Assembly (NCBI RefSeq): GCF_002150505.1
Contig: NZ_MSSV01000006.1
Span: 1-64,000, forward strand
Direction of reading: 5' to 3'
Source: Algoriphagus ratkowskyi
GTDB lineage: Bacteria > Bacteroidota > Bacteroidia > Cytophagales > Cyclobacteriaceae
Length of the DNA: 64,000 nucleotides
A program made the position numbers and the translations under genes. Shown here in pieces: positions 1 to 64,000 of the stretch. Each line of letters starts with the position of its first letter. Positions within the stretch are counted from its first letter, which is position 1. Below the pieces are notes generated by a model. That model made no database searches, was not told where the DNA came from, and saw only the letters and a program-made list of their open reading frames with translations.

Positions 1-2597
1 AATTTATAGGATATGTGACCATTAGCCGTACGCATTCAGGGAGAGATCCTATCGATCTAGGAGTACTGACGCTTGTGGAAGATGCACAGGTATTAGGAGA
101 AGTGATCATTCAAGGGCAGAATCCTCTTGGTGAGATGAGAGGTGATACTACTTCATTCAATGCGAGCGCCTTTAAAACAAAAGAAAATGGTATGGCTGAG
201 GATTTGATAGGGAAAATTCCGGGTGTTACCATCTCCAACGGTGAAGTACAAGCTCAAGGTGAATCTGTACAAAAGATCTTAGTAGATGGACGTGAGTTCT
301 TCGGTTCCGATCCTAATATTGCCTTGAAAAATTTACCAGCAGATGCTATAGATAGAATAGAAATTCTGGATCAAAGATCTGATCAAAGTCGTTTGACTGG
401 ATTTGATGATGGAACCTACACTAAGACGATCAACATCATTTTGAGAGAGGATAGAAAAAATGGTCAATTCGGCAGAGTATATGGTGGATATGGTACTGAC
501 GATAGGTATACCGCTGGTGGTAGTTTAAATCTTTTTGGTGGAGATAGAAGAGTATCCGTGTTAGGACTATTTAATAATATAAACCAACAGAATTTCTCCA
601 GTGATGACCTTGCTGGGGTAAATGCAAATGCTTCTGGAGGAGGAGGTAGAGGTAGCCGTGGAGGATCCGGTGGTGGAAATAGTAATTTCTATGGAGGAAA
701 TGATACAGGTACAATTACAACAAATGCATTTGGACTCAATTTTAGTGACAAATTTGGACCTAAAGTTAACTTCACTGGAAGTTATTTCTTCAATAATACA
801 CAAAACACACTGCGTCAAACCACTAATCGTCAGACAGTAATCAACGAGACAACAACTCAAAATTATCAAGAAAGTCTGATTAACTTTGTAGAAAATTTCA
901 ATCACAGAGCGAATGCTAGAATCGAAGCAGATTTGAACGATAAAAATTCCTTGGTTATCAGTCCTACTTTCTCTTATAGAACAGGTAATACCTATAGTGA
1001 CAGGGATGCTTTGACTTTGGCAAATGATACAGATTCACTTTCTTCTTTGCGTTCTATCACAGATGCTTTATCTAGTTCTTTTAGCCTTTCAAATAACATA
1101 ACTTACCGTTATAAATTTGATAAAAAAGGAAGAACACTTTCTACAGATATAAATACTTCATGGAATAACAGTGACCAAGATTCTGATTTAGGTGGAACTA
1201 GTAAAGATTATAACAGGAATTTATTTGATACTACCCTACAACAGACAGATTTGATCTCTAAGGGATTTACCTATCGTGTGAATGCAACGTTGACAGAACC
1301 ATTAGGAGAAAAGTCAATTGGTACTTTTGGCTATCAGATTAGTAATACTAAAACTGATTCAGACCAAAGGACAAGAGTACTAAACAATGAAAATATTACT
1401 GTTCTAGATACTGCTTTAAGTAATGACTTTGAGAACAAGTTCATTACTCAGAGATTAAGAACAGGTTATGCGTACAATAGCAACGGTTGGAATGTGAACT
1501 TGAATTTGGATTATCAATATGCAAAGCTTGACAATGAATCTTTCTTCCCTACTGAAGGAGTATTTGTCAAAGATTTCAACAACTTATTGCCAAGTGCTAA
1601 TCTTAGCTATAGAAATAGAGAGTCGGGGTTAAATTTTAGATTCAGATATAGAACTAGCACAAATGAGCCATCTGTAACGCAGCTTCAAAATGTCGTTAAT
1701 AACCAAAATCCACTTAGTCTAAGTGTAGGTAATCCAAACTTAAGTCAAAGTTATGCGCAGAACCTAAATGCTAACATTGGTAGATTTAATTTGGAGAAAA
1801 ACAGTTCGTTCTTCGTGTTTGCAAACTTTACATCTACAGATAATTATATAGGTACGAGTACCTACATCGCATCTACCGATACGTTGATCAATAACGATAT
1901 TCGTCTTGCTCCAGGTGGACAGATAACTCAGCCCGTCAATTTGGATGGTAATTTCAATGCGAGCATGTTCATGAACTATGGTACACCAATCAAGGGCATC
2001 AAAACGAACATTACCTTAAATACTAGAGTGTCTTTCACAAGATCTCCTGGTATTATTAATGGACTTAAAAACATTAATGATAATACTAACTTAGGTCAAG
2101 GAGTTTCATTTACTTCTAACATAAGTAAGGATTTTGACTTTACTCTTGGTACCACAGGTACTTACACGATCGTTAATTCAAGCTTGCAAGAAACCTTAGA
2201 TAATAACTATTACATTCAAGAATCAAATTTGAAACTTTATTATTCTCCAAATGATGGAAAATTATTTGTGGGAAATACAGTAAGTAATAGCTTATATCGT
2301 GGTCTTTCTGATGGATTTAATCAGTCAATATGGCTATGGAACATTGAAGCGGGTTACAGATTTGCTAAGAACAATAAGGCTGAAGTGAAATTAGTCATCT
2401 TTGACTTGTTGAATCAGAATACTAGTATCTCACGTACGATCTCTGATGTATCGGTATCGGATGTCTATACTAATGTTTTGACACGCTATGGCTTACTTAC
2501 ATTTACTTATATCATTGGTAAATTTAAGAGTGATGCTGCGCCATCTGATCGCCCTCAAAGAGGAGGCCCTCCAGGCGGAGGTAGCAGAACTTGGTAA
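1..2597 (+). CDS. Outer membrane beta-barrel (TonB-receptor-like) protein, 5' end outside window
   Basis: The frame is open from the first bases (Phe-Ile-Gly-Tyr precedes the GTG at 15), so the true start lies upstream and the GTG is not the start. The FIGY remnant fits the end of a carboxypeptidase-regulatory-like beta-sandwich. A plug-like part follows, with GKIPGVTISNGEVQAQGES and a VDGREFF segment, then a long Asn/Thr/Ser-rich region with alternating aromatic strands typical of a 14-22 strand barrel. A Gly-rich loop sits about 205 residues in, and the tail is Pro/Gly-rich (RGGPPGGG). This is the family of large Bacteroidota outer-membrane beta-barrel proteins related to TonB receptors; the substrate cannot be told. 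A clear terminator follows. Confidence 0.85.
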   Translation, partial: FIGYVTISRTHSGRDPIDLGVLTLVEDAQVLGEVIIQGQNPLGEMRGDTTSFNASAFKTKENGMAEDLIGKIPGVTISNGEVQAQGESVQKILVDGREFFGSDPNIALKNLPADAIDRIEILDQRSDQSRLTGFDDGTYTKTINIILREDRKNGQFGRVYGGYGTDDRYTAGGSLNLFGGDRRVSVLGLFNNINQQNFSSDDLAGVNANASGGGGRGSRGGSGGGNSNFYGGNDTGTITTNAFGLNFSDKFGPKVNFTGSYFFNNTQNTLRQTTNRQTVINETTTQNYQESLINFVENFNHRANARIEADLNDKNSLVISPTFSYRTGNTYSDRDALTLANDTDSLSSLRSITDALSSSFSLSNNITYRYKFDKKGRTLSTDINTSWNNSDQDSDLGGTSKDYNRNLFDTTLQQTDLISKGFTYRVNATLTEPLGEKSIGTFGYQISNTKTDSDQRTRVLNNENITVLDTALSNDFENKFITQRLRTGYAYNSNGWNVNLNLDYQYAKLDNESFFPTEGVFVKDFNNLLPSANLSYRNRESGLNFRFRYRTSTNEPSVTQLQNVVNNQNPLSLSVGNPNLSQSYAQNLNANIGRFNLEKNSSFFVFANFTSTDNYIGTSTYIASTDTLINNDIRLAPGGQITQPVNLDGNFNASMFMNYGTPIKGIKTNITLNTRVSFTRSPGIINGLKNINDNTNLGQGVSFTSNISKDFDFTLGTTGTYTIVNSSLQETLDNNYYIQESNLKLYYSPNDGKLFVGNTVSNSLYRGLSDGFNQSIWLWNIEAGYRFAKNNKAEVKLVIFDLLNQNTSISRTISDVSVSDVYTNVLTRYGLLTFTYIIGKFKSDAAPSDRPQRGGPPGGGSRTW

Positions 2598-2623
2598 TAG
2601 TCCCATCTGTATTCTAAAATATC

Positions 2624-2657
2624 AAACCGACTGGATAAATTCAGTCGGTTTTTTTTT
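2624..2657 (+). terminator. Rho-independent terminator of the beta-barrel gene
   Basis: Perfect 10-bp stem AAACCGACTG / CAGTCGGTTT with an 8-base loop, running straight into a T tract, 27 bases after the stop codon. Confidence 0.9.
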
Positions 2658-2702
2658 ATCTTTTCTACTAAAAATTAGTATTTTAACTAAATTACATGGT
2701 AC

Positions 2703-3776
2703 ATGAAGGGTCTATATTTATTTTCTTTAGTTTTCATCTTCTGTTCTTGTGTATCAGAATCTGAGAATGAATCTACGATAACAATAGAAGTAAATGATTT
2801 TGAGGAGATCAAACTTAGTTCTGAAAAGCACTATTTTGAGGAGATAATCAATCCTTCAAGTTTGGCGCTACAAGGAGATATGGTACTAATAAGTGAATAC
2901 CATAATGTCCCAGATGAGTTTCCACGAATTCACATAATCAATTCTAAAGATTGGACTTATGACAAACCTAAAGGAAGGTATGGAAAAGGTCCATTAGAAA
3001 CCGCTATACCCGAATTTATAGGTTCGAAAGACCCAGATAATTTTTGGGTATATGATTACAATAACAGAAAGATCTCAACTTTTTTATTTAATGACACTAT
3101 TCTTTTAGCCAGTAGTGATCGGAAAATCACAGATCCAAGTATGGGGCCCATAAGCCTAGTATTAGCTCCAAACGGAAATTACTTGGGGTCTCCAAGGGAG
3201 AATGAAAATAAAATACTGGAATTTGTCCCTGAGGGAAAGCTGATTGGTACATACGGAAAGCATGAAAGATTAAAAGAAAAACCTGAGCTAAAAAATTTTC
3301 AAATTAGTCTACTTAACGGTGGGCGATTCGGTGGAAATCCTACTATTGGAATTTATGTCATAGCAAGTGTTTATAGAGACTTATTGGAAATATTCGACTA
3401 TCACACAGCCAATTTTATTTCAGTTATAGGATCAGGTACAAAGCTTCCGGAATTTGAATATCATGAAAGTAAATTTGGTGGAATGCTAAGTTTTGCGCCC
3501 GATGTTCCAACTAAATATCAAGGAATTTCCATATCCGAACAATATATTTTTGCTCTCTATTCAGGGTACTCTCCTTTAGACTACTCTAATTCTGGACTAA
3601 CTGCTAAAGAAATTCGGGTATTTGATTTAGAAGGTAATCCTAAATGGAGATTTATACTAGATAGATCAGTTTCTCAAATTTCCATAAACGAACAGACCCA
3701 TGAAATCTATGGACTCACTACCGATGAAAATCCTGGGATTGCTGTTTTTAAAATCTCGAAGGTCTTATTGGAGTAA
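2703..3776 (+). CDS. Lipoprotein with 6-bladed beta-propeller-like fold
   Basis: A 357-residue protein. The N-terminus is a short lipoprotein signal (hydrophobic residues 4-13, Cys16 in FCSC). The rest carries repeated propeller-type pieces (GRYGKGP near residue 91, YDYNNRKISTF near 119, DLEGNPKW near 314) like the TolB-like or BF3164-type 6-bladed propeller lipoproteins of Bacteroidota. These are usually surface or periplasmic and often of unknown ligand. The start is the ATG at 2703. The gene looks AT-richer than the genes upstream and has no operon partner: a terminator precedes it and 215 bases separate it from the next gene. The fold assignment is inference from sequence style; the function is unknown. 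Confidence 0.7.
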   Translation: MKGLYLFSLVFIFCSCVSESENESTITIEVNDFEEIKLSSEKHYFEEIINPSSLALQGDMVLISEYHNVPDEFPRIHIINSKDWTYDKPKGRYGKGPLETAIPEFIGSKDPDNFWVYDYNNRKISTFLFNDTILLASSDRKITDPSMGPISLVLAPNGNYLGSPRENENKILEFVPEGKLIGTYGKHERLKEKPELKNFQISLLNGGRFGGNPTIGIYVIASVYRDLLEIFDYHTANFISVIGSGTKLPEFEYHESKFGGMLSFAPDVPTKYQGISISEQYIFALYSGYSPLDYSNSGLTAKEIRVFDLEGNPKWRFILDRSVSQISINEQTHEIYGLTTDENPGIAVFKISKVLLE

Positions 3777-3962
3777 CCCTATACAGGGTCTAATTATTCA
3801 GTAGGATTTTCTTCTACTTGAAATCTAAAATCATTCTTACGACAATTTTTTAAAGACAAGATACATTTAAGGCAACATGTACGAATAATCAGCTAATCAG
3901 TCATAAAGAAATAAATTTGTTAATAATCACAGGCAAAATTGAAATATTTCTTTTTAATTTGA

Positions 3963-3974
3963 ATTAACGTTAAT
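3963..3974. promoter_or_regulatory. Perfect 12-bp palindrome upstream of beta-helix lipoprotein gene
   Basis: ATTAACGTTAAT is its own reverse complement and begins just after a TTTG (3958-3961) that could be a -33 element. It ends 17 bases before the ATG at 3992. This is a plausible operator or promoter-spacer palindrome; the AT-rich background weakens the case. Confidence 0.35.
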
Positions 3975-3991
3975 TATTTAAACTTATAATC

Positions 3992-5092
3992 ATGAAAAAT
4001 GTGTGTTTTTTTGGACTTGTCATAATGGTTATGGCAAGTTGTACGGACCTATCTCAAAATGATAACTTGCTTCAGGAAAAAGACCAGATTGAGTTGGCAA
4101 AACCTGAACTTGAAATTGACTTTTCTAATCTTGAATTGAAAATGAAATTTTATGAGCAAAAGAATCAGGAAAGATTGGCCAATGCTACCCATTTGAAGAA
4201 AGGCTGTGATTCCAATGTTAAAGTTCCATTGGATTTCTCCAGTATTCAGGAAGCAGTGGATAATGTTTGCGATGGGGGACATGTAATGGTAAGCTCCGGG
4301 GAATATTATGAGGAAATTTATATTAATAAACCAGGTGTTAAAATAAAAGCAATCGGAGATGTTGTATTAATCGGAGGATTCATTTTAAATGAATATGCTG
4401 ATGAAACTACTATTCAAAATTTTAAAATTAAGCTACATGGCGCTATAAATGGAATTTTTTCATACAAAGCAGATAAGCTAAGAATCAGCCAAAATGAGAT
4501 AGAAGATTTTCCTTTTTATAATAATTATGGAATCCTCTTAGGGAATACTAATGAGTCGATTATTCATAAAAATAAGATTATTCGAACCGGTAATGGTATA
4601 ACTTTAATGACGGATGATAATTATGAGGGAATAAGTCAAAAAAATGATATTTCCTTTAATTATGTAAACAGTTACTTTATTTCTGGAATTAGTTTTATAG
4701 GAAATCTAGATGAAAATTCAATAAAAAATAATACTGTAAGCCTTCACGCTTTTTATAGAGAACGCTTTTTCGGAGGAGGAATTGCTTTAATTAGTAGAGT
4801 AAACTCCAATCATTTTATTAGCAGTGATAATAACCAAATCAAGAACAATAATATAAGTGATGGAACTATAGGTCTTTTAATCACGGATTTCAATTCTGGA
4901 AATGAAGTTACAGGGAATGAAATTTCCAATAATTTTATGTACGGAATTTATTCTTTATCCCTTGACGAGGGGGCTAATCCCAATATTTTTAAAAACAATA
5001 CAGTTCGTGATAACTTTTCCTGTGATATTGTAGATGTTTCAGGTATAAATATTTATCTCAAAAATACTGCGGATTGTACTATTGGAATTTAA
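3992..5092 (+). CDS. Right-handed parallel beta-helix lipoprotein
   Basis: A 366-residue protein. The lipoprotein signal ends in MASC (Cys17). From about residue 75 the sequence becomes a PbH1/NosD-type beta-helix: SSIQEAVDNV, then VMVSSGEYYEEIYINKPGV, and many short turns rich in Asn (NNTV, NNNIS, GNEISNN). Such folds occur in pectate-lyase-like carbohydrate enzymes and in surface adhesins. No lyase catalytic set is obvious, so an enzyme activity should not be assumed. The gene is strikingly AT-rich, as is its upstream neighbour, which suggests an acquired pair. It converges with the fasciclin gene; the hairpin between them fits the opposite strand better. Confidence 0.72.
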   Translation: MKNVCFFGLVIMVMASCTDLSQNDNLLQEKDQIELAKPELEIDFSNLELKMKFYEQKNQERLANATHLKKGCDSNVKVPLDFSSIQEAVDNVCDGGHVMVSSGEYYEEIYINKPGVKIKAIGDVVLIGGFILNEYADETTIQNFKIKLHGAINGIFSYKADKLRISQNEIEDFPFYNNYGILLGNTNESIIHKNKIIRTGNGITLMTDDNYEGISQKNDISFNYVNSYFISGISFIGNLDENSIKNNTVSLHAFYRERFFGGGIALISRVNSNHFISSDNNQIKNNNISDGTIGLLITDFNSGNEVTGNEISNNFMYGIYSLSLDEGANPNIFKNNTVRDNFSCDIVDVSGINIYLKNTADCTIGI

Positions 5093-5097
5093 AGACA

Positions 5098-5128
5098 CAA
5101 AAAAGCCGACTCCATCAGGAGCCGGCTT
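5098..5128 (-). terminator. Terminator of the fasciclin gene
   Basis: On the minus strand the stem AGCCGGCTCC / GGAGTCGGCT (one G-U pair, 4-base loop) is followed by six T. On the plus strand the same pair is an A-C mismatch and there is no T tract, so the minus gene ending at 5150 is the likely user. Confidence 0.8.
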
Positions 5129-5149
5129 AGCAATTGGGTGACCAACAAC

Positions 5150-5716
5150 TTACTTTTTAGGAAGAACCACTGAGTCTACAGAGTGTATCACGCCATTTGA
5201 CTGCCATACATCCGATATAGTAACTTTGGATTCGCCACCATTTTCGTCAGTGATATAAAGGTCTTTACCTTTCATCCAAGCAGTTAACTTTCCGCCTTGA
5301 ACGGTTGTAAGAACAGCTTTACCATCTCCTTTTTTGATCGCAGCAGCAATTTCTTTAGATCCCATTTTACCAGCAACTACGTGGTATGTAAGGACAGCCT
5401 GAAGTGTCGCTTTATTTTCTGGCTTCAAAAGCGTCTCTACTGTTCCAGCAGGAAGTTTCTCAAAAGCCATGTTATCTGGAGCAAATACCGTGAAAGGTCC
5501 TGCTCCCTGTAATGTCTCTACTAAACCTGCTGCCTTTACAGCTGCTACTAATGTGGTGTGATCCGCAGAATTCACTGCATTCTCCACTATATTTTTAGAA
5601 GGATACATTTCTGCGCCACCAACCATTTTTGTTTTTTCCATTTGAGCAAAAGCCATGTTTGCAGAAAGAAAAATGAAGGCTGCGAAAGCCATTTTGAAGA
5701 AATTTTGAATTTTCAT
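5150..5716 (-). CDS. Secreted fasciclin (FAS1) domain protein
   Basis: A 188-residue protein with a signal peptide (KMAFAAFIFLSANMAFA, cleaved near residue 24) and one FAS1 domain over the rest. Both conserved FAS1 boxes are visible: H1 as FTVFAPDNMAFEKLP near residue 75 and H2 as GVIHSVDSVVLP at the C-terminus, with a YHV motif between. FAS1 proteins are exported adhesion or surface proteins; the bacterial single-domain form is common in Bacteroidota and its ligand is usually unknown. The ATG start gives a normal signal peptide. It is divergent from pheS and followed by its own terminator. Confidence 0.92.
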   Translation of the reverse strand: MKIQNFFKMAFAAFIFLSANMAFAQMEKTKMVGGAEMYPSKNIVENAVNSADHTTLVAAVKAAGLVETLQGAGPFTVFAPDNMAFEKLPAGTVETLLKPENKATLQAVLTYHVVAGKMGSKEIAAAIKKGDGKAVLTTVQGGKLTAWMKGKDLYITDENGGESKVTISDVWQSNGVIHSVDSVVLPKK

Positions 5717-5920
5717 AATCGTATTAGTTTGAATTTTTTTTGGTTTCTTTATTTGGGATGAGATACGAGCGCTTTTGCAAGTCTGGATTTAGTGATGTAA
5801 AAAATACTACATATTATTATATTCGATTAACGAGATCATGAGCACATTAATCAGTTCATTTATCTTCAGTCCTTTTACTTCAAGACATCACATGGTTTTT
5901 GAATTTCTAGCTTATCAAAA

Positions 5921-5970
5921 CCTAAAGTCAACCTTTAGGCTTTCCAAAAGACCCCAAAAGCCTTAGCTTT
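5921..5970 (+). promoter_or_regulatory. Two hairpins in the pheS leader
   Basis: CCTAAAG / CTTTAGG (5921-5939) and AAAGC / GCTTT (5957-5970) lie in the 60 bases before pheS. They could form leader structures; no Phe-rich leader peptide or T-box sequence is seen, so attenuation is only a possibility. Confidence 0.25.
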
Positions 5971-5993
5971 GCCATTCGAATAATTTGAATCCC

Positions 5994-7022
5994 ATGTACC
6001 AAGAGAAAATCGAATCAATTAAGGCCGCTATTGCAGCAGCAGATGCCAATAGCCCAGAAGAGTTAGAAACCTACAGAATGGAGTATATCTCTAAAAAATC
6101 TGTGGTGGGAGAGCTTTTTGCAGACATGGGAAAAGTGCCTAATGAGGAGAAAAGAACCTATGGACAGTTGGTAAATGGCGTCAAGCAACTTGCCGAAGAG
6201 AAGTTCCAAGAGTTAATCGAGAGAATAAGTCAAACAAATAAGAAGTCTAAAGCCGCTGATATAGACTTAACATTACCTCCTTCCAATCAAAGTCTCGGCG
6301 GTATTCATCCGCTGACAGCTACTCGTCAACGAATTATCGAGATCTTCGAGCGTATTGGATTCAATCTATCTGAAGGGCCAGAGATCGAAGATGACTGGCA
6401 TAACTTTACAGCCTTAAATTTTCCGGAAAATCACCCTGCTCGTGAAATGCAGGATACATTTTTCATCGAAAAGAATCCTGATATAGCACTCAGAACACAT
6501 ACTTCATCAGTACAGGTGCGTGTGATGGAAAATCAGAAACCTCCTATACGTACTCTTTCTCCGGGAAGAGTATACAGAAATGAAGCTATATCAGCGCGTG
6601 CACATTGTATTTTCCACCAAGTGGAAGGTCTGTATGTCGACGAGAATGTAGGTTTTGCTGATTTGAAAAATACACTTTACCACTTTGCCAAAGAGATGTT
6701 TGGCAAAGAAACCAAAGTAAGATTCAGACCTTCTTATTTCCCATTTACCGAGCCAAGTGCGGAGATCGATATCACTTGTCTGATCTGTGGAGGCAAAGGA
6801 TGTAACGTCTGCAAAGGATCTGGCTGGGTGGAGATCGGCGGATCAGGAATGGTGGATCCAAATGTGTTGGAAAACTGTGGAATTGATGCTAAAAAATACA
6901 CTGGCTTTGCCTTTGGTATGGGCATCGAGCGAATCGCCATGCTTAAATATCAGATCAAAGACCTTCGTCTATTCACAGAGAATGATGTGAGGTTCCTAAG
7001 GCAGTTTAGGACGGTGCTATAA
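5994..7022 (+). CDS. pheS: Phenylalanine--tRNA ligase alpha subunit
   Basis: Charges tRNA-Phe in the cytoplasm as part of an alpha2-beta2 enzyme with PheT. From the ATG at 5994 it is 342 residues, normal for PheS; an in-frame TTG at 5985 is less likely. An N-terminal coiled-coil tRNA-binding arm (to about residue 90) is followed by the class II catalytic core: FHQVEGLYVD as motif 2 and GFAFGMGIERIAML as motif 3. A Cys cluster CLICGGKGCNVC sits before GWVEIGGSGMVDPNVL and could bind zinc; similar Cys-containing forms are known in other PheS, while the E. coli enzyme lacks it. pheT is not adjacent, as is usual in Bacteroidota. A bidirectional terminator follows further downstream. Confidence 0.96.
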   Translation: MYQEKIESIKAAIAAADANSPEELETYRMEYISKKSVVGELFADMGKVPNEEKRTYGQLVNGVKQLAEEKFQELIERISQTNKKSKAADIDLTLPPSNQSLGGIHPLTATRQRIIEIFERIGFNLSEGPEIEDDWHNFTALNFPENHPAREMQDTFFIEKNPDIALRTHTSSVQVRVMENQKPPIRTLSPGRVYRNEAISARAHCIFHQVEGLYVDENVGFADLKNTLYHFAKEMFGKETKVRFRPSYFPFTEPSAEIDITCLICGGKGCNVCKGSGWVEIGGSGMVDPNVLENCGIDAKKYTGFAFGMGIERIAMLKYQIKDLRLFTENDVRFLRQFRTVL

Positions 7023-7059
7023 AAAAATGGAAGGCGTTGAGAAATTATTAGCTTTTTTT

Positions 7060-7225
7060 TACCACAATGGTCACAGAGTTTTTCGCAGAGAGCGCAACTG
7101 GCAATGTTATCCTGCTTCTCCAGAAGCAAGATTATGTGAAATGAGATAGATTGTTGCGTACCAATGATATTTCTCTGTGACTTCTTTGCGTGAACTTTGA
7201 ACGCTTTGCGGTTTCAAATACCATT
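7060..7225. repeat. Degenerate CACAGAG/CGCAAAG intergenic repeat with inverted halves
   Basis: In the 345-base gap after pheS, the left part reads ACCACAATGGTCACAGAG...CGCAGAGAGCGCAA. The reverse complement of the right part (7170-7220) reads AAACCGCAAAGCG...CACGCAAAGAAG then TCACAGAGA. The two halves are therefore loose inverted copies of the same short-word repeat, a type scattered between genes in many Bacteroidota. It has no coding potential, and the rest of the gap holds only the terminator. Confidence 0.4.
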
Positions 7226-7290
7226 GCCACTTCTGAATACGTATAAAATTACCTATTCCTGAAGACTTGAACAGCGGCAAATTTGAGACA

Positions 7291-7328
7291 AAAAAACAGG
7301 TTCAAATCTATGATCTGAACCTGTTTTT
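7291..7328. terminator. Bidirectional terminator between pheS and kmo
   Basis: Stem AAAACAGGTTCA / TGAACCTGTTTT (12 bp) is flanked by an A tract on the left and a T tract on the right, so it can end transcripts from both strands. It sits 40 bases past the kmo stop codon. Confidence 0.85.
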
Positions 7329-7367
7329 CCTTCTCTGCCTGAACTCAGCAGACTCCGTGATAAAAGA

Positions 7368-8720
7368 CTACACCGCTTTTGCTGTTTCCATTTTATAGAT
7401 GATATTCTCGTAGTCGAGCTTATTCCAATTCTCTGTAATCAGCGGATCAGCCATCACACGATCCATGATTGCTTCCTGTAGTTTTCCTTGAGTATAAGCT
7501 TCTGAATACCTCATGTCGGTGAAAGTCACCATAGAATACAATGGAATCCAGTCATTAGGATATAACTCGTATAGCTTGGCCTCTATTTTCTTTCGAAGTA
7601 CAAACTTCGGGTCAGCCACAGAATCTTTCATTTCTTCAAAATTCTCCATCGCCAATTGGCAGATTGCGTCGGTATCTATTTTTCGTTTTTTCTGGAATTT
7701 TTCAAACACTAAATCCCAGGAGTTAGTCCCAAACTTATCGATCAAGCCATTCAAAATTGAGCAATCTTCAAAGCCACAATTCATACCCTGCCCATAGAAT
7801 GGAACCATAGCGTGGCTCGCATCTCCCATCAGCAGACTAGTTCCTTGTACCCAAGGGAAGCATTCGACATTGATCAGAGCTGAAGTAGGATTTGCGAAGT
7901 ACTCTTTCTTCAGATCCGGCATCATTTGGTACGCATCGTCAAAATAATTCGAAAATAAGATCTCTAGATCATTCTCGTCATTGATTTTGTCGAAGCATAT
8001 TTTGGAGCCACTATGCGGCAAAAATAGCGTACAGGTAAATGTCTTATCAGGATTTGGAAGAGCGATCAGCATAAATCTGCCTCTTGGCCAGATATGCAGC
8101 GCATTCGGATCCATTGCAAATTCGCCTTCTGCAGTTGCCGGGATCGTTAGCTCCTTGTATTCATGAGTGATGTATTCTTGTTTGTAATTGAAGCGAATTT
8201 GCTTTTGCATCGCTAGTCTAAGCGAAGAATAAGCTCCATCAGATCCGAACAACACAGGTGCAAGGACTTTCTTTTCGCCTTCTGGCGTCTGGAAATTGAT
8301 CTCCTGAGTACGGAAATCTACATCGGTGCATTTATGCTCAAATTTGAAGTGAACTCCCAAGCGCTCGCCTTCTTCTACAAGCAATTGATTGAATTTGCCT
8401 CTGGAAAGGGAGTAGATAGCCTGATCTTCTTTCCCGTAAGAAATAAAAGTAGTACCGCCATGCTCATCATGAATCTTACGACCATACATAGGGATGGCCA
8501 ATGGCATCACTTTGTCTCTTAGACCAACTTCCTCAAGTGCTTTCCATCCTCGATGGCTAAGAGCCATGTTGATTGATCTTTTCCCTTCGTCAAAAGTTGA
8601 TTTGCGTTTGTCAGGTCTTTTGTCATAAACTTGGACATCTAAACCTTGACGCTTTAGATATATAGCCATTAGTGAACCTATCAATCCGGCTCCTAACACA
8701 GTTACTTGATTCTTTTCCAT
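7368..8720 (-). CDS. kmo: Kynurenine 3-monooxygenase
   Basis: FAD- and NADPH-dependent hydroxylation of L-kynurenine to 3-hydroxykynurenine. From the ATG at 8720 it is 450 residues, the usual length. An in-frame GTG at 8738 would add six residues but lies only 7 bases from the kynU stop. Visible: the Rossmann motif GAGLIGSLMAIYL near residue 10, the flavin hydroxylase GDASHAMVPFYGQGMNCG motif near residue 295, and DGAYSSLR between them. It is followed by the bidirectional terminator, so it is the last gene of the kynurenine group. It lies 25 bases after kynU in the same direction and is probably co-transcribed with it. Confidence 0.95.
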   Translation of the reverse strand: MEKNQVTVLGAGLIGSLMAIYLKRQGLDVQVYDKRPDKRKSTFDEGKRSINMALSHRGWKALEEVGLRDKVMPLAIPMYGRKIHDEHGGTTFISYGKEDQAIYSLSRGKFNQLLVEEGERLGVHFKFEHKCTDVDFRTQEINFQTPEGEKKVLAPVLFGSDGAYSSLRLAMQKQIRFNYKQEYITHEYKELTIPATAEGEFAMDPNALHIWPRGRFMLIALPNPDKTFTCTLFLPHSGSKICFDKINDENDLEILFSNYFDDAYQMMPDLKKEYFANPTSALINVECFPWVQGTSLLMGDASHAMVPFYGQGMNCGFEDCSILNGLIDKFGTNSWDLVFEKFQKKRKIDTDAICQLAMENFEEMKDSVADPKFVLRKKIEAKLYELYPNDWIPLYSMVTFTDMRYSEAYTQGKLQEAIMDRVMADPLITENWNKLDYENIIYKMETAKAV

Positions 8721-8745
8721 TTGGATTGTTTTATCCACGCTTCCT

Positions 8746-10023
8746 TTAAGCGAATTTCTTCAGAGATTGTTCCAAAATCTGTGCAAATTGGAATACGTCT
8801 AGGAAGCTGTTATAGAGTGGTGTAGGTGCCAGACGAATCACATTGGGATTGCGCCAGTCTCCTACGACTCCTTGTTTATACCATTCATCGAATACAGCCT
8901 TGCCTCCGCGATGAATGTGCAAAGATAACTGACAGCCTCTTTCCGCAGGATTTTTAGGAGTAATTATTTCCAAAACCCCTGATTTTCCGCTGATTTCTTC
9001 GATTAGATAAGCCAAATATCCTGTGAGCTGTTCTGATTTCTTTCTTAGATTTTCTATTCCCGCATCCTGAAATATATCCAATGATGCCTGATGGACAGCC
9101 AATCCTATGATATCGGAATTGGACAATTGCCATCCATCTGCTCCATGCATAGGCATAAAACCTTTCTCCATCTTAAAACGCTGCTCCTGATCATGACCCC
9201 ACCATCCAGCAAATCGATTCAGGTCAGGTCGCTCTGCAAATCTCTCATGAATAAACACGCCAGAAACGTTCCCCGGGCCTGAATTCATATATTTATAACT
9301 GCACCAAGTAGCAAAATCCACATCCCAATCATGAAGACTTAGGGGTGCATTTCCAGCAGCATGTGCCAAGTCAAATCCCGCATAAGCACCCACTTCGTGT
9401 GCTGCAGCAGTGATAGCTTTCATGTCAAAAATCTGTCCCGTATAATACTGTAAACCAGCCATATTCACCATTGCAAGGGAATCTCCTTGTTTCCTTATTT
9501 CGGCCAAAATATCGGCAGTTCGGAGTGTATGCTCCCCTTCTCGAGGGTTTAGTTCTACAATGGTTTCGGCAGGATCTAAACCATGAAACTTTACCTGTGT
9601 TTCCAACATATATTGATCAGAGGGAAAAGCTCCTCCCTCTATGATTATTTTAAATCGCTCTTTGGTTGGCTGATAAAATGACACCATCAAGAGGTGGAGA
9701 TTCACCGAAAGATTATTCATCGCGACCACTTCGTGCTCATGTGCTCCGACAATCTCGGCCAAAGCTGGTTTCGATTTTTGCTTTACATACATCCAAGCAT
9801 CTTCTCCATGAAAATGCCCATCTACAGCCATTTCAGACCAATTTGCTAGCTCTTTTGCTATGTAATCTTTTACAGATTTGGGTTGTAATCCAAGTGAATT
9901 TCCACAAAAATAAATCGCATCTTTTCCATCTACTTTGGGGAAAAGAAAACGATCTCTGAAAGTAGAAAGAGCATCTTTCTCATCCATCTCCCGAGCAAAT
10001 TCTTCTGAATATTCGTAGTTCAT
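8746..10023 (-). CDS. kynU: Kynureninase
   Basis: PLP enzyme that cleaves kynurenine or 3-hydroxykynurenine to (3-hydroxy)anthranilate and alanine. It has 425 residues, full length. The PLP lysine is K244 in WCSYKYMNSGPG, and the cofactor-binding FDLAHAAGN segment lies at 217-225. It starts at the ATG at 10023. It lies 265 bases after the 3-hydroxyanthranilate dioxygenase gene and 25 bases before kmo, in the same direction. Because kmo is present, the physiological substrate is probably 3-hydroxykynurenine. No tryptophan dioxygenase or kynurenine formamidase gene lies in the window. Confidence 0.96.
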   Translation of the reverse strand: MNYEYSEEFAREMDEKDALSTFRDRFLFPKVDGKDAIYFCGNSLGLQPKSVKDYIAKELANWSEMAVDGHFHGEDAWMYVKQKSKPALAEIVGAHEHEVVAMNNLSVNLHLLMVSFYQPTKERFKIIIEGGAFPSDQYMLETQVKFHGLDPAETIVELNPREGEHTLRTADILAEIRKQGDSLAMVNMAGLQYYTGQIFDMKAITAAAHEVGAYAGFDLAHAAGNAPLSLHDWDVDFATWCSYKYMNSGPGNVSGVFIHERFAERPDLNRFAGWWGHDQEQRFKMEKGFMPMHGADGWQLSNSDIIGLAVHQASLDIFQDAGIENLRKKSEQLTGYLAYLIEEISGKSGVLEIITPKNPAERGCQLSLHIHRGGKAVFDEWYKQGVVGDWRNPNVIRLAPTPLYNSFLDVFQFAQILEQSLKKFA

Positions 10024-10288
10024 TTTTTGAAACTGTTGGGTTTATAAATTCTTTATATGATTATGCGTAATCTTGTCCGTACCATAATTTTCTTTCCTTT
10101 TTAGGATAAAATACGGATACGGGTGACCGAAGCAGTCTGAATTCAAGTGTTTACCTTCTAATTAAGCTGCGTTTTATCTTTTAGATTTACATAAACTTTA
10201 AGTAGTACACTTTAAAGACAAATGCATCCTAGGATTTGTTTAACGACATCGATTTGGAAGCAGCGGTCATCTAGCATCGGACATCATT

Positions 10289-10801
10289 TCAATTCTCCAT
10301 CACTGTTCCGCAGTTTTTGCAGGTGTGATTCTCAGAATTCCCCCAAAATCTTTCCTGCACTGGAGGCAGCTGCGTGACAATATCTGTAACCTCGAAAAAT
10401 TCTTCATAAAGTTTATCACCGCAATTCTCACAATGCCAGATAAATCCATCAATCTCACCTGCTCTTCTGTAGCGCTCGATTACCAATCCAATTGTATTGA
10501 CAGGACGACGTGGAGAATGAGGTACTTTGGCAGGCAACAAGAATATTTCCCCTTCTCGAATTGCAATATCTTTGGGCTTTCCCTCTTCGATCACTTTCAA
10601 GACAATATCACCTTCTAGTTGATAGAAAAACTCTTCTCCCTCGTTCGAATGGTAATCTTTTCTGGAATTAGGTCCACCGACCACCATCACGATGAAATCA
10701 TCATTTCCTTTATAAACTTGCTGATTTCCAATTGGGGGTTTGAGTAGATGTCTATTTTCATCTATCCATTTTTTAATATTGAAAGGTTGTGAAAAGGCCA
10801 T
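10289..10801 (-). CDS. 3-hydroxyanthranilate 3,4-dioxygenase
   Basis: Opens the ring of 3-hydroxyanthranilate to 2-amino-3-carboxymuconate semialdehyde, the branch point to quinolinate/NAD or to complete degradation. The ATG at 10801 gives 170 residues; an upstream in-frame TTG is unlikely. The cupin iron ligands are H51, E57 and H95, at the same spacing as in the Ralstonia enzyme. A C-terminal four-cysteine site (C124, C127, C161, C164) forms the rubredoxin-like second metal site of bacterial, but not animal, enzymes. It is the first gene of the minus-strand kynurenine group. The 264 bases to kynU hold no gene and may contain a second promoter. Confidence 0.95.
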   Translation of the reverse strand: MAFSQPFNIKKWIDENRHLLKPPIGNQQVYKGNDDFIVMVVGGPNSRKDYHSNEGEEFFYQLEGDIVLKVIEEGKPKDIAIREGEIFLLPAKVPHSPRRPVNTIGLVIERYRRAGEIDGFIWHCENCGDKLYEEFFEVTDIVTQLPPVQERFWGNSENHTCKNCGTVMEN

Positions 10802-10944
10802 ATTGCTTATTTTAAGGGTAATATTTATTCCAATCAAGATTAACTTACAAAGGAATCCTCCCTAAAAGTATTAAAAAACATAGGGTTTTTTGACTTACCT
10901 TGTCTTAACCCCTAAAAACGATGAAATTGAGCATGACTCAAGTG

Positions 10945-10959
10945 TCACACACAGTGTGA
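10945..10959. promoter_or_regulatory. Palindrome between divergent dioxygenase and M19 peptidase genes
   Basis: TCACACACAGTGTGA has perfect 6-bp arms around ACA and lies 53 bases before the M19 gene start and 144 bases before the dioxygenase start. Its form and place fit a dimeric regulator site for the kynurenine genes, but no regulator gene is nearby. Confidence 0.35.
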
Positions 10960-11011
10960 ACATAAATTCTGCGAGATTCCATATGGCCGTTAAAAGAAAA
11001 ATTATAATCAG

Positions 11012-12001
11012 ATGAAATTCCCTATAATTGACATGCACTGTGATTTATTGTCCTATTTGGCCAAGATACCATGTGCAGATCCTTTTGTAAAAGACGACAT
11101 AGCCTGTGCTATTCCATGGTTAATTGACGGTGGAGTTCGTATGCAAGTGTTGGCAATTTACACCGACGTAAAGCCTGAAAGCATGAACTTGGCGGCTAGG
11201 CAAGCAGTAATTTTTGAAGAGCTTCATCAGAAATACAGCACTGAATTAGCATTAATAGATTCTGGTTTTTTGTTGAATTGGGACAAACAAAACCGCGTCG
11301 GAATTAAAGCATCAGTTGAAAATGCTGCAGGTTTTGGCAATGAAACTGCGAGTTGGGAAGAGATCTATCAGCAGTTTGATTTTATACTGGAAAAAGTAAA
11401 ATCCCTAGCATACATCAGCCTAACGCATCACACCGAAAACCGTTTTGGTGGTGGTAACTACACCAAGGGAATTGGTTTGAAAGATGACGGTAAAAAGTTG
11501 TTGGACTACATGGCAGGCAAGAGAATTCCTGTTGATTTCTCGCATACGTCTGATTTGCTGGCAGAGGGAATTTTGAACCATATCGACAGCAATAAGCTGG
11601 ATATCCCCGTGATCGCAAGTCATTCGAATATGAGGGCAATCTGGAATCATCCAAGAAACCTTACTGATGAATTTGCCAAGGAAATCATACATCGTGGAGG
11701 TATTATCGGAGTGAATTTCCTGAGAGCTTTCCTAGATCCAGAAGTTCCAGAGCGCTTATTTGAGCATATTATTCATGGCTTCGAATTGGGAGGAAAAAAT
11801 GCTATGTGCTTTGGTGCCGATTATTTTTACACCAAAGACTTCGGAGATCCAGCACGCTTGCCTTTCTATTTTCCTTTGGCAGAAAATGCCAGTAAATACC
11901 CTTCTCTAATCGAAAGTTTAGAAGACAAATTAAGCGCAACTGATTTGGAAGGCTTGGCCTTTAGAAATTCTTTGGAGTTCTATCGTAAAATCCAATCTTA
12001 A
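11012..12001 (+). CDS. M19 family membrane-dipeptidase-like metallohydrolase
   Basis: A 329-residue TIM-barrel metal hydrolase of peptidase family M19 (renal dipeptidase-like), which cleaves dipeptides, often with broad or D-residue specificity. The first metal pair is H9 and D11 in IDMHCD at the N-terminus. SLTHHTENRFGGG near residue 140, VDFSHTSD near 185 and ASHSNMRA near 208 supply the other family motifs. There is no signal peptide, so it is cytoplasmic. It starts at the ATG at 11012, and its TAA overlaps the next ATG by one base (TAATG), so the two are probably translationally coupled. Its link to the divergent kynurenine genes is not known. Confidence 0.88.
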   Translation: MKFPIIDMHCDLLSYLAKIPCADPFVKDDIACAIPWLIDGGVRMQVLAIYTDVKPESMNLAARQAVIFEELHQKYSTELALIDSGFLLNWDKQNRVGIKASVENAAGFGNETASWEEIYQQFDFILEKVKSLAYISLTHHTENRFGGGNYTKGIGLKDDGKKLLDYMAGKRIPVDFSHTSDLLAEGILNHIDSNKLDIPVIASHSNMRAIWNHPRNLTDEFAKEIIHRGGIIGVNFLRAFLDPEVPERLFEHIIHGFELGGKNAMCFGADYFYTKDFGDPARLPFYFPLAENASKYPSLIESLEDKLSATDLEGLAFRNSLEFYRKIQS

Positions 12002-12615
12002 TGTCGTCTCACCACTTCGTCAAAGATAAGCAAGAACCTGCTATTCTAATTTTGGATGCTGATCACCTTCGATTTGATCAAGTATCTCCTTTGTTAGAAT
12101 GGGTTCCCACAGTTCTTGTAAGCGAAAAAGCGCTAGAGCAAGTGTTGAGTTGGGGAATTAAAATAGACGTGATTCTTGCATCAACCACTTTTCAACAAGA
12201 AAACCAACAACTTCTCGAAGAGCAATACCCCTTGAAATTTATCACAGGTTCGGATGCGGATGATTTGCAAACTGGACTGGATTATCTTTTATCTACGGAC
12301 CACAAAGCTGTTCATTTGGTAGGAATTTCGCATCTAAAAGCGCTAGATCTTTACAACCAATTGGAGCAGATTAACCTCACAATTATCGATGGGGATTGGA
12401 AATATTATCCGGTAAAATCTGGAGTGTTTAAAAAGTGGTTTGCTGAAGGAAATATTCACATCCATGGCAAAGAAGGCATGCCTGTTGAAATCAAAAATGA
12501 AAATGGGGAGCTGATCTTGCCCATTACTTATGCGACGATGCTGGAAGTGCCCGAGGGAACAACAGAGATCAAAGCTCCTGGGATTTTCTGGCTTGGGGAG
12601 CAGGTTTGTTCATAA
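12001..12615 (+). CDS. Thiamine pyrophosphokinase-like protein, active-site motifs not evident
   Basis: A 204-residue protein that resembles bacterial thiamine diphosphokinases in layout. An alpha/beta first half carries SEKALEQVLSWGIKIDVIL and an acidic SDADDLQTGLDYL stretch where the family has its (Q)DxTD-type segment. A small all-beta C-terminal half (LTIIDGDWKYYP onward) resembles the thiamine-binding lobe. The usual DGGAN and GDxDS motifs cannot be found at their expected places (VSEKAL and ASTTFQ stand there), so catalysis is doubtful. Its ATG overlaps the stop of the M19 gene by one base. Its last 47 bases overlap tail-to-tail with the minus-strand gene ending at 12569. The family call is tentative. 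Confidence 0.5.
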   Translation: MSSHHFVKDKQEPAILILDADHLRFDQVSPLLEWVPTVLVSEKALEQVLSWGIKIDVILASTTFQQENQQLLEEQYPLKFITGSDADDLQTGLDYLLSTDHKAVHLVGISHLKALDLYNQLEQINLTIIDGDWKYYPVKSGVFKKWFAEGNIHIHGKEGMPVEIKNENGELILPITYATMLEVPEGTTEIKAPGIFWLGEQVCS

Positions 12616-12955
12616 ACTGATAGAATACCCAAGTTCCAATTATATAGCATAGGACGTCGAGCGGATCTGCAGAATAGGCGTTAGAATAATTCGGGAGGAA
12701 TAATTCAAAAACTACCGAAAAATATACCAGACCGATGATTAGCTGCTTTTTGCTAAAAGTGAGCTCAGAATACAATGGATGAATCCATCGCATCAGCTGC
12801 AAGCAAATTCCATAAACTACAGGCAAAGCCATCAAATCATCACCGTACGCATGATAAATAGGGACAAAGATTCCGAGAGAATTCTCTAAGAATTGATTGA
12901 TCCAGAAAGCTAAGAAAGCGAAGATAAAAATGGGATGTTTGAAGATGTCTATCAT
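12569..12955 (-). CDS. Small multi-spanning membrane protein of unknown function
   Basis: From the ATG at 12955 it has 128 residues with about four hydrophobic segments (IFIFAFLAFWINQ, MALPVVYGICLQL, LIIGLVYFSVVFE, DVLCYIIGTWVFY). Polar conserved-looking bits lie at NSYNAYSADPLD-type positions before the last segment. The start is fixed by a classic ATGA overlap with the preceding zinc-ribbon gene (stop at 12952-12954), which also argues that the two are expressed together. An upstream GTG-like extension is not needed. The 3' end runs 47 bases into the convergent thiamine-pyrophosphokinase-like gene. No function can be assigned. Confidence 0.7.
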   Translation of the reverse strand: MIDIFKHPIFIFAFLAFWINQFLENSLGIFVPIYHAYGDDLMALPVVYGICLQLMRWIHPLYSELTFSKKQLIIGLVYFSVVFELFLPNYSNAYSADPLDVLCYIIGTWVFYQFMNKPAPQARKSQEL

Positions 12956-13236
12956 CCCGGCAATGCTGCAATGAGCCACATGATGAATGTCATAATAGCC
13001 ATGAAAACGGTGTAAAAAACATTTCCGGAATTTTTAAAGAATCGTTTGATCCCAGAATCTTCAGGTTTGATGTAGAACATCCCGCTTTTTTCATTTTTTA
13101 TATTTTCCACCTCTTTTTTCTGCTGTCGCGCTAAATCTACAGGTGATAAAATCTCTCCGCAATGCTCACATCTATCCTCGTAATTATTTGTCCAAATTGA
13201 CCATTCTCCACAATTCGGGCATTTCTTCTGACTCAT
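12952..13236 (-). CDS. Zinc-ribbon protein with one C-terminal membrane helix
   Basis: A 94-residue protein. An N-terminal zinc ribbon has CPNCG at residues 6-10 and CEHCG about 13 residues later. A charged linker (QQKKEVENIKNEK) and a C-terminal hydrophobic helix (VFYTVFMAIMTFIMWLIAAL) follow. The topology suggests a tail-anchored inner-membrane protein with the zinc finger in the cytoplasm. It overlaps the next membrane protein gene by 4 bases (ATGA). The specific role is unknown. Confidence 0.75.
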   Translation of the reverse strand: MSQKKCPNCGEWSIWTNNYEDRCEHCGEILSPVDLARQQKKEVENIKNEKSGMFYIKPEDSGIKRFFKNSGNVFYTVFMAIMTFIMWLIAALPG

Positions 13237-13267
13237 ATTTGGGGTTTCTTAGTACTTTCAAAAATTT

Positions 13268-13636
13268 CTAGGCCAGTTCTTTTTTTGATTTACCAACCAA
13301 TATTTCGGTCGGCAAACCAAGCACTTCACTTAGACCTCTAATCATATCAACTGTCAGAGCTCTTTTTCCTGAAAGTATCTTCGATATGTTTCCTGCATCT
13401 CCCATGATTGGTTCGAGATCTTTATTTTTAAGGTTAAGATCTTCCATCCTATTTTTTATAGCCTCAATGGGGTCTAGAGAAGTCAAATGAAAATTTTCTT
13501 GTTCATAGAGCCTGACTAGAGTTACCAACAATTCTAATTCATCACCTTTTTCTGTGCCTTTCTTAGCATCAAATATTTCATCTATTCTAGCTAGATAGTC
13601 TTGATAGGTCGAGTCATTTTGGATTATTTTAATCAT
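13268..13636 (-). CDS. higA: HigA-type antitoxin with HTH
   Basis: A 122-residue protein. An N-terminal helical part (residues 1-50) is followed by a Cro/C1-type HTH: AIKNRMEDLNLKNKDLEPIMGDA, then NISKILSGKRALTVDMIRGLSEVLGLP. The gene neutralises the HigB-type nuclease encoded just before it and should repress their shared promoter. The toxin-first order is the hallmark of higBA. Its ATG overlaps the higB stop by one base (TAATG on the minus strand). The symbol is a family-level label. Confidence 0.88.
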   Translation of the reverse strand: MIKIIQNDSTYQDYLARIDEIFDAKKGTEKGDELELLVTLVRLYEQENFHLTSLDPIEAIKNRMEDLNLKNKDLEPIMGDAGNISKILSGKRALTVDMIRGLSEVLGLPTEILVGKSKKELA

Positions 13637-13941
13637 TATAAGTTAGGTTGAACGGTTAAAACATCTATTCTGTCATATTCTTTATGTCTTCCAAACCATT
13701 TGATTTGTAACACTTTGAACTGAAAGCTAAATCTTACAACTAGTCTGAACTTGTTTCCTTTTACATTAAATACTATTCTATCATCACCTACTTGATCAGC
13801 TGAGGGATAGGAAAGCTTCACGTCATTAAAATTTGTCCAATTAGCCTTTTCAGCTATTTCATACCATGTATTTAGCCAATCTGAAGCTTCAGGAAAATCT
13901 TGCATATATTTCTGCAGAGTAGCTTTTGTGATGACATTCAT
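13636..13941 (-). CDS. higB: HigB-type mRNA interferase toxin
   Basis: A 101-residue protein matching the HigB_toxin family (RelE superfamily): MNVITKATLQKYMQDFPEA, a WY..AEKANW helix, and the core DRIVFNVKGNKFRLVVRFSF with the family end IKWFGRHKEYDRID. Such toxins cut mRNA, usually at the ribosome, when the antitoxin is degraded. The toxin gene comes first, HigA overlaps it by one base, and a palindrome lies 22 bases upstream. The basic residues of the RelE fold (K, R, R, H) are present, so it appears intact. Confidence 0.9.
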   Translation of the reverse strand: MNVITKATLQKYMQDFPEASDWLNTWYEIAEKANWTNFNDVKLSYPSADQVGDDRIVFNVKGNKFRLVVRFSFQFKVLQIKWFGRHKEYDRIDVLTVQPNL

Positions 13942-13962
13942 TACGGTAAATATAATAATTTG

Positions 13963-13977
13963 TTGTCAAATTGACAA
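13963..13977. promoter_or_regulatory. Candidate HigA operator
   Basis: TTGTCAAATTGACAA is a perfect palindrome (7-bp arms, one central base), 22 bases upstream of the higB start and overlapping the prmC stop codon (13966-13968). It is the only strong palindrome in this short gap and sits where an autoregulatory antitoxin would bind. Confidence 0.6.
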
Positions 13978-14805
13978 TATCCCTACTACCAATCTTTCCT
14001 TCTGATTTAAATCCTTCATAATTCTTACTTCAGAATATCCCAGATCTTGCATCAAGCTTGCCACAGCATTTCCATATTTCTCATTAATTTCAAAATATAG
14101 TTTGCCGTTAAGCTTCAAGAGTTGATTACCCATTTCAGCGATCCTTCGATAGAAAATCAGTGGATCATCATTACTCACGAAGAGCGCCAGCTCAGGTTCG
14201 AAATCCAGCACATTTCTATGCATTTCAGTTTTCTCCTGCTCAGGTATATAAGGAGGATTAGAAACCAAAATATCCAGTTCTGTCACTTCTGGAGTCTGGT
14301 TAAGAATGTCACATTTAGAAAAAGTCACTTTTGCATCTAACGCAACAGCATTGTTCTGAGCGATTAGCAAAGCTTCCTCAGAAATATCCACTGCAAAAAC
14401 TTCCGGATTGTTCATCTCCAATGCCAAGGAAATAGGAATGCAACCCGTGCCGGTCCCTATGTCCAAGATCTTCAAACCAGCATTTCGATTCTCCTTGATA
14501 ATCAGGTGCACCAATTCCTCCGTTTCATTTCTGGGAATTAAAGTAGCTGAACTGACGAAAAACTCTCTGCCGTAAAAAGGCCCTTTTCCAAAAATGTACT
14601 GAATAGGCTCTCCGGTTTTCAATCGCTCCAAATCCTCAAAGATTTTTGAAGGAAAGGAATTCACATCGGCTTCATTTAAAATTTCCGTCCTTCGCCAACC
14701 TAAGTGATGCTCAAATAGCCAGCTGACCAAAGATTCAGCCTCTTGCTTATCGTAATCTGTAAGTTTGGAAGCCCAAGAAGTAAGAAGTTCTTGATAAGAG
14801 GACAT
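13966..14805 (-). CDS. prmC: Release factor glutamine methyltransferase
   Basis: N5-methylates the glutamine of the GGQ motif in RF1 and RF2. A 279-residue full-length HemK/PrmC. An N-terminal helical domain (1-90) with GEPIQYIFG is followed by IPRNETEELV at 90-99, the SAM-binding DIGTGTGCI at 115-123 and the substrate-Gln motif NPPY at 183-186. It starts at the ATG at 14805, with a candidate -7 box 30 bases upstream. It is divergent from the RsmB-like gene. Its stop codon lies inside the candidate higBA operator, so the toxin-antitoxin module has landed immediately behind it. Confidence 0.95.
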   Translation of the reverse strand: MSSYQELLTSWASKLTDYDKQEAESLVSWLFEHHLGWRRTEILNEADVNSFPSKIFEDLERLKTGEPIQYIFGKGPFYGREFFVSSATLIPRNETEELVHLIIKENRNAGLKILDIGTGTGCIPISLALEMNNPEVFAVDISEEALLIAQNNAVALDAKVTFSKCDILNQTPEVTELDILVSNPPYIPEQEKTEMHRNVLDFEPELALFVSNDDPLIFYRRIAEMGNQLLKLNGKLYFEINEKYGNAVASLMQDLGYSEVRIMKDLNQKERLVVGILSI

Positions 14806-14834
14806 GGATCGTTAGATTTTGGATAGTTGATCTA

Positions 14835-14842
14835 CAAAGGTA
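14835..14842 (-). promoter_or_regulatory. Bacteroidota -7 box upstream of prmC
   Basis: On the minus strand the sequence is TACCTTTG, an exact match to TAnnTTTG, ending 29 bases before the prmC ATG. No good TTTG -33 element stands at the usual spacing. Confidence 0.45.
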
Positions 14843-14941
14843 TTAAAACCAAAATTTCTATTTCAGATGCAAGTCTGAATTCCCAAAGCTCCCTTTTCAA
14901 TCCCTTTAAAATAGGATTCTGACAGACTCAGAAAGAAAAAC

Positions 14942-14949
14942 TACCTTTG
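14942..14949 (+). promoter_or_regulatory. Bacteroidota -7 box upstream of the RsmB-like gene
   Basis: TACCTTTG matches TAnnTTTG exactly and ends 17 bases before the ATG at 14967. It makes a GTG start at 14949 impossible if used, which is why the ATG was chosen. Confidence 0.5.
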
Positions 14950-14966
14950 TGGAGAATTTTATTTCT

Positions 14967-16160
14967 ATGAAACTACACAACAACACTATCCGCGGAGTCC
15001 ATACCGCACTTGCAGCTATTTTTGAAGAAGGTCAGTACGCCGACAAAGTGATCGAAAGAACGCTGAAATCCAACCCAAAATGGGGTGCGCGCGATCGATC
15101 TTTCATTGCAGAAACTACCTATGAAATGGTACGTTGGTGGCGTTTGATTAACTATTTGAGCCCAAGTAAGGAGCCTTATGATCTATTTGGAACGTATTGG
15201 TTGATGCAGGGTCATAGCCTTCCGCCTTGGGAAGAATTTGCAAAAATCAATCCTGACAAGATCAAAGAAAAGTATGAGAAACTGGAAGATCCAGCTAAGT
15301 TGGAGTCTGTTCCTGATTGGCTTTTTGAAAGAGGTCAAAAAGAATTGGGAGACAAATGGGAGGCTGAAATCCACAGTTTGAATCAGGAGGCACAGGTAGT
15401 TTTGCGTGTAAATACGCTTAAAATCACCCGTGAGCAGCTGAAAAACAGACTGGTTGAGGATAACATTCATACGCATATTATCAAAGGCTATCCAGATGCA
15501 TTGATATTAGATGAGCGAACCAACGTTTTCCGTAACGCAGCTTTCAAAGAAGGAATGTTTGAAGTGCAGGATGCATCTTCTCAGCTGGTGGCTCAAGCAT
15601 TAGCTGTAGAGCCAGGAATGCGAGTGATAGATGCTTGTGCAGGTGCTGGTGGGAAATCCCTTCATATTGCTGCTCTGATGCAAAACAAAGGGAAAGTTCT
15701 TTCTATGGATATCGAAGAGTGGAAACTTCAGCAGACCAAACTTAGAGCTCGTCGAGATGGCGTTTCTATCATTGAGCGAAAAGTCATTGAAGGTTCTAAG
15801 ACTATCAAAAGAATGAAAGAAACTGCTGATAGATTGCTATTGGATGTCCCTTGTTCTGGACTTGGAGTACTTCGCAGAAATCCTGATACCAAGTGGAAAC
15901 TCAGCGAAGAATCTATAGAGAAAGTACGTAAAACCCAGCAGGAAATCCTGCAAAGCTATCCCTCCATGGTGAAGCCAGGCGGGCAAATGGTCTATGCTAC
16001 TTGCAGTATTTTACCCTCAGAAAATCAGGATCAAATCGCCATATTCCTTGCCAGTGAAGCTGGAAAAGATTTTACCTTGATCGAAGATCAGAAAGTCCTA
16101 GCGCAGGAAAGTGGCTTTGATGGCTTCTATATTGCGAGGCTTCAGAAAAAGGAAGCTTAA
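14967..16160 (+). CDS. RsmB/NOP2/Sun-type RNA m5C methyltransferase
   Basis: Transfers a methyl group from SAM to C5 of a cytosine in rRNA or tRNA. The ATG at 14967 gives 397 residues. The N-terminal half (1-145) has helices and WLFERGQKELG typical of RsmB. The SAM site DACAGAGGKSLH begins at 222. Motif IV DVPCSGLG (293-300, Cys296 for product release) and motif VI YATCSILPSENQ (Cys346, the nucleophile) are both intact. The target base cannot be told from sequence; E. coli RsmB methylates 16S rRNA C967. A promoter-like -7 box lies just upstream, and it is divergent from prmC. Confidence 0.9.
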   Translation: MKLHNNTIRGVHTALAAIFEEGQYADKVIERTLKSNPKWGARDRSFIAETTYEMVRWWRLINYLSPSKEPYDLFGTYWLMQGHSLPPWEEFAKINPDKIKEKYEKLEDPAKLESVPDWLFERGQKELGDKWEAEIHSLNQEAQVVLRVNTLKITREQLKNRLVEDNIHTHIIKGYPDALILDERTNVFRNAAFKEGMFEVQDASSQLVAQALAVEPGMRVIDACAGAGGKSLHIAALMQNKGKVLSMDIEEWKLQQTKLRARRDGVSIIERKVIEGSKTIKRMKETADRLLLDVPCSGLGVLRRNPDTKWKLSEESIEKVRKTQQEILQSYPSMVKPGGQMVYATCSILPSENQDQIAIFLASEAGKDFTLIEDQKVLAQESGFDGFYIARLQKKEA

Positions 16161-16259
16161 TACTATTTCTTAAACTTACCTAAATATGGGATCTTCAAAA
16201 TATAATTGCTGATCCCATATTTTTTTGCACTTATCTGGTTTCGCATAAGAATTTGTTTT

Positions 16260-16267
16260 TAACTTTG
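16260..16267 (+). promoter_or_regulatory. Bacteroidota -7 box upstream of guaB
   Basis: TAACTTTG matches TAnnTTTG exactly, 36 bases before the guaB ATG. The -33 region is not a clear TTTG. Confidence 0.45.
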
Positions 16268-16303
16268 ACGTGCAAATAGGGTTCCTACATACCAATATTT
16301 GCC

Positions 16304-17782
16304 ATGAATACAAATTCAGATAAATTCCTTTATGAAGCACTCACTTACGACGACGTGCTTCTTGTCCCAGGTTATTCAGAAGTCCTTCCCCGCGACACGA
16401 ATACCTCTACCCAACTCACCAAGAAAATCAGGCTTAACATTCCTCTAGTTTCCGCTGCTATGGACACTGTCACTGAGGCTGAATTGGCTATTGCCATCGC
16501 GCTTGAGGGCGGTCTTGGCTTTGTTCACAAGAACATGACCATAGAGCAGCAGGCGGCACAAGTACGTAAAGTAAAGCGCTCTCAGGCGGGAATGATCCTA
16601 GATCCTATCACCCTTCACATAGATGCGAAAGTTCGAGATGCTGAGAACATCATGCGCGAATTCAATATTGGTGGTATTCCTGTAGTCGATGAAAATAAGA
16701 TTCTAAAAGGTATCATCACCAACCGTGATCTTCGCTTCATAAAGGATCAAGAGCGTCCTATTCGGGAGATTATGACAACTGAAAACCTGATTACTGCCAA
16801 ATCTGGAATTTCACTGGAGCAGGCAGAGGAAGTACTTCAGGAATATAAAATCGAGAAACTTCCGATAGTAGATGATGAATATAAACTATCAGGACTCATC
16901 ACGTACAAAGATATTCTGAAAAGAAAGGACAAGCCAAATGCTTGTAAAGATGAGTTTGGAAGACTACGTGTAGGTGCGGCAGTAGGTGTGACTGCAGATA
17001 TCGTGGAGCGCGTAGAAGCATTGATGCATGCAGGTGTAGATGTGGTTTCTATCGATACTGCTCATGGACACTCCAAAGGTGTAATCGAAACGTGTAGAAG
17101 AATCAAAGCTGCTTTTCCTGATCTCGAAGTTATCGTAGGAAATATTGCAACACCAGAAGCAGCTATCGCTCTGGCTGATGCAGGTGCCGACGCGGTGAAA
17201 GTAGGCGTAGGCCCAGGGTCTATCTGTACTACTAGAATCATTGCTGGTGTAGGTGTTCCTCAATTATCAGCTGTGTATGAATGCGCAGAGGCTTTGAAAG
17301 GCCGTGGTGTTCCTGTCATCGCTGATGGCGGAGTTCGCTATTCTGGTGACTTGGTGAAAGCTATTGCTGCAGGTGGAAGTTCAATTATGATTGGTTCTCT
17401 ACTTGCCGGAACAGAAGAAGCTCCTGGAGAGATGATTATTTTTCAAGGAAGAAAATTCAAGTCTTACAGAGGCATGGGCTCTTTGGAAGCGATGGAATCT
17501 GGTTCCAAAGATCGATACTTCCAAGACGCTGAAGAAAATGTCAAAAAGTTGGTTCCAGAAGGAATCGTAGGCAGAGTTCCTTATAAAGGTTTGGTCTCAG
17601 AAGTACTTTATCAACTAGTAGGCGGACTGCAAGCTGGAATGGGCTACTGTGGAACACAGACTATAGAGGATCTTCAGAAGAACGGGAAGTTTGTAAAAAT
17701 CACTGCTGCTGGTGTGAAAGAATCTCATCCACACGATGTGAGCGTAACGAGAGAAGCTCCTAATTATAGCGTAAAAAGTTAA
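16304..17782 (+). CDS. guaB: Inosine-5'-monophosphate dehydrogenase
   Basis: NAD-dependent oxidation of IMP to XMP, the committed step of GTP synthesis. It has 492 residues, standard length. The TIM barrel is split by a two-CBS Bateman module at about 95-205 that senses adenine and guanine nucleotides. The catalytic loop [10 protein letters not shown] carries Cys308, preceded by VKVGVGPG. The C-terminal flap includes GRVPYKGLV and the K+-site region. It starts at the ATG at 16304, is followed by a good terminator, and appears monocistronic. Confidence 0.98.
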
Positions 17783-17812
17783 TCAATAGCTTTTAAGATA
17801 TTTATAAATAGT

Positions 17813-17846
17813 AAGGGCCGGGAATATTCTCGGCCTTTATTTTTTA
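17813..17846 (+). terminator. Terminator of guaB
   Basis: Stem AGGGCCG / CGGCCTT (with one G-T pair) around a 10-base loop, then TTATTTTTT, about 30 bases after the guaB stop. Confidence 0.8.
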
Positions 17847-17883
17847 CTACTAACCAATCTACCAATTTTGTAATTTTTCAATC

Positions 17884-18342
17884 TCAAGAATTAACTTCAA
17901 AACTCACATCCCATTCCTCCACTACAGTTACAGATTTTTGAAAATCAGGATGCAGAGGATTGATTAATAAATTATGCTCGCTTGAATAGCTTTTTAGAGG
18001 AATTCGGCAAGAGGGGATTTTCAATACTGGAGATATCATCCCTTTTGCCCAGGCTGTACCAAACTCCTGAGTTGATCGATGATGCGGTCTGTTTCTCCAG
18101 TCTGATGGCAACTGCGAAGCGTCTAATTCTGGAATTGGAGTCTGAATCTCTAGTACGACAAGCTTCCACTTGCTTTCTGTGACTACAGCTCCTTTGATAC
18201 TTAGCAATTCTAAGAAATTAAGTGAGGAAATACTGCATACGTAGATTATCGGGGTGCCGAATTGATTCCATCTTCCAGCTCCGAGGCCAAAGCCAAGTGA
18301 ACTTCTACCTGCAAGATTTTCAATCAATCGAAAATATCTCAC
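17884..18342 (-). CDS. RES-domain toxin
   Basis: A 152-residue RES-family toxin; characterised members degrade cellular NAD+. The family landmarks are present: GRWN near residue 23 with the key Arg, IYVCSISSLNFLELL with the key Glu near 45, and the C-terminal IPSCRI...SEHNLLINPLHPDF block with Ser and the E-x-N...NPxHP pattern. The only sensible start is the GTG at 18342, three bases after the TAG of the antitoxin gene, so the pair is tightly coupled. It ends close to guaB, facing it. All key motifs look intact, so the toxin is probably active. Confidence 0.9.
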   Translation of the reverse strand: MRYFRLIENLAGRSSLGFGLGAGRWNQFGTPIIYVCSISSLNFLELLSIKGAVVTESKWKLVVLEIQTPIPELDASQLPSDWRNRPHHRSTQEFGTAWAKGMISPVLKIPSCRIPLKSYSSEHNLLINPLHPDFQKSVTVVEEWDVSFEVNS

Positions 18343-18345
18343 AGC

Positions 18346-18813
18346 CTATAAAATCGCTCCCCAGGACATCGCTTCCATCGCCTCATCCACATGATCAACT
18401 CCATAAGGACTCTTCATTAGTGTAGATGGCTTTTGACCACCTAGGGAAGTATTCTCAGTATGAAGCCATTGGGAAAGCAACTCCTCAGTACCAAATAGCC
18501 TGATGCCTTTGGCAATCACTTGATCCATCTCCAGAATATTCTTAGTGAGTATTTTATTGAGTTTTCTGTCTTCTTTGCGCCAGCGAGAAAGCGTACTAGG
18601 ATCTACTTCTAGCATCTCTGAAACGTCCTGCTGGGTAAATTCCAGAAAGTCAAATATCTCGCCTGTATCGTGAAATGAAACGGCAACATCATAAATTGCT
18701 GCTGGCTCGCTGACCATGGATAAAAGCTCTTGGAAAAAATAATAAGAATCGTGACCTGTGCGTATGGTCTCAGCTCCTGCCTTACCAAACGAAATCTTCC
18801 AAGTGTGTGTCAT
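18346..18813 (-). CDS. Xre/MbcA/ParS-type antitoxin
   Basis: A 155-residue antitoxin partner of the RES toxin. The N-terminal part has an Xre-like DNA-binding segment (FLEFTQQDVSEMLEVDPSTLSRWRKE, residues 55-81). The C-terminal MbcA/ParS/Xre toxin-binding domain has VIAKGIRLFGTEELLSQWL then KPSTLMKSPYGVDHVDEAM. In this family the C-terminal helix blocks the toxin's NAD site and the N-terminus represses the operon. Antitoxin-first order and the 3-base gap to the toxin match known RES-Xre loci. A perfect 19-bp inverted repeat lies 33 bases upstream. Confidence 0.92.
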   Translation of the reverse strand: MTHTWKISFGKAGAETIRTGHDSYYFFQELLSMVSEPAAIYDVAVSFHDTGEIFDFLEFTQQDVSEMLEVDPSTLSRWRKEDRKLNKILTKNILEMDQVIAKGIRLFGTEELLSQWLHTENTSLGGQKPSTLMKSPYGVDHVDEAMEAMSWGAIL

Positions 18814-18846
18814 GGCTATTCTTCTAACTCACACTAAGTTACAAAT

Positions 18847-18890
18847 ATCTATTGCAAATACAATATTCCAGTATTGTATTTGCAATAGAT
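18847..18890. promoter_or_regulatory. Perfect 19-bp inverted repeat upstream of the Xre-RES operon
   Basis: Left arm ATCTATTGCAAATACAATA (18847-18865) and right arm TATTGTATTTGCAATAGAT (18872-18890) are perfect reverse complements around TTCCAG. It lies between the GNAT stop (18904) and the antitoxin start (18813). There is no T tract and the arms are AT-rich, so an operator for the Xre protein fits better than a terminator. Confidence 0.75.
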
Positions 18891-18903
18891 GTCTAAAATT
18901 CAA

Positions 18904-19380
18904 TTATGCGAGTAGCTGCTTGATCTCATAATCCTGCAGATGCGAATTGAGCCATCCAGCTTCCAGGGTAGCTCCATATTTTCTGTAGAAATTGATTGCT
19001 GGTTCATTCCAATCCAATACTTGCCACATCATACCAGTGCAATTTTCCTCTAAGCATTTTGCCATGATTCGGTCAAAGAGCAATTTCCCTGCTCCATTTC
19101 CTCTTTCAGATTCCGTGACGATCAAATCTTCCAGATAAATTCTTCTTCCTTTCCAGGTGCTGTAGCGATAGTAGTAAATCGCCAGGCCGACAATCTCAGA
19201 AGTCTCCGCTTTTATGCAGACAAACGTGCCAAAAACGGGATTTTCACCAAATCCATCGGTCTCCATCATCTCAAGTGTATTGGACACTTGCTCAGGTGCG
19301 TTCTCGTAAATTGCGAGTTCATTTATCAATTCCAATATCCGTGGAAGATCCTCTATTTTTCCTTCTCTTAGCGTATACAT
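18904..19380 (-). CDS. GNAT N-acetyltransferase, SSAT/thialysine-type
   Basis: A 158-residue single-domain acetyl-CoA-dependent acetyltransferase from the ATG at 19380; the TTG six bases upstream is unlikely. It follows the spermidine/spermine (diamine) acetyltransferase pattern: LIVTESERGNGAGKLLF at about 88-104 as the acetyl-CoA loop, YYYRYSTWKGRRIYLEDL before it, and the C-terminal NEPAINFYRKYGATLEAGW. The Glu/Asp substrate residues of the polyamine enzymes cannot be judged, so the acceptor may be a polyamine, thialysine or another amine. It is divergent from coaX with a 62-base gap. Confidence 0.82.
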   Translation of the reverse strand: MYTLREGKIEDLPRILELINELAIYENAPEQVSNTLEMMETDGFGENPVFGTFVCIKAETSEIVGLAIYYYRYSTWKGRRIYLEDLIVTESERGNGAGKLLFDRIMAKCLEENCTGMMWQVLDWNEPAINFYRKYGATLEAGWLNSHLQDYEIKQLLA

Positions 19381-19402
19381 GTTCAAAGTTTATAAATCCG
19401 TT

Positions 19403-19410
19403 TAATTTTG
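19403..19410 (+). promoter_or_regulatory. Bacteroidota -7 box upstream of coaX
   Basis: TAATTTTG matches TAnnTTTG and ends 32 bases before the coaX ATG. No clear -33 TTTG, so moderate support only. Confidence 0.4.
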
Positions 19411-19442
19411 GGAAAGGCTAATTTAATCAAATCCGAGAAACA

Positions 19443-20213
19443 ATGTTTTTAGCAATAGATGCGGGGAATTCAAATGTGGTGTTTGCGCTATACGACGAGG
19501 TGAATAAGGGGTGGAAAAATCACTTTCGTATTGAAACCAATGAGGCTAAATTTTCTGGTCAACTGCACAAAAAAGTACCAATGTATTTTTTGGAGCATGG
19601 GATAAGTCCTGGGGATATTACGCGAATAGGCTTCAGCTCTGTCGTTCCTGAGATCAATGAGCAGATTCATCAATTTTGCGAAAATTACTTCGGTACCCAA
19701 CCTTATCTTATTTCTCCGGCTAGTTATGAAAAACTTTCTATAACATCGCTCAGGCCAAATGAGATCGGTACAGATCTGATGTGTAACGCGTTGGCCGGTT
19801 ATTCGAAATATAGAAAAGAATTGATCGTAGTAGATTTTGGCACCGCACTTACATTTACAGTGGTGGATGCTAAAGGAGAAATTATTGGTGTTAATATCGT
19901 TCCCGGATTGCAAACTGCTATCAAGTCTCTCTTCAACAGCACCTCCAAACTTCCCGATGTCCCTTTAATACTTCCAAAATCTGCACTTGGAAAAGACACT
20001 ATTCATGCTATCCAGGCAGGAGTTCTTTATGGATATATTAGTTTGGTAAAAGGCATGGTCGAGACCATCAGGGAGGAAACAAACATGGAATTTACTGTAA
20101 TAGCCACTGGTGGTTTGGTAGAAATTCTCTCGCCTTTGGAAAGGGTTTTTGATGAAATCGATAGGAATTTAACCCTTGAAGGACTTCGATTAATCACCCA
20201 AGCCAATCATTAA
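19443..20213 (+). CDS. coaX: Type III pantothenate kinase
   Basis: Phosphorylates pantothenate, the first step of coenzyme A synthesis, using the acetate/sugar kinase/Hsp70 fold. It has 256 residues, normal length. Visible: phosphate loop LAIDAGNSNVVFALYD at the N-terminus (Asp6), PNEIGTDLMCNALAGYSKY near residue 100 and the catalytic VVDFGTALTFTVV near 125, then GVNIVPGLQ. Type III enzymes are not feedback-inhibited by CoA. It starts at the ATG at 19443. It converges with the M23 gene; only a weak AT-rich inverted repeat lies between them. Confidence 0.96.
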   Translation: MFLAIDAGNSNVVFALYDEVNKGWKNHFRIETNEAKFSGQLHKKVPMYFLEHGISPGDITRIGFSSVVPEINEQIHQFCENYFGTQPYLISPASYEKLSITSLRPNEIGTDLMCNALAGYSKYRKELIVVDFGTALTFTVVDAKGEIIGVNIVPGLQTAIKSLFNSTSKLPDVPLILPKSALGKDTIHAIQAGVLYGYISLVKGMVETIREETNMEFTVIATGGLVEILSPLERVFDEIDRNLTLEGLRLITQANH

Positions 20214-20264
20214 AAATAGATCTTAACTTGATAGTAATCAGAACAGACTATTTTTAAGATGTCC

Positions 20265-20933
20265 CTATAGCACCTCACTACGCAGAATCAAGTTGGGATT
20301 TGGACAAATTATCCTGTATTGCTCTACTTCCCGTTGAGAACAAACACCAGGAAAGTCCCCAATATTTCCTAGTAAATCCCATATCAACTGAAAATGTAAA
20401 TGTGGAGGCCAATCGCCATTTTCTGGAAAGGGTCCTACATGAGCTAGCAGTTCTCCAGCCTTTACTTCTTGGCCTATTTTTAATCCTTCTAGATCAGACA
20501 GAGTAAGATGACCATACAAAGAGTAGAGCTTTTTTTCTCCTAACTCATGCTCCAAAATGATAGTAGCTCCATAATTCCCAAACCCTGCATTGTCCTGAAA
20601 GCTGTGAATTATACCATCCAGTGTAGCGAAAATAGGTGCACCAGCTTCAGTCCAGACATCTACGCCCAAGTGAATATTACGGAAATCAGCTTCTGCGGTG
20701 GCAAAAACGGCACTTCTTCTATAGATCGCCCGATGCTCCAAGTATCCTCCAACACCATATTTACTTCCTGAAGCTTTAATCTGATGAGTTACATAGTTGT
20801 CGAACGTAGCAGTATTTGCCAAGTCTAAACTATCCAAATCTGTGTTGGTCGGACTGAAATCCAACTTGATCGTATTCTCACTGGTTAGCTTTTCACCCAT
20901 CATCGGGAAAAAATCAATTTCATTCCAATTCAT
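20265..20933 (-). CDS. M23-fold peptidase domain protein without signal peptide
   Basis: A 222-residue protein whose central part is a LytM/M23 metallopeptidase domain. H88 and D92 in IHLGVDVW and H180 in PPHLHF are the zinc ligands, with YGHL (H142) and H178 as the other active-site histidines. M23 enzymes cut peptidoglycan cross-bridges or other peptides, but this one has no signal peptide or lipobox; it begins MNWNEIDFFPMMG. Similar cytoplasmic-looking M23 domains are sometimes found attached to PLP enzymes of the phosphoethanolamine phospho-lyase type, so a non-wall role is possible. All metal ligands are intact. It is divergent from the PLP dehydratase. Confidence 0.82.
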   Translation of the reverse strand: MNWNEIDFFPMMGEKLTSENTIKLDFSPTNTDLDSLDLANTATFDNYVTHQIKASGSKYGVGGYLEHRAIYRRSAVFATAEADFRNIHLGVDVWTEAGAPIFATLDGIIHSFQDNAGFGNYGATIILEHELGEKKLYSLYGHLTLSDLEGLKIGQEVKAGELLAHVGPFPENGDWPPHLHFQLIWDLLGNIGDFPGVCSQREVEQYRIICPNPNLILRSEVL

Positions 20934-21020
20934 CCCTCAAGATAAATAATCCTCTTAAAGTGATTTAACTATTTCTCCAATCTCTAAATCTCTTTTCTCT
21001 TTTTCTCAGTAATTTTAACC

Positions 21021-21971
21021 ATGCAAACCACTTTCCCTTCTCTCGCTGATATTCAAGCTGCGCACGAGCGTATCCAACCTTTTATTCATCGTACGCCAAT
21101 TTTGACTTCATCTGCAATCAATGAGATCGCAGGATGTGAGATTTTTTTCAAATGCGAAAACTTCCAGAAAGTCGGTGCTTTCAAAGCAAGAGGCGCTGCA
21201 AATGCGGTCATGAAACTTACAGACAAACAGAAATCTAAGGGAGTTGCTACGCATAGTAGTGGTAATCATGCTGCAGCACTTGCTAGAGCGGCCAGAGTTG
21301 CTGGAATTCCTGCATATATCGTGATGCCGTCCAATGCACCCGAAATCAAAAAAAGAGCGGTCAAAGGCTACGGAGGAGAGATCATCGAATGTGAGCCGAA
21401 TCTAAAATCTCGTGAAACTACTTTGGAAGAAGTGGTAGCCAAAACTGGAGCGACGTTCATTCCTCCTTACGACTTTATGGACGTGATCGAAGGACAGGCA
21501 ACTTGTGCCTTGGAGCTAATCGTGGATCAAGGAGATTTAGACATTATCATGGCGCCCGTGGGTGGAGGTGGGCTTTTGGGAGGTACTGCCCTGACCGCTC
21601 ACTACCTGAAACCAAACATTGAAGTGATCGCTGCCGAGCCAAAAGGTGCTGATGATGCATTCCAGTCCTTTCACGCAGGAAAAATCATTCCTCAGTCTGG
21701 TCCAAATACTATTGCCGATGGCTTATTGACTTCCTTGGGAGTTTTGAATTTTGAATTGATCGAAAAATATGTCTCTGACATTCTATTGGCCACAGACCCA
21801 CAGATTATAGAAGCCATGCGTCTGATTTATGAGCGGATGAAAATTGTGATTGAACCTTCCTGTGCAGTTCCTTTGGCAGCTTTACTTGCAAATCAAGATC
21901 GATTCAGAGGGAAAAAAGTCGGGATAATTCTTTCAGGAGGAAATGTGGATTTGGGTAAGTTGCCTTTTTAG
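21021..21971 (+). CDS. PLP-dependent threonine/serine dehydratase or serine racemase family enzyme
   Basis: A 316-residue fold-type II PLP enzyme without the C-terminal ACT domains of biosynthetic IlvA. K55 in VGAFKARG is the PLP lysine. SSGNHAAALA is the substrate/PLP loop near 78, VGGGGLLGG is the phosphate-binding Gly loop near 182, and the C-terminal SGGNVDLGKLPF closes the domain. This architecture covers catabolic threonine deaminase, serine racemase and threo-3-hydroxyaspartate ammonia-lyase; sequence alone does not separate them. It starts at the ATG at 21021. A stub encoding an almost identical C-terminus lies 720 bases downstream. Confidence 0.9.
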   Translation: MQTTFPSLADIQAAHERIQPFIHRTPILTSSAINEIAGCEIFFKCENFQKVGAFKARGAANAVMKLTDKQKSKGVATHSSGNHAAALARAARVAGIPAYIVMPSNAPEIKKRAVKGYGGEIIECEPNLKSRETTLEEVVAKTGATFIPPYDFMDVIEGQATCALELIVDQGDLDIIMAPVGGGGLLGGTALTAHYLKPNIEVIAAEPKGADDAFQSFHAGKIIPQSGPNTIADGLLTSLGVLNFELIEKYVSDILLATDPQIIEAMRLIYERMKIVIEPSCAVPLAALLANQDRFRGKKVGIILSGGNVDLGKLPF

Positions 21972-22091
21972 ATAAAACTTCACTTTAAGTCATAAATATG
22001 AATAACTACTTCTAAAAATAGCTGAGCGCTTATGCAATTTATGCCCAGCTCGAACTTATTATCAGACCTAGGAAGGTGACAGAGAAAGACT

Positions 22092-22610
22092 CTATCTTAT
22101 ACTTGGATCTACAAATGGTTCTTGATATAATTGAAGATAGCATTGCCAACTCCAAATGTTATCTTCTTTAATCAAAATAAAAAGAAACTGATTATCTTCA
22201 GCCTCTTGAAACACAAATGCATACTTACCTACTATGACTGGCTCAGTTATTCTAACACTCGCAAGTTCATAGCTCTCAATTAACTCAATAGCATCTGGAA
22301 GTTTCTTTTTTTCCAAACGTTTACTACGTGCCCCCCAGAGTTTAGCTTCAACTTCTTGGCTTGCTATCATAAAGTCATCATCGAAAAAGTAACAAGTCGC
22401 AATTTTGTAAAAATCCAAATCTTTAGAATTTAAGAATTTACTCCAGAGCTTTGCTTCAATGGTATATTCAAACAATTCTACTGAAGTTCCGTCATACATG
22501 GAACTAAGCACTTTATATTGCTCTTCGGACAACTGAGCGTTACTTTGTTGAGTTGCTATGCCCAAAAGTAATGTGAAGCCAAGAATTAGATTTCTGATGC
22601 ATTGTTTCAT
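22092..22610 (-). CDS. Secreted protein of unknown function
   Basis: A 172-residue protein with a clear signal peptide (RNLILGFTLLLGIATQQSNA, cleaved near residue 25). The mature part is acidic/aromatic with a WGARSKRLEKKKLP basic stretch and the end FLFILIKEDNIWSWQCYLQLYQEP. No known motif was recognised. It lies between the intact PLP dehydratase and the stub of a second one, on the opposite strand, so it may have come in with the rearrangement. It is AT-rich like the next two genes. Confidence 0.6.
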   Translation of the reverse strand: MKQCIRNLILGFTLLLGIATQQSNAQLSEEQYKVLSSMYDGTSVELFEYTIEAKLWSKFLNSKDLDFYKIATCYFFDDDFMIASQEVEAKLWGARSKRLEKKKLPDAIELIESYELASVRITEPVIVGKYAFVFQEAEDNQFLFILIKEDNIWSWQCYLQLYQEPFVDPSIR

Positions 22611-22688
22611 AAATCTTCCAAAACTTTTGGTTTAGATAATTTTTCCCAAAGTTGATATAATACGCTGTATTGCTCTATTTTAAAAAAC

Positions 22689-22732
22689 TTTGGATTTGGG
22701 GAAGCTTCCATTTTAGATGAAACTTCCCGTTA
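22689..22732 (+). pseudogene. C-terminal stub of a second PLP dehydratase gene
   Basis: The sequence 22690-22716 reads Leu-Asp-Leu-Gly-Lys-Leu-Pro-Phe-stop, the same ending as the intact dehydratase (NVDLGKLPF-stop, 21945-21971). The bases past the stop also match (TTTTAGAT-AAACTTC...TTAA), about 36 of 44 positions overall. Nothing dehydratase-like is visible just upstream, so this is the 3' remnant of a duplicated or replaced gene. Confidence 0.65.
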
Positions 22733-22769
22733 ATTTCTGGTCACCCAAATGCAAGAACTACCTCATAAA

Positions 22770-23276
22770 TCAAAACCCAAGAATCAAGTTTTTTTGAAAG
22801 ACCTTTAGTTTGGTCTCACCATTGTCAGCTTCAAAAGATTTACTTTCTATTACAATCCCATAAATAATTTTATCTAAACCCTCGGAAATTATGGGATAAG
22901 AAAAGGAATAGGTAGTTCTACCACGAACATAATCCTTATTTTTTTTCAGTTTTTTTCCGCATTTCAATAAATCTAAATCAAGGGTTGATGGTTGACTGGA
23001 TTTCAGAAAACTATCTATTTGCTTTCTTTGATTAGTGTTGAAAATTTCATTAAAATCAAAATTTAAAATTTCTCCGGCAAAATTCGAGTTTTTAGGATTC
23101 AACTTCTCATAAGAATCATAATTTAAAATTTTCCAATCCAAGAAATCTGCATTTAGAGAATTATCATCAATTTCACTTACGAGATAATTGATCAGATCAT
23201 ATTCTTCCGAAAGATTATCACGGGAATCCGAAAATCCCAACAACAATAGACTAACAAGGATCGCTTTTAGCATCAT
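22770..23276 (-). CDS. Secreted protein of unknown function
   Basis: A 168-residue protein with a short signal peptide (LKAILVSLLLLGFSDS). The mature part is charged and Asn/Lys/Asp-rich, with a C-terminal beta-like half (RTTYSFSYPIISEG, IIYGIVIESKSF). No family recognised. The ATG at 23276 overlaps the stop of the preceding lipoprotein gene by one base (TGATG), so the GTG three bases earlier is less likely. The two probably form an operon. AT-rich, accessory in character. Confidence 0.6.
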   Translation of the reverse strand: MMLKAILVSLLLLGFSDSRDNLSEEYDLINYLVSEIDDNSLNADFLDWKILNYDSYEKLNPKNSNFAGEILNFDFNEIFNTNQRKQIDSFLKSSQPSTLDLDLLKCGKKLKKNKDYVRGRTTYSFSYPIISEGLDKIIYGIVIESKSFEADNGETKLKVFQKNLILGF

Positions 23277-23716
23277 CACTCTATACTTTTAGCTAACACG
23301 TATATTTCATACAGCTTAATTTTCCTGTCTTTATCTTTTTCGGTTTTCAGCCTTTCAAAATCCTCCTTGAAAACGATGTAAGTTTTCTCATCATTATCAA
23401 TAGCAAACCAATCATTGAATTCAATTGTATCGCTATCAACGAGCTCGACTATTTCGATATTTGAAAAGTTTATGTTTAAATTTTCATCCAAGTGAGAATG
23501 AGTTAAAACAACATAAATATTAGGATGTCCATATCCTTCAATTCTATAGTTAAAGCTAGAGTCAGAATAAATCATTGAATCCATTAGCCTTATATTTCTA
23601 TCTGAACTTTCAAACAGAATTATTTTGAAAGAACTTAGATCTTGCTTACTCCTCCTACCGTTACATGAAAAAAGCAAAAATATTATAACTATTGAATTAA
23701 TTAAGTAAATTCTCAT
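23276..23716 (-). CDS. Lipoprotein of unknown function
   Basis: A 146-residue protein from the ATG at 23716; the TTG at 23725 is an artefact of open frame. The signal INSIVIIFLLFSC ends in a lipobox Cys18. The mature part has beta-like segments (FNYRIEGYGHPNIYVVLTHSH, DEKTYIVFKEDFERLK). No family recognised. Overlaps the next gene by one base. The 5' side is the long decayed non-coding stretch to 24434. Confidence 0.6.
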   Translation of the reverse strand: MRIYLINSIVIIFLLFSCNGRRSKQDLSSFKIILFESSDRNIRLMDSMIYSDSSFNYRIEGYGHPNIYVVLTHSHLDENLNINFSNIEIVELVDSDTIEFNDWFAIDNDEKTYIVFKEDFERLKTEKDKDRKIKLYEIYVLAKSIE

Positions 23717-24434
23717 TATTGACAAGATTTAGACAGGTAATTAAAAACATTTTGCCAATTGTCATAAACACTTTTCGACTGCCATGCATTTCACTCTTGT
23801 GAATCTTATAATCCAACTCAGTTTAAGGCATTATATTAATCATTTGGCAGAATTCCCCGAGAAAATAGCTTATAGCTTTTGAGTTTGTGATGAATGAATC
23901 ATTTCCAAGATATGGATGAATTTACCTCAAAAAGTCTGCAATTTCTCCGACTATATTTTAAGCCATATAGTTATGCGAAATATAATTGCCATCATATAGG
24001 CTTTTTATCGATTTTAAAAATTAATGAATTCAGGATCAGCAGGTAAATTGCCCTTCTATTCAGTACCTCCAGTAGCAAATTTATCTCATACATTGATAAC
24101 TCAAATCGGATATCAAAGATCCCGGAACGAGATATTCATCTTGAAAGGTGAAATTATATTTATCAAAATTTAGTGTGAACCAATCCTCGTTTTCCATTTC
24201 GCTTTCAAACCACACTGTCATTTTTTCGTGCTCCTTTCGAATAACTTCCGAATTGTTCTGTTCTAAACCTTTAATAACACTATATGCAAATTAGGATTCT
24301 CAAAACCTTGCTAGAGGAAAATCTATTCAATTGGGGGAGGATGATTTTTAAAAGAGTTAGTAGCATGAAAAATATCATTTCTTAGGTTGATAAAAACAGT
24401 TAAACAACCATATAATTATTGATATTTTTTATCT
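23717..24434. other. 718-base gap with decayed sequence
   Basis: AT-rich and without a full gene. It holds the minus-strand gene fragment listed separately (24081-24292) and two short plus-strand frames of 44 codons (23912-24046) and 49 codons (24024-24173) that have no initiation signal or recognisable product. The 5' part (23717-23900) shows nothing beyond the possible promoter of the lipoprotein operon. Confidence 0.5.
24081..24292 (-). pseudogene. Gene fragment with frameshift, C-terminal part only
   Basis: The minus strand has a 70-codon frame with no start that reads like real protein: VIKGLEQNNSEVIRKEHEKM, then TVWFESEMENEDWFTLNF, then FQDEYLVPGSLISDLSYQ, ending at a stop at 24081. 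Just upstream another frame gives QGFENPN, which would join to FAYSVIKGLE by a one-base shift near 24290. This looks like the 3' part of a broken gene whose 5' part is gone. The family is not recognised. Confidence 0.5.
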
Positions 24435-27395
24435 CTACTTTTTACCCATCGCCTCATAGATAATATCATGGATATCCGTGCGGATTCCCTCTTTTAGCAA
24501 CTTCGTATTGGTAGCATCTGGATAAACTCGATTGGAGAGGAATACATAAATCAAATTATTATCTGGATCTGCCCATACAGAAGTGCCGGTAAAACCAGTA
24601 TGCCCGAAAGTAGATTTTGGTGCTAAATCACCTGCTGATCCACCACTTCCCACTTGAGTGTTCGGCTTATCCCAACCCCAGCCTCTTCGGCTTTGGCTCG
24701 ATTGACTTTTAGTGAATTTCTCTATTGTTTTTGGACTGATCAGATTCACATCGCCATAATATCCTTTGTTTAGCATCATCTGCATCATCACTGCCAAATC
24801 ATTTGCGGTGCCAAAAAGCCCCGCATGCCCAGCCACTCCACCATACATAGCTGCACCTTGGTCATGGACATAGCCTTGCACTTGTCTTTTTCTCCATGTG
24901 ATATCATTCTCAGTAGGTGCGATGTTATCGATTGGCATTTTCAAAGTAGGATTAAAAGTCATCGTAGAAAGGCCTAATGGATGATAGAAATTCTGATCTA
25001 AAAAGGACTCAAGCGGTTGATTAACTACACTCTCCACTACTGCTTGCATCAGATACATCGTAAGATCAGAATATACATAAGTATGCTTACTTGCTCCTCT
25101 AGGGATCGGGGTGATCTTAGATTCTTTTGTCCAGTGCCAGATGCTATCCCGCAAGGCATCCATTCCATACATGTCATTAGATACGGGGCGAGTAAATCCC
25201 GCAGAAGAGGCAGGTTTATAATAGTCTCCTCGCCACTGTCCTGCTTCAACTGTTCTGGCATAATAAGGGATAAAAGCAACCAAGCCTGCTTCATGCGCCA
25301 TCACATCACTGAGGACCATTCTACCCTTATTAGTGCCTTTTAGTTCAGGCAAGTAATCTTCTAGAGAATTTTTCATGTTTATCTCTCCTCGGCTCTCCAA
25401 AAACATGACCGCTTGTGTGGTTGCCAAAACCTTAGTGATCGATGCTAAATCATAAACCGTTTCAGCATTTACCTTTGGACTTGCCTTGTATTCTAAATTC
25501 CCATAGGATCTTTCAAAAACAACTTTTCCATCTTTCACTACCAGCACATTTGCGCCAGGAGTAGCTTGAATTCTAATTGCCTTCTCTGCTACTGCATCAA
25601 TTTTATCCAGGATTTTTCCATCCAAACCAACACTTTCAGGTGTGCCATAAGATAGTCGATTACTGGCTGCTAAATATCCTCCTACTCCATGAGAGAATTG
25701 CCCATTTATAGTAACAGGCAAAATACCTTTTGCAGCTCTAGCTCCAAATAATATTTGAGGTGCAAGCTTCTGGGTTACTACATTATTCTCGTAAGCAAAA
25801 ACCACATTTCCAAGTCCCTCCAATTGTTGAGAAGCATAAGCATTACCAAAAAGTACGGTCACTACCTTCTGTCTTTTTTCTAAATCTCTGATCAGCTGCA
25901 CATCGGCAGGAGCTACCCCAAACTTTCGTGATGGACTATTCGTCACTCCCATCATGCCAACCACTACTACATCATAATCTTCCAACTTTTTGATGGTGTT
26001 GTTATGGGTAGTCTCATTTGCAGCTTTTTCTATGTTGAAATGATCAAATTTTGCATATTTACTTAGGTATTTTTTAAATTCCTTCCCATCGTCCCCAATA
26101 CTCAAGCTCGCAAAGGTTTTTAGATCAAGTTGTTTAAATGGGAGTAAATCGTCCTTATTTGTAGCAACAGTGAAGGCATCTGCATACAGATCCTCAATGA
26201 TCCTTTCAGTTTCAGGCGTATCCAGCCTTTCCACAAGTTTGTAAGTATCTATCGGTTTATAGTGATTAAGACTAGACCAATACTTAGCACGTAGAATCTT
26301 CTTTACTCTTCGATCAATTTCCTTTTCAGAAATTCTTCCATCTGCTACCGCCTGCTTAATAAGTAATTTAGCCTTTGGCACATCCTGAGAGTAGAGTAAC
26401 ACATCATTTCCAGCTAATAGGGCTTTCAGGTCCACTTCTCCAGGAGAATTGGCAATCGCAACTCCTCGCATATTCAGGGCATCGGTGAAAATCAAGCCTT
26501 GGAAATTCATCCTGTTTTGAAGCAAATCAGTTACTACTTTTTTGGAAAGACTGGTAGGTATATTTCCTGCACCATCCAAACTGGGAACATTCAAATGAGC
26601 TACCATCACTGACATCAAGTTCTCCTTAAATAGCTCTTGATATGGATATAAATCAATGTCCCAGATCCGGTGTTCTGGATTTTTGATCACAGGTAGCGTA
26701 TAATGACTATCCGCTTCGGTATCTCCATGGCCAGGGAAATGCTTGGCATTTGCAATAACGCCATTGTCCTGAAGGCCCTTCATGTAAGAAACAGCATGCT
26801 TGGCAACTAAATGTTTTTCACCTCCAAAAGCGCGATAACCAATCACAGGATTGTCAGGATTGGAATTAACATCCACTACGGGTGCAAAATTAATATGCAT
26901 ACCAAGCTCCTTAAATTGCCTAGCCATCTCTTTACCCATTGCATACACCAACTTTTCATCCTGAACAGCTCCTAAAGTCATTGCTTTTGGAAAATCAGGA
27001 ATTGAATCTAAGCGCATGCTAATTCCCCATTCAGCATCCATGGCAATGAAAAGAGGAGTTTTTGATTGAGCTTGATAGAGATTAGTTAAGCGCGCTTGCC
27101 TATCTGGACCTCCTTGGAAAAAAATTAAACCTCCAAGGTTTTCAGTTTTTATCAGATTGCTGATTTCATTGATATGCTTTTGACCTTGATTGGAGTAAGC
27201 CGCTACCATAAATAACTGCCCCAAACGCTCTTCAAAATTCATACTATTAAATACCGAATCTACCCAATTGAGTTGAGCGACTGGATCACGTGAAACCAGA
27301 GGATCTTCAATTAATAATGACTCGTCGAGTTTTCCAGAGGAAAATAAAACTGCTATAAATCCAATTGCGAAGACTCTCCAAAGCTTGCTGCTCAT
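24435..27395 (-). CDS. GH3 beta-N-acetylhexosaminidase fused to serine hydrolase (beta-lactamase fold)
   Basis: A 986-residue exported fusion. The N-terminal hydrophobic signal (VFAIGFIAVLFSSG) is followed by a glycoside hydrolase family 3 domain (about 50-390) with the NagZ-type KHFPGHGDTEADSHYTLP loop and LIFTDALNMRGV holding the nucleophile Asp. A GH3 C-terminal alpha/beta domain follows to about 580. The last part (about 610-986) is a class C beta-lactamase/DD-peptidase fold: SITK (Ser-x-x-Lys), YSDLTMYL as the Tyr motif and HTGFTGTS as the KTG-like box. The combination suggests peptidoglycan turnover, removing GlcNAc-type sugars and acting on a peptide or ester. This fusion is known in Bacteroidota, but its substrate pairing is not settled. 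It is monocistronic. Confidence 0.9.
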   Translation of the reverse strand: MSSKLWRVFAIGFIAVLFSSGKLDESLLIEDPLVSRDPVAQLNWVDSVFNSMNFEERLGQLFMVAAYSNQGQKHINEISNLIKTENLGGLIFFQGGPDRQARLTNLYQAQSKTPLFIAMDAEWGISMRLDSIPDFPKAMTLGAVQDEKLVYAMGKEMARQFKELGMHINFAPVVDVNSNPDNPVIGYRAFGGEKHLVAKHAVSYMKGLQDNGVIANAKHFPGHGDTEADSHYTLPVIKNPEHRIWDIDLYPYQELFKENLMSVMVAHLNVPSLDGAGNIPTSLSKKVVTDLLQNRMNFQGLIFTDALNMRGVAIANSPGEVDLKALLAGNDVLLYSQDVPKAKLLIKQAVADGRISEKEIDRRVKKILRAKYWSSLNHYKPIDTYKLVERLDTPETERIIEDLYADAFTVATNKDDLLPFKQLDLKTFASLSIGDDGKEFKKYLSKYAKFDHFNIEKAANETTHNNTIKKLEDYDVVVVGMMGVTNSPSRKFGVAPADVQLIRDLEKRQKVVTVLFGNAYASQQLEGLGNVVFAYENNVVTQKLAPQILFGARAAKGILPVTINGQFSHGVGGYLAASNRLSYGTPESVGLDGKILDKIDAVAEKAIRIQATPGANVLVVKDGKVVFERSYGNLEYKASPKVNAETVYDLASITKVLATTQAVMFLESRGEINMKNSLEDYLPELKGTNKGRMVLSDVMAHEAGLVAFIPYYARTVEAGQWRGDYYKPASSAGFTRPVSNDMYGMDALRDSIWHWTKESKITPIPRGASKHTYVYSDLTMYLMQAVVESVVNQPLESFLDQNFYHPLGLSTMTFNPTLKMPIDNIAPTENDITWRKRQVQGYVHDQGAAMYGGVAGHAGLFGTANDLAVMMQMMLNKGYYGDVNLISPKTIEKFTKSQSSQSRRGWGWDKPNTQVGSGGSAGDLAPKSTFGHTGFTGTSVWADPDNNLIYVFLSNRVYPDATNTKLLKEGIRTDIHDIIYEAMGKK

Positions 27396-27784
27396 TCCCA
27401 GGTTAATTTTTAATCCTTAACTTTTAAAATAAATTTGTATATCGATTGAATCGATTTCTTTCGGCTCTTGCAAACCAATTAAGCCCAGCGGCGATTCCAT
27501 TTACGGAGATTGGGACTTATATAGTTGAAGATACTGAAAGATAAGGTAACATTCGGCCCTAAATCAGGTTAAAAAGATCATAAATTTGATATCTAGACGA
27601 TCTTCAGGAACTTATTCCCCTGTTGTGCTTTTACTTAACGTGAGACACACTATAAAAATTACTTTGTCATGATTTCGAGCATCTGTAAGTCTTCACTAAA
27701 TGTGAAGAATATAAGCTATTCGAGATTCTCCCGAAGAAAAATCGGGAAGGGCTATATTACTGACGAAAAACAAATTATAACCAT
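27396..27784. other. Divergent promoter region, 389 bases
   Basis: No gene. It separates the GH3 fusion (minus) from the mutL operon (plus). Two small hairpins lie on the plus side: CTTCAC / GTGAAG near 27692 and CCCGA / TCGGG near 27730, the second about 35 bases before the first gene of the mutL operon, so it may be in its leader. No exact TAnnTTTG box. Confidence 0.5.
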
Positions 27785-28198
27785 ATGAAATTCCCATCTG
27801 TATTTCGTACTGCCGCTCCAATGAGATTTGATATCAAACCTAGATATTACGATCCTGTGCGTGAGGAGATTGAGCAAAGAACCTCTCAGATCAAAAAAGA
27901 TTTGGAAGCTCAGGGACTTCTCGAGAGAAGTGATGGATCTTCTCAGGATATTGGTTCCTATGGTGCAGGCATTCGTGGCTCTTTTTCGCAGCACAAAGGA
28001 ATAAAGGAGCGTGATGGAGAAAACATGTTCGCTTCTACGGCGATGATAAGAACCTTCATTTTTTTATTGCTTCTTGGATCCATATTTGGCTACGTTTATT
28101 TAGGTCCCGTGATTTTCGAATACATAGCATATGTTGCAGCGCTTATAGGAGCGATTTATTTTTTCTTCAGATTAAAACCCAAGAAGAAAAATGAGTGA
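27785..28198 (+). CDS. Conserved small membrane protein preceding mutL
   Basis: A 137-residue protein. A basic, Tyr-containing N-terminus (FDIKPRYYDPVREEIEQR) and a charged coiled segment (QIKKDLEAQG) are followed by two adjacent hydrophobic helices (MIRTFIFLLLLGSIFGYVYL and YIAYVAALIGAIYFFF) and a Lys-rich end. Proteins of this KPRYYDP type sit ahead of mutL and the rhomboid genes in other Bacteroidota; their function is unknown. The stop overlaps the mutL start by 8 bases (ATGAGTGA), so translation is coupled. Confidence 0.75.
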   Translation: MKFPSVFRTAAPMRFDIKPRYYDPVREEIEQRTSQIKKDLEAQGLLERSDGSSQDIGSYGAGIRGSFSQHKGIKERDGENMFASTAMIRTFIFLLLLGSIFGYVYLGPVIFEYIAYVAALIGAIYFFFRLKPKKKNE

Positions 28199-30038
28199 TG
28201 TCATCAAGCTCCTTCCCGATGCGATAGCCAATCAAATCGCAGCTGGAGAAGTAGTCCAAAGACCAGCTTCCGCACTTAAAGAACTCCTCGAAAACGCGGT
28301 GGATGCTGGTGCTACTCAAGTGCAAGTGGTGGTAAAAGAATCAGGTAAGCAATTAATACAAGTTATAGATAACGGAAAAGGTATGTCTGCTACAGATGCT
28401 CGAATGAGTTTTGAGCGTCATGCTACATCTAAAATCAGGAGTTCAGCGGATCTATTTTCTATTAGAACTTTCGGATTTCGCGGCGAAGCTTTGGCCTCTA
28501 TCGCTGCGGTAGCTCAGGTAGAATTAAAAACTCGCCAAGCAGAATCTGAACTTGGAACCTTGATTCAAATCGATGGTTCTGAAGTCAAAAGGCAGGAGCC
28601 TTTTGCAGGAAATGTGGGAACCTCAGTTTCCATGAAAAACCTGTTTTTCAATGTCCCTGCTCGCAGAAACTTCCTAAAATCAAACCCTGTAGAAATGCGT
28701 CACATTGTGGATGAATTTCAGCGGGTGGCACTTTCTTATTCCGAAATTGGCTTTTCCCTATTTCAGCAAGATCTAGAAGTATATAGCCTCACCCCAGGCA
28801 AGCTTAGTCATAGAATAGTTGGGATTTTTGGCAAAAACTACCAAGGTCAACTTGTGCCTTGCGAGGAAGAAACACCGCATGTAAATGTGAAAGGCTATAT
28901 AGGGAAACCTGAAAATGCCAAGAAAACCCGTGGCGAGCAGTTTTTCTTTGTGAATAACCGATTCATCAAAAGCAGCTATCTGAACCACGCCGTAAGTTCA
29001 GCTTTCGATGGATTACTGCAATCCGATCAGCATCCATTTTATGTGCTCTTCCTAGATATAGATCCCTCACATATCGATATCAATGTCCATCCGACTAAAA
29101 CTGAAATTAAGTTTGACGATGAGCGGACGATCTACGCGGTGATCCGATCTGCGGTCAAGCAAGCCTTGGGTGCGCATCATGTCGTTCCTTCGCTAGACTT
29201 TAGTTTGGATGTGAACTTCAACGAGAAGTGGGACCAGGATCCACAGAAAAAGGAACAAGTGGATCGGGAATACAGCTACAAATCATTCAATACACCCGAA
29301 TTCAAACAAGCCAGTACTTCGGGTTGGGAAAGATTATTTGAAGGCACTCAACAACCGACGAGAGATATCAATCGACCTACGCATACAGAAGAGACCGAAG
29401 TTCTGACTTTTGAAAGTCGTGCAAAACCAGATGAAACAACTGATTCCATTCCAAGGCCTTCTGAGTCAGAATCCACTGGAGCTACTTTCCAGGTGGAGCT
29501 CAGCTATGTGGTCGCTCAGATGTCCACAGGATTTCTGATCATTGATCAGCAGACTGCCCATGAGCGTATTCTTTACGAGCGTTATTTACGTCAGCTGACA
29601 CTCGCTCAGGGGACTTCTCAGCAATGTCTTTTTCCTGCCACCGTCAATCTTGGACCTTCTGATTATGCATTGGTGATGGATATCATGCCAGAGCTTCATA
29701 GCTTAGGCTTTATGGTTTCGGAGTTTGGAAAAGACACGGTTCTCATCCAGGGTGTACCTGCTGATATTCCAGTCAAAAATGAAAAGGAGCTTTTCGAAGG
29801 GCTTCTTGAACAATACAAACATTTTAAAAGTGAGCTTTCGCTCGACACAAGAGAAAACCTAGCGCGTTCTTTAGCGCGCAAATCGTCTTTGAAAAAAGGG
29901 CAAAAACTGAAATCACAAGAGATGGAAACGCTGGTAGGCCAGCTGTTTGCATGTCAGAATCCGAATTATGGATTGGGGGGAAATAAGACCTTTGTGAAAT
30001 TAGATTTAAGCAGTATTCAATCGTTTTTCGGCAAATAG
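28191..30038 (+). CDS. mutL: DNA mismatch repair protein MutL
   Basis: Links MutS mismatch recognition to strand removal. It has 615 residues, usual length. The N-terminal GHKL ATPase shows LLENAVDAGA, DNGKGM, RHATSKI and TFGFRGEAL, then the MutL/PMS1 DVNVHPTKTEIKF segment near 305. The C-terminal dimerisation domain carries DQQTAHERILYERY, close to the endonuclease metal motif DQHAxxERxxYE but with Gln for His. The ACR and CPHGRP motifs are not canonical (LARKSSLKKG; YGLGGNKT), so nicking activity is uncertain. It is second in a four-gene operon with two rhomboid proteases. Confidence 0.97.
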   Translation: MSDVIKLLPDAIANQIAAGEVVQRPASALKELLENAVDAGATQVQVVVKESGKQLIQVIDNGKGMSATDARMSFERHATSKIRSSADLFSIRTFGFRGEALASIAAVAQVELKTRQAESELGTLIQIDGSEVKRQEPFAGNVGTSVSMKNLFFNVPARRNFLKSNPVEMRHIVDEFQRVALSYSEIGFSLFQQDLEVYSLTPGKLSHRIVGIFGKNYQGQLVPCEEETPHVNVKGYIGKPENAKKTRGEQFFFVNNRFIKSSYLNHAVSSAFDGLLQSDQHPFYVLFLDIDPSHIDINVHPTKTEIKFDDERTIYAVIRSAVKQALGAHHVVPSLDFSLDVNFNEKWDQDPQKKEQVDREYSYKSFNTPEFKQASTSGWERLFEGTQQPTRDINRPTHTEETEVLTFESRAKPDETTDSIPRPSESESTGATFQVELSYVVAQMSTGFLIIDQQTAHERILYERYLRQLTLAQGTSQQCLFPATVNLGPSDYALVMDIMPELHSLGFMVSEFGKDTVLIQGVPADIPVKNEKELFEGLLEQYKHFKSELSLDTRENLARSLARKSSLKKGQKLKSQEMETLVGQLFACQNPNYGLGGNKTFVKLDLSSIQSFFGK

Positions 30039-30039
30039 C

Positions 30040-30831
30040 ATGTTCAGAAATATTACTCCAGTAGTCAAAAATCTACTTATCATCAACGTAGGGCTACTAA
30101 TTGTTTCCCAATTTATCTTTCCACAGTTGAGTGAGTGGTTTGCGCTTTATTACATTCATAGTCCATATTTCCAGCCATTTCAGTTTCTGACGTACATGTT
30201 TATGCATGCAGATTTCTGGCACTTGTTCGGTAATATGTTTGGACTTATGATTTTTGGACCTTTACTAGAGCAATTTTTGGGGCCAAAGAAATTGCTGATA
30301 TTATGGATGGTTTGTGGTATAGGTTCTGGCGTTCTTTACTCAGGATATACTGCTTATCGTATGAATAATTTGGAAGCAAAAGTGGTTGCGTTTCAAAGTA
30401 ATCCTGATCCAGATTCCTTTAATAAATTGGTGCTGGAAAATCGCGGTTTTTTCCAATCTTCAGTCTTCGATTTTGTGGATGACTATAGCCGTAATCCAAA
30501 TGATCCAAATAAAATCAGTCAGGCAAAGCAAACACTGGATGCTATTTTGGAGATCCAAGGAAATGTGCCGATGGTGGGGGCCTCAGGTGCTCTATTCGGT
30601 ATTTTGATAGCATTTGCTATGCTTTTTCCCAATACGCAATTGTTTTTGCTGTTCCCTCCGATACCGATTAAGGCAAAATATATGGTGTTATTCTATAGCC
30701 TTTATACTATTTACAACGTATTTGTGAATAATCCGCTGGATAACGTAGCCCACTTTGCCCACCTCAGCGGACTGGTGATTGGCGGTGTATTAATTTTCTT
30801 CTGGAAAAAAGATAGGAACAACTTTTATTAA
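30040..30831 (+). CDS. Rhomboid family intramembrane serine protease (first copy)
   Basis: A 263-residue six-helix rhomboid. Catalytic Ser182 in GASGALFG and His241 in AHFAHLSG are present, and the HADFWHLFGNM motif near residue 56 marks the second helix region. An unusual insertion of about 70 polar residues (roughly 105-175) lies between helices 3 and 4, outside the membrane. It starts one base after the mutL stop, so it is translationally coupled. It cleaves single-pass membrane proteins within the bilayer; the substrate is unknown. Confidence 0.93.
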   Translation: MFRNITPVVKNLLIINVGLLIVSQFIFPQLSEWFALYYIHSPYFQPFQFLTYMFMHADFWHLFGNMFGLMIFGPLLEQFLGPKKLLILWMVCGIGSGVLYSGYTAYRMNNLEAKVVAFQSNPDPDSFNKLVLENRGFFQSSVFDFVDDYSRNPNDPNKISQAKQTLDAILEIQGNVPMVGASGALFGILIAFAMLFPNTQLFLLFPPIPIKAKYMVLFYSLYTIYNVFVNNPLDNVAHFAHLSGLVIGGVLIFFWKKDRNNFY

Positions 30832-30833
30832 TT

Positions 30834-31772
30834 ATGTACGGTAACTTTTGGGATAACCTTCGGAACGCTTTTAAGCATACTGACAACAGTCTTTTCAAGC
30901 TGATTGCGATTAACATTCTAGTGTTTTTTGTGGTGCTTGTATCTAGGATATTTATGACGATCGGCGGATTGGGTGATTTCTACACCACTGCTCTTTCTTA
31001 CCTGATGATGCCTGCTGCATTGCCTAGATTTGCGTCACAGCCTTGGAGTATTTTTACCTACATGTTTTTGCACGAAGGGATTTTTCATATTCTCTTCAAT
31101 ATGCTTTTTCTCTATTGGTTTGGACTGCTAGTTCATCAGTTTCTTGGAAGTAGGAAGCTAGCCAACCTCTACATTCTTGGAGGACTTGCTGGTGCAATTT
31201 TCTATATGCTGATTTATAATTTGTCACCCTATTTCAATACCGGCTTGGACTCGTCGCTCATGCTAGGCGCAAGTGCGGGCGTTTTCGCAATTGTCGTTGG
31301 AGCTGCCACGTTAAGCCCAAACACTACTTTTCAGTTGATTTTCTTAGGTGCTGTCAAGATCAAATACATTGCAATTTTCTACGTGATTCTTTCATTTGCT
31401 AATTCCGCTGGTGCAAATGCAGGTGGAGAATTAGCACATCTGGGAGGTGCATTATTAGGCTATCTATATATCGTTCAGCTGCGCAAAGGAAATGATTGGG
31501 GTCTGCCTGTGCAGAAAGTGGGGATATTCTTTGAGGATCTTTTCTCGGGGAGAAAAAGCAATGTAAAAGTCTCCTATCGCAAAGCGAAAACCTCCAATGG
31601 TGGAGGCTTCTCATCTTTTACTAAAAGCAGTAAAGCGGAACCCAAATCGGTCACTACTGATGACGCAACTCAAGAAGAAATCGATCAGATTTTGGATAAA
31701 ATCGCTGATCGTGGCTATGAGGCTTTAAATAAAGAAGAGAAACGAAAATTATTTGAGTTTTCGAAGAAGTAA
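30834..31772 (+). CDS. Rhomboid family intramembrane serine protease (second copy) with C-terminal extension
   Basis: A 312-residue protein. The rhomboid core has catalytic Ser147 in GASAG and His202 in ELAHLGGALLGY, and FLHEGIFHILFNM near 78. After helix 6 there is a basic linker and a helical tail (QEEIDQILDKIADRGYEALNKEEK) typical of a family of Bacteroidota rhomboids. It starts two bases after the first rhomboid. The copies differ strongly (insertion versus tail), so they are an old pair rather than a fresh duplication. Last gene of the operon. Confidence 0.93.
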   Translation: MYGNFWDNLRNAFKHTDNSLFKLIAINILVFFVVLVSRIFMTIGGLGDFYTTALSYLMMPAALPRFASQPWSIFTYMFLHEGIFHILFNMLFLYWFGLLVHQFLGSRKLANLYILGGLAGAIFYMLIYNLSPYFNTGLDSSLMLGASAGVFAIVVGAATLSPNTTFQLIFLGAVKIKYIAIFYVILSFANSAGANAGGELAHLGGALLGYLYIVQLRKGNDWGLPVQKVGIFFEDLFSGRKSNVKVSYRKAKTSNGGGFSSFTKSSKAEPKSVTTDDATQEEIDQILDKIADRGYEALNKEEKRKLFEFSKK

Positions 31773-31926
31773 AGAAGACGGGAGACACAGAAGACGGGGG
31801 ACAGAAGAAATCCATCCTCAACCAGTGAATCAAGTTACTATCTTGGCTCTTTTATCTAGGTTCTTGACTCTAATTTCTTGTATCTCAAATCTTATGTCTT
31901 GATACTAACATCTTGCTTCTAAAAAA
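31773..31926. repeat. Low-complexity repeat patch: GAAGACGG words and TCTTG words
   Basis: 31773-31809 repeats AGAAGACGGG(AG/GG)ACA-type words. 31840-31921 is built of TCTTGxxTCT words (TCTTGGCTCT, TCTTGACTCT, TCTTGATACT, TCTTATGTCT). Exact 10-mers recur at 33576-33599 (inverted) and 36477-36486, and the GAAGAC words recur inside uup. No coding potential and no clear terminator hairpin. Confidence 0.6.
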
Positions 31927-32403
31927 TTACAATGGAATCGCTAACCCAACTCTAAATCCAACTTCTCTAGGATATGGGCTTTGGAACCTGAATTCAGTAC
32001 TCAGCCCAATCGCATCTGTCACTCTGATATAAGCTCCTACGCCTACGTTCGCTCCCTTGGAATTTCTTATTGTCCCTGCTCCATCAGGTTGAGTGTCTTG
32101 CCAAGTTTGGCTATATCCCGCCATAAAATATAACTGCGAAGGTCCTTCTGAAACGTAATAGCGTAGGTCTGCACTGAAATTACTTTCCTTTCCCACCTGC
32201 GGAAACACAAATGTGTAACTAGGCATCATGGCGAATTTGTCCACAAAAAAGTATTCAATTCCTGCTCCAGCTCCGAAGTTATGATAACGCAAACCGTACG
32301 TTCCGAAAGCATGGAAACGTATATTGCCCTGCTCTTGGGATTGTGCCGATGCTACATCATTGAGCATAAAAGTGGCGCAAAAAATCAATAAAGCCTTTTT
32401 CAT
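31927..32403 (-). CDS. Small outer-membrane beta-barrel protein
   Basis: A 158-residue protein with a signal peptide (KKALLIFCATFMLNDVASA). The mature part is a run of amphipathic beta strands (FHAFGTYGLRYHNFGAGAG, FSADLRYYVSEG, LYFMAGYSQTW, GVGAYIRVTD) and ends with a terminal strand GFRVGLAIPL, consistent with an 8-stranded barrel of the OmpA/OmpW size class. Function unknown. It lies 59 bases downstream of rlmN in the same direction. Confidence 0.75.
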   Translation of the reverse strand: MKKALLIFCATFMLNDVASAQSQEQGNIRFHAFGTYGLRYHNFGAGAGIEYFFVDKFAMMPSYTFVFPQVGKESNFSADLRYYVSEGPSQLYFMAGYSQTWQDTQPDGAGTIRNSKGANVGVGAYIRVTDAIGLSTEFRFQSPYPREVGFRVGLAIPL

Positions 32404-32462
32404 AAAATTAATTTTTTAAAATTCGATAAGAAATTAGCTGGCTAAAGTCAATAAACAAAATC

Positions 32463-33530
32463 TCAGCCTTCGTTCAACTCAGCCACCTCATTCTTATTGG
32501 CCAACTGTCCACAAGCAGCATCAATATCTTGACCCCGGGACTTTCTGACTTTGGCAATAATACCCTGAGATTCTAGTATTCGCACATACATATCTACTGA
32601 CTCTTGACTAGCCTGACGGAATTCCCCCTCATCGATAGGGTTGTACTGGATCAGATTGACTTTGGATGGTATAAGCTTACAGAATTTCGCCAAGGCTCGA
32701 GCATGACGCTCATCATCGTTGATTCCTTCCCAAATTACATATTCGTAGGTGACTTTACGTTTGGTCTTTTCGTACCAATACTTCAATGATTCACCCAATT
32801 CCTCTACAGGATTGGTGTCATTGATAGGCATCAGCATAGATCTAGTTTCGTTGATTGCAGAGTGAAGCGAAACTGCTAAGTTGAAGCGAACTTCATCATC
32901 AGCGAGCTTGCGTATCATTTTGGTAACGCCCACGGTAGAAACAGTAATTCTTCGTGGCGCCATTCCAAGTCCTTCGGGTGAAGTGATTTTATCGATTGCT
33001 TCCAGCACATTCGCATAGTTCAGTAGTGGCTCACCCATTCCCATAAAAACAATATTAGTGAGGGGACGCTGAAAGTATTTTTCTCCTTCATCTTTAATCG
33101 CCACTACCTGATCGTAAATTTCATCAGGGTTCAGATTTCGCATGCGCTTCAGTTTTCCCGTTGCACAAAAGTTACAGGCCAAACTGCATCCAACTTGCGA
33201 AGAAACACAGGCGGTAATCCGTTTAGTCGTTGGAATCAGAACGGACTCGACGATCATATTATCGTAAAGTTTTACTGCATTCTTGATCGTGCCATCATTG
33301 GAGTGTTGCATTAGATCAACCTGAATATGGTTGATTGTAAAATGCGTTTTGAGCATTTCTCGGGTACTCAGCGAGATATTGCTCATCTCATCAAAGTTCT
33401 TCAGAGACTTGTTCCACAGCCATTCATATACCTGCTTGGCACGGAATTTCTTATCTCCCTGCGCCAAAAAGAATTCTTCTAACTGCGCCAGAGATAGCTT
33501 ACGGATGTCTTTTTTCTGAATTGCTTCCAT
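32463..33530 (-). CDS. rlmN: 23S rRNA (A2503-C2) / tRNA (A37-C2) methyltransferase
   Basis: Radical-SAM enzyme that methylates C2 of A2503 in 23S rRNA and A37 in some tRNAs. It has 355 residues. The [4Fe-4S] motif CSLACNFC has C115, C119 and C122. The second catalytic cysteine is C340 near the C-terminus in AACGQLA, and GMGEPLLN is the SAM-binding GGE-type motif. It starts at the ATG at 33530, only five bases after a -7 box, so the transcript may have almost no leader. The outer-membrane protein gene follows. Confidence 0.97.
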   Translation of the reverse strand: MEAIQKKDIRKLSLAQLEEFFLAQGDKKFRAKQVYEWLWNKSLKNFDEMSNISLSTREMLKTHFTINHIQVDLMQHSNDGTIKNAVKLYDNMIVESVLIPTTKRITACVSSQVGCSLACNFCATGKLKRMRNLNPDEIYDQVVAIKDEGEKYFQRPLTNIVFMGMGEPLLNYANVLEAIDKITSPEGLGMAPRRITVSTVGVTKMIRKLADDEVRFNLAVSLHSAINETRSMLMPINDTNPVEELGESLKYWYEKTKRKVTYEYVIWEGINDDERHARALAKFCKLIPSKVNLIQYNPIDEGEFRQASQESVDMYVRILESQGIIAKVRKSRGQDIDAACGQLANKNEVAELNEG

Positions 33531-33535
33531 AGACG

Positions 33536-33543
33536 CAAAGGTA
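33536..33543 (-). promoter_or_regulatory. Bacteroidota -7 box immediately before rlmN
   Basis: TACCTTTG on the minus strand matches TAnnTTTG and ends 5 bases before the ATG, which places the expected transcription start at or next to the start codon. Confidence 0.5.
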
Positions 33544-33832
33544 AGACTTTTCGGAGTAGCAAGTAACTAGAGAGAAGTATCAAGATAGGAGAGTCAAGAT
33601 TCTTTGAAGTGTAGAAAAAAAGGTTTGTTAGATGAATCAGTCATCTTTTGCTCAAGATCATTTTAGAATACGGCTCAAAAACAGTAAAACACATTAAATA
33701 CAGCTCATTTCTTCTGAATTTTGAACCGTATTTCCAGTCAAATCGAGCTGGTTTTTGTCAATTGAAATTTATAAATCTCTTGTAAGTAGAGAAGATGAAT
33801 CAATTTAACTTACTAATTGCCCGCCTTTTCCC

Positions 33833-33840
33833 TACTTTTG
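33833..33840 (+). promoter_or_regulatory. Bacteroidota -7 box immediately before uup
   Basis: TACTTTTG matches TAnnTTTG and ends 4 bases before the ATG at 33845, implying a leaderless or near-leaderless mRNA if used. The -33 region has no exact TTTG. Confidence 0.45.
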
Positions 33841-33844
33841 CGGC

Positions 33845-35758
33845 ATGAATTACCTTTCGGTCGAAAACCTCAGTAAAGCGTTCGGTGAGCGCAAGCTTTT
33901 TTCCAATATCTCTTTTGGCATTTCCCAGGGTCAAAAAATTGCCCTCGTAGGCATTAATGGCGCGGGAAAATCCACGTTGATGAAAATCATCATGGGTTTG
34001 GAGATTCCTGATACAGGTCAGGTTGGTACCAATCAGCAGGTGAAAGTGGCATATGTGCATCAAAACCCAGTTTTTGAAGGTACAATGAGCATCTACCAGA
34101 CTATTTTCGACCAAAGTAATTCTGAAGTGCTCAAGGTGATTGAGGATTATCATAAAGCCATGCTGGAAGCAGAACGTGGCATTGATAACTCGGATAAGAT
34201 GTCCGTGCTTTTCGAGAAAATGGATGCCTTCCAAGCCTGGGATTTTGAATACCAAGTGAAAGAAGTGCTCGGCAAATTGGGTCTTCACGATACCGAACTT
34301 CCTGTGGGAACACTCTCCGGTGGTCAGCGTAAGCGAGTTGCCTTGGCAAAAGCTATCTTGGAAAAGCCTGATTTATTGCTGCTTGATGAGCCTACCAACC
34401 ACCTTGATCTTGAAACAATTGAATGGCTGGAAGACTATTTGGCGAAAGCTAACCTTGCGCTTTTCATGGTAACTCACGATAGGTACTTCCTAGAGAAAGT
34501 AACTAATGAGATCCTTGAACTTGATCAGGGTAAAATACACCGCTACCAAGGAAACTATGGCTACTTCCTCGACAAAAAAGAAGCTCGGATGGAGAATGAG
34601 GATATAGAATTAGAAAAAGCAAAAAGCCTTTATAAGAAAGAATTAGACTGGATTCGCCGTCAGCCAAAAGCTAGAAGTACCAAAGCAAAATACCGCGTGG
34701 ATGCTTTCGAAGAAACGAAGGAAAAAGCTTCTCAAAAGCGTGAGGAACGCGATATTCAATTGACCGTAACGACTCAGCGTCTTGGAAATAAGATCATCGA
34801 GATCGATAAAATGACCAAAGCATTTGGTGATAAGACGGTTGTCAATGACTTCTCTTATACTTTTAAGAAGAAAGATAGAGTAGGAATTATCGGTCCAAAC
34901 GGTGCTGGCAAGACTACTTTCCTCAACATGATCACTGGGCAGATGGCCCCTGATTCTGGAAAAGTTTCCATAGGACAAACTACTGCTTTTGGTTACTACA
35001 AGCAGGAAGAAAGCAGTTTTGACGAAGAAAAGCGTCTATTAGATATTGTGAAGGAAGTCGCCGAAGTGGTAACTATCGCCGGAGGTTCTGAGATCACTGT
35101 TTCTCAATTTTTGACACAATTTGGTTTTCCTCCAAAGCAACAACATACGCCAGTTGCAAAATTGAGTGGTGGAGAGCGCAGAAGACTTCAGTTACTGATG
35201 GTTTTGATCAAGAATCCTAATTTCCTGATTCTCGATGAGCCTACGAATGATCTGGATTTAATGACTTTGAACACGCTAGAGGAGTTTTTGGATACGTTCC
35301 CTGGCTGTTTGATCATCGTTTCCCACGATAGATATTTCATGGATCGCTTAGTGGAGCACTTGTTTGTTTTCGAAGGAGAAGGCGAGATTTCTGATTTCCC
35401 AGGGAATTATTCTGAGTTTAGGGAGATTGAAAAGGGGCAAAAAGATCGAAGTCCGAAGACTGAAGACGGAAGTAAATCAGCAAATAGCCAGAAACAAGAG
35501 GAGAAAGCTGAGGTAAAAGATTCGCCTCCTGTGAAAGCAAAAGCGAGCTTTAAGCAAAAAACCGAATTTAAGGAGGTGAATGCTTCCATGGCTAAACTTG
35601 AAAAAGAGAAAGCCGAACTCACCGAGAAAATCAGTGGAGGGAATTCTGATCATGAGGAGTTGATGAAAATCTCCTCGCGCATGCTGGAAATCGATGCTAA
35701 ATTGGAAGAATTGGAACTGACTTGGTTGGAATTGAGCGAATTGGAGGGGATTGAGTAG
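33845..35758 (+). CDS. uup: ABC-F family ATPase, Uup-type
   Basis: A soluble 637-residue protein with two ABC ATPase domains and no membrane helices; ABC-F proteins act on ribosomes or, for Uup, on DNA/ribosome rescue. Domain 1: Walker A GINGAGKST (36-44), signature LSGGQRKR, Walker B LLLLDEPTNHLD. Then a charged inter-domain linker. Domain 2: GPNGAGKTT, LSGGERRR, FLILDEPTNDLD. A C-terminal coiled coil (about 575-637) marks the Uup subgroup. Residues 534-543 are encoded by an intergenic-type repeat inserted in the linker. It is followed by a repeat island rather than a terminator. Confidence 0.93.
   Translation: MNYLSVENLSKAFGERKLFSNISFGISQGQKIALVGINGAGKSTLMKIIMGLEIPDTGQVGTNQQVKVAYVHQNPVFEGTMSIYQTIFDQSNSEVLKVIEDYHKAMLEAERGIDNSDKMSVLFEKMDAFQAWDFEYQVKEVLGKLGLHDTELPVGTLSGGQRKRVALAKAILEKPDLLLLDEPTNHLDLETIEWLEDYLAKANLALFMVTHDRYFLEKVTNEILELDQGKIHRYQGNYGYFLDKKEARMENEDIELEKAKSLYKKELDWIRRQPKARSTKAKYRVDAFEETKEKASQKREERDIQLTVTTQRLGNKIIEIDKMTKAFGDKTVVNDFSYTFKKKDRVGIIGPNGAGKTTFLNMITGQMAPDSGKVSIGQTTAFGYYKQEESSFDEEKRLLDIVKEVAEVVTIAGGSEITVSQFLTQFGFPPKQQHTPVAKLSGGERRRLQLLMVLIKNPNFLILDEPTNDLDLMTLNTLEEFLDTFPGCLIIVSHDRYFMDRLVEHLFVFEGEGEISDFPGNYSEFREIEKGQKDRSPKTEDGSKSANSQKQEEKAEVKDSPPVKAKASFKQKTEFKEVNASMAKLEKEKAELTEKISGGNSDHEELMKISSRMLEIDAKLEELELTWLELSELEGIE
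35447..35472 (+). repeat. GAAG-type repeat inside the uup coding region
   Basis: CGAAGTCCGAAGACTGAAGA then CGGAAG is the same word repeat as the intergenic patch at 31773-31809. Here it is in frame and encodes Arg-Ser-Pro-Lys-Thr-Glu-Asp-Gly-Ser, between the second ATPase domain and the C-terminal coiled coil. Confidence 0.55.
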
Positions 35759-36505
35759 GATTCCTTAGCACGTCATTGCGAGGATGGATTTTTGCCATGG
35801 CTTTATCAGGGCCTTTCCCATCCGAAGCAATCCTTCTAAGATTTAGCAGACTGCCTGCCCTTAATGAGGCGGGCTTCGGTATAGAAAGTGATGTGGTAGT
35901 TGATAGTTGGTCATAAATTCCTTCTAATGAAGAGACTGCTCTTTTTGCCAAAGGCAAAACTGGTAATAGCCCCGAATGCAGCGCAGCGAAATTCGGGGCT
36001 AATTCAGCGCGAAAGTTCATGCGAGTGCCAACGGCACGATCGGTAATTACCACCTAACTACCTCAATCCCACACGTAATTTCAAGTTATATTCAATTTCG
36101 TATCCCTCTAATGGCTGATTTACTACCAAACTAAGAGTATTCAATACCGATCGTGCCTTTGGCACTCTATACTATATCGATTAGGTTTCGATACCCAGAA
36201 TTGCATTCTGGGCTTTTACCGGCCTTGCCTTTAGCAAGGATCCCGCAATACATAGCAAGTTTTATTTTATGGAAAAGTGGTTCGCAGTGAAGCAAGAATT
36301 GCCCGTCATTGAGAGACCTAATATCAAAAATAAAAATTATATGATATCCAACTAGGTCGAAGCAATCTCAGTCATAATAACAGATTGCTTCGGAATTGAA
36401 AGTTAGGTGGTAGATGAATGTTGTCGATATATTCCTCACAATGACGTGTAACTCGCAATGACGTAGAAATCTATTGTCTTATGTCTAGCTACTAGCGTCT
36501 AAAAT
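35759..36505. repeat. Palindrome-rich repeat island between uup and the TonB receptor gene
   Basis: A 747-base gap with no gene. The outer parts carry an inverted 13-mer, ACGTCATTGCGAG at 35770-35782 and CTCGCAATGACGT at 36452-36464. Inside are hairpins: TTTTGCC/GGCAAAA (35943-35959), AGCCCCGAAT/ATTCGGGGCT (35968-36000), GTGCC/GGCAC (36025-36037 and again 36153-36165, the two copies lying inverted with ACCGATC flanks), CCCAGAAT/ATTCTGGG (36194-36212), CCTTGC/GCAAGG (36223-36239) and CGAAGCAATCT/AGATTGCTTCG (36358-36392). The final 36467-36502 holds TCTTATGTCT words. The set looks like several REP-type elements stacked together. Confidence 0.8.
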
Positions 36506-38746
36506 TCAATACAAAAACGCCACTTTCACCCCACCATACCAATTCTGCGTTGGAGCAGGCTGATAATATCTTCCGCCGAAAGGATTTAGGTCATTACCCA
36601 GTGAGTAGCTTTCATTCAGCAGATTGTCCACACCGGCGAAAGCTTCCAGTTCCCACTTTCCAGCAAAACTTTTTGCCCATCCGAAGCGCAGATTCACCAA
36701 ATTATACGCATCCTGATAAACCGTATTCGCATCGTTGAGCGGAAGTTCGCTGACATATTGATGTGTGAAATTCAAATAGATTCCTGGTTTCGTTCGCAAA
36801 TCCAAACGAGTAACTAAAGTGGTTTCTGGTACCCCAGTCAGCGCATTTCCAGAAAAATCATTGTCTCCTTTTTGGTAGTCTTTGAACGTGAAATAATTCC
36901 CTGTGAATGAGGTTCCAATTTTTAGATCCCGAATGAACGTGACTTCATTTCTAATAAACGCATAGTCAATAGCCGCTTCTATTCCTTTTTGATCCGTGGA
37001 ACCTACATTTCTGAATAGCACAACACCTTGTGGATTCGTGTAGGTAGTGATCGTTTGATCGAGTATGAAGTAAAATGCAGTCAGGTCCAGATTCAGCTTT
37101 CCTTTGCCCATTCTATAGCCGACTTCATAATTGATTCCTTTTTCGGCTTCCAAATCCAGGTTTAGACTTCCTTCATTCGTCCGAACTTCGTCGATTGTCG
37201 GTGGAGAAAAGCCGCTGCTAATACTTCCATATACTCCAGAGAAATCATTGAACTGATAATTCAGCGCAAACCTTGGAACGACAATCGGATCGAATTTTCT
37301 TGTCTGCAGACCTGTGGCTCCTCCAGAAGCGTCGATTTGTCGATCAATCTCCATGCTGCTGAAATTCTCGCTAAGTGCAAAAGTCAGCATAAAGTCTTCA
37401 GTCAAATTCCATTCAGCTTGTTGGAAGAAGAATCCCTGAGTTGCTCTTAATTTATCTGCAAACCTTACTGTGTCTGCTGCTCCATTCACATTTCCGAAAT
37501 TCTGCGCATCTGTAAGGCTCGTTTGATATTCACCACCTGCGATTATTCTCAGATCTTTTCCAGCCAATTTTCCATCATAAGTGAACTTCGTTCTTCCACC
37601 AAATCCAAAGCCCAGTTCCTTCTTATAATCCAAAATGAAAGGATTTTCAAAGTCATTGGTATTCATGTAAAGTGTGGTCGAGTTCTTTATCTTCGGAGAG
37701 AATCTATACAAATGTCCAATAGATGCGAAAACAGATTGCTGTGAAATCGAGCTGTTTTGCTTCACTGATCCAGGCCTTGCCTGTGTAGGATCTTCCGCCA
37801 GTTGATCTGCATTCAGTGCTCCTGGGATCTGATAATTTAGGTCAGAGATTAACAATTGTGTTCTAATTTCTTGTTTATCAGTAACGGAGAAAAAACCTCC
37901 CAACTGAAAGACCTGTCTGTCCATAGCACTGTGCTCACGATATCCATCTGCTTTTTGGCTTACATACGAAGCCTCAAATCCACCATTCCCCACTTGCTGA
38001 GAAATCCCTAGCTTGTATCTGGACATCCCAAAATCTCCGACCATAAAATCTGCTGTTACCCTTCCTCCAATAGGATTTGCTTGGCTGTATAAGTTTATCA
38101 CTCCGCCATTTCCTGCTCCATAGATAGATCCTGATGGCCCTTTTATAACTTCGGCAGTTCGGATGTTGGATAGGTCAAGGAGGTTTAAAGCAGTTGTCCC
38201 GTCAGGAGATGTAAATGGAACTTCATTCCAATATACTTTCACATTTCGTACACCAAATGGGGCACGTAGCGAACTTCCACGAATGGAAATTCTATAACTG
38301 GCTGTAGCGCGTTCCTCGATGCGGATTCCTGGTTTGGTGTTGAATGAATTGACTATCGAAGTCTCATTGAAGCGGTTGAAATCTTGCTCCGACACTAGCG
38401 CTATAGCTGCTGATTGCTCCATAAGTGGACGCTCAGATTCGAATGCGGTAACTGTAATTTCGGAAAGATTGAGTGATTTTTCAACTAATTCAACAACATG
38501 TTCTCCTACTCCTAATGAAGCAGAGAAGGCTTCAAAACCCGATTTGAAAAATGTAAAAGTCTGAACTTCTGACCCTGAAAATGCTATGATTCCAGAAAAG
38601 TTACTGACTTGATTTTGACCATTATCAGCCCGAACACGCACATTTTCCAGCGGAGTTTGAGTTTTTGAATTCACGACTTTAATTCGGACTTGTGCCTGCG
38701 TCATGAAAGAGATCAAAAGAAAAATTATAGTGAATAGTTTACCCAT
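36506..38746 (-). CDS. TonB-dependent receptor, FecA/siderophore-type
   Basis: From the ATG at 38746 it has 746 residues; the TTG at 38776 is not needed. A signal peptide (FTIIFLLISFMTQA) leads into a carboxypeptidase-regulatory-like N-terminal sandwich (VVNSKTQTPLENVRV). The plug domain (about 95-220) has ISIRGSSLRAPFGVRN and EVIKGPSGSIYGAGNGGVI. The rest is a 22-strand barrel ending in an aromatic strand, PAPTQNWYGGVKVAFLY. The plug style and lack of a SusD partner point to a metal chelate or small-molecule receptor rather than glycan import. It is divergent from the fucosidase gene, with no regulator nearby. Confidence 0.93.
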   Translation of the reverse strand: MGKLFTIIFLLISFMTQAQVRIKVVNSKTQTPLENVRVRADNGQNQVSNFSGIIAFSGSEVQTFTFFKSGFEAFSASLGVGEHVVELVEKSLNLSEITVTAFESERPLMEQSAAIALVSEQDFNRFNETSIVNSFNTKPGIRIEERATASYRISIRGSSLRAPFGVRNVKVYWNEVPFTSPDGTTALNLLDLSNIRTAEVIKGPSGSIYGAGNGGVINLYSQANPIGGRVTADFMVGDFGMSRYKLGISQQVGNGGFEASYVSQKADGYREHSAMDRQVFQLGGFFSVTDKQEIRTQLLISDLNYQIPGALNADQLAEDPTQARPGSVKQNSSISQQSVFASIGHLYRFSPKIKNSTTLYMNTNDFENPFILDYKKELGFGFGGRTKFTYDGKLAGKDLRIIAGGEYQTSLTDAQNFGNVNGAADTVRFADKLRATQGFFFQQAEWNLTEDFMLTFALSENFSSMEIDRQIDASGGATGLQTRKFDPIVVPRFALNYQFNDFSGVYGSISSGFSPPTIDEVRTNEGSLNLDLEAEKGINYEVGYRMGKGKLNLDLTAFYFILDQTITTYTNPQGVVLFRNVGSTDQKGIEAAIDYAFIRNEVTFIRDLKIGTSFTGNYFTFKDYQKGDNDFSGNALTGVPETTLVTRLDLRTKPGIYLNFTHQYVSELPLNDANTVYQDAYNLVNLRFGWAKSFAGKWELEAFAGVDNLLNESYSLGNDLNPFGGRYYQPAPTQNWYGGVKVAFLY

Positions 38747-38878
38747 GCTGCAAGGTAAATGCTTTCTCTTTGACAATGAAAAATGAATACACTAAAGGTT
38801 AATCTTCATGTTTAAAAATCAGTTTCTATTTCCAAAATTCAGGCAAAAGCCCTAATATTCTGATCTAATTCAATCCTA

Positions 38879-40927
38879 ATGAAAAATACACTCTGGCTAC
38901 TTCTACTAGTAAGCCTTTCTTTCTGTACTGAAAAAGCAACTCCTCCTGCACCTGTTTTGCCAATTCCAAACGAACATCAAATCGCTTGGCAAGAGTTAGA
39001 ATATTATGGTTTTATTCACTTCAACATGAATACCTTCTCCGATAGAGAATGGGGTTTTGGTGATGAAAAACCAGAAATGTTTAACCCCTCAGAACTTGAT
39101 ACCCGTCAATGGGCGCGAGTGGCTAGCGAAGCTGGAATGAAAGGTCTGATCATTACTGCAAAGCATCACGATGGGTTCGTAATTTGGCCATCGGCCTATA
39201 CCGAGCATTCTGTGAAAAATAGTCCGTGGAAAGATGGGCAGGGTGATTTGATCAAAGAGCTAGCGGAAGCTTGCAAGGAATATGGGCTGAAATTCGGAAT
39301 TTATTATTCCCCTTGGGACAGAAATCATCCTGACTATGGTAAGCCAGAATACATCACCTACATGAGAAATCAACTTAAAGAGTTGCTCACTAATTATGGA
39401 GATATTTTCGAAGTGTGGTTTGACGGGGCTAATGGCGGCGATGGCTGGTATGGTGGTGCAAATGAAACTCGAACGGTAGATAAATTTAGCTATTACGGTT
39501 GGGATGAGACAATTGATCTGGTTCGTGAGCTCCAGCCTGGTGCTATGCTATTCAGTGATGCGGGTCCCGATGTACGCTGGGTTGGTAATGAGCACGGCTT
39601 TGCATACGAGACTACATGGTCAAATCTAATGCGGGATTCTGTCTATGCTGGCATGCCTGAGTTTTCTGAAAAATGGGCAACAGGACAAGAAAATGGAACA
39701 CATTGGGTTCCAGCCGAAGCAGATGTATCCATTCGTCCAGGATGGTATTACCACAAATATGAGGATCACAAAGTGCGCACCTTACCTCAATTGCTAGAGA
39801 TTTATTACAATAGCATAGGGAGAAATGCCTCCATGCTGATCAATTTCCCGGTGGACACTAGAGGTTTGATCCATGAAAATGATGTAGAAGCAATCATGAA
39901 ACTCGCGGAAAAGGTGAAAGAAGATTTTGCTGTGAATCTAGCCTCCCAAGCTGTAGGTACTGCAAGTGAAGATCGTGGAAATGGCTATGAGGTAGAAAAC
40001 GTATTAGATGAGGATTATGAGACGTATTGGACAATTGCTGACGACTCAAAGGACGCAGAAATTACACTAGAATTTGGGAAAGAAATCACCTTCAATCGAT
40101 TGCTACTACAGGAATATACGCCGCTAGGCCAGCGCGTGAAAGCCTTTGTTTTGGATAAAGAAGTGAATGGAAACTGGGAAAAAATAGCTGAAGGGACAAC
40201 TATTGGTTATAAAAGAATCTTAAGATTTCCGGATGTCACAGCAAGTACCATCCGAGTTAGATTTACTGATGGAAAAGACATTCCTGTGATCTCTGAAATT
40301 GGGGTTTATAATGCTCCGAAGCTTTTGCTTCCTCCAAAGTCAAAACGCACTCAGAATGGGGAATTGACCTTAACCTCTCCAGACGATGGGCTACTAATCT
40401 ATTACACTACAGATGGCTCGGAACCTAGTGCTGAAAGTCAAAAGTATGAGTCTCCACTTGACTTGCAGCAAGCTACCACTTTGACGGTTGTGTCTTTAGA
40501 TCCTATTTCAGGAGGAAAAAGTGAATCAAAACGCATTGACTTGGATGTAGCAAAATCGAAGTGGAACGTAGCAGTTAAGCAAGCTGTAAAAGCGATAGAC
40601 GAAGATAATGCGACTTATTTCAGCAGTGAAAAAAATGAAATGACCGTTGATTTAGGTGAAACTCTTTCACTAAAAGGATTTACCTACATGCCAATGCAGG
40701 CAAGATATCCGAGTGGATTTATCACCAATTACATCTTTGAGGCAAGTATTGACGGCAAGAGTTGGAAGTCGGTTGCTGCTGGTGAGTTTTCCAATATTGC
40801 CAATAATCCTATTCAGCAATTTGTACGTTTTGAAGAAGTGAAAGCACGATATATTCGCTTGAAAGCAAGTAAAACAGCAGATGGGAATGTTGCGACCTTC
40901 GCAGAAGTAGGTATTCTGACAAAATAA
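38879..40927 (+). CDS. Alpha-L-fucosidase (GH29) lipoprotein with C-terminal F5/8-type domains
   Basis: A 682-residue protein. The lipoprotein signal (LLLLVSLSFC, Cys16) is followed by a GH29 catalytic domain at about 30-350: YGFIHFNMNTFSDREWG, GLIITAKHHDGFVIWPS, GIYYSPWDRN and the nucleophile Asp in EVWFDGANGG. Then come a discoidin/F5-8C-like beta-sandwich (about 360-480), a chitobiase-type TTDGSEPS strand segment near 515, and a second F5/8C-like domain at the C-terminus (ARYIRLKASK). It removes terminal alpha-L-fucose from glycans; the extra modules probably bind sugar. It is not inside a SusCD locus. Confidence 0.94.
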   Translation: MKNTLWLLLLVSLSFCTEKATPPAPVLPIPNEHQIAWQELEYYGFIHFNMNTFSDREWGFGDEKPEMFNPSELDTRQWARVASEAGMKGLIITAKHHDGFVIWPSAYTEHSVKNSPWKDGQGDLIKELAEACKEYGLKFGIYYSPWDRNHPDYGKPEYITYMRNQLKELLTNYGDIFEVWFDGANGGDGWYGGANETRTVDKFSYYGWDETIDLVRELQPGAMLFSDAGPDVRWVGNEHGFAYETTWSNLMRDSVYAGMPEFSEKWATGQENGTHWVPAEADVSIRPGWYYHKYEDHKVRTLPQLLEIYYNSIGRNASMLINFPVDTRGLIHENDVEAIMKLAEKVKEDFAVNLASQAVGTASEDRGNGYEVENVLDEDYETYWTIADDSKDAEITLEFGKEITFNRLLLQEYTPLGQRVKAFVLDKEVNGNWEKIAEGTTIGYKRILRFPDVTASTIRVRFTDGKDIPVISEIGVYNAPKLLLPPKSKRTQNGELTLTSPDDGLLIYYTTDGSEPSAESQKYESPLDLQQATTLTVVSLDPISGGKSESKRIDLDVAKSKWNVAVKQAVKAIDEDNATYFSSEKNEMTVDLGETLSLKGFTYMPMQARYPSGFITNYIFEASIDGKSWKSVAAGEFSNIANNPIQQFVRFEEVKARYIRLKASKTADGNVATFAEVGILTK

Positions 40928-41030
40928 ATACGAAATATTAGCTATATAAATACTAACCGTCAAAATCAAAAGAGATGGAATTTTTATTTGATTTGGCTAC
41001 ATTCCACTCCCAATCTTTAAACCCAAACCT

Positions 41031-41603
41031 ATGAACAGACGAATCGCCCTAAGGCATCTTGCGCTCATATCTGGAGGACTTGCTTTAATTCCTTCCTGTG
41101 ATTTTAGCTCAGATGATATCCTAGCTGCCTATGAGAACCTAAAGGTAACAGCTTCTCAGAAGCAACTTTTGGGATCCATATCAGACACAATTATTCCAGC
41201 TGGTGAGTTAAAAGGAGCTCTAGAATTAGAAGTTCCTGACTTCATCTTGGTGATGGTGAACGATTGCATGACCGAAGAAAACCAACAACTCTTTAGCACA
41301 GGGCTTGCAGCATTCCCTGATTTTGCTAAAAACACAGCTGGTAAAAAATATGACCAACTCAGTACTAAAGAGAAAGAAGATTTAATTCAAACAGGCATTG
41401 ACCTTCAGCCGGCAGAAAATTCTGAAGGAGAAAAGGATAAAGCCGTTTCTTATTTCCTGAACACTACCAAGCGACTAACTATGCAAGGATACATGGCTTC
41501 TGAATACATTCAGACAGAAATTATTCCTTATTCATTAATCCCAGGCCCATACAATGGAGCTTCCTTAATCTCAGAATCACAAAATCCTAGAATCAATGGC
41601 TAA
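41031..41603 (+). CDS. Gluconate 2-dehydrogenase subunit 3 family protein, Tat-type signal
   Basis: A 190-residue protein. The N-terminus MNRRIALRHLALISGGLALIPSC looks like a twin-arginine-like signal with a lipobox-type Cys. The body has the subunit-3 pattern: LLGSISDTIIPAGELKGALELEVPDFI, then MVNDCMTEENQQ and YFLNTTKRLTMQGYMASEYIQTE. In known systems this small subunit carries the flavoprotein subunit through the Tat system. The 3' end overlaps the GMC oxidoreductase gene by 8 bases, so they form one complex. Confidence 0.88.
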   Translation: MNRRIALRHLALISGGLALIPSCDFSSDDILAAYENLKVTASQKQLLGSISDTIIPAGELKGALELEVPDFILVMVNDCMTEENQQLFSTGLAAFPDFAKNTAGKKYDQLSTKEKEDLIQTGIDLQPAENSEGEKDKAVSYFLNTTKRLTMQGYMASEYIQTEIIPYSLIPGPYNGASLISESQNPRING

Positions 41604-43314
41604 TCTGAATATTAGAAATAAACAAGATCGAACATATCAGGCCATTGTCGTAGGTTCAGGAGCTAGTGGAGGATGGGCAGCCAAGGAGTTTGGTGACTTA
41701 GGAGTAAAAACGCTCTTGCTCGAAAGAGGAAGAAACGTTGAGCATATCAAAGATTATCCTACCACAAATATGCTTCCATATGAATTTAAACATAGAGGAA
41801 AACTTCCTCAGAAAGTTCTTGACGAGAATCCTATTGTAGCTAAATGCTATGCCTTCGGGGAAGATTCAGAGCACTTTTTTGCTAAAGATGCTGAGCAACC
41901 TTATATACAAGAGAAGCCATTTGACTGGATCAGAGGATATCAGGTAGGGGGGAAATCTTTGCTTTGGGCAAGACAGGTTCAGCGTTGGTCAGACTATGAT
42001 TTCGAAGGACCAGCCAGAGATGGATTCGCAGTTGATTGGCCGATTCGTTACAAAGACATAGCTCCCTGGTACAGCCATGTGGAGAAATTTGCTGGAGTTT
42101 CAGGGAATAGAGATGGGATAGACACACTTCCTGACGGAGAGTTTTTGCCAGCTTACGACTTGAATATCGTAGAGAAGCATTTTGCCGAAAAGTTAAAGGA
42201 AACTTACGGCGGAGATCGTCATATGATCTCTTCTCGTTGTGCGCACATACATGAGCCGAGGCCAGAATTCGCCGCTCAAGGGAGAGCTTCCTGTCAAAAC
42301 AGAAATCTTTGCCAGCGAGGATGCCCATTTGGAGGATATTTTAGTAGTAATTCTTCTACTATTCCTTGGGCATTGAAAAGTGGTAATGTGACGCTTAGAC
42401 CCGACTCAGTTGTTCATTCTGTGATATATGATGATGAAAAAGGCAAAGCAACTGGAGTAAGAGTGATCGATGCCCACACCAAAGAAGTGGAAGAATTCTA
42501 TGCTGATGTCATTTTCATTAATGCGGCTGCGGTCAATTCTAATGCGATTTTAATGAATTCCACTTCCGCTAGATTCCCTAACGGGCTCGGTAATGATAGT
42601 GGGGTTTTGGGAAAATATTTTGCTTTTCACAATTATAGAGCTGGCGTAAGTGCTGCTTATGATGGATTTACAGAATACACTACATCTGGTGGTCGCCCTA
42701 CAAGCGGCTATATTCCTCGATTCCGAAATGTGAAAAAGCAAGAAACAGATTTCCTTCGTGGTTATGCCGGCGGATTTAGTGCTTACCGAGGTGGAGGCTA
42801 CGTGGCTGATGCTAGAGTAGGTATGGATTTGAAAAACAGTATGCTTAATAAAATGCCTCCAGATGGACCGTGGAGAGTAGGTTCCCACATGATGGGCGAG
42901 ACTATTCCAAAGGAGAGCAATTACATAGCTTTGGATAAAGACAAACTTGATCCTTATGGCCTACCGACCTTACAATTCAATGTAGAATATGATGATAATG
43001 ATGAGAAAATGATCATTGATTACCAAGAGCAAATCTCCGAAATGTTCTCTAAAGCAGGTTTTACGGATATTTCTGTTCGTGATGACCATAGAGTTCCTGG
43101 CTTGGATATTCATGAAATGGGTGGGGTGAGAATGGGAAAAGACCCTAAAACCTCCATGCTTAATGGAAATCATCAGCTTCATGCCGTACCAAATGTATAT
43201 GTAACAGATGGAGCTTCCATGACCTCAACGTCAACTCAGAATCCTACGTTGACCTACATGGCCTTTGCTGCAAGAGCTGCTCATCATGCTGTAAATGAAA
43301 GTAAAAAAGGATAA
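41596..43314 (+). CDS. GMC family FAD oxidoreductase, large subunit
   Basis: A 572-residue flavoprotein that oxidises an alcohol or sugar, probably in the periplasm, exported by piggy-backing on subunit 3 because it has no signal of its own. The Rossmann motif is VVGSGASGGWAAKEF (17-31). YQVGGKSLLWARQVQRW is near 115, a Cys-rich CQNRNLCQRGCPFGG stretch near 232 and the GMC C-terminal signature DGASMTSTSTQNPTLT at the end. A separate cytochrome subunit is not present next to it. The sugar substrate is unknown. A strong terminator follows. Confidence 0.92.
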   Translation: MANLNIRNKQDRTYQAIVVGSGASGGWAAKEFGDLGVKTLLLERGRNVEHIKDYPTTNMLPYEFKHRGKLPQKVLDENPIVAKCYAFGEDSEHFFAKDAEQPYIQEKPFDWIRGYQVGGKSLLWARQVQRWSDYDFEGPARDGFAVDWPIRYKDIAPWYSHVEKFAGVSGNRDGIDTLPDGEFLPAYDLNIVEKHFAEKLKETYGGDRHMISSRCAHIHEPRPEFAAQGRASCQNRNLCQRGCPFGGYFSSNSSTIPWALKSGNVTLRPDSVVHSVIYDDEKGKATGVRVIDAHTKEVEEFYADVIFINAAAVNSNAILMNSTSARFPNGLGNDSGVLGKYFAFHNYRAGVSAAYDGFTEYTTSGGRPTSGYIPRFRNVKKQETDFLRGYAGGFSAYRGGGYVADARVGMDLKNSMLNKMPPDGPWRVGSHMMGETIPKESNYIALDKDKLDPYGLPTLQFNVEYDDNDEKMIIDYQEQISEMFSKAGFTDISVRDDHRVPGLDIHEMGGVRMGKDPKTSMLNGNHQLHAVPNVYVTDGASMTSTSTQNPTLTYMAFAARAAHHAVNESKKG

Positions 43315-43335
43315 AAATTTAATTATTTCTACAGT

Positions 43336-43374
43336 AAAACCCCTTGGGAATATTTTTCTCTCAAGGGGTTTTTT
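43336..43374 (+). terminator. Terminator of the GMC oxidoreductase operon
   Basis: Stem AACCCCTTG / CAAGGGGTT around a 15-base loop, then TTTT, 25 bases after the stop. The minus strand also has a flanking A run, so it may work both ways. Confidence 0.88.
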
Positions 43375-43530
43375 CATCTAATATGAATAAATTGAAATGC
43401 TTAAATGTTCTGATATTCAGGAGTTTTTGTTTTAAATAGTAGGATTATTGCATTAATATTCTCCGATTTGAACAAAATAGGAGTTAATGCGTGTTAAAAA
43501 GCAGGTTTATAAAGCAGCCCAAAAAAAATT

Positions 43531-44667
43531 ATGAAAATTGGCATTGTTTGCTATCCGACTTTTGGTGGTAGTGGAGTAGTAGCGACAGAACTAGGTAAAG
43601 GATTAGCCAAAATAGGTCATGAGGTTCATTTCATTACTTACAAACAGCCTTCTCGTTTGGACTTTTTCAGTGAGAATTTATATTACCACGAAGTTGATAT
43701 AAAAAGCTATCCCTTATTTGAGCATGCACCCTACGAACTTGCTTTGGCGAGTAAAATGGTGAGTGTGGTCAAATATGAAAAGCTGGATCTACTTCATGTA
43801 CATTATGCTATACCTCACGCATCTGCAGCTTTTATGGCGAAGCAGATACTAAAAACCCAAGGAATTCAAATTCCTGTAGTGACTACACTTCACGGAACGG
43901 ACATTACGCTGGTGGGTAAAGACCCAAGTTACGAGCCTGTGGTAACTTTCAGCATCAATCAGTCTGATGGTGTGACGGCGGTTTCAGAAGATTTGAAGAA
44001 AGAGACATATGCTTTCTTTGATATTAAGCGTGATATTGAAGTGATTCCAAACTTCATAGATTTGGATCGGTTCAAGAGACAGAAAAAGGAGCATTTCAAA
44101 TTGGCTATTTGTCCGCATGATGAAAAGCTAATGGTGCATACATCCAATTTCAGGAAAGTGAAGCGTGTGGAGGATGTGATTCAGGTTTTTTATGAAGTTC
44201 AAAAGGAAATTCCTGCAAAATTACTTTTAGTCGGTGATGGACCAGAGCGAGATAGAATGGAGCGACTGTGTCGTGAATTAGGGACTTGTGATGATGTTCG
44301 TTTTTTAGGGAAATTAGACGCCGTAGAAGAAGTTCTTTCAGTTGCAGATCTCTTTTTGATGCCTTCAGAAAAAGAAAGTTTTGGTTTGGCAGCCTTGGAA
44401 GCCATGGCCTGTGAAGTTCCAGTTCTATCATCCAATGCTGGAGGAATCCCAGAATTGAACGTTGACGGAGTTACAGGTTTTGTTTGTAACATAGGAGATA
44501 TCCAACAGATGAAGGAAAAAGCCCTCTATATTTTGGATGATGCTAACCTTCCTAGATTTAAAGAAAATGCCCTTGCAAGGGCAAAGGAATTTGATATTTC
44601 TATGATATTGCCACATTATGTAGCTTATTATCAGAAAACAATTGCGTTGACCATGGCACAAATTTGA
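43531..44667 (+). CDS. bshA: N-acetyl-alpha-D-glucosaminyl L-malate synthase, bacillithiol synthesis
   Basis: GT4 glycosyltransferase that joins UDP-GlcNAc to L-malate, the first step of bacillithiol synthesis. It has 378 residues, full length. The N-terminal CYPTFGGSGVVATELGKGLA loop, HVHYAIPHASAAFMA, TTLHGTDITLVGKDPSY and the C-terminal nucleotide site EKESFGLAALEAMACEVPVL are the BshA landmarks. It is cytoplasmic. bshB and bshC are not in the window. It starts at the ATG at 43531 and stands alone, as is common in Bacteroidota. Confidence 0.95.
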   Translation: MKIGIVCYPTFGGSGVVATELGKGLAKIGHEVHFITYKQPSRLDFFSENLYYHEVDIKSYPLFEHAPYELALASKMVSVVKYEKLDLLHVHYAIPHASAAFMAKQILKTQGIQIPVVTTLHGTDITLVGKDPSYEPVVTFSINQSDGVTAVSEDLKKETYAFFDIKRDIEVIPNFIDLDRFKRQKKEHFKLAICPHDEKLMVHTSNFRKVKRVEDVIQVFYEVQKEIPAKLLLVGDGPERDRMERLCRELGTCDDVRFLGKLDAVEEVLSVADLFLMPSEKESFGLAALEAMACEVPVLSSNAGGIPELNVDGVTGFVCNIGDIQQMKEKALYILDDANLPRFKENALARAKEFDISMILPHYVAYYQKTIALTMAQI

Positions 44668-44720
44668 TTATTATCTGATTAATGTCAATAAAATCGAGGG
44701 GACAAAACGCAGTTTTGAAT

Positions 44721-44728
44721 TACCTTTG
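44721..44728 (+). promoter_or_regulatory. Bacteroidota -7 box upstream of the fatty-acid hydroxylase gene
   Basis: TACCTTTG matches TAnnTTTG exactly, 40 bases before the ATG at 44769. No convincing -33 element at standard distance. Confidence 0.42.
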
Positions 44729-44768
44729 TTGAATATCCCTAATTGAGTATAGTTTTATTTAGTAGCGT

Positions 44769-45398
44769 ATGAAAAAGATAGGAAGATTGGATAAGCCAGA
44801 TAATTTTGGCACCGCCCAAATTTTCTCTAACCCAATTCTTGAGAAAATTTCCAGAACAAATATATTAGTGCCAATTACGATGTTTATCATTCTAGGAATA
44901 ATTTCTATTTATTTCGGAATTCAAAAAACATCTGTAGGGATAGGTACTGCGATTTTATTATTTGTATTCGGATACATTGGATTTACCTTGGTTGAGTACA
45001 TGATGCACAAGCATTTTTTCCACATGGAGCCTAATACGCCTATTAAGGACAAATTGCAGTATACGGTGCACGGAATTCACCATGATTATCCAAAAGACAA
45101 AGATAGATTAGCAATGCCTCCATTTGTGAGTGCAGCCTATGCAGCAATTTTGTACTTGGTGTTCAAATTGATAATGGGGAATTTAGCCTTCTATTTTCTA
45201 CCTGGATTTTTGTTAGGTTATGCACTTTATTTGGGCATTCACTATTTGGTCCACGCGATTCAGCCACCTAAGAATTTCATGAAAGTTCTTTGGGTTCACC
45301 ATGCTATTCACCATTACAAAGATCCTGATGTAGCATTCGGCGTTAGTACGCCCTTATGGGATTATATTTTGGGTACAATTCCCAAGAAGGATAAATAG
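44769..45398 (+). CDS. Fatty acid 2-hydroxylase-like membrane di-iron oxygenase
   Basis: A 209-residue sterol-desaturase/fatty-acid-hydroxylase superfamily protein with four hydrophobic segments. The His boxes that hold the two irons are HKHFFH near 79, HGIHHDYP near 99, HYLVHA near 160 and HHAIHH near 179. The layout matches Scs7/FA2H-type 2-hydroxylases that act on sphingolipid acyl chains. Bacteroidota make sphingolipids, so ceramide or N-acyl amino-lipid hydroxylation is the likely role; this is inference. It is followed by a terminator. Confidence 0.87.
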   Translation: MKKIGRLDKPDNFGTAQIFSNPILEKISRTNILVPITMFIILGIISIYFGIQKTSVGIGTAILLFVFGYIGFTLVEYMMHKHFFHMEPNTPIKDKLQYTVHGIHHDYPKDKDRLAMPPFVSAAYAAILYLVFKLIMGNLAFYFLPGFLLGYALYLGIHYLVHAIQPPKNFMKVLWVHHAIHHYKDPDVAFGVSTPLWDYILGTIPKKDK

Positions 45399-45401
45399 TA
45401 C

Positions 45402-45430
45402 AAACCTCTCAGCATTTGGGAGGTTTTTTC
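45402..45430 (+). terminator. Terminator after the fatty-acid hydroxylase gene
   Basis: Stem AAACCTC / GAGGTTT with an 11-base loop and a T tract, three bases after the stop and only 10 bases before the next ATG. Confidence 0.8.
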
Positions 45431-45440
45431 TTTAAGATCA

Positions 45441-46265
45441 ATGACTAAAATCTCTATAATTGGCCTCGGTTGGATAGGTTTGCCTTTAGCTCAGTTGCTT
45501 CAAAAAAGTGGGCAGGATGTAGTAGGCAGTACCACTTCAGCACAAAAGCTAGAAAAGTTGAAAGACCAAGGAGTTGAAGCAATTCACTTTTCGCTAGTCC
45601 CTTTTCCGCAAGGATTAAGTTTTCAAAAATTATTTAAGAGCGAAGTTTTAGTTATTAATATTCCTCCCAGAACCCGTTCAACTGATGGGAAATTATATTT
45701 GGAGCAATTGAAATTTCTGCGAAGCATAGTAGACCAATCTGATATTCAAAAAATCATCTTCGTATCTAGTACCGGGGTATATCCGAATCTTAATCAAGAG
45801 GTAGCTTATTCAGAAGAAGAACTGATCACTACGCAAACAGCTGGAAACATTATTCAGTTGAAAGGAGAAGATTCATTTAAGGGGGACAAAGCGCTTACGA
45901 TTGTTAGATTTGGAGGACTATTAGGTGATGATAGAATTCCAGGTAAGTATGTGGCTGGTCGAGAAAATGTGAACAGCAACAATCGCGTGAATTACATCTA
46001 CAGAAACGATGCAGTAAGAATGCTTGCTTGGATAATTGAAAAGGAGCTTTGGAATGAGGTGTACAACGGCGTAGCTCATTTGCATCCGACGCGTAAGGAA
46101 GTATATGAGAGAAATGTGCTGGATCTTGGACTGGAACCTCCAAAAAGCTACTTGAAGGTATCGGAGGGAAAAGACAGATTGGTATCTGGAAATAAAATTA
46201 TGAAGACAGGCTTTGAGTTCGACTACCCTAACCCTTTGGATTTTCCTTATTCGATAGAAAGCTAA
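45441..46265 (+). CDS. NAD(P)-binding SDR/epimerase-like protein
   Basis: A 274-residue atypical short-chain dehydrogenase like YeeZ. The Rossmann loop is IIGLGWIGLPLAQLLQKSG (residues 5-23). IIFVSSTGVYPN near 109 is followed by a long gap, with no canonical YxxxK catalytic pair; RVNYIYRNDAVRMLAWIIE near 180 is the epimerase-type C-terminal element. The substrate is unknown. Its TAA stop overlaps by two bases the TAG of the minus-strand CsaA-like gene (CTAA). The ATG comes right after the preceding terminator, so initiation must be from a very close promoter or read-through. Confidence 0.82.
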   Translation: MTKISIIGLGWIGLPLAQLLQKSGQDVVGSTTSAQKLEKLKDQGVEAIHFSLVPFPQGLSFQKLFKSEVLVINIPPRTRSTDGKLYLEQLKFLRSIVDQSDIQKIIFVSSTGVYPNLNQEVAYSEEELITTQTAGNIIQLKGEDSFKGDKALTIVRFGGLLGDDRIPGKYVAGRENVNSNNRVNYIYRNDAVRMLAWIIEKELWNEVYNGVAHLHPTRKEVYERNVLDLGLEPPKSYLKVSEGKDRLVSGNKIMKTGFEFDYPNPLDFPYSIES

Positions 46266-46606
46266 TGTAATCGTGATCCGTTTGGAACAGTCCTCTCTAT
46301 TGAAGTTAGAACTATATTCCCATCTATATCGCTAAAACCAGTCACCAGGATTTCAGACATAAAATCGGCGATTTGTCTTGGAGCTAAATTGCAGACACAA
46401 ATTACCTGTCGCCCAATCAAATCTTCATCAGAGTAAAGTGTAGTTATCTGTGCAGATGATTTTCTCAAACCTAGTTCATCACCTAAGTCAATCCAAAGTT
46501 TAAAGGCAGGCTTTATTGCTTTTATAAACCGTTCAACCTTCGTTATTGTGCCTACGCGTAATTCTATTTTGTCAAAATCTTTGTAATCAATCGTTTGCAT
46601 AGTCAT
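46262..46606 (-). CDS. CsaA-type tRNA-binding domain protein
   Basis: A small OB-fold protein of the tRNA-binding (EMAP/MetRS-C-terminal) domain family, 114 residues from the ATG at 46606. The longer TTG-started frame is not supported, and the ATG at 46600 is a close alternative. The family core is present: FDKIELRVGTI, then KPAFKLWIDLG, and the QITTLY..DLIGRQVICVCNLAPRQI block ending in VLTSIERTVPNGSRLH. CsaA homologues are described as export-related chaperones and also bind tRNA. The stop is tail-to-tail with the SDR gene. Confidence 0.92.
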   Translation of the reverse strand: MTMQTIDYKDFDKIELRVGTITKVERFIKAIKPAFKLWIDLGDELGLRKSSAQITTLYSDEDLIGRQVICVCNLAPRQIADFMSEILVTGFSDIDGNIVLTSIERTVPNGSRLH

Positions 46607-46672
46607 TTTTTTTCCTAATTTTAGGTAGCGTTTAAAACCCAATGTAATATAAGAAGGTAACGTACTCCAACA

Positions 46673-47026
46673 ATGATTGAAATAACGAAATATCCTTTTA
46701 AGAAACTTGCTATATTCAGCCTATTTGCTGCGGGATTCTGCTTTTTTGCAGGAGAATCGTTGGCTCAGAGCGATAGAGACAAGATGGAGGTGGAAAATAC
46801 AAAGCCAATAGATAGGCCCAATATTGATCATTCTACAGATATAAAAGATAATTCTTTACAAAGTAACTCAGTGCAACCTTCGGTAATTATTAATAGAGAA
46901 AAAGTCCAGCAACCTGTTAAAAAAGAAGGGAATATCAGTGGCGAAGGTAAAAAGTTAGAAACTGTTCCTTCTACATTATCTTTTAATATCTTCCTCTATA
47001 TAGTGGATAAATTCAAAGTAAATTAA
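46673..47026 (+). CDS. Small secreted protein of unknown function
   Basis: A 117-residue protein with a signal peptide (KKLAIFSLFAAGFCFFAGESLA, cleaved near residue 31). The mature part is short, polar and Asn/Lys/Ser-rich with no predicted domain; it ends in a hydrophobic patch FNIFLYIVDKFKVN. The divergent gap to the CsaA-like gene is 66 bases. A bidirectional terminator follows. Probably lineage-specific. Confidence 0.55.
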   Translation: MIEITKYPFKKLAIFSLFAAGFCFFAGESLAQSDRDKMEVENTKPIDRPNIDHSTDIKDNSLQSNSVQPSVIINREKVQQPVKKEGNISGEGKKLETVPSTLSFNIFLYIVDKFKVN

Positions 47027-47047
47027 AGGTAAATTTTATTCATACAT

Positions 47048-47080
47048 AAAAAAAGAGACTTTATTTAAGTCTCTTTTTTT
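47048..47080. terminator. Bidirectional terminator between the small secreted gene and the HisA-like gene
   Basis: Stem AAAAAGAGACTT / AAGTCTCTTTTT around TATTT with an A run on the left and a T run on the right; it serves both converging genes. Confidence 0.85.
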
Positions 47081-47083
47081 ATG

Positions 47084-47818
47084 TCAATTTTCTAAAACAA
47101 ATGCTTTCAACTCCTCGAGGGTAATCATTCCTTCATAATAGGCACGACCAAAAACGGAAGCCGATACTCCCATATCTTTAAGCCGCTTAAAATCATCGAT
47201 ACCTCTTACTCCACCACTTGCTGCAAGATGAATTTCAGGAAATCTATCTCTAATAGTTTGGAAAAGAGCAAAGTTAGGTCCTTCCATTACCCCATCTCTT
47301 GAGATGTCGGAGCATTTCAGGTACTTCAATCCCCTCTGGTAGAAGAAATCTATATGATCAAACAGGTCAATCTCGGTTTTCTTTAGCCATCCTCTAATTT
47401 TGATTTTGTTATCAGCAGGATTAATATCAGCAGCCAAATTAATTTTTTCGCGTCCATAGGAAAGTAAAAATTGCTCTAAGCGGTCTGGATGATTTGCGGC
47501 TATTGAACTTACGGTAATTGTGGCTGCCCCAAATTCAAAACATTTGATCACATCTCCATGAGTTGATATTCCTCCAGTATAATCAACTTTCAAAGAAGTA
47601 TATCCTGCAATAGCTTCTAGAATATGGTAATTTTTTGGTTCTCCTCTACGTGCACCATCTAAGTCCACCAGATGAATTCTTTGAATTCCTATTGATTCAA
47701 AAGCTTGCGCAATTTCTAATGGATTATTCGAGATCACTTCCTCAGTAGAAAAATCGCCTCTTTTGAGTCTGACACATTTTCCATTAATTAGCCAGACGGA
47801 CGGAACAATTTCAAACAT
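47084..47818 (-). CDS. HisA-like TIM-barrel protein lacking the first catalytic Asp
   Basis: A 244-residue protein clearly of the HisA (ProFAR isomerase) family: NGKCVRLKRGDFS at the N-terminus, HLVDLDGARRGE near 49, phosphate loops TGGIST (81-86) and ASGGV (200-204), and CSDISRDGVMEGPN near 169. The family has IPAIDIIDGKCVRL with a catalytic Asp at about residue 8; here the same strand reads IVPSVWLINGKCVRL, so that Asp is Trp9. The second catalytic Asp is kept (D131 in AADI), as is D171. No other his gene is nearby. It may be a paralogue with a new substrate, or an inactive copy. The name HisA should be used with care. Confidence 0.78.
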   Translation of the reverse strand: MFEIVPSVWLINGKCVRLKRGDFSTEEVISNNPLEIAQAFESIGIQRIHLVDLDGARRGEPKNYHILEAIAGYTSLKVDYTGGISTHGDVIKCFEFGAATITVSSIAANHPDRLEQFLLSYGREKINLAADINPADNKIKIRGWLKKTEIDLFDHIDFFYQRGLKYLKCSDISRDGVMEGPNFALFQTIRDRFPEIHLAASGGVRGIDDFKRLKDMGVSASVFGRAYYEGMITLEELKAFVLEN

Positions 47819-47972
47819 GTTTATAAAATTCAGAGTGGTTATTGGTAATGAAATTCAAGTTTAAGAATACAGAAAGGTAGTTTTTGGAAACTTCACCAAT
47901 ATGCAAATCTTTTGTAAGTTTTGAATATAAAGTTTAGCTAGAAGTATCTAGTCTGGGATAGTCTTTACAGTT

Positions 47973-49007
47973 TCAATATCTCAATTTAGCAATTTTTCCT
48001 TTAGCGCCAGATGCCCATACCGTACCATCGGCATGTCCCAACTTTACTGCATGGAACCCATCTTCAGAAATAGGCTGCCAATTAAGCCCTGCATCCTTAG
48101 AATAATCTGAGCCAGCGGGACCTACTGCAATTAACCATTTTTGCATAGAGAAGTAAACTACTCCAGACCTATAACCTCTAGGACCTTCTTTCGGGACAAC
48201 CCATTCATTTTTGCTAGAAACATAGACTCCTGCAATACCTTCTAGCTGATCTTCTTTCAAATAATCACCTCCTACTGCTACGATTTCCCCTCCACCCATA
48301 CTGGTTAAAGAGAAAATGCCCTGTGATGATTCTCCTTGAATAAATGGCGTATCAAATTTTTCCCAGCTTACTCCCATATCTTTTGAAAAATGGAGATTCG
48401 ATTGCGCCCCTCCAGTTCCCAGCCAAAGTGAGTTGCCCTCTGCAAGCAGGGAGGTAGCACTCGCGGCAAATGCAGCTTCTCCTTCTGCTGCACTAGGAAG
48501 TGAATCTACTGGATACCAAGTCTCTCCTTGATTCGCGGTCTGGAGGATAGTCCACTTTCCATTTAATGGATCGCCTATTACAAAACCTCGTGTTGGTGAC
48601 GAAAAACTTATTCCATCCAAAAAAGCCAAGTCATTTTCTTGATGCTTCAGTATCCAAGATTTACCTCCATCCTCTGTTTTGTAAATTACGGCTGGTTGCC
48701 CAGCGGAAACTACCAAAGCACTCATCGCATCAAATGCATGAATAGATCTAAAATCAACTGTGTCCAGCCCTGCTATTATTCCGTGATCCCAATTTTTGCC
48801 GCCGTCTATAGTTCTTAGCCATACACCACCGCTTCCGCTAGCCCATGCTATTTCATCAGTGAGTGGAGAAAGACCTCTTAAAGATGCTTCTATAGGCGTC
48901 TCAAGAACTTCCCATCCTGTAGGCATGTCCGCTAGATTCTCATCAGATTTTTTGCAGGAAAAAAGCGCTACCAATAATGATAGCGCTAGTAATTTTCTTT
49001 TAATCAT
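47973..49007 (-). CDS. Asp-box (YCF48/BNR-like) beta-propeller lipoprotein
   Basis: A 344-residue protein with lipoprotein signal LLALSLLVALFSC (Cys18). It has at least five Asp-box repeats: TIDGGKNW near 67, TEDGGKSW near 110, ANQGETWY near 162, SKDMGVSW near 208 and SKDAGLNW near 303. Proteins of this type are propellers, often annotated as photosynthesis-related YCF48-like or oxidoreductase; no catalytic role is shown. It is 11 bases downstream of the isomerase-like gene in the same direction and probably the last gene of the SusCD operon. Confidence 0.82.
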   Translation of the reverse strand: MIKRKLLALSLLVALFSCKKSDENLADMPTGWEVLETPIEASLRGLSPLTDEIAWASGSGGVWLRTIDGGKNWDHGIIAGLDTVDFRSIHAFDAMSALVVSAGQPAVIYKTEDGGKSWILKHQENDLAFLDGISFSSPTRGFVIGDPLNGKWTILQTANQGETWYPVDSLPSAAEGEAAFAASATSLLAEGNSLWLGTGGAQSNLHFSKDMGVSWEKFDTPFIQGESSQGIFSLTSMGGGEIVAVGGDYLKEDQLEGIAGVYVSSKNEWVVPKEGPRGYRSGVVYFSMQKWLIAVGPAGSDYSKDAGLNWQPISEDGFHAVKLGHADGTVWASGAKGKIAKLRY

Positions 49008-49018
49008 TTTTTATAAAA

Positions 49019-49930
49019 TCAGACTATATCAACTTTTCGATAGGCTTGGATTAATGCTTTTTCACCTTCTACTCCTGGAGAGGCGTTACCATGCTCCATT
49101 CCCATCACACCCTTGTATCCTTTTTCATTGATGAATTTGAACACATTGGTATAATTGATTTCTCCTGTTCCTGGTTCCTTACGTCCAGGATTATCTCCAA
49201 TTTGAATATAGGCGATCTCATCCCAAGTCTTCTGCATAGTCGCGATGAGGTTACCTTCATTGCGCTGCATGTGGTAGACATCATAAAGGATTTTGCACGC
49301 AGGACTATCCACTGCCTTACAAATCATGTAAGACTGATCAGCATGACGTAGGAAAAGATCAGGGTTATCACTTAATGGCTCCATCACCATTACTAAACCC
49401 TCTTTCTCCAATACTTCAGCTCCACGCTTATAGGCTTCTATGACATTACCTGTCTGCACGCCCATGGGTAGATTCCTTTCGAAATAGCCTGGAACCACGG
49501 TCATCCATTTTGCGCCAACTCGCTTTGCTACTTCTACAGATTTCTTACACGTATCCACAAATAAGTCTTCATGCTCTTTCTTTCCTGTGGTAAGGGCTGT
49601 CTTCCAGTTTTCTCCACCTTCTATGACAAAAACACCCATTCTCATGCCCAATGATTCTAGCGTTTTGCCAATAAGCGTTTGCTCTTCTACAGATCGTTTG
49701 AGCATATTATTATCCTCTAATGATCTGAAACCTTGGTCTGCCATGAACTTTAACTCATCGACAATACCACCTGGTGCGGAATTTTTAAACATTCCGAAGT
49801 GGGGAGCAAAGTCCATATTGAAAGTTGGCTCAGCTTTTCCTGCCGCAAATGCTGGCATAGTCATCGCTCCAGAAACACCCAAAAGGGTGCTTCCTAGGCC
49901 AACTTTTTTTATAAATCCTCTTCTTTCCAT
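49019..49930 (-). CDS. Exported sugar-phosphate isomerase/hydroxypyruvate isomerase-like TIM barrel
   Basis: A 303-residue protein. The N-terminus MERRGFIKKVGLGSTLLGV with a hydrophobic stretch and AFAA is a Tat-type signal, so it is a periplasmic member of the xylose-isomerase-like AP endonuclease 2 superfamily. The metal-site residues are plausible: VMEPLSDN near 182, YDVYHMQRNEG near 216, IQIGDNPGRKEPGTGEINY near 240 and MGMEHGN near 278. Members isomerise or epimerise hydroxypyruvate and ketosugars. It lies two bases after the oxidoreductase gene (start at 49930, oxidoreductase stop at 49933). Confidence 0.85.
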   Translation of the reverse strand: MERRGFIKKVGLGSTLLGVSGAMTMPAFAAGKAEPTFNMDFAPHFGMFKNSAPGGIVDELKFMADQGFRSLEDNNMLKRSVEEQTLIGKTLESLGMRMGVFVIEGGENWKTALTTGKKEHEDLFVDTCKKSVEVAKRVGAKWMTVVPGYFERNLPMGVQTGNVIEAYKRGAEVLEKEGLVMVMEPLSDNPDLFLRHADQSYMICKAVDSPACKILYDVYHMQRNEGNLIATMQKTWDEIAYIQIGDNPGRKEPGTGEINYTNVFKFINEKGYKGVMGMEHGNASPGVEGEKALIQAYRKVDIV

Positions 49931-49932
49931 GA

Positions 49933-51243
49933 TTAAATAACTTTGGTTTTTCCAGGAATAGCATGAGGATAATATCCATCTGCTCCAGGTAATACTTTAG
50001 GCATAGCATCCCAAGCAAGTTTCTCAGGCATTAAATCAATAGTACCATTGATGGCTTCATCGAAAGTCAACGGCTTACCAGAATAGGTTGCATACCTACC
50101 CATGATTGCAGTCATTGTGCTATTTGCAGCATTGTGGGCATCAGCAAATTTGTATTCTCCATTGAATAATGCAGCCCAAAGCTGATCATGCTCAACCTGG
50201 TAAGGGTTAGGCTGGTTTTTACGATCATGCTCATAAAGAACATTACCTTTCCAATCTTTCAGTGTGCCATAATTACCAGCACTTAAATAAGCTGTTCCTT
50301 TGGTGCCTTGGAAGCTTTCATCGACGCGGTTTTGTGCACCTGGGAAGTGACGACATTCACTGTGAATCACAGATCCATCAGCATATGTATAGGTTAATAC
50401 ATGGTGATCATAGATCTCACCATGTTCTTTTCCGGTACGGATAAGGCGACCTCCAGTTCCTTCTGCTTTCACAGGAGGACCTTGTTTTACCCAGTTGGCG
50501 ACATCAATGTTGTGAACATGTTGCTCGTTGATATGATCTCCGCATAGCCAGTTGAAGTAGTACCAGTTTCTCATTTGATATTCCATCTCTGTTTGGCCAG
50601 GCTGACGCTCACGAACCCAAACACCACCATCGTTCCAGTAAACTTGACCATTGATGATTTCACCAATGTCTCCATTATGAATACGCTTGATAGTTTCTAT
50701 ATAATTCGCTTGGTAATGCCTCTGAAGACCTACTACCACGTTTAATTTTTTAGCTTTTGCTTCTTCAGCAGCTTTCAATACTTTTCTAATACCAGCTGCA
50801 TCTACTGCTACTGGCTTTTCCATAAACACCTGCTTTCCCTGTTTTACAGCTTCTTCGAAGTGCATAGGTCTGAAGCCGGGAGGTGAAGCAAGTATCACTA
50901 CGTCCGCCTGTGCTATTGCCTCTTTGTATCCATCGAAACCAACAAATTTCATTTCCTCTGAAACAGCAAGTTTTTCTGCGTATTTTTCGTTCAAAGCATT
51001 ATAAGCAGTATCCAACCGGTCTCTGAAGGCATCTGCCATTGCCACTATTTTGATATTGTGACCGGTAGCTAATGCCTGAAAAGCAGCTCCAGTACCACGA
51101 CCACCACAGCCAATCACTGCTAGTTTCAATTCGTTGACAGGAGCAGCATAGGCGCCCGGCAATACAAAATTAGAGGCCATCAATCCGCCAGTAAGTAAAG
51201 CGGAGGTTTTGATGAAATCTCTACGTGTGTTTTCGATTTTCAT
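49933..51243 (-). CDS. Exported Gfo/Idh/MocA family oxidoreductase
   Basis: A 436-residue protein. Tat signal NTRRDFIKTSALLTGGLMASN, then the NAD(P)-binding motif AVIGCGGRGTGAAF near 41, and EKPVAVDAAG near 143, the catalytic-lysine motif of the family. The C-terminal beta-sheet domain begins near 185 (VVGLQRHYQANY). Secreted members of this family oxidise or rearrange sugars, inositols or glycosides with tightly bound cofactor. Its tandem position with the isomerase-like gene suggests they act on the same compound. It starts at the ATG at 51243, 18 bases after the SUMF1-like gene. Confidence 0.92.
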   Translation of the reverse strand: MKIENTRRDFIKTSALLTGGLMASNFVLPGAYAAPVNELKLAVIGCGGRGTGAAFQALATGHNIKIVAMADAFRDRLDTAYNALNEKYAEKLAVSEEMKFVGFDGYKEAIAQADVVILASPPGFRPMHFEEAVKQGKQVFMEKPVAVDAAGIRKVLKAAEEAKAKKLNVVVGLQRHYQANYIETIKRIHNGDIGEIINGQVYWNDGGVWVRERQPGQTEMEYQMRNWYYFNWLCGDHINEQHVHNIDVANWVKQGPPVKAEGTGGRLIRTGKEHGEIYDHHVLTYTYADGSVIHSECRHFPGAQNRVDESFQGTKGTAYLSAGNYGTLKDWKGNVLYEHDRKNQPNPYQVEHDQLWAALFNGEYKFADAHNAANSTMTAIMGRYATYSGKPLTFDEAINGTIDLMPEKLAWDAMPKVLPGADGYYPHAIPGKTKVI

Positions 51244-51260
51244 AAGTATAGGTTAAGGGG

Positions 51261-52244
51261 TTAATAATCAGTTATTGGTTTGGCTTGGTAATAAGCCATA
51301 ATTTCTTCTGGACTAGGAGGGGAAAGTGGTCGAACTAATCTCAAGCCTAAGAATGGAGCTTCTGGAAACCACCATTGACTTTTAGGGATTTGTGGATCAA
51401 TTCGTTTCCAATCTGGAGAACTTATAAAACGCTTGGTCGAACTCAATTCGGAAGTCTCTGTATCGTAGCTACCGCCACGGACCACTCTAGGATAGAGCTT
51501 AGTCGATGGGTTTGTAGGATTATCTGATGTAGATGATGCGTAGAACTCAGGATCATATTGATCTGAAGTCCATTCTAGCACGTTGCCATAAATATCGTAT
51601 AGCCCCCAAGGGTTTGGTTTCTTTTTACCAATAGGATGTGTTGTCTCAGCGGAATTCTCTCTTATCCAAGCATAGTCACCTAATTGAGTAGGGTCGTCTC
51701 CATAAAAAAATCGAGTTGTAGACCCTGCCTTAGCAGCATATTCCCATTCTGCCTCAGTAGGAAGTCTATAGAAAATTCCAGTTTTAAGATATAGCCAATG
51801 GCAAAATTGGATAGCTCCATACTGAGTCATTCCTATTGCTGGCTTACCTTCTTTTCCCATCCCAAAAGTCATATCCAAATAAGGCATACTTGGTCGAGTC
51901 AATCCATCGACGATCTCACCTATTGGACCTTCAGAAATTGCCAATTCATAGTTTTTATCCAAGAAAAGCTCAAAAGCATCCCAAGTCACTTCATGGGTGC
52001 CCATCCAGAAGGGAGCTATTTTTACTTTATGAGCTGGCTTTTCATCTGCTTGACTGTCAGAACCCATGGTATAGGTTCCTTCCGGAATAGCTGCCATTTG
52101 AAAAGTAACTTCAGTTCCTGGGATTTTCTGTGTATAGGATTCAAAGTTGGAATCATTATCATCAAAGCTCATCAGCATTAATGCTCCTATGGCTATGTAT
52201 TTTGTATTCGTATTAATCATGATTGAAGAAAAATTCTTTAACAT
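51261..52244 (-). CDS. SUMF1/FGE-fold protein lacking the catalytic cysteines
   Basis: A 327-residue exported protein (signal around KYIAIGALMLMSF; starts at 52244 or 52220). It has the formylglycine-generating-enzyme fold landmarks: GTYTMGSDSQADEKPAHKV, FWMGTHEVTW, YRLPTEAEWEYAAKAG, NPWGLYDIYGNVLEWTSD and VVRGGSYD. In active FGEs the segment after RGGS carries two copper-binding Cys; here it reads YDTETSELSSTKRF, with none. It is therefore not an active FGE and is more like the structural SUMF1 paralogues of Bacteroidota. It is in the SusCD operon, 27 bases after the VCBS gene. Confidence 0.88.
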   Translation of the reverse strand: MLKNFSSIMINTNTKYIAIGALMLMSFDDNDSNFESYTQKIPGTEVTFQMAAIPEGTYTMGSDSQADEKPAHKVKIAPFWMGTHEVTWDAFELFLDKNYELAISEGPIGEIVDGLTRPSMPYLDMTFGMGKEGKPAIGMTQYGAIQFCHWLYLKTGIFYRLPTEAEWEYAAKAGSTTRFFYGDDPTQLGDYAWIRENSAETTHPIGKKKPNPWGLYDIYGNVLEWTSDQYDPEFYASSTSDNPTNPSTKLYPRVVRGGSYDTETSELSSTKRFISSPDWKRIDPQIPKSQWWFPEAPFLGLRLVRPLSPPSPEEIMAYYQAKPITDY

Positions 52245-52271
52245 TAAATATACTCGTATTGTATTTTGTAT

Positions 52272-55200
52272 TTAGTCCGTTTTTGATGGATGGAAAGAAA
52301 AGATGCTTACAGTAGAATCATCCAAATATAATAGCATCATCCCATTGTTTGTCAATATTTTACGTATGTTCCCTCTGATATTTAAGCCACTTTGAGATTT
52401 AGGGGTGTTGGTAAATTCTCCGGCACCATTTCCCAGCAACACTACTCCGTGGCTAGCATCATATTTACCAAAATACAGTTTACCGTATCCCGTATTTCCT
52501 CCAAGTACCATATCCAAATTCCCATCCCCATTTACATCCATCGCTTCGGAGGCAAACACAGGAGAGAACTGCGTTTGAATAGGGAGCGCTTTTGACTCAA
52601 ATTTACCCGCTGCGTTTCTGACAAAATAAGTAGTCTCTAGGCGGTTAATGAAAATGGAATTTGCTCCCTCACGCTCTTGAGCAGTGAAAAGCTCATTCAT
52701 CTTCACGTTGGAGAAAGACTTGAAGTCTAAGTATCTTTTCTTAAGAAAAAGGACTTGGCCTAAAATCTCGTCCCTACTAGCTGCCGGATATTTTTCACCT
52801 TGAGTGAAATATCCTAGAAAAGCATCAATCGATCCATTTGAATCAAAATCCTTATAGAGAATTTCTGCTGATTGAGAGCTACTCGCTCTGATCTGTGAAT
52901 TTGTCCCGAGGTTTCCTGCCAAAATCTCCACATTTCCATCTCCATCCCAATCTGCTAAAGTCAAATTATTCCAGAATCCAAATTCATGCTTTTCGAAGAA
53001 ATTCAAGGTGGTTTCTTTCCATTTATTTTCTTGGAAAGAAAAAATCTGAATTGGCATTGCCTCCCCTAATAGGATCAATTCTGGCTTTCCATCTTTGTCC
53101 AAATCGGTCATCCCAGAATCGGTTAACATACCAAGATTGACGAAAGTTGGAGCAAGATCTTTTGTCTGATCAGAGAAATTCCCTTTGCCATCATTGATCC
53201 AGATCCTTGCGCCTAGAGAGGTGGGGAATTGTCCTGGGATTACTCTAGCACCTACGAACAAATCTGGAATGCCATCAAAATTGAAATCCCCAACTTTCAC
53301 AGTTCCTGTAGGGAATGCTTCATTTGGAAGTGCTTCTTTTGCTAAGATGAAATTACCTTTCCCGTCATTCAGATATAGCCGATCTCGCAGTGCATCATCG
53401 CCAAGATTGAATTCATACACTCCACCACTTGCCACATACAGATCTAAATATCCATCTCCATTAGCATCAAAAGAATTTGCATCCGAATCTTCGGAGTTAG
53501 CAGCTGAGGTAAAACTGCTCGATTTCTGCTTTACAAAAGTTCCATTTGAACTTTGGAAGTAAATAGAAGCTACAGCATTTGATCCAGCGCCAACAAACAA
53601 ATCTTCTCGTCCATCACCGTTTAAATCAGCGAGAACCATCGCTTTGCCATTTCCAGAAATAGGATTGATCAGTAGTGGTTGTCTTTTATAATCATTGAAC
53701 TGTCTGCCTTTTTCAGTAGCCAATCCAGCCTTCTCTGTCAACAAATAAGTAGTGGATTCTGGCTTAGGAATGGAAAAATTTGTAGCGTCACTTTCACTCA
53801 CATGCAAGGATTGATTTGCAGCAACATTATATTTCTTCGAAGTTTTTCCCCCAGGCCAAGTGATTATCAATGAGTCTATTTCTGAAAATTCACCGAGTCC
53901 AAAATGCAGGGTAGATGTCACCGACGACTGATATCCTCGATATGGGTTTTGCTCCAAAAATTGAATATTCGCTCCTGTGAAAATATTAACTTTGGCTCCA
54001 AAAGCAGAGGAGTTTGAACCTAGACCTGTAAGCTTCAACTTCAAATAATTCCCGCCATTTTGCTGAGCTGCTTGATTTTCATAGATCGAAGCCGGCGAGT
54101 TGATATTGTTGATGATAAGGTCTAAATCGCCGTCATTGTCGAGATCACTATAAGCTGCACCACTACTATTTGCAACCTGATTGATTCCCCAGGCTTTGGT
54201 TTGATTTTGAAAGGATAGGTTTGTTTTGTTTTGAAATATGTAATTCGTCAAATTAGATGAGGGCATGTTTTTTACTAAATTCAGCAAGTCCTCACGCTTT
54301 AATTGTCCTCCTGAGGTTTGAACATAATTGTCCATGTACTTCAAAAAATCCTGGTTGTTGTAATCACGTAAATAGCCGTTGGTGATGAAGAGGTCTTTCC
54401 AACCGTCATTATCAAAATCAGCAAAAAGTGAAGACCAACTCCAATCAGTATTGGATATTCCTGCTAGTTGTCCAATTTCCTGAAATGTGCCATCTCCTGA
54501 ATTTATATGTAGCATATTTCGCATGTACTGGTGGTGAAATCCTTTGCTTACATTCAGTTCAAAAAGCTCAAAATTATCCGGAGCAAGCAGAAGTTTTTGT
54601 CTTTCATTACCCTCAGGCAGCATGTCAAGCGTGAAGATGTCCACCAAACCATCGTTATTGATATCAGCAATATCGTTTCCCATAGAGAAATGAGAAGTGT
54701 GTCCTAGCCGCTCGAGGATTTCATCTTTGAATGTCCCGTCTTTCTGGTTTATGTACAGATAATCTGGCATAGAGTAATCATTGCCAACATAAATGTCCGG
54801 CCAACCATCCTGATTTACATCTGCTATGGCTAATCCAAGGCCATAAGAAAGGCTAGAGCTAGAAATTCCAGCTTTTTGGGTGATTTCTACAAATTTCCCG
54901 TTTTTATTTTCAAATAGCTGTGAACCAGCTTCATGTTTTTCCTTAAGTAGCACCTTTGTCAAATTCACATCCTGATTCTGGATGGACTTTGTATTGTGAT
55001 TTAGGATAAAAAGATCTAGATCTCCATCGAGATCAAAGTCAAAAAAGCTTGCTGAGGTGCTTGGAGAATTAGATGCTATTCCATATTCTTCGGCCATTTC
55101 CTTGAAAATAGGAACGCCATTTTCATCATTTCCCTGATTTACAAAAAGTTGATTTTTTCGCTTCTCAGGAGGTAAATTCCCTGAGTAACACTGATAGATG

Positions 55201-55622
55201 TCTAATTTATTATCACCATTTATATCGACCAACACAACACCCGTTTTCCAAGGCCCAGATCTTCCAAGTACTCCGGATGCATGAGCTGTTTCTTTGAATT
55301 TGAGGTCACCTTGATTAAGGTATAGTTGATTGCCACTTACATTGGCAGAAAAATAGATATCCTCCAGTCCATCACCGTTAAGATCTCCCACAGCTACACC
55401 GCCACCGTTGTAGAGGTACTCATACATGAGGACGTTTAGATTGAGGGTTTCTTCGATTTTATTGGAAAAAGTGATCCCCGTCTGTTCTGGAGCCAACAAA
55501 TTGAATAAAGGAGGAGTATTTGATTCGCTGAGGGATTCAGTATTTGCTATTTTATCCGACTCAGAGCAGGATATTGCAACCATACTGATTAACAAAGCTG
55601 AAAGTAGATTTCGGTAATGCAT
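52272..55622 (-). CDS. VCBS/FG-GAP repeat lipoprotein with ASPIC/UnbV domain
   Basis: A 1116-residue lipoprotein (ALLISMVAISC, Cys19). It has many FG-GAP/VCBS calcium-binding repeats of the type GDLNGDGLEDIYF, VDINGDNKLDIYQ, DFDLDGDLDLFIL, ADVNQDGWPDIYV, SDLDNDGDLDLII, spread over two propellers. Between them an ASPIC/UnbV segment has RGYQSSVTSTLHFGLG and SLIITWPGGKTSKKY near 570. This is the CRTAC1-like family, often found next to SusCD pairs in Bacteroidota; it probably binds or holds a ligand at the cell surface. It lies 65 bases after susD. Confidence 0.92.
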   Translation of the reverse strand: MHYRNLLSALLISMVAISCSESDKIANTESLSESNTPPLFNLLAPEQTGITFSNKIEETLNLNVLMYEYLYNGGGVAVGDLNGDGLEDIYFSANVSGNQLYLNQGDLKFKETAHASGVLGRSGPWKTGVVLVDINGDNKLDIYQCYSGNLPPEKRKNQLFVNQGNDENGVPIFKEMAEEYGIASNSPSTSASFFDFDLDGDLDLFILNHNTKSIQNQDVNLTKVLLKEKHEAGSQLFENKNGKFVEITQKAGISSSSLSYGLGLAIADVNQDGWPDIYVGNDYSMPDYLYINQKDGTFKDEILERLGHTSHFSMGNDIADINNDGLVDIFTLDMLPEGNERQKLLLAPDNFELFELNVSKGFHHQYMRNMLHINSGDGTFQEIGQLAGISNTDWSWSSLFADFDNDGWKDLFITNGYLRDYNNQDFLKYMDNYVQTSGGQLKREDLLNLVKNMPSSNLTNYIFQNKTNLSFQNQTKAWGINQVANSSGAAYSDLDNDGDLDLIINNINSPASIYENQAAQQNGGNYLKLKLTGLGSNSSAFGAKVNIFTGANIQFLEQNPYRGYQSSVTSTLHFGLGEFSEIDSLIITWPGGKTSKKYNVAANQSLHVSESDATNFSIPKPESTTYLLTEKAGLATEKGRQFNDYKRQPLLINPISGNGKAMVLADLNGDGREDLFVGAGSNAVASIYFQSSNGTFVKQKSSSFTSAANSEDSDANSFDANGDGYLDLYVASGGVYEFNLGDDALRDRLYLNDGKGNFILAKEALPNEAFPTGTVKVGDFNFDGIPDLFVGARVIPGQFPTSLGARIWINDGKGNFSDQTKDLAPTFVNLGMLTDSGMTDLDKDGKPELILLGEAMPIQIFSFQENKWKETTLNFFEKHEFGFWNNLTLADWDGDGNVEILAGNLGTNSQIRASSSQSAEILYKDFDSNGSIDAFLGYFTQGEKYPAASRDEILGQVLFLKKRYLDFKSFSNVKMNELFTAQEREGANSIFINRLETTYFVRNAAGKFESKALPIQTQFSPVFASEAMDVNGDGNLDMVLGGNTGYGKLYFGKYDASHGVVLLGNGAGEFTNTPKSQSGLNIRGNIRKILTNNGMMLLYLDDSTVSIFSFHPSKTD

Positions 55623-55687
55623 AATTTAAAATAATCTAAGCCACCCCAAATGGAATGGCTTAGATCAAATTTATAAGAATACTCGCT

Positions 55688-57547
55688 TTATTCTATTCCA
55701 GGATTCTGGACAAGGTTAGAATTTCTGTTAATCTCATCTCTATGAATTGGGACGAAATACATTTTATCCAACCAAGTTCTATTTTCTTTTCCTGGATCAA
55801 TAGGAAGAACTTTGTAAACATAGTTGTATATCGTAGGATCATAGCGATAAGTAGCAAGCGTCTTTCCTGGTTTAAATGTACCAGTGATATTTATGATATT
55901 CGCTTTACGACCCAAAGTCTCATTTGCTATCATCCAACGACGTGTATCATGGTATCTTTGCTCCTCGTAAGCCATTTCAATACGTCTTTCATTTCGGTAA
56001 GCTTGTTTCAGAGCATCTCCTGTAGCAGTGACAGCTGGCTGACCTACTCTAAATCTTATTTGATTCAACCAAGCTTTAGCTTCAGCTTCCTGACCAAGTT
56101 CGATAGAAGCCTCTACATAATTTAATACAGCCTCCGTATAGCGTAAAATAGGCCAAGGAATTTGTTGCCATGTATTCTGATCAACGATTGCTGAGCTTGG
56201 ATCAGTGAATTTTCTGATATAGTATCCTGTGTAACTGCCATTCCAATCCTCTATAGGACTATTTCTAGTGTCTAGACCGAAATGAGTTTCTACAGATCCA
56301 GAGCTATTAGTTTTCTCATACGTACCTGATTGAATTTGACCCAAAGGATCTCTAGACTGGTTGGCAGAGGATCTAGGTTTCCACTGAGATCCGTCGTACA
56401 GGATAGATGCGTAAAAACGAGCATCTCTGTTTTCATAAGGAGCAGCTGCATGCACAGGATTATTCCAGTCAAACTTGGTTCCATCCATCATTTCATAGTC
56501 GTCTACTAGCAATTGTATTGGGCTATTTCCGGCCCAGTTATTATAGCCATTAGGACCATTGAAAAGACCTTGACGTCCACCATTTTCTTGTTTAGCATTT
56601 ATAAAATACCTCGCCATGATCAACTCTTTTTCTCCACCATTTCTAGATAGAGAGTTGTTCATGTAGTTGGTGATGCCTTCTGCGTGTGAAACAGGCGCAG
56701 AAAGACCGTACAAATTACCAGATCCTTTTGATATCACAGCCAAAGCAGCTGCTTGAGCTTTCTGCCATCTTTCAGTTCTGTTCCCGCTAGTATAAGCTAT
56801 CAACTCTAAATTTTTGTAACCAGCTAGAGTTGCAGACTTGCTTGATGCTGTAGGGCCATCATGGAGATCACTAGCTGCATATAATAGCACTCGTGACTTT
56901 AACGCCAGAGCTGCTTTTTCACTAGCTCTACCTGCAGCCATACTTTTTCCGGCCAGCAAAGTAGCAGAAGCATCCAAATCTGCAACTATGAAATTAACAA
57001 CTTCCTCATAAGTAGCTCTTGGTGCCTCATAAGTTTCCTCGCCTAATCCATAAGGACGATCAACTAAAGGAACCCCGCCATAATACCTTAGTAATTGCTG
57101 GTAATAATAAGCCCTCATAAATTTGGCTTCACCTAGCAGTTTGTCTACAACTCCGCCATCATTTGGAAATTTTGGATCTGAGAGATTTTGGATTGCTATG
57201 TTTGTTCTACGAATGAAGCTATACATATTGCTCCAACTGTAAGTGTTGTTAACCCAACCTAGGTCAGCTGAGTTTACTCTAGACTCTGTCACAGTCGTAA
57301 TACCACGTCCAGGGTGAGTAAACATAGCCTCATCAGTCAGAGAAGCAAGCATCTGCTCGTCAAATCCTCCATTACCAAATCCTTGGTAAGAACCAGTCAC
57401 AAATGCCTCTGCTAATGCAGGGTCAGACCATACGGCTGATTCTGAGATTTCAGTTAATGGTTCTGTGTTAAGGAAATCACTATTACAGCTGGCAATAGTT
57501 AAGCTTGCCGCTGCTAGTATTATTAAGTGTTTTATATTTCTTTTCAT
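55688..57547 (-). CDS. SusD/RagB family surface lipoprotein
   Basis: A 619-residue nutrient-binding lipoprotein that caps the SusC channel. Signal LIILAAASLTIASC (Cys21). SusD-like N-terminal region FLNTEPLTEISESAVWSDP, TPR-like helices (EAKFMRAYYYQQLLRYYGGVPLVD) and the C-terminal SusD signature with RNERRIEMAYEEQRYHDTRRW. The length is typical. The start is 13 bases after the susC stop, so the two are co-transcribed and partner proteins. The ligand cannot be inferred from sequence. Confidence 0.96.
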   Translation of the reverse strand: MKRNIKHLIILAAASLTIASCNSDFLNTEPLTEISESAVWSDPALAEAFVTGSYQGFGNGGFDEQMLASLTDEAMFTHPGRGITTVTESRVNSADLGWVNNTYSWSNMYSFIRRTNIAIQNLSDPKFPNDGGVVDKLLGEAKFMRAYYYQQLLRYYGGVPLVDRPYGLGEETYEAPRATYEEVVNFIVADLDASATLLAGKSMAAGRASEKAALALKSRVLLYAASDLHDGPTASSKSATLAGYKNLELIAYTSGNRTERWQKAQAAALAVISKGSGNLYGLSAPVSHAEGITNYMNNSLSRNGGEKELIMARYFINAKQENGGRQGLFNGPNGYNNWAGNSPIQLLVDDYEMMDGTKFDWNNPVHAAAPYENRDARFYASILYDGSQWKPRSSANQSRDPLGQIQSGTYEKTNSSGSVETHFGLDTRNSPIEDWNGSYTGYYIRKFTDPSSAIVDQNTWQQIPWPILRYTEAVLNYVEASIELGQEAEAKAWLNQIRFRVGQPAVTATGDALKQAYRNERRIEMAYEEQRYHDTRRWMIANETLGRKANIINITGTFKPGKTLATYRYDPTIYNYVYKVLPIDPGKENRTWLDKMYFVPIHRDEINRNSNLVQNPGIE

Positions 57548-57559
57548 TTTTTGTGTTTT

Positions 57560-60500
57560 TTAGAATGAAACAGAAAGACCAGTGTTCAGCACCCTAGCTT
57601 GAGGATAATACTGCCCAGTAGCAGCGTCAGACTCAGGATCATACACTTTCGTCTTACTCCATGTGATTAGATTAAGTCCATTCACATAAAAACGTGCATT
57701 TTTGATTCCAATTCTCTCGGTAATACTCGAAGGAATATTGTATCCAATCTCTACGTTCTTCAATCTCAAGTAATCAGAACTTCTAAACCAATAATCGTTT
57801 CCTGAAGAATAGTACTGATCATTTCTATTCGCAAGTCTTGGATCTACACTGCTCGGATTATCAATAGTCCATCTATTATCATAGACGTCAGATAGGAAAT
57901 TACCGATATTACCAGACTCTCCCGCACTAATGTACTGTCTCGCTCCGGCTGCACCTTGTACCAAGATAGATAGATCTAAACCTTTCCAGTTTGCAGTAAA
58001 GTTGACACCGCCTTGGAAAGTTGGGATTGTATTTTGGTCTAAACGAACTCTATCGTCAGGAGTAATTTTACCGTCACCATTGTAATCCTTATACTTCATA
58101 TCACCTGGACGTAAAGTATTGGTGATCGCTTTATAATCTAACGTTTCAGCATCGATTGATTGTTGATCAGGGAATACCCCATCATACTGATAAACTAAGC
58201 CGGTATTCATAGGTCTTCCAGTTGACATTTGCCATTCTGGAGCTCCTGGTGATTCATCCCAGAATAGTATATTATTCTTGGCATAGCCACCATTTACGCT
58301 AGCAGAATACTGAAATTCACCTTTGCCTCCTCTTATACCGATGTTTAAGTCAAACCCTTTGTTTTCTACCTCACCAATGTTCTCTGCAGGAAGGTTAAGT
58401 CCAGTAGACTGAGGGACAGAAGCATTTCTTTGCCACAGGATATTTGTACGCTTGTTATAGAATAAATCAAATTCGAAGAACATCTTACCTTGAAGAAACT
58501 GACCTTCAAATCCTAAGTTGGAATTGTTTGCAATTTCCCAAGTAATAGCTTCATTAGGAACTCTTGTTTCGAATAACGTTTTAGTCTCAGATCCACCAAT
58601 GATGTACGAGTTAAATCCGTAGGTAGATAGGTATTGGTATTCTAATAAACTACCTCCACCATACGCAATCTGATCATTACCTAACTGACCCCAAGAACCT
58701 CTGATTTTGAAGAAGTCAAAGGTCTTACCCAATGAATTTTTCCAAAAACTCTCTTCAGAAACAACCCATCCTAACATCAAGCCTGGGAAGAAACCAAATC
58801 TAGTATCCTCAGGGAAGATGTAAGATCCATCGTATCTCCAAAGGAATTCAGCTAAATATTTCTCTTTGTAGTTGTATGCAACTCTACCGAAATAATTCAA
58901 ACGAGCTCTGTTAAATGCTCCACCACCGTTATCTTTTTGAAGGTCACCACCAGCAAACATTTGATCGATTGCAGTTGAAATAAAGAATCTTCTATAAGCA
59001 TTGAAATTATTACCTTCAATAGTCTCACGGTTTACACCCGCTACTATGTTTAAGCTGTGAATGTCATTGAACTTCTTATCGTAATTGAGGACCCCGCCTA
59101 ATAATACATTCAATTGTTGCTCAGTAGATTCTCTCAAGTTTGGCTCAGCAGGACCTCTTTTGCTTGGAACCAGTACTGGTGTAACACCATCAGCTTCAAA
59201 ACCACTTCCTTTTTGATACAAAGTCCAAGGAATCTGCCAAGTTTTGGTGGCCTGTATATACTTATCAACTGCTGCAGTTCCAGTAAATTTCAAACCTTCT
59301 ACTCCAGGTATTTTGATTTCCAAAGTACCTGTAGTCTGAATGTAGTCTCTCTTATCTTTACCGTATCCAGATAGATCAGTTGTAATCACAACTGGATTTT
59401 CACCGTTTTCGATATCAGGACCTGGTAATCCATTTGGCCAATATGCTGGCTGATTTGGCTTACCTCTCATTTGCATACGGAAGATTGCATTTACACTTCT
59501 AGTTGGTGAAGATCTCAGCTCTTCCCTTGCTAATATGCCGATACCTACTTTTACATACTTATTTACATTTGCATCCAAATTGATACGGAAATCGTATTGT
59601 TTATAGCCTGTAGCAGAATTCTTGTAGTATCCATCTTGATCTTGATAGCCTAGGGAAGTTAAGTATTTCACATCCTCACTACCTCCTACCAGCTGCAGAT
59701 TATACATGCTTTGAGGAGACCAGGTTTTAAGTGTCTCGCCATACCAGTCGGTGTCAGGATAGTTCCATTGATCAGTACCGTTTTGGTACAACTCTATTTC
59801 ATCAGGAGAATATGGTGCTTTTCTTACCTGACCATTTGGCCGAGTGTATAGTCCATTTTGCTTATAAGCTGCATTGGCTGCTGCCCATTCTGAAGTAGGA
59901 AGCGCATAAATATCTAATTCATTCAGCGAATTTGCATATTCTGCAGAATTAGCCAAAGCAGGAAGCAATGCGGGCTGAGCCCAACCCTGATTTACTTGAA
60001 AGGTCAACTCAGGAGCACCTACTGAACCTCTTTTAGTAGTTACAAGGATTACACCGTTTGCAGCTCTTGATCCATAGATCGCTGCAGAGGCATCCTTCAA
60101 TACAGAGATACTTTCGATATCATTAGGATTAATTCGATCCAAACCACCCGCTCTTGCAGGAATACCATCGATTACTATCAAAGCACTGTTGTTACCAAGT
60201 GTATTAGATCCACGAATTCGAATACTTGATCCGTCATTACCAGGCTCACCGCTTCTATTGACTGCTACTACACCCGCCATACGACCGGCAATTGAGTTTG
60301 AAAGATTCAAAGCAGGTGACTTGGTTAGTTCCTTACCTTTTACAGAAGATACTGCTCCTGTAATTGTTTCCTTTTTCTGCTCACCATAACCTACTACAAT
60401 CACTTCTTCTAGTGATTTAGTATCTGGTAGTAAGGTGAGATCAAAAGTAGTTTTAGACCCAACTACAACTTCCATCTGAGTAAAACCAATAAATGATAAT

Positions 60501-60739
60501 ACTAGGACATCCGTTGGACCAGAAACATTAAGTGAAAATTTACCGTCAATATCTGTGACAGTTCCATTTGTTGTGCCTTTCACGAGGATAGAGGCACCTG
60601 GCAAAGGTAAATTGTCCTCTCCAGAAATTACTACACCAGACACCTCCCGGGTCTGTGCTAGTGCTGTGCTAAACAGTCCAAGACATAAAATTAATGTCAT
60701 GCTGAATAGCTTTAAATGAGTAAAGTTTCTCATTGGCAT
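57560..60739 (-). CDS. SusC/RagA family TonB-linked outer membrane transporter
   Basis: A 1059-residue TonB-dependent transporter. A signal peptide (LILCLGLFSTALA) is followed by a carboxypeptidase-regulatory-like domain (VSGVVISGEDNLPLPGASI, 34-110). The SusC TonB-box area SLEEVIVVGYGEQKKETITG comes near 121, then the plug with IRIRGSNTLGNNSALIVIDG and SISVLKDASAAIYGSRAANGVI. A 22-strand barrel makes up the rest. It starts at 60739 (ATG; the ATG at 60733 is an alternative). No anti-sigma/ECF or hybrid two-component gene is adjacent, and the 205 bases upstream show no exact -7 box. Confidence 0.97.
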   Translation of the reverse strand: MPMRNFTHLKLFSMTLILCLGLFSTALAQTREVSGVVISGEDNLPLPGASILVKGTTNGTVTDIDGKFSLNVSGPTDVLVLSFIGFTQMEVVVGSKTTFDLTLLPDTKSLEEVIVVGYGEQKKETITGAVSSVKGKELTKSPALNLSNSIAGRMAGVVAVNRSGEPGNDGSSIRIRGSNTLGNNSALIVIDGIPARAGGLDRINPNDIESISVLKDASAAIYGSRAANGVILVTTKRGSVGAPELTFQVNQGWAQPALLPALANSAEYANSLNELDIYALPTSEWAAANAAYKQNGLYTRPNGQVRKAPYSPDEIELYQNGTDQWNYPDTDWYGETLKTWSPQSMYNLQLVGGSEDVKYLTSLGYQDQDGYYKNSATGYKQYDFRINLDANVNKYVKVGIGILAREELRSSPTRSVNAIFRMQMRGKPNQPAYWPNGLPGPDIENGENPVVITTDLSGYGKDKRDYIQTTGTLEIKIPGVEGLKFTGTAAVDKYIQATKTWQIPWTLYQKGSGFEADGVTPVLVPSKRGPAEPNLRESTEQQLNVLLGGVLNYDKKFNDIHSLNIVAGVNRETIEGNNFNAYRRFFISTAIDQMFAGGDLQKDNGGGAFNRARLNYFGRVAYNYKEKYLAEFLWRYDGSYIFPEDTRFGFFPGLMLGWVVSEESFWKNSLGKTFDFFKIRGSWGQLGNDQIAYGGGSLLEYQYLSTYGFNSYIIGGSETKTLFETRVPNEAITWEIANNSNLGFEGQFLQGKMFFEFDLFYNKRTNILWQRNASVPQSTGLNLPAENIGEVENKGFDLNIGIRGGKGEFQYSASVNGGYAKNNILFWDESPGAPEWQMSTGRPMNTGLVYQYDGVFPDQQSIDAETLDYKAITNTLRPGDMKYKDYNGDGKITPDDRVRLDQNTIPTFQGGVNFTANWKGLDLSILVQGAAGARQYISAGESGNIGNFLSDVYDNRWTIDNPSSVDPRLANRNDQYYSSGNDYWFRSSDYLRLKNVEIGYNIPSSITERIGIKNARFYVNGLNLITWSKTKVYDPESDAATGQYYPQARVLNTGLSVSF

Positions 60740-60935
60740 AGGGGTTTATTAGGTAATTAATAAAATTTAACAATCTAATGTCCCTCTATGCATTTGTAAA
60801 AGCAAACTGTTTCAGTGAATAATTTCCTCAACCTTCACATATAAGTCCATTTTCTTTTGTCTAAACAGCAAAAAATAGATTATTCTTAGAGTGGTTGGAC
60901 AATTTGGCGAATTTGATGGGTTTCATTAAATTAAA

Positions 60936-60976
60936 AAAAATAGAAAACGATTCAATTGTGCAATTCAATCGTTTTT
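60936..60976 (-). terminator. Terminator of the DUF3365 gene
   Basis: A long stem AAAACGATT / AATCGTTTT with an inner AATTG / CAATT around a two-base loop; on the minus strand it is followed by a T-rich stretch. It overlaps the stop codon of the DUF3365 gene and separates it from the susC operon. Confidence 0.75.
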
Positions 60977-61626
60977 TATAATCGATTGACTACCGATTTT
61001 TTTGGAAGTCTTAAAGACCACATTCCCCTCAAATCTCCCACATTAAAATCTCTTGCCATATCCTCAGAATAAATGGAATCTATCTTACTTAATACGGATG
61101 CTTCTATTTCATTTGAACTTCCATGACATGCCAAACAAAATTCTGAAGAAATAACAATTGCCTTTGTATACAGCAAAATCTCTCCACCCTCGATTTTTTG
61201 GATATTGGGATTATTTTCTATTCCGTTTTCTGCATTATATTGGTAAGCTTCTAGAATTGGCAACTCTTCTTCTGTAGGTAAATTAGCTTGGTTCCTGGCT
61301 TTAGTTGAAGTTCGTCTGATTGATACTCCATATTTATCACTTAGGTCTTTTACTATTGGACCAGCATTTACATCACAAAATGCTACAGCGCCAAAAGTAC
61401 CCTTTTCGGATACGGCCTGATGTAGACTTTCCATCAGCTTCTGCTGAGCTTCACTACTAATTGAGTCTCCCCAGATCATAGCCTCTTGGGTGATGTCGGA
61501 ATCAGAAAGCTTCTTAGCTTCCATAGAGCTATTCACTTCATCAAACACACTTTTAGAAATTCGCTCTTGTGGTCCACATGCAATCAGAAGAAAAGAAAAA
61601 ATTAGAAAATTTAGGAGTTGCTTCAT
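60976..61626 (-). CDS. DUF3365-type haem-binding lipoprotein
   Basis: A 216-residue lipoprotein (FLIFSFLLIAC, Cys17). It matches the Tll0287-like/DUF3365 family: AFCDVNAGPIVKDLSDKYGVSIRRTSTKARN near 100, ending in a single c-type haem motif CLACH near 166 and LRGMWSLRLPKK at the end. Such proteins are periplasmic sensors or electron carriers, often the sensing part of signalling proteins, but here the domain stands alone. It starts at the ATG at 61626 and is probably transcribed on its own. Confidence 0.85.
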   Translation of the reverse strand: MKQLLNFLIFSFLLIACGPQERISKSVFDEVNSSMEAKKLSDSDITQEAMIWGDSISSEAQQKLMESLHQAVSEKGTFGAVAFCDVNAGPIVKDLSDKYGVSIRRTSTKARNQANLPTEEELPILEAYQYNAENGIENNPNIQKIEGGEILLYTKAIVISSEFCLACHGSSNEIEASVLSKIDSIYSEDMARDFNVGDLRGMWSLRLPKKSVVNRL

Positions 61627-61830
61627 GAGGAGAGGTAGGTATTACTAGATAAAACTACTAATTAGAATGTCTGAATGTTTCTTTTTGCTTGATTTTACCA
61701 AATATAAAAGGCCAAAGTTGGATGCTTTTACTTTATTCAATGAAGCAGCAATAAGATGATTCCTTAAATAATTAATGCCTAATAATTAAATATGCTAGAT
61801 TAAGGCATAACTCTTAGGAAATATTATCCT

Positions 61831-61860
61831 TTTGAGAAGACTTGAAATAACTTATTTTTG
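61831..61860 (+). promoter_or_regulatory. Bacteroidota promoter: TTTG-N18-TATTTTTG
   Basis: A -33 element TTTG (61831-61834), an 18-base spacer and a -7 box TATTTTTG (61853-61860), the best full promoter in the window. The expected transcription start is near 61866, so the leader of the next gene is about 7-13 bases. Confidence 0.65.
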
Positions 61861-61872
61861 TTTACTTCAACT

Positions 61873-64000
61873 ATGTGCATGCAAAAAACTTTTGGTCTAT
61901 TTTTAATTGGAATGCTATTTAGCACACAGCTTTTTTCTCAATCCTGGATCAGGATGCAGAGCTGGGGATTAGACTTAGAATCTATTACGTGGATAGATGC
62001 AAATGTTGGATTTACGGTCGGCGAAAACCTCATTATTAGAACCTCAGATGGAGGAATTACTTGGGAGGAGCTACCGATAAGTATTGAAGGGAAACTACTT
62101 GACGCGGCATTTTGGGATGGGAAGACAGGTATTGTCGTGGGTGAAAAAGGACAGATATTAAGAACGCTGGATGGAGGAAATACTTGGACTCAACTACCAT
62201 CAGTAACGACCAATGCACTGAACAGCTTAGCGATATTATCTGAAAATAGAATTCTTGCCATTTCAGATGCTGGAGAAATTCTGCTTTCTACAACAAAAGG
62301 AGCGACTTGGTCAAAAGTCATCTCTGGAACAAGCCAGAGTTTGAATGACATAACCGCTATAAATGTAGACACTGCCTACGTAGCAGGGAATCAAGGATTG
62401 ATTTTGAGAACATATGATGGAGGTGATAAATGGAATTCTTTGAATACTGGGATAGCTACCAATCTAAATGGACTCGCGTTTTCTACCCCACTCATTGGAT
62501 ATGCGGTAGGTGATGCAGGTATTATCATAAAGACAGTAGATGCGGGAGAAACTTGGACTAAGCAGCCTTCCTCAGTGAGTACAAATTTGCAAAAAGTAGC
62601 AATCAGTCCTTTGGACATAAGGATTGTCACTGTGGTGGGAGATGTTGCAACTTCTTTACGATCTGCTAATTCTGGGCTTACTTTTGCCAAAGCAAATCTA
62701 GGTGCTACAAATTCTCGAAATCTAACATCTTTGGCTTTCAAGCCAGCTAGTAATCTTGCTTTCGCAGTTGGTCAAGATGGCTACCTCCTTTCCTCTACTA
62801 ATTCTGGCAGTACATACACCCAGCGGTTGGCAGGGATCCGAAATGATTTTTCAGCTACGGATTTCAAAACTGATAGGGCTGGACACATTGTTGGTAAAAA
62901 AGGAGCAGATTATATCACTAGCAATGGTGCTACTAGCTTGGTTTATCGACCTGTTCCAGAAGAAGTAGACATTGTGGGGATGGATTACTGGAACACTTCT
63001 TTTGGCTATGTGGGAGCTGCGGCAGGAAAAATTTATAGAACGGGAAATGCCGGAACTACTTGGTTTTCAGTATCAGCCCCTACGAAAGAAACAATTACTG
63101 GTTTTTATCTATTTGCACCTTCAGTACTCTATATAACTGGAACAAAAGGGTATATGGCCAGGTCTTTTGACTCAGGAGTAACTTGGGATGCAGCAGGAAT
63201 CATTACAAATACCAGCGAAAATCTCCGTGACATTTCCTATTTTGATTATCAGGTAGGTTTTGCTATGGGGGATAATGGACAGATCAGCTGGACCAATGGC
63301 GGAAATGTATGGGAGAACCTTCCGAAATTGACTTCGGAAGACTTAAACGCATTATCGAAATTAGATTCCAACACTGCTGTAATTGTAGGCGATGCAGGAG
63401 TAATTTTGAAGTCTGTGGATAAAGCTAAAACATGGAAAAAGATCACTACTCCCCATACTGAAAATCTACATTCTGTGGATTTTTGGGATGAGTATTTAGG
63501 CTTTATCTCTGGTGACAACGGTCTAATTCTTCAGACGAAAGATGGAGGTGAAACGTGGGTCAAGATACCCAGTGGTACTACTCGAAAACTTACTGGTATT
63601 AGTGTCGGTACGCCCACCGTAGCTTTTGCTGTTGGGGATGACGGTACAATTTTGAAGTATGAGTGTATTCCACCTATTGCTCTGAGCGAGATTACAGGTG
63701 AGAATAAAGTATGCCTCAGTACGGCAAACTATTCAATTACGGATTCTAGCGTCCCAGGTGCTCAATTTGTCTGGCGAGCAGATGGAGGTGAAATTATTTC
63801 AGGTCAAGGAACCAACCTGATCGAGGTGTTGTGGAAAACTCCCGGAAGAAATGGGGTGTATGTAAGCATGGAAAATTTCTGTGGAAATGGCAATACTTCC
63901 TCGATGGAAGTCATTATTTCAGCCATTCCTTCTGCTTCAGTTCAAGTAACAGGAAATGGGACTGTTTGTGTGAATGAATTCACCATTTATACACTGCCAA
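61873..64000 (+). CDS. Large secreted Asp-box (BNR) repeat protein with PKD-like domain, 3' end outside window
   Basis: The frame is open from ATG 61873 (or the in-frame ATG 61879) to the window end, 709 codons. A signal peptide (LFLIGMLFSTQLFSQ) leads into at least six Asp-box repeats (TSDGGITW, TLDGGNTW, TYDGGDKW, TVDAGETW, TKDGGETW) of the YCF48/sialidase-like propeller type. At about residue 596 a new part begins (ECIPPIALSEITGENKVCLS) with PKD/Ig-like strands (AQFVWRADGGEIISG), as in many T9SS cargo proteins. The C-terminal sorting signal would lie beyond the window, so export by T9SS is a guess. The promoter is directly upstream. Confidence 0.85.
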   Translation, partial: MCMQKTFGLFLIGMLFSTQLFSQSWIRMQSWGLDLESITWIDANVGFTVGENLIIRTSDGGITWEELPISIEGKLLDAAFWDGKTGIVVGEKGQILRTLDGGNTWTQLPSVTTNALNSLAILSENRILAISDAGEILLSTTKGATWSKVISGTSQSLNDITAINVDTAYVAGNQGLILRTYDGGDKWNSLNTGIATNLNGLAFSTPLIGYAVGDAGIIIKTVDAGETWTKQPSSVSTNLQKVAISPLDIRIVTVVGDVATSLRSANSGLTFAKANLGATNSRNLTSLAFKPASNLAFAVGQDGYLLSSTNSGSTYTQRLAGIRNDFSATDFKTDRAGHIVGKKGADYITSNGATSLVYRPVPEEVDIVGMDYWNTSFGYVGAAAGKIYRTGNAGTTWFSVSAPTKETITGFYLFAPSVLYITGTKGYMARSFDSGVTWDAAGIITNTSENLRDISYFDYQVGFAMGDNGQISWTNGGNVWENLPKLTSEDLNALSKLDSNTAVIVGDAGVILKSVDKAKTWKKITTPHTENLHSVDFWDEYLGFISGDNGLILQTKDGGETWVKIPSGTTRKLTGISVGTPTVAFAVGDDGTILKYECIPPIALSEITGENKVCLSTANYSITDSSVPGAQFVWRADGGEIISGQGTNLIEVLWKTPGRNGVYVSMENFCGNGNTSSMEVIISAIPSASVQVTGNGTVCVNEFTIYTLP

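Follow-up and report, generated by a model that had tools for sequence, protein, structure and literature searches.

The window, a 64,000-nucleotide stretch of the genome of Algoriphagus ratkowskyi, contains a run of seven minus-strand open reading frames (Table 1), separated in order by 12, 65, 27, 17, 2, and 11 bases. The original prediction described seven same-strand genes with gaps of 2–65 bases, and the list of open reading frames gives identical genes and gaps. The susC and susD genes are adjacent and on one strand, which is one criterion for a SusCD polysaccharide utilization locus. No glycoside hydrolase or lyase family was found among the seven proteins (using Pfam at our threshold, or NCBIfam above cut-off); the Ycf48/BNR protein has one sub-cut-off NCBIfam match, through its BNR repeats, to glycosylhydrolase family F510_1955 (37 vs. 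175 bits). The translation of the VCBS/ASPIC gene begins with a lipoprotein-like signal. Upstream of susC, the neighbors in the window encode the Tll0287-like protein and a Ycf48/PKD protein; neither is a regulator of the ECF sigma/FecR or hybrid-sensor type.

Table 1. Features of the locus, in the order in which the minus strand is read.
Feature	Position	Strand	Details
Tll0287-like protein with CxxCH heme motif (FCLACH)	60976..61626	-	PF11845 1.6e-20; 236 bases upstream of susC
susC, SusC/RagA TonB-dependent outer-membrane transporter	57560..60739	-	1059 aa; Plug/CarbopepD_reg_2 (Pfam); TIGR04056 904 bits vs. cut-off 368
susD, SusD/RagB surface lipoprotein	55688..57547	-	619 aa; SusD_RagB PF07980 6.9e-55, PF14322 4.2e-26
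Terminator-like hairpin	55632..55667	-	Stem of 16 pairs with a T-rich tail; lies after susD and before VCBS
VCBS/FG-GAP + ASPIC/UnbV protein	52272..55622	-	1116 aa; FG-GAP_3 PF13517 1.6e-77, UnbV_ASPIC PF07593 7.4e-20
SUMF1-like (PvdO-like) protein	51261..52244	-	327 aa; FGE-sulfatase PF03781 9.7e-41; core of module B
Gfo/Idh/MocA oxidoreductase, predicted Tat export	49933..51243	-	436 aa; GFO_IDH_MocA 2.2e-12; PF01408/PF22725; core of module B
Xylose-isomerase-like TIM barrel, Tat-type signal	49019..49930	-	303 aa; AP_endonuc_2 PF01261 8e-32
Ycf48/BNR-repeat lipoprotein-like protein	47973..49007	-	344 aa; PSII_BNR PF14870 4.5e-12

These genes had been described as one operon led by susC. The gene run is real, but a single operon is doubtful because of the strong terminator-like hairpin after susD, and the unit may start above susC, at the gene for the Tll0287-like CxxCH protein. 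Comparison across loci shows that this hairpin is conserved: it lies between SusD and VCBS, setting SusCD apart from the other genes, in 37 of 42 loci (after dropping the duplicate L047), versus 0.3 in shuffles. When we compared 10 of the 14 distinct Algoriphagus-type hairpins (omitting those of L112, L119, L120, and L132), 8 of 14 hairpin pairs had compensatory changes. Partial termination at the hairpin would yield more SusCD than products of the genes below it, and could explain unequal output of the importer and the downstream genes within one run. The Bacteroidetes-type promoter pattern TTTG..TAnnTTTG occurs 7 times in the window, where 3.1 occurrences are expected, and never upstream of susC on its strand. 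A scan for sigma-70-type promoters found 35, versus 40.9 in shuffles, so neither scan is informative.

At the level of gene order, comparison shows that the locus is composed of two modules: A (SusC-SusD-VCBS/ASPIC) and B (the SUMF1-like protein, Gfo/Idh/MocA, and the TIM barrel). Module A is also found elsewhere without module B, and most carriers of module B that we examined lack module A. Our family survey found a match in 112 of 196 genomes, and we fetched 60 regions from 58 of these (two are second copies); a wider survey found a match in 63 of 392 genomes, with 32 regions fetched. The gene-order comparison covers 158 distinct Gfo loci, after removal of 12 duplicates, of L225, L235, and L246, and of L105, which has no Gfo of this kind. 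In 145 of the 158, the SUMF1-like gene immediately precedes Gfo, a near-fixed pair. A TIM barrel gene lies within three genes of Gfo in 114 loci, the gene for the flavin transferase ApbE in 44, and Ycf48, which follows the TIM gene in the Algoriphagus neighborhood, in 34. SusD of this subfamily is near Gfo in only 19 of the 158, counted at 45% identity or above, so that the other SusD subfamily of Echinicola pacifica falls outside the count.

Among the best 80 of 584 loci, 13 named Algoriphagus loci have exactly the seven genes, with the order kept and none inserted (L106–L109, L112, L113, L118–L120, L131, L132, L139, and L143). L050, L052, and L194 keep this order except that a gene encoding a PAP2 domain stands between VCBS and SUMF. 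Judged by gene order, the seven-gene arrangement is not chance, because it recurs in these 13 loci and in the PAP2-interrupted form. We found no published report of the seven-gene set in the literature searched, which included excerpts of PMC9007349, PMC11334425, PMC9723704, and PMC7366714; PMC8238504 contains none of the terms sought.

The seven genes had also been taken as one set that joins SusCD to the redox genes. A fixed single system is ruled out by the 19 of 158 count for SusD, by loci that lack SusCD, and by the Gfo tree. Among the same best 80 of 584 loci, Algoriphagus loci L110, L111, L114–L117, L121, and L122 have the order Tll0287-SUMF-Gfo-TIM-Ycf48-hisA without SusCD-VCBS, with the Tll0287-like gene directly upstream of SUMF; and a search for SusD at E = 1e-150 found nothing in the same-genus genomes G082, G130, and G178. 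On a tree of 65 Gfo rows, adjacency to SusCD changed at least 11 times, with 6 changes forced by well-supported branches, and these counts do not distinguish gain from loss. Joining to Gfo requires 4 changes among 50 SusD rows (3 forced), and the Pedobacter pair groups with separate rows (support 90). Pedobacter antarcticus L160 has ECF-FecR-SusC-SusD-SUMF-Gfo-ApbE-TIM on one strand, and P. westerhofensis L176 has 2 bases between SusD and SUMF. ECF and FecR are upstream in L050, L194, L160, and L176.

The absence of hydrolases, another part of the original prediction, holds for the exact seven-gene form (none in the 13 named Algoriphagus loci among the best 80 of 584), but not for relatives of module B, which adjoin GH20, GH109, or GH95. 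In the Belliella-type loci L059, L066, and L067, a GH20 gene begins 12–15 bases after the TIM gene; Pfam finds GH20 on L067 and on L140, a named copy of L059. Reading by eye, GH20 is within 5 kb of the Gfo match in 5 of 60 genomes, all of one family (G707, G702, G625, G675, and G568). GH109 follows TIM in L064 and, by BLAST label alone, is beside L104. In Echinicola pacifica (L083, the same as L147), SusC, SusD of another subfamily, and GH95 are on the same strand, 492 bases upstream of SUMF-Gfo. Downstream of TIM, Belliella L140 encodes GH20, an SSF transporter, an AgaS-type SIS isomerase, two PfkB kinases, and a class II aldolase, while seven Sphingobacteriales-type loci encode a Nuc_H symporter, a GMC oxidoreductase, and gluconate-2-dehydrogenase subunit 3. 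The relatives with these sugar-related neighbors lack this SusCD, and the neighbors vary by lineage. Some loci have plainly unrelated upstream neighbors (uvrA, clpB, methionine synthase, or rRNA methyltransferase), so part of the neighborhood is noise.

Motifs identify Gfo as a Gfo/Idh/MocA oxidoreductase with predicted Tat export. R7, R8, and F10 of the twin-arginine signal are present in all 159 aligned rows; the Rossmann motif G45-x-G47 and the EKP lysine motif E142-K143-P144 are at least 99% conserved across them, and E240..H244..D247 is also conserved. The structure model has a pLDDT of 91. Gfo is not assigned to inositol 2-dehydrogenase IolG (TIGR04380, 65 bits vs. a cut-off of 355), to the BT2158 or BT2159 families (BT_2158_fam, 48 vs. 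750 bits; BT_2159_fam, 19 vs. 650 bits), or to GH109 (it has PF22725 instead of Glyco_hydro_109_C, PF21252, which in L064 sits on the neighboring protein).

For the SUMF1-like protein (model pLDDT 83), the best solved relative by profile is PvdO (5hha, 6e-31). PvdO is second in the fold search, at 26% identity, after Treponema variable protein 1 (2y3c). In formylglycine-generating enzymes, two catalytic cysteines lie close to the C terminus; the window's protein lacks the pair and so is not one of these enzymes. Its sole cysteine, Cys148, is invariant in 37 aligned rows. The TIM protein begins with a twin-arginine-type signal, MERRGFIKK, and its profile matches include 3ngf (9e-25) and 1k77 (1.2e-19). 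Its putative metal site (E184, D217, Q243, and E279) aligns with E, D, Q, and E of both and is conserved in the family alignment. It scores 127 bits against hydroxypyruvate isomerase TIGR03234, below the equivalog cut-off of 353, and 114 bits against the 2-oxo-tetronate isomerase family (cut-off 325).

Because both Gfo and the TIM protein carry Tat signals, periplasmic redox and isomerization is our best guess for module B. We propose, with a probability of about one half, that module A imports a small carbohydrate through the outer membrane and that module B performs redox chemistry and isomerization on the sugar in the periplasm. This retains the earlier suggestion of uptake and periplasmic redox conversion, but not specifically of inositol. 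SusCD would import a glycoside or an amino-sugar-containing oligosaccharide. Gfo, exported in folded form by Tat with NAD(P) bound, would oxidize a hydroxyl of the sugar, and the TIM protein would isomerize or epimerize the keto product. Electrons would leave Gfo via an envelope carrier. In many other Bacteroidota this carrier would depend on ApbE; in Algoriphagus it may be the CxxCH protein, whose gene lies immediately upstream.

The frequent presence of ApbE beside Gfo is shown by comparison: of 60 genomes sampled across the phylum, 37 have ApbE within 5 kb of a Gfo match (39 pairs vs. 0.49 expected), and 23 have none nearby. (The ApbE and GH20 counts used 60 of the 63 matching genomes, leaving out G082, G130, and G158; the ApbE table has 124 rows, with one short fragment in G568 left out.) In G641, G590, and G660, the Gfo gene next to ApbE is a second copy that is more distantly related (48–49% identity), and the single ApbE of the window's genome is on another contig (C44). 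The flavinylation motif [DSTNA]GA[ST] occurs only in scattered rows of the SUMF, Gfo, and TIM alignments and is not conserved. We speculate, as a rather unlikely extension of our proposal, that the SUMF1-like protein, Gfo, ApbE, and the TIM barrel form an undescribed flavin-linked system for periplasmic sugar oxidation in Bacteroidota, which was joined more than once to one subfamily of SusCD importer. Gfo, exported with its nicotinamide cofactor, would be re-oxidized via its SUMF1-like partner together with a flavoprotein made by ApbE; in Algoriphagus, a c-type heme protein would take the place of the flavoprotein. The ApbE link makes this redox pathway testable. To our knowledge, exported Gfo-type sugar enzymes are otherwise lone proteins; if the module works, it would bear on how such a nicotinamide-carrying enzyme achieves more than one turnover outside the cytoplasm, and would give this class of enzymes a flavin transferase and a partner resembling SUMF1.

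We also considered that the locus might belong to a stepwise 3-keto-glycoside pathway, in which Gfo makes the 3-keto sugar and the TIM barrel acts at a later step. BT2156–BT2160 is such a route, with Gfo/Idh/MocA proteins. Gfo does match the BT2158 and BT2159 families, but its scores fall well short of the curated thresholds. Among the matches of the TIM protein is 6wn6, a structure named as 3-keto-D-glucoside 4-epimerase (1.6e-7). DUF1080 (3-keto-disaccharide hydrolase, PF06439), however, is absent from the window's contig (C50), and the genome's 17 matches are on other contigs. Sphingobacterium and relatives have, after the module, a second Gfo along with the symporter, GMC oxidoreductase, and subunit 3 mentioned above; the window has a GMC and subunit 3 pair too (41031–43314), but on the opposite strand with five other genes intervening. 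Overall, this pathway seems doubtful.

Module B could instead be non-catabolic, maturing or maintaining an envelope redox protein, with ApbE and SUMF central and SusCD an accidental neighbor. PvdO, the closest profile relative of SUMF, is a pyoverdine-maturation protein, and the near-fixed SUMF-Gfo pair with its very variable flanks and ApbE link would fit. But this seems improbable: SusD genes of one subfamily are joined to the module on separate branches, in Pedobacter with very short gaps, and some lineages have GH20, GH109, and genes of the amino-sugar type alongside. Least probable is a system that takes up an inositol or polyol and oxidizes or isomerizes it in the periplasm without any glycosidic step: by sequence, the solved structures closest to Gfo are inositol dehydrogenases (4hkt and 4n54), and scyllo-inositol dehydrogenase is among the best folds, but YjhC, RgNanOx (a 2,7-anhydro-sialic-acid enzyme), glucose-fructose oxidoreductase (GFOR), aldose-aldose oxidoreductase, and DgpA fit about equally well, the TIGR04380 score is low, and relatives have GH20, GH109, or GH95 beside module B.

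Our proposed system resembles SusCD polysaccharide utilization loci of Bacteroidota in its SusC-SusD pair and surface lipoproteins, and in some relatives in the upstream ECF sigma and FecR genes, but its seven genes encode redox and isomerase proteins instead of any CAZyme family, and module B mostly occurs without SusCD. Like glycoside 3-dehydrogenases and BT2156–BT2160, it has a Gfo/Idh/MocA protein and would act on sugars by oxidizing them, but it differs in the family scores of Gfo, the lack of DUF1080 on the contig, the SUMF1-like partner, and the ApbE neighbor. The TIM protein shares its barrel and aligned E, D, Q, E residues with hydroxypyruvate and 2-oxo-tetronate isomerases, but it has an export signal and sub-cut-off scores. 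SUMF is related to PvdO, but it lies outside a siderophore locus and scores 82 bits against the PvdO NCBIfam cut-off of 500. GFOR is exported by Tat with NADP bound; GFOR and aldose-aldose oxidoreductase have the Gfo fold and are among both the sequence and the fold matches, but at about 15–18% identity in the fold alignments, and we know of no SUMF or TIM partner for either.

The original prediction described seven closely spaced minus-strand genes without a hydrolase, and these are present as described, with gaps of 2–65 bases. Their domains also agree with it; the seventh gene encodes a Ycf48/BNR-repeat protein (Pfam). No gene of the set reaches the cut-off for any hydrolase or lyase family (Pfam, NCBIfam). 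Among the best 80 of 584 loci, the nearest named relative is Algoriphagus antarcticus, with 95% identity for the Gfo/Idh/MocA protein (Gfo), which places the window in Algoriphagus. Also among these 80, the gene order is identical in 13 named Algoriphagus loci (L106–L109, L112, L113, L118–L120, L131, L132, L139, L143). Three other loci (L050, L052, L194) have this order with a PAP2-domain gene inserted between VCBS and the SUMF1-like gene (SUMF); the PAP2 score is below cut-off in L050 and above it for the relatives in L186. The parts of the set are known, and their combination is new.

Features and their coordinates
Feature	Sequence	Positions	Strand
Seven-gene set	window	47973-60739	minus
Terminator-like hairpin at the susD-VCBS junction (16-pair stem, T-rich tail)	window	55667-55632	minus
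Alpha-L-fucosidase-like, gluconate-2-dehydrogenase subunit 3 and GMC oxidoreductase genes	window	38879-43314	plus
Glycoside hydrolase 3 domain fused with beta-lactamase-like domain, 986 aa	window	24435-27395	
943-aa repeat protein (locus L105)	C50 (window's contig)	61858-64689	
ApbE match next to a Gfo gene	genome G521, contig C60	8762-9559	

The set comprises two modules: SusC-SusD-VCBS/ASPIC (module A) and SUMF, Gfo and the isomerase-like TIM barrel (module B). We compared 158 distinct loci, picked by Gfo matches, with a Gfo relative of at least 44% identity. SUMF lies immediately 5' of Gfo in 145 of the 158, and TIM lies within three genes of Gfo in 114 (directly 3' in 78). Only 19 loci have, on the same strand and within six genes of Gfo, a SusD of the subfamily found in the window. 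Eight Algoriphagus loci (L110, L111, L114–L117, L121, L122) have the order Tll0287-SUMF-Gfo-TIM-Ycf48-hisA without SusC, SusD or VCBS, and no SusD match at E 1e-150 was found in the same-genus genomes G082, G130 and G178. That SusCD is so often missing shows that module B can do without it. SusC and SusD are in turn found apart from Gfo: of 30 such loci (L186–L216 without L194), 18 have a PAP2-type gene downstream in the same run and 14 a FecR gene upstream.

At least 11 changes in the SusCD neighbour are needed on a Gfo tree of 65 rows, and well supported branches force 6 of these. A SusD tree of 50 rows implies 4 changes (3 forced) between Gfo-joined and separate rows, and the two Gfo-joined Pedobacter rows cluster with separate rows (support 90), away from the joined Cyclobacteriaceae rows. 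In Pedobacter antarcticus (L160) the run is ECF-FecR-SusC-SusD-SUMF-Gfo-ApbE-TIM, and in Pedobacter westerhofensis (L176) only 2 bases separate SusD from SUMF. That one SusD subfamily has been joined to module B more than once argues for a working link. The modular structure of the locus is well supported; its chemistry we infer. In two SusD-anchored loci (L195, L198), SusC-SusD-VCBS precedes a gene for a 1111-aa protein that combines ThuA, glucose/sorbosone dehydrogenase, cytochrome c and CBM6 domains (Pfam on L195), and one for another xylose-isomerase-like TIM barrel (assigned by Pfam on the L192 member of its cluster).

A hairpin separates the importer genes from the genes downstream. Such a hairpin is present at 39 of 43 susD-VCBS junctions. 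Elsewhere in the locus, the junctions with a hairpin number 0/14, 1/50, 2/126, 0/80 and 0/37; as most of these junctions are shorter, the contrast is weak on its own. Stems of at least 10 pairs occur in 37 of 42 susD-VCBS loci, versus a mean of 0.3 (largest 1) in 20 rounds of dinucleotide shuffles. Ten hairpins have a 14-pair stem in common, with compensatory changes on both sides in 8 pairs. Because the terminator-like hairpin is conserved, an even single transcript of all seven genes, as in the operon originally proposed, is doubtful; partial termination at the hairpin is likely.

The prediction had named hydrolases in the same operon elsewhere as refuting it. No hydrolase was found in the exact seven-gene form in the 13 loci examined, but GH20, GH109 or GH95 genes adjoin module B elsewhere. 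In Belliella-type loci (L059, L066, L067), a GH20 gene lies 12–15 bases 3' of TIM (GH20 by Pfam on L067 and L140). In Belliella L140, the genes after GH20 encode a sodium:solute symporter, an AgaS-family isomerase, two PfkB kinases and a class II aldolase. The isomerase, at 372 bits, falls short of its cut-off of 529, so this context is only a hint of amino sugars. GH109 is 3' of TIM in L064, and GH20 followed by a GH109-like gene is downstream in L068 and L084. In another family, an opposite-strand GH20 is beside TIM (L231, L234) or one gene off (L247). In Echinicola salinicaeni (L146), GH95 is 5' of SUMF, behind methionine-synthesis genes. In Echinicola pacifica (L083, the same locus as L147), the SUMF-Gfo core is preceded by a classical SusCD set that includes a hydrolase: ECF-FecR-SusC-SusD-GH95, then 492 bases, then SUMF-Gfo. 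Its SusC is 29% identical to the window's and its SusD is of another subfamily. Because the hydrolase families differ among loci, a common substrate is not established.

Other genes of the window are given in the table. The subunit 3 and GMC oxidoreductase genes resemble a LacC/LacA pair and lie 4.7 kb from the seven-gene set. LacABC-type dehydrogenases have been linked to the use of lactose in Caulobacter and, on the basis of fitness data, in a Pedobacter (PMC9007349). We do not claim the fucosidase-like, subunit 3 and GMC genes as members of the seven-gene locus. The 943-aa protein has Ycf48/BNR repeats, PKD-like domains and a type IX secretion sorting tail; its gene is divergent from that of the CxxCH-motif protein (Tll0287-like), and locus L045 has a same-domain protein at that place.

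Of more interest is a result that the original prediction did not cover: a widespread SUMF-Gfo pair with ApbE as a neighbour, of which we found no report in the literature searched. An ApbE gene (PF02424) sits between Gfo and TIM in many Pedobacter and Sphingobacterium loci. In 37 of 60 Gfo-carrying genomes from the phylum sample, ApbE is within 5 kb of a Gfo match, and these 60 genomes have 39 ApbE-Gfo pairs versus 0.49 expected under random placement of ApbE. In G641, G590 and G660, ApbE adjoins a second Gfo copy (48–49% identity), which means that the link partly concerns the wider Gfo subfamily. The position of ApbE varies: it may follow on the same strand, be convergent, or precede SUMF. 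Such variation is expected if the link is functional and not merely inherited. The histidine and aspartate that serve catalysis and metal binding align with those of 6nxi in one Pedobacter ApbE. In G521, the ApbE match is within an 812-aa open frame, perhaps a fusion. An ApbE neighbour is also seen in five loci from the family to which the window belongs (L065, L087, L088, L100, L102), but the sole ApbE of the window's genome is on another contig. Alignments of SUMF, Gfo and TIM revealed no conserved flavinylation motif. In the SusCD-free Algoriphagus loci, the gene immediately 5' of SUMF encodes the CxxCH protein, which may stand in as the electron carrier in Algoriphagus.

SUMF, Gfo and TIM all fall short of the curated cut-offs of all their listed NCBIfam families. 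Gfo conserves the twin-arginine signal, the Rossmann glycines, the lysine of EKP, and E240, H244 and D247. Its structure model (mean pLDDT 90.7) resembles YjhC, RgNanOx, scyllo-inositol dehydrogenase, GFOR and AAOR, all at 15–18% identity, so the modelled fold suggests a sugar or polyol substrate and nothing narrower. TIM conserves E184, D217, Q243 and E279, residues that align with 3ngf and 1k77 (hydroxypyruvate/2-oxo-tetronate isomerase type). Its signal is Tat-like in the window; the second arginine is substituted in relatives such as L165, L166 and L222. Unlike the formylglycine-generating enzymes, the SUMF protein lacks their cysteine pair, and its top solved relative in a profile search is PvdO.
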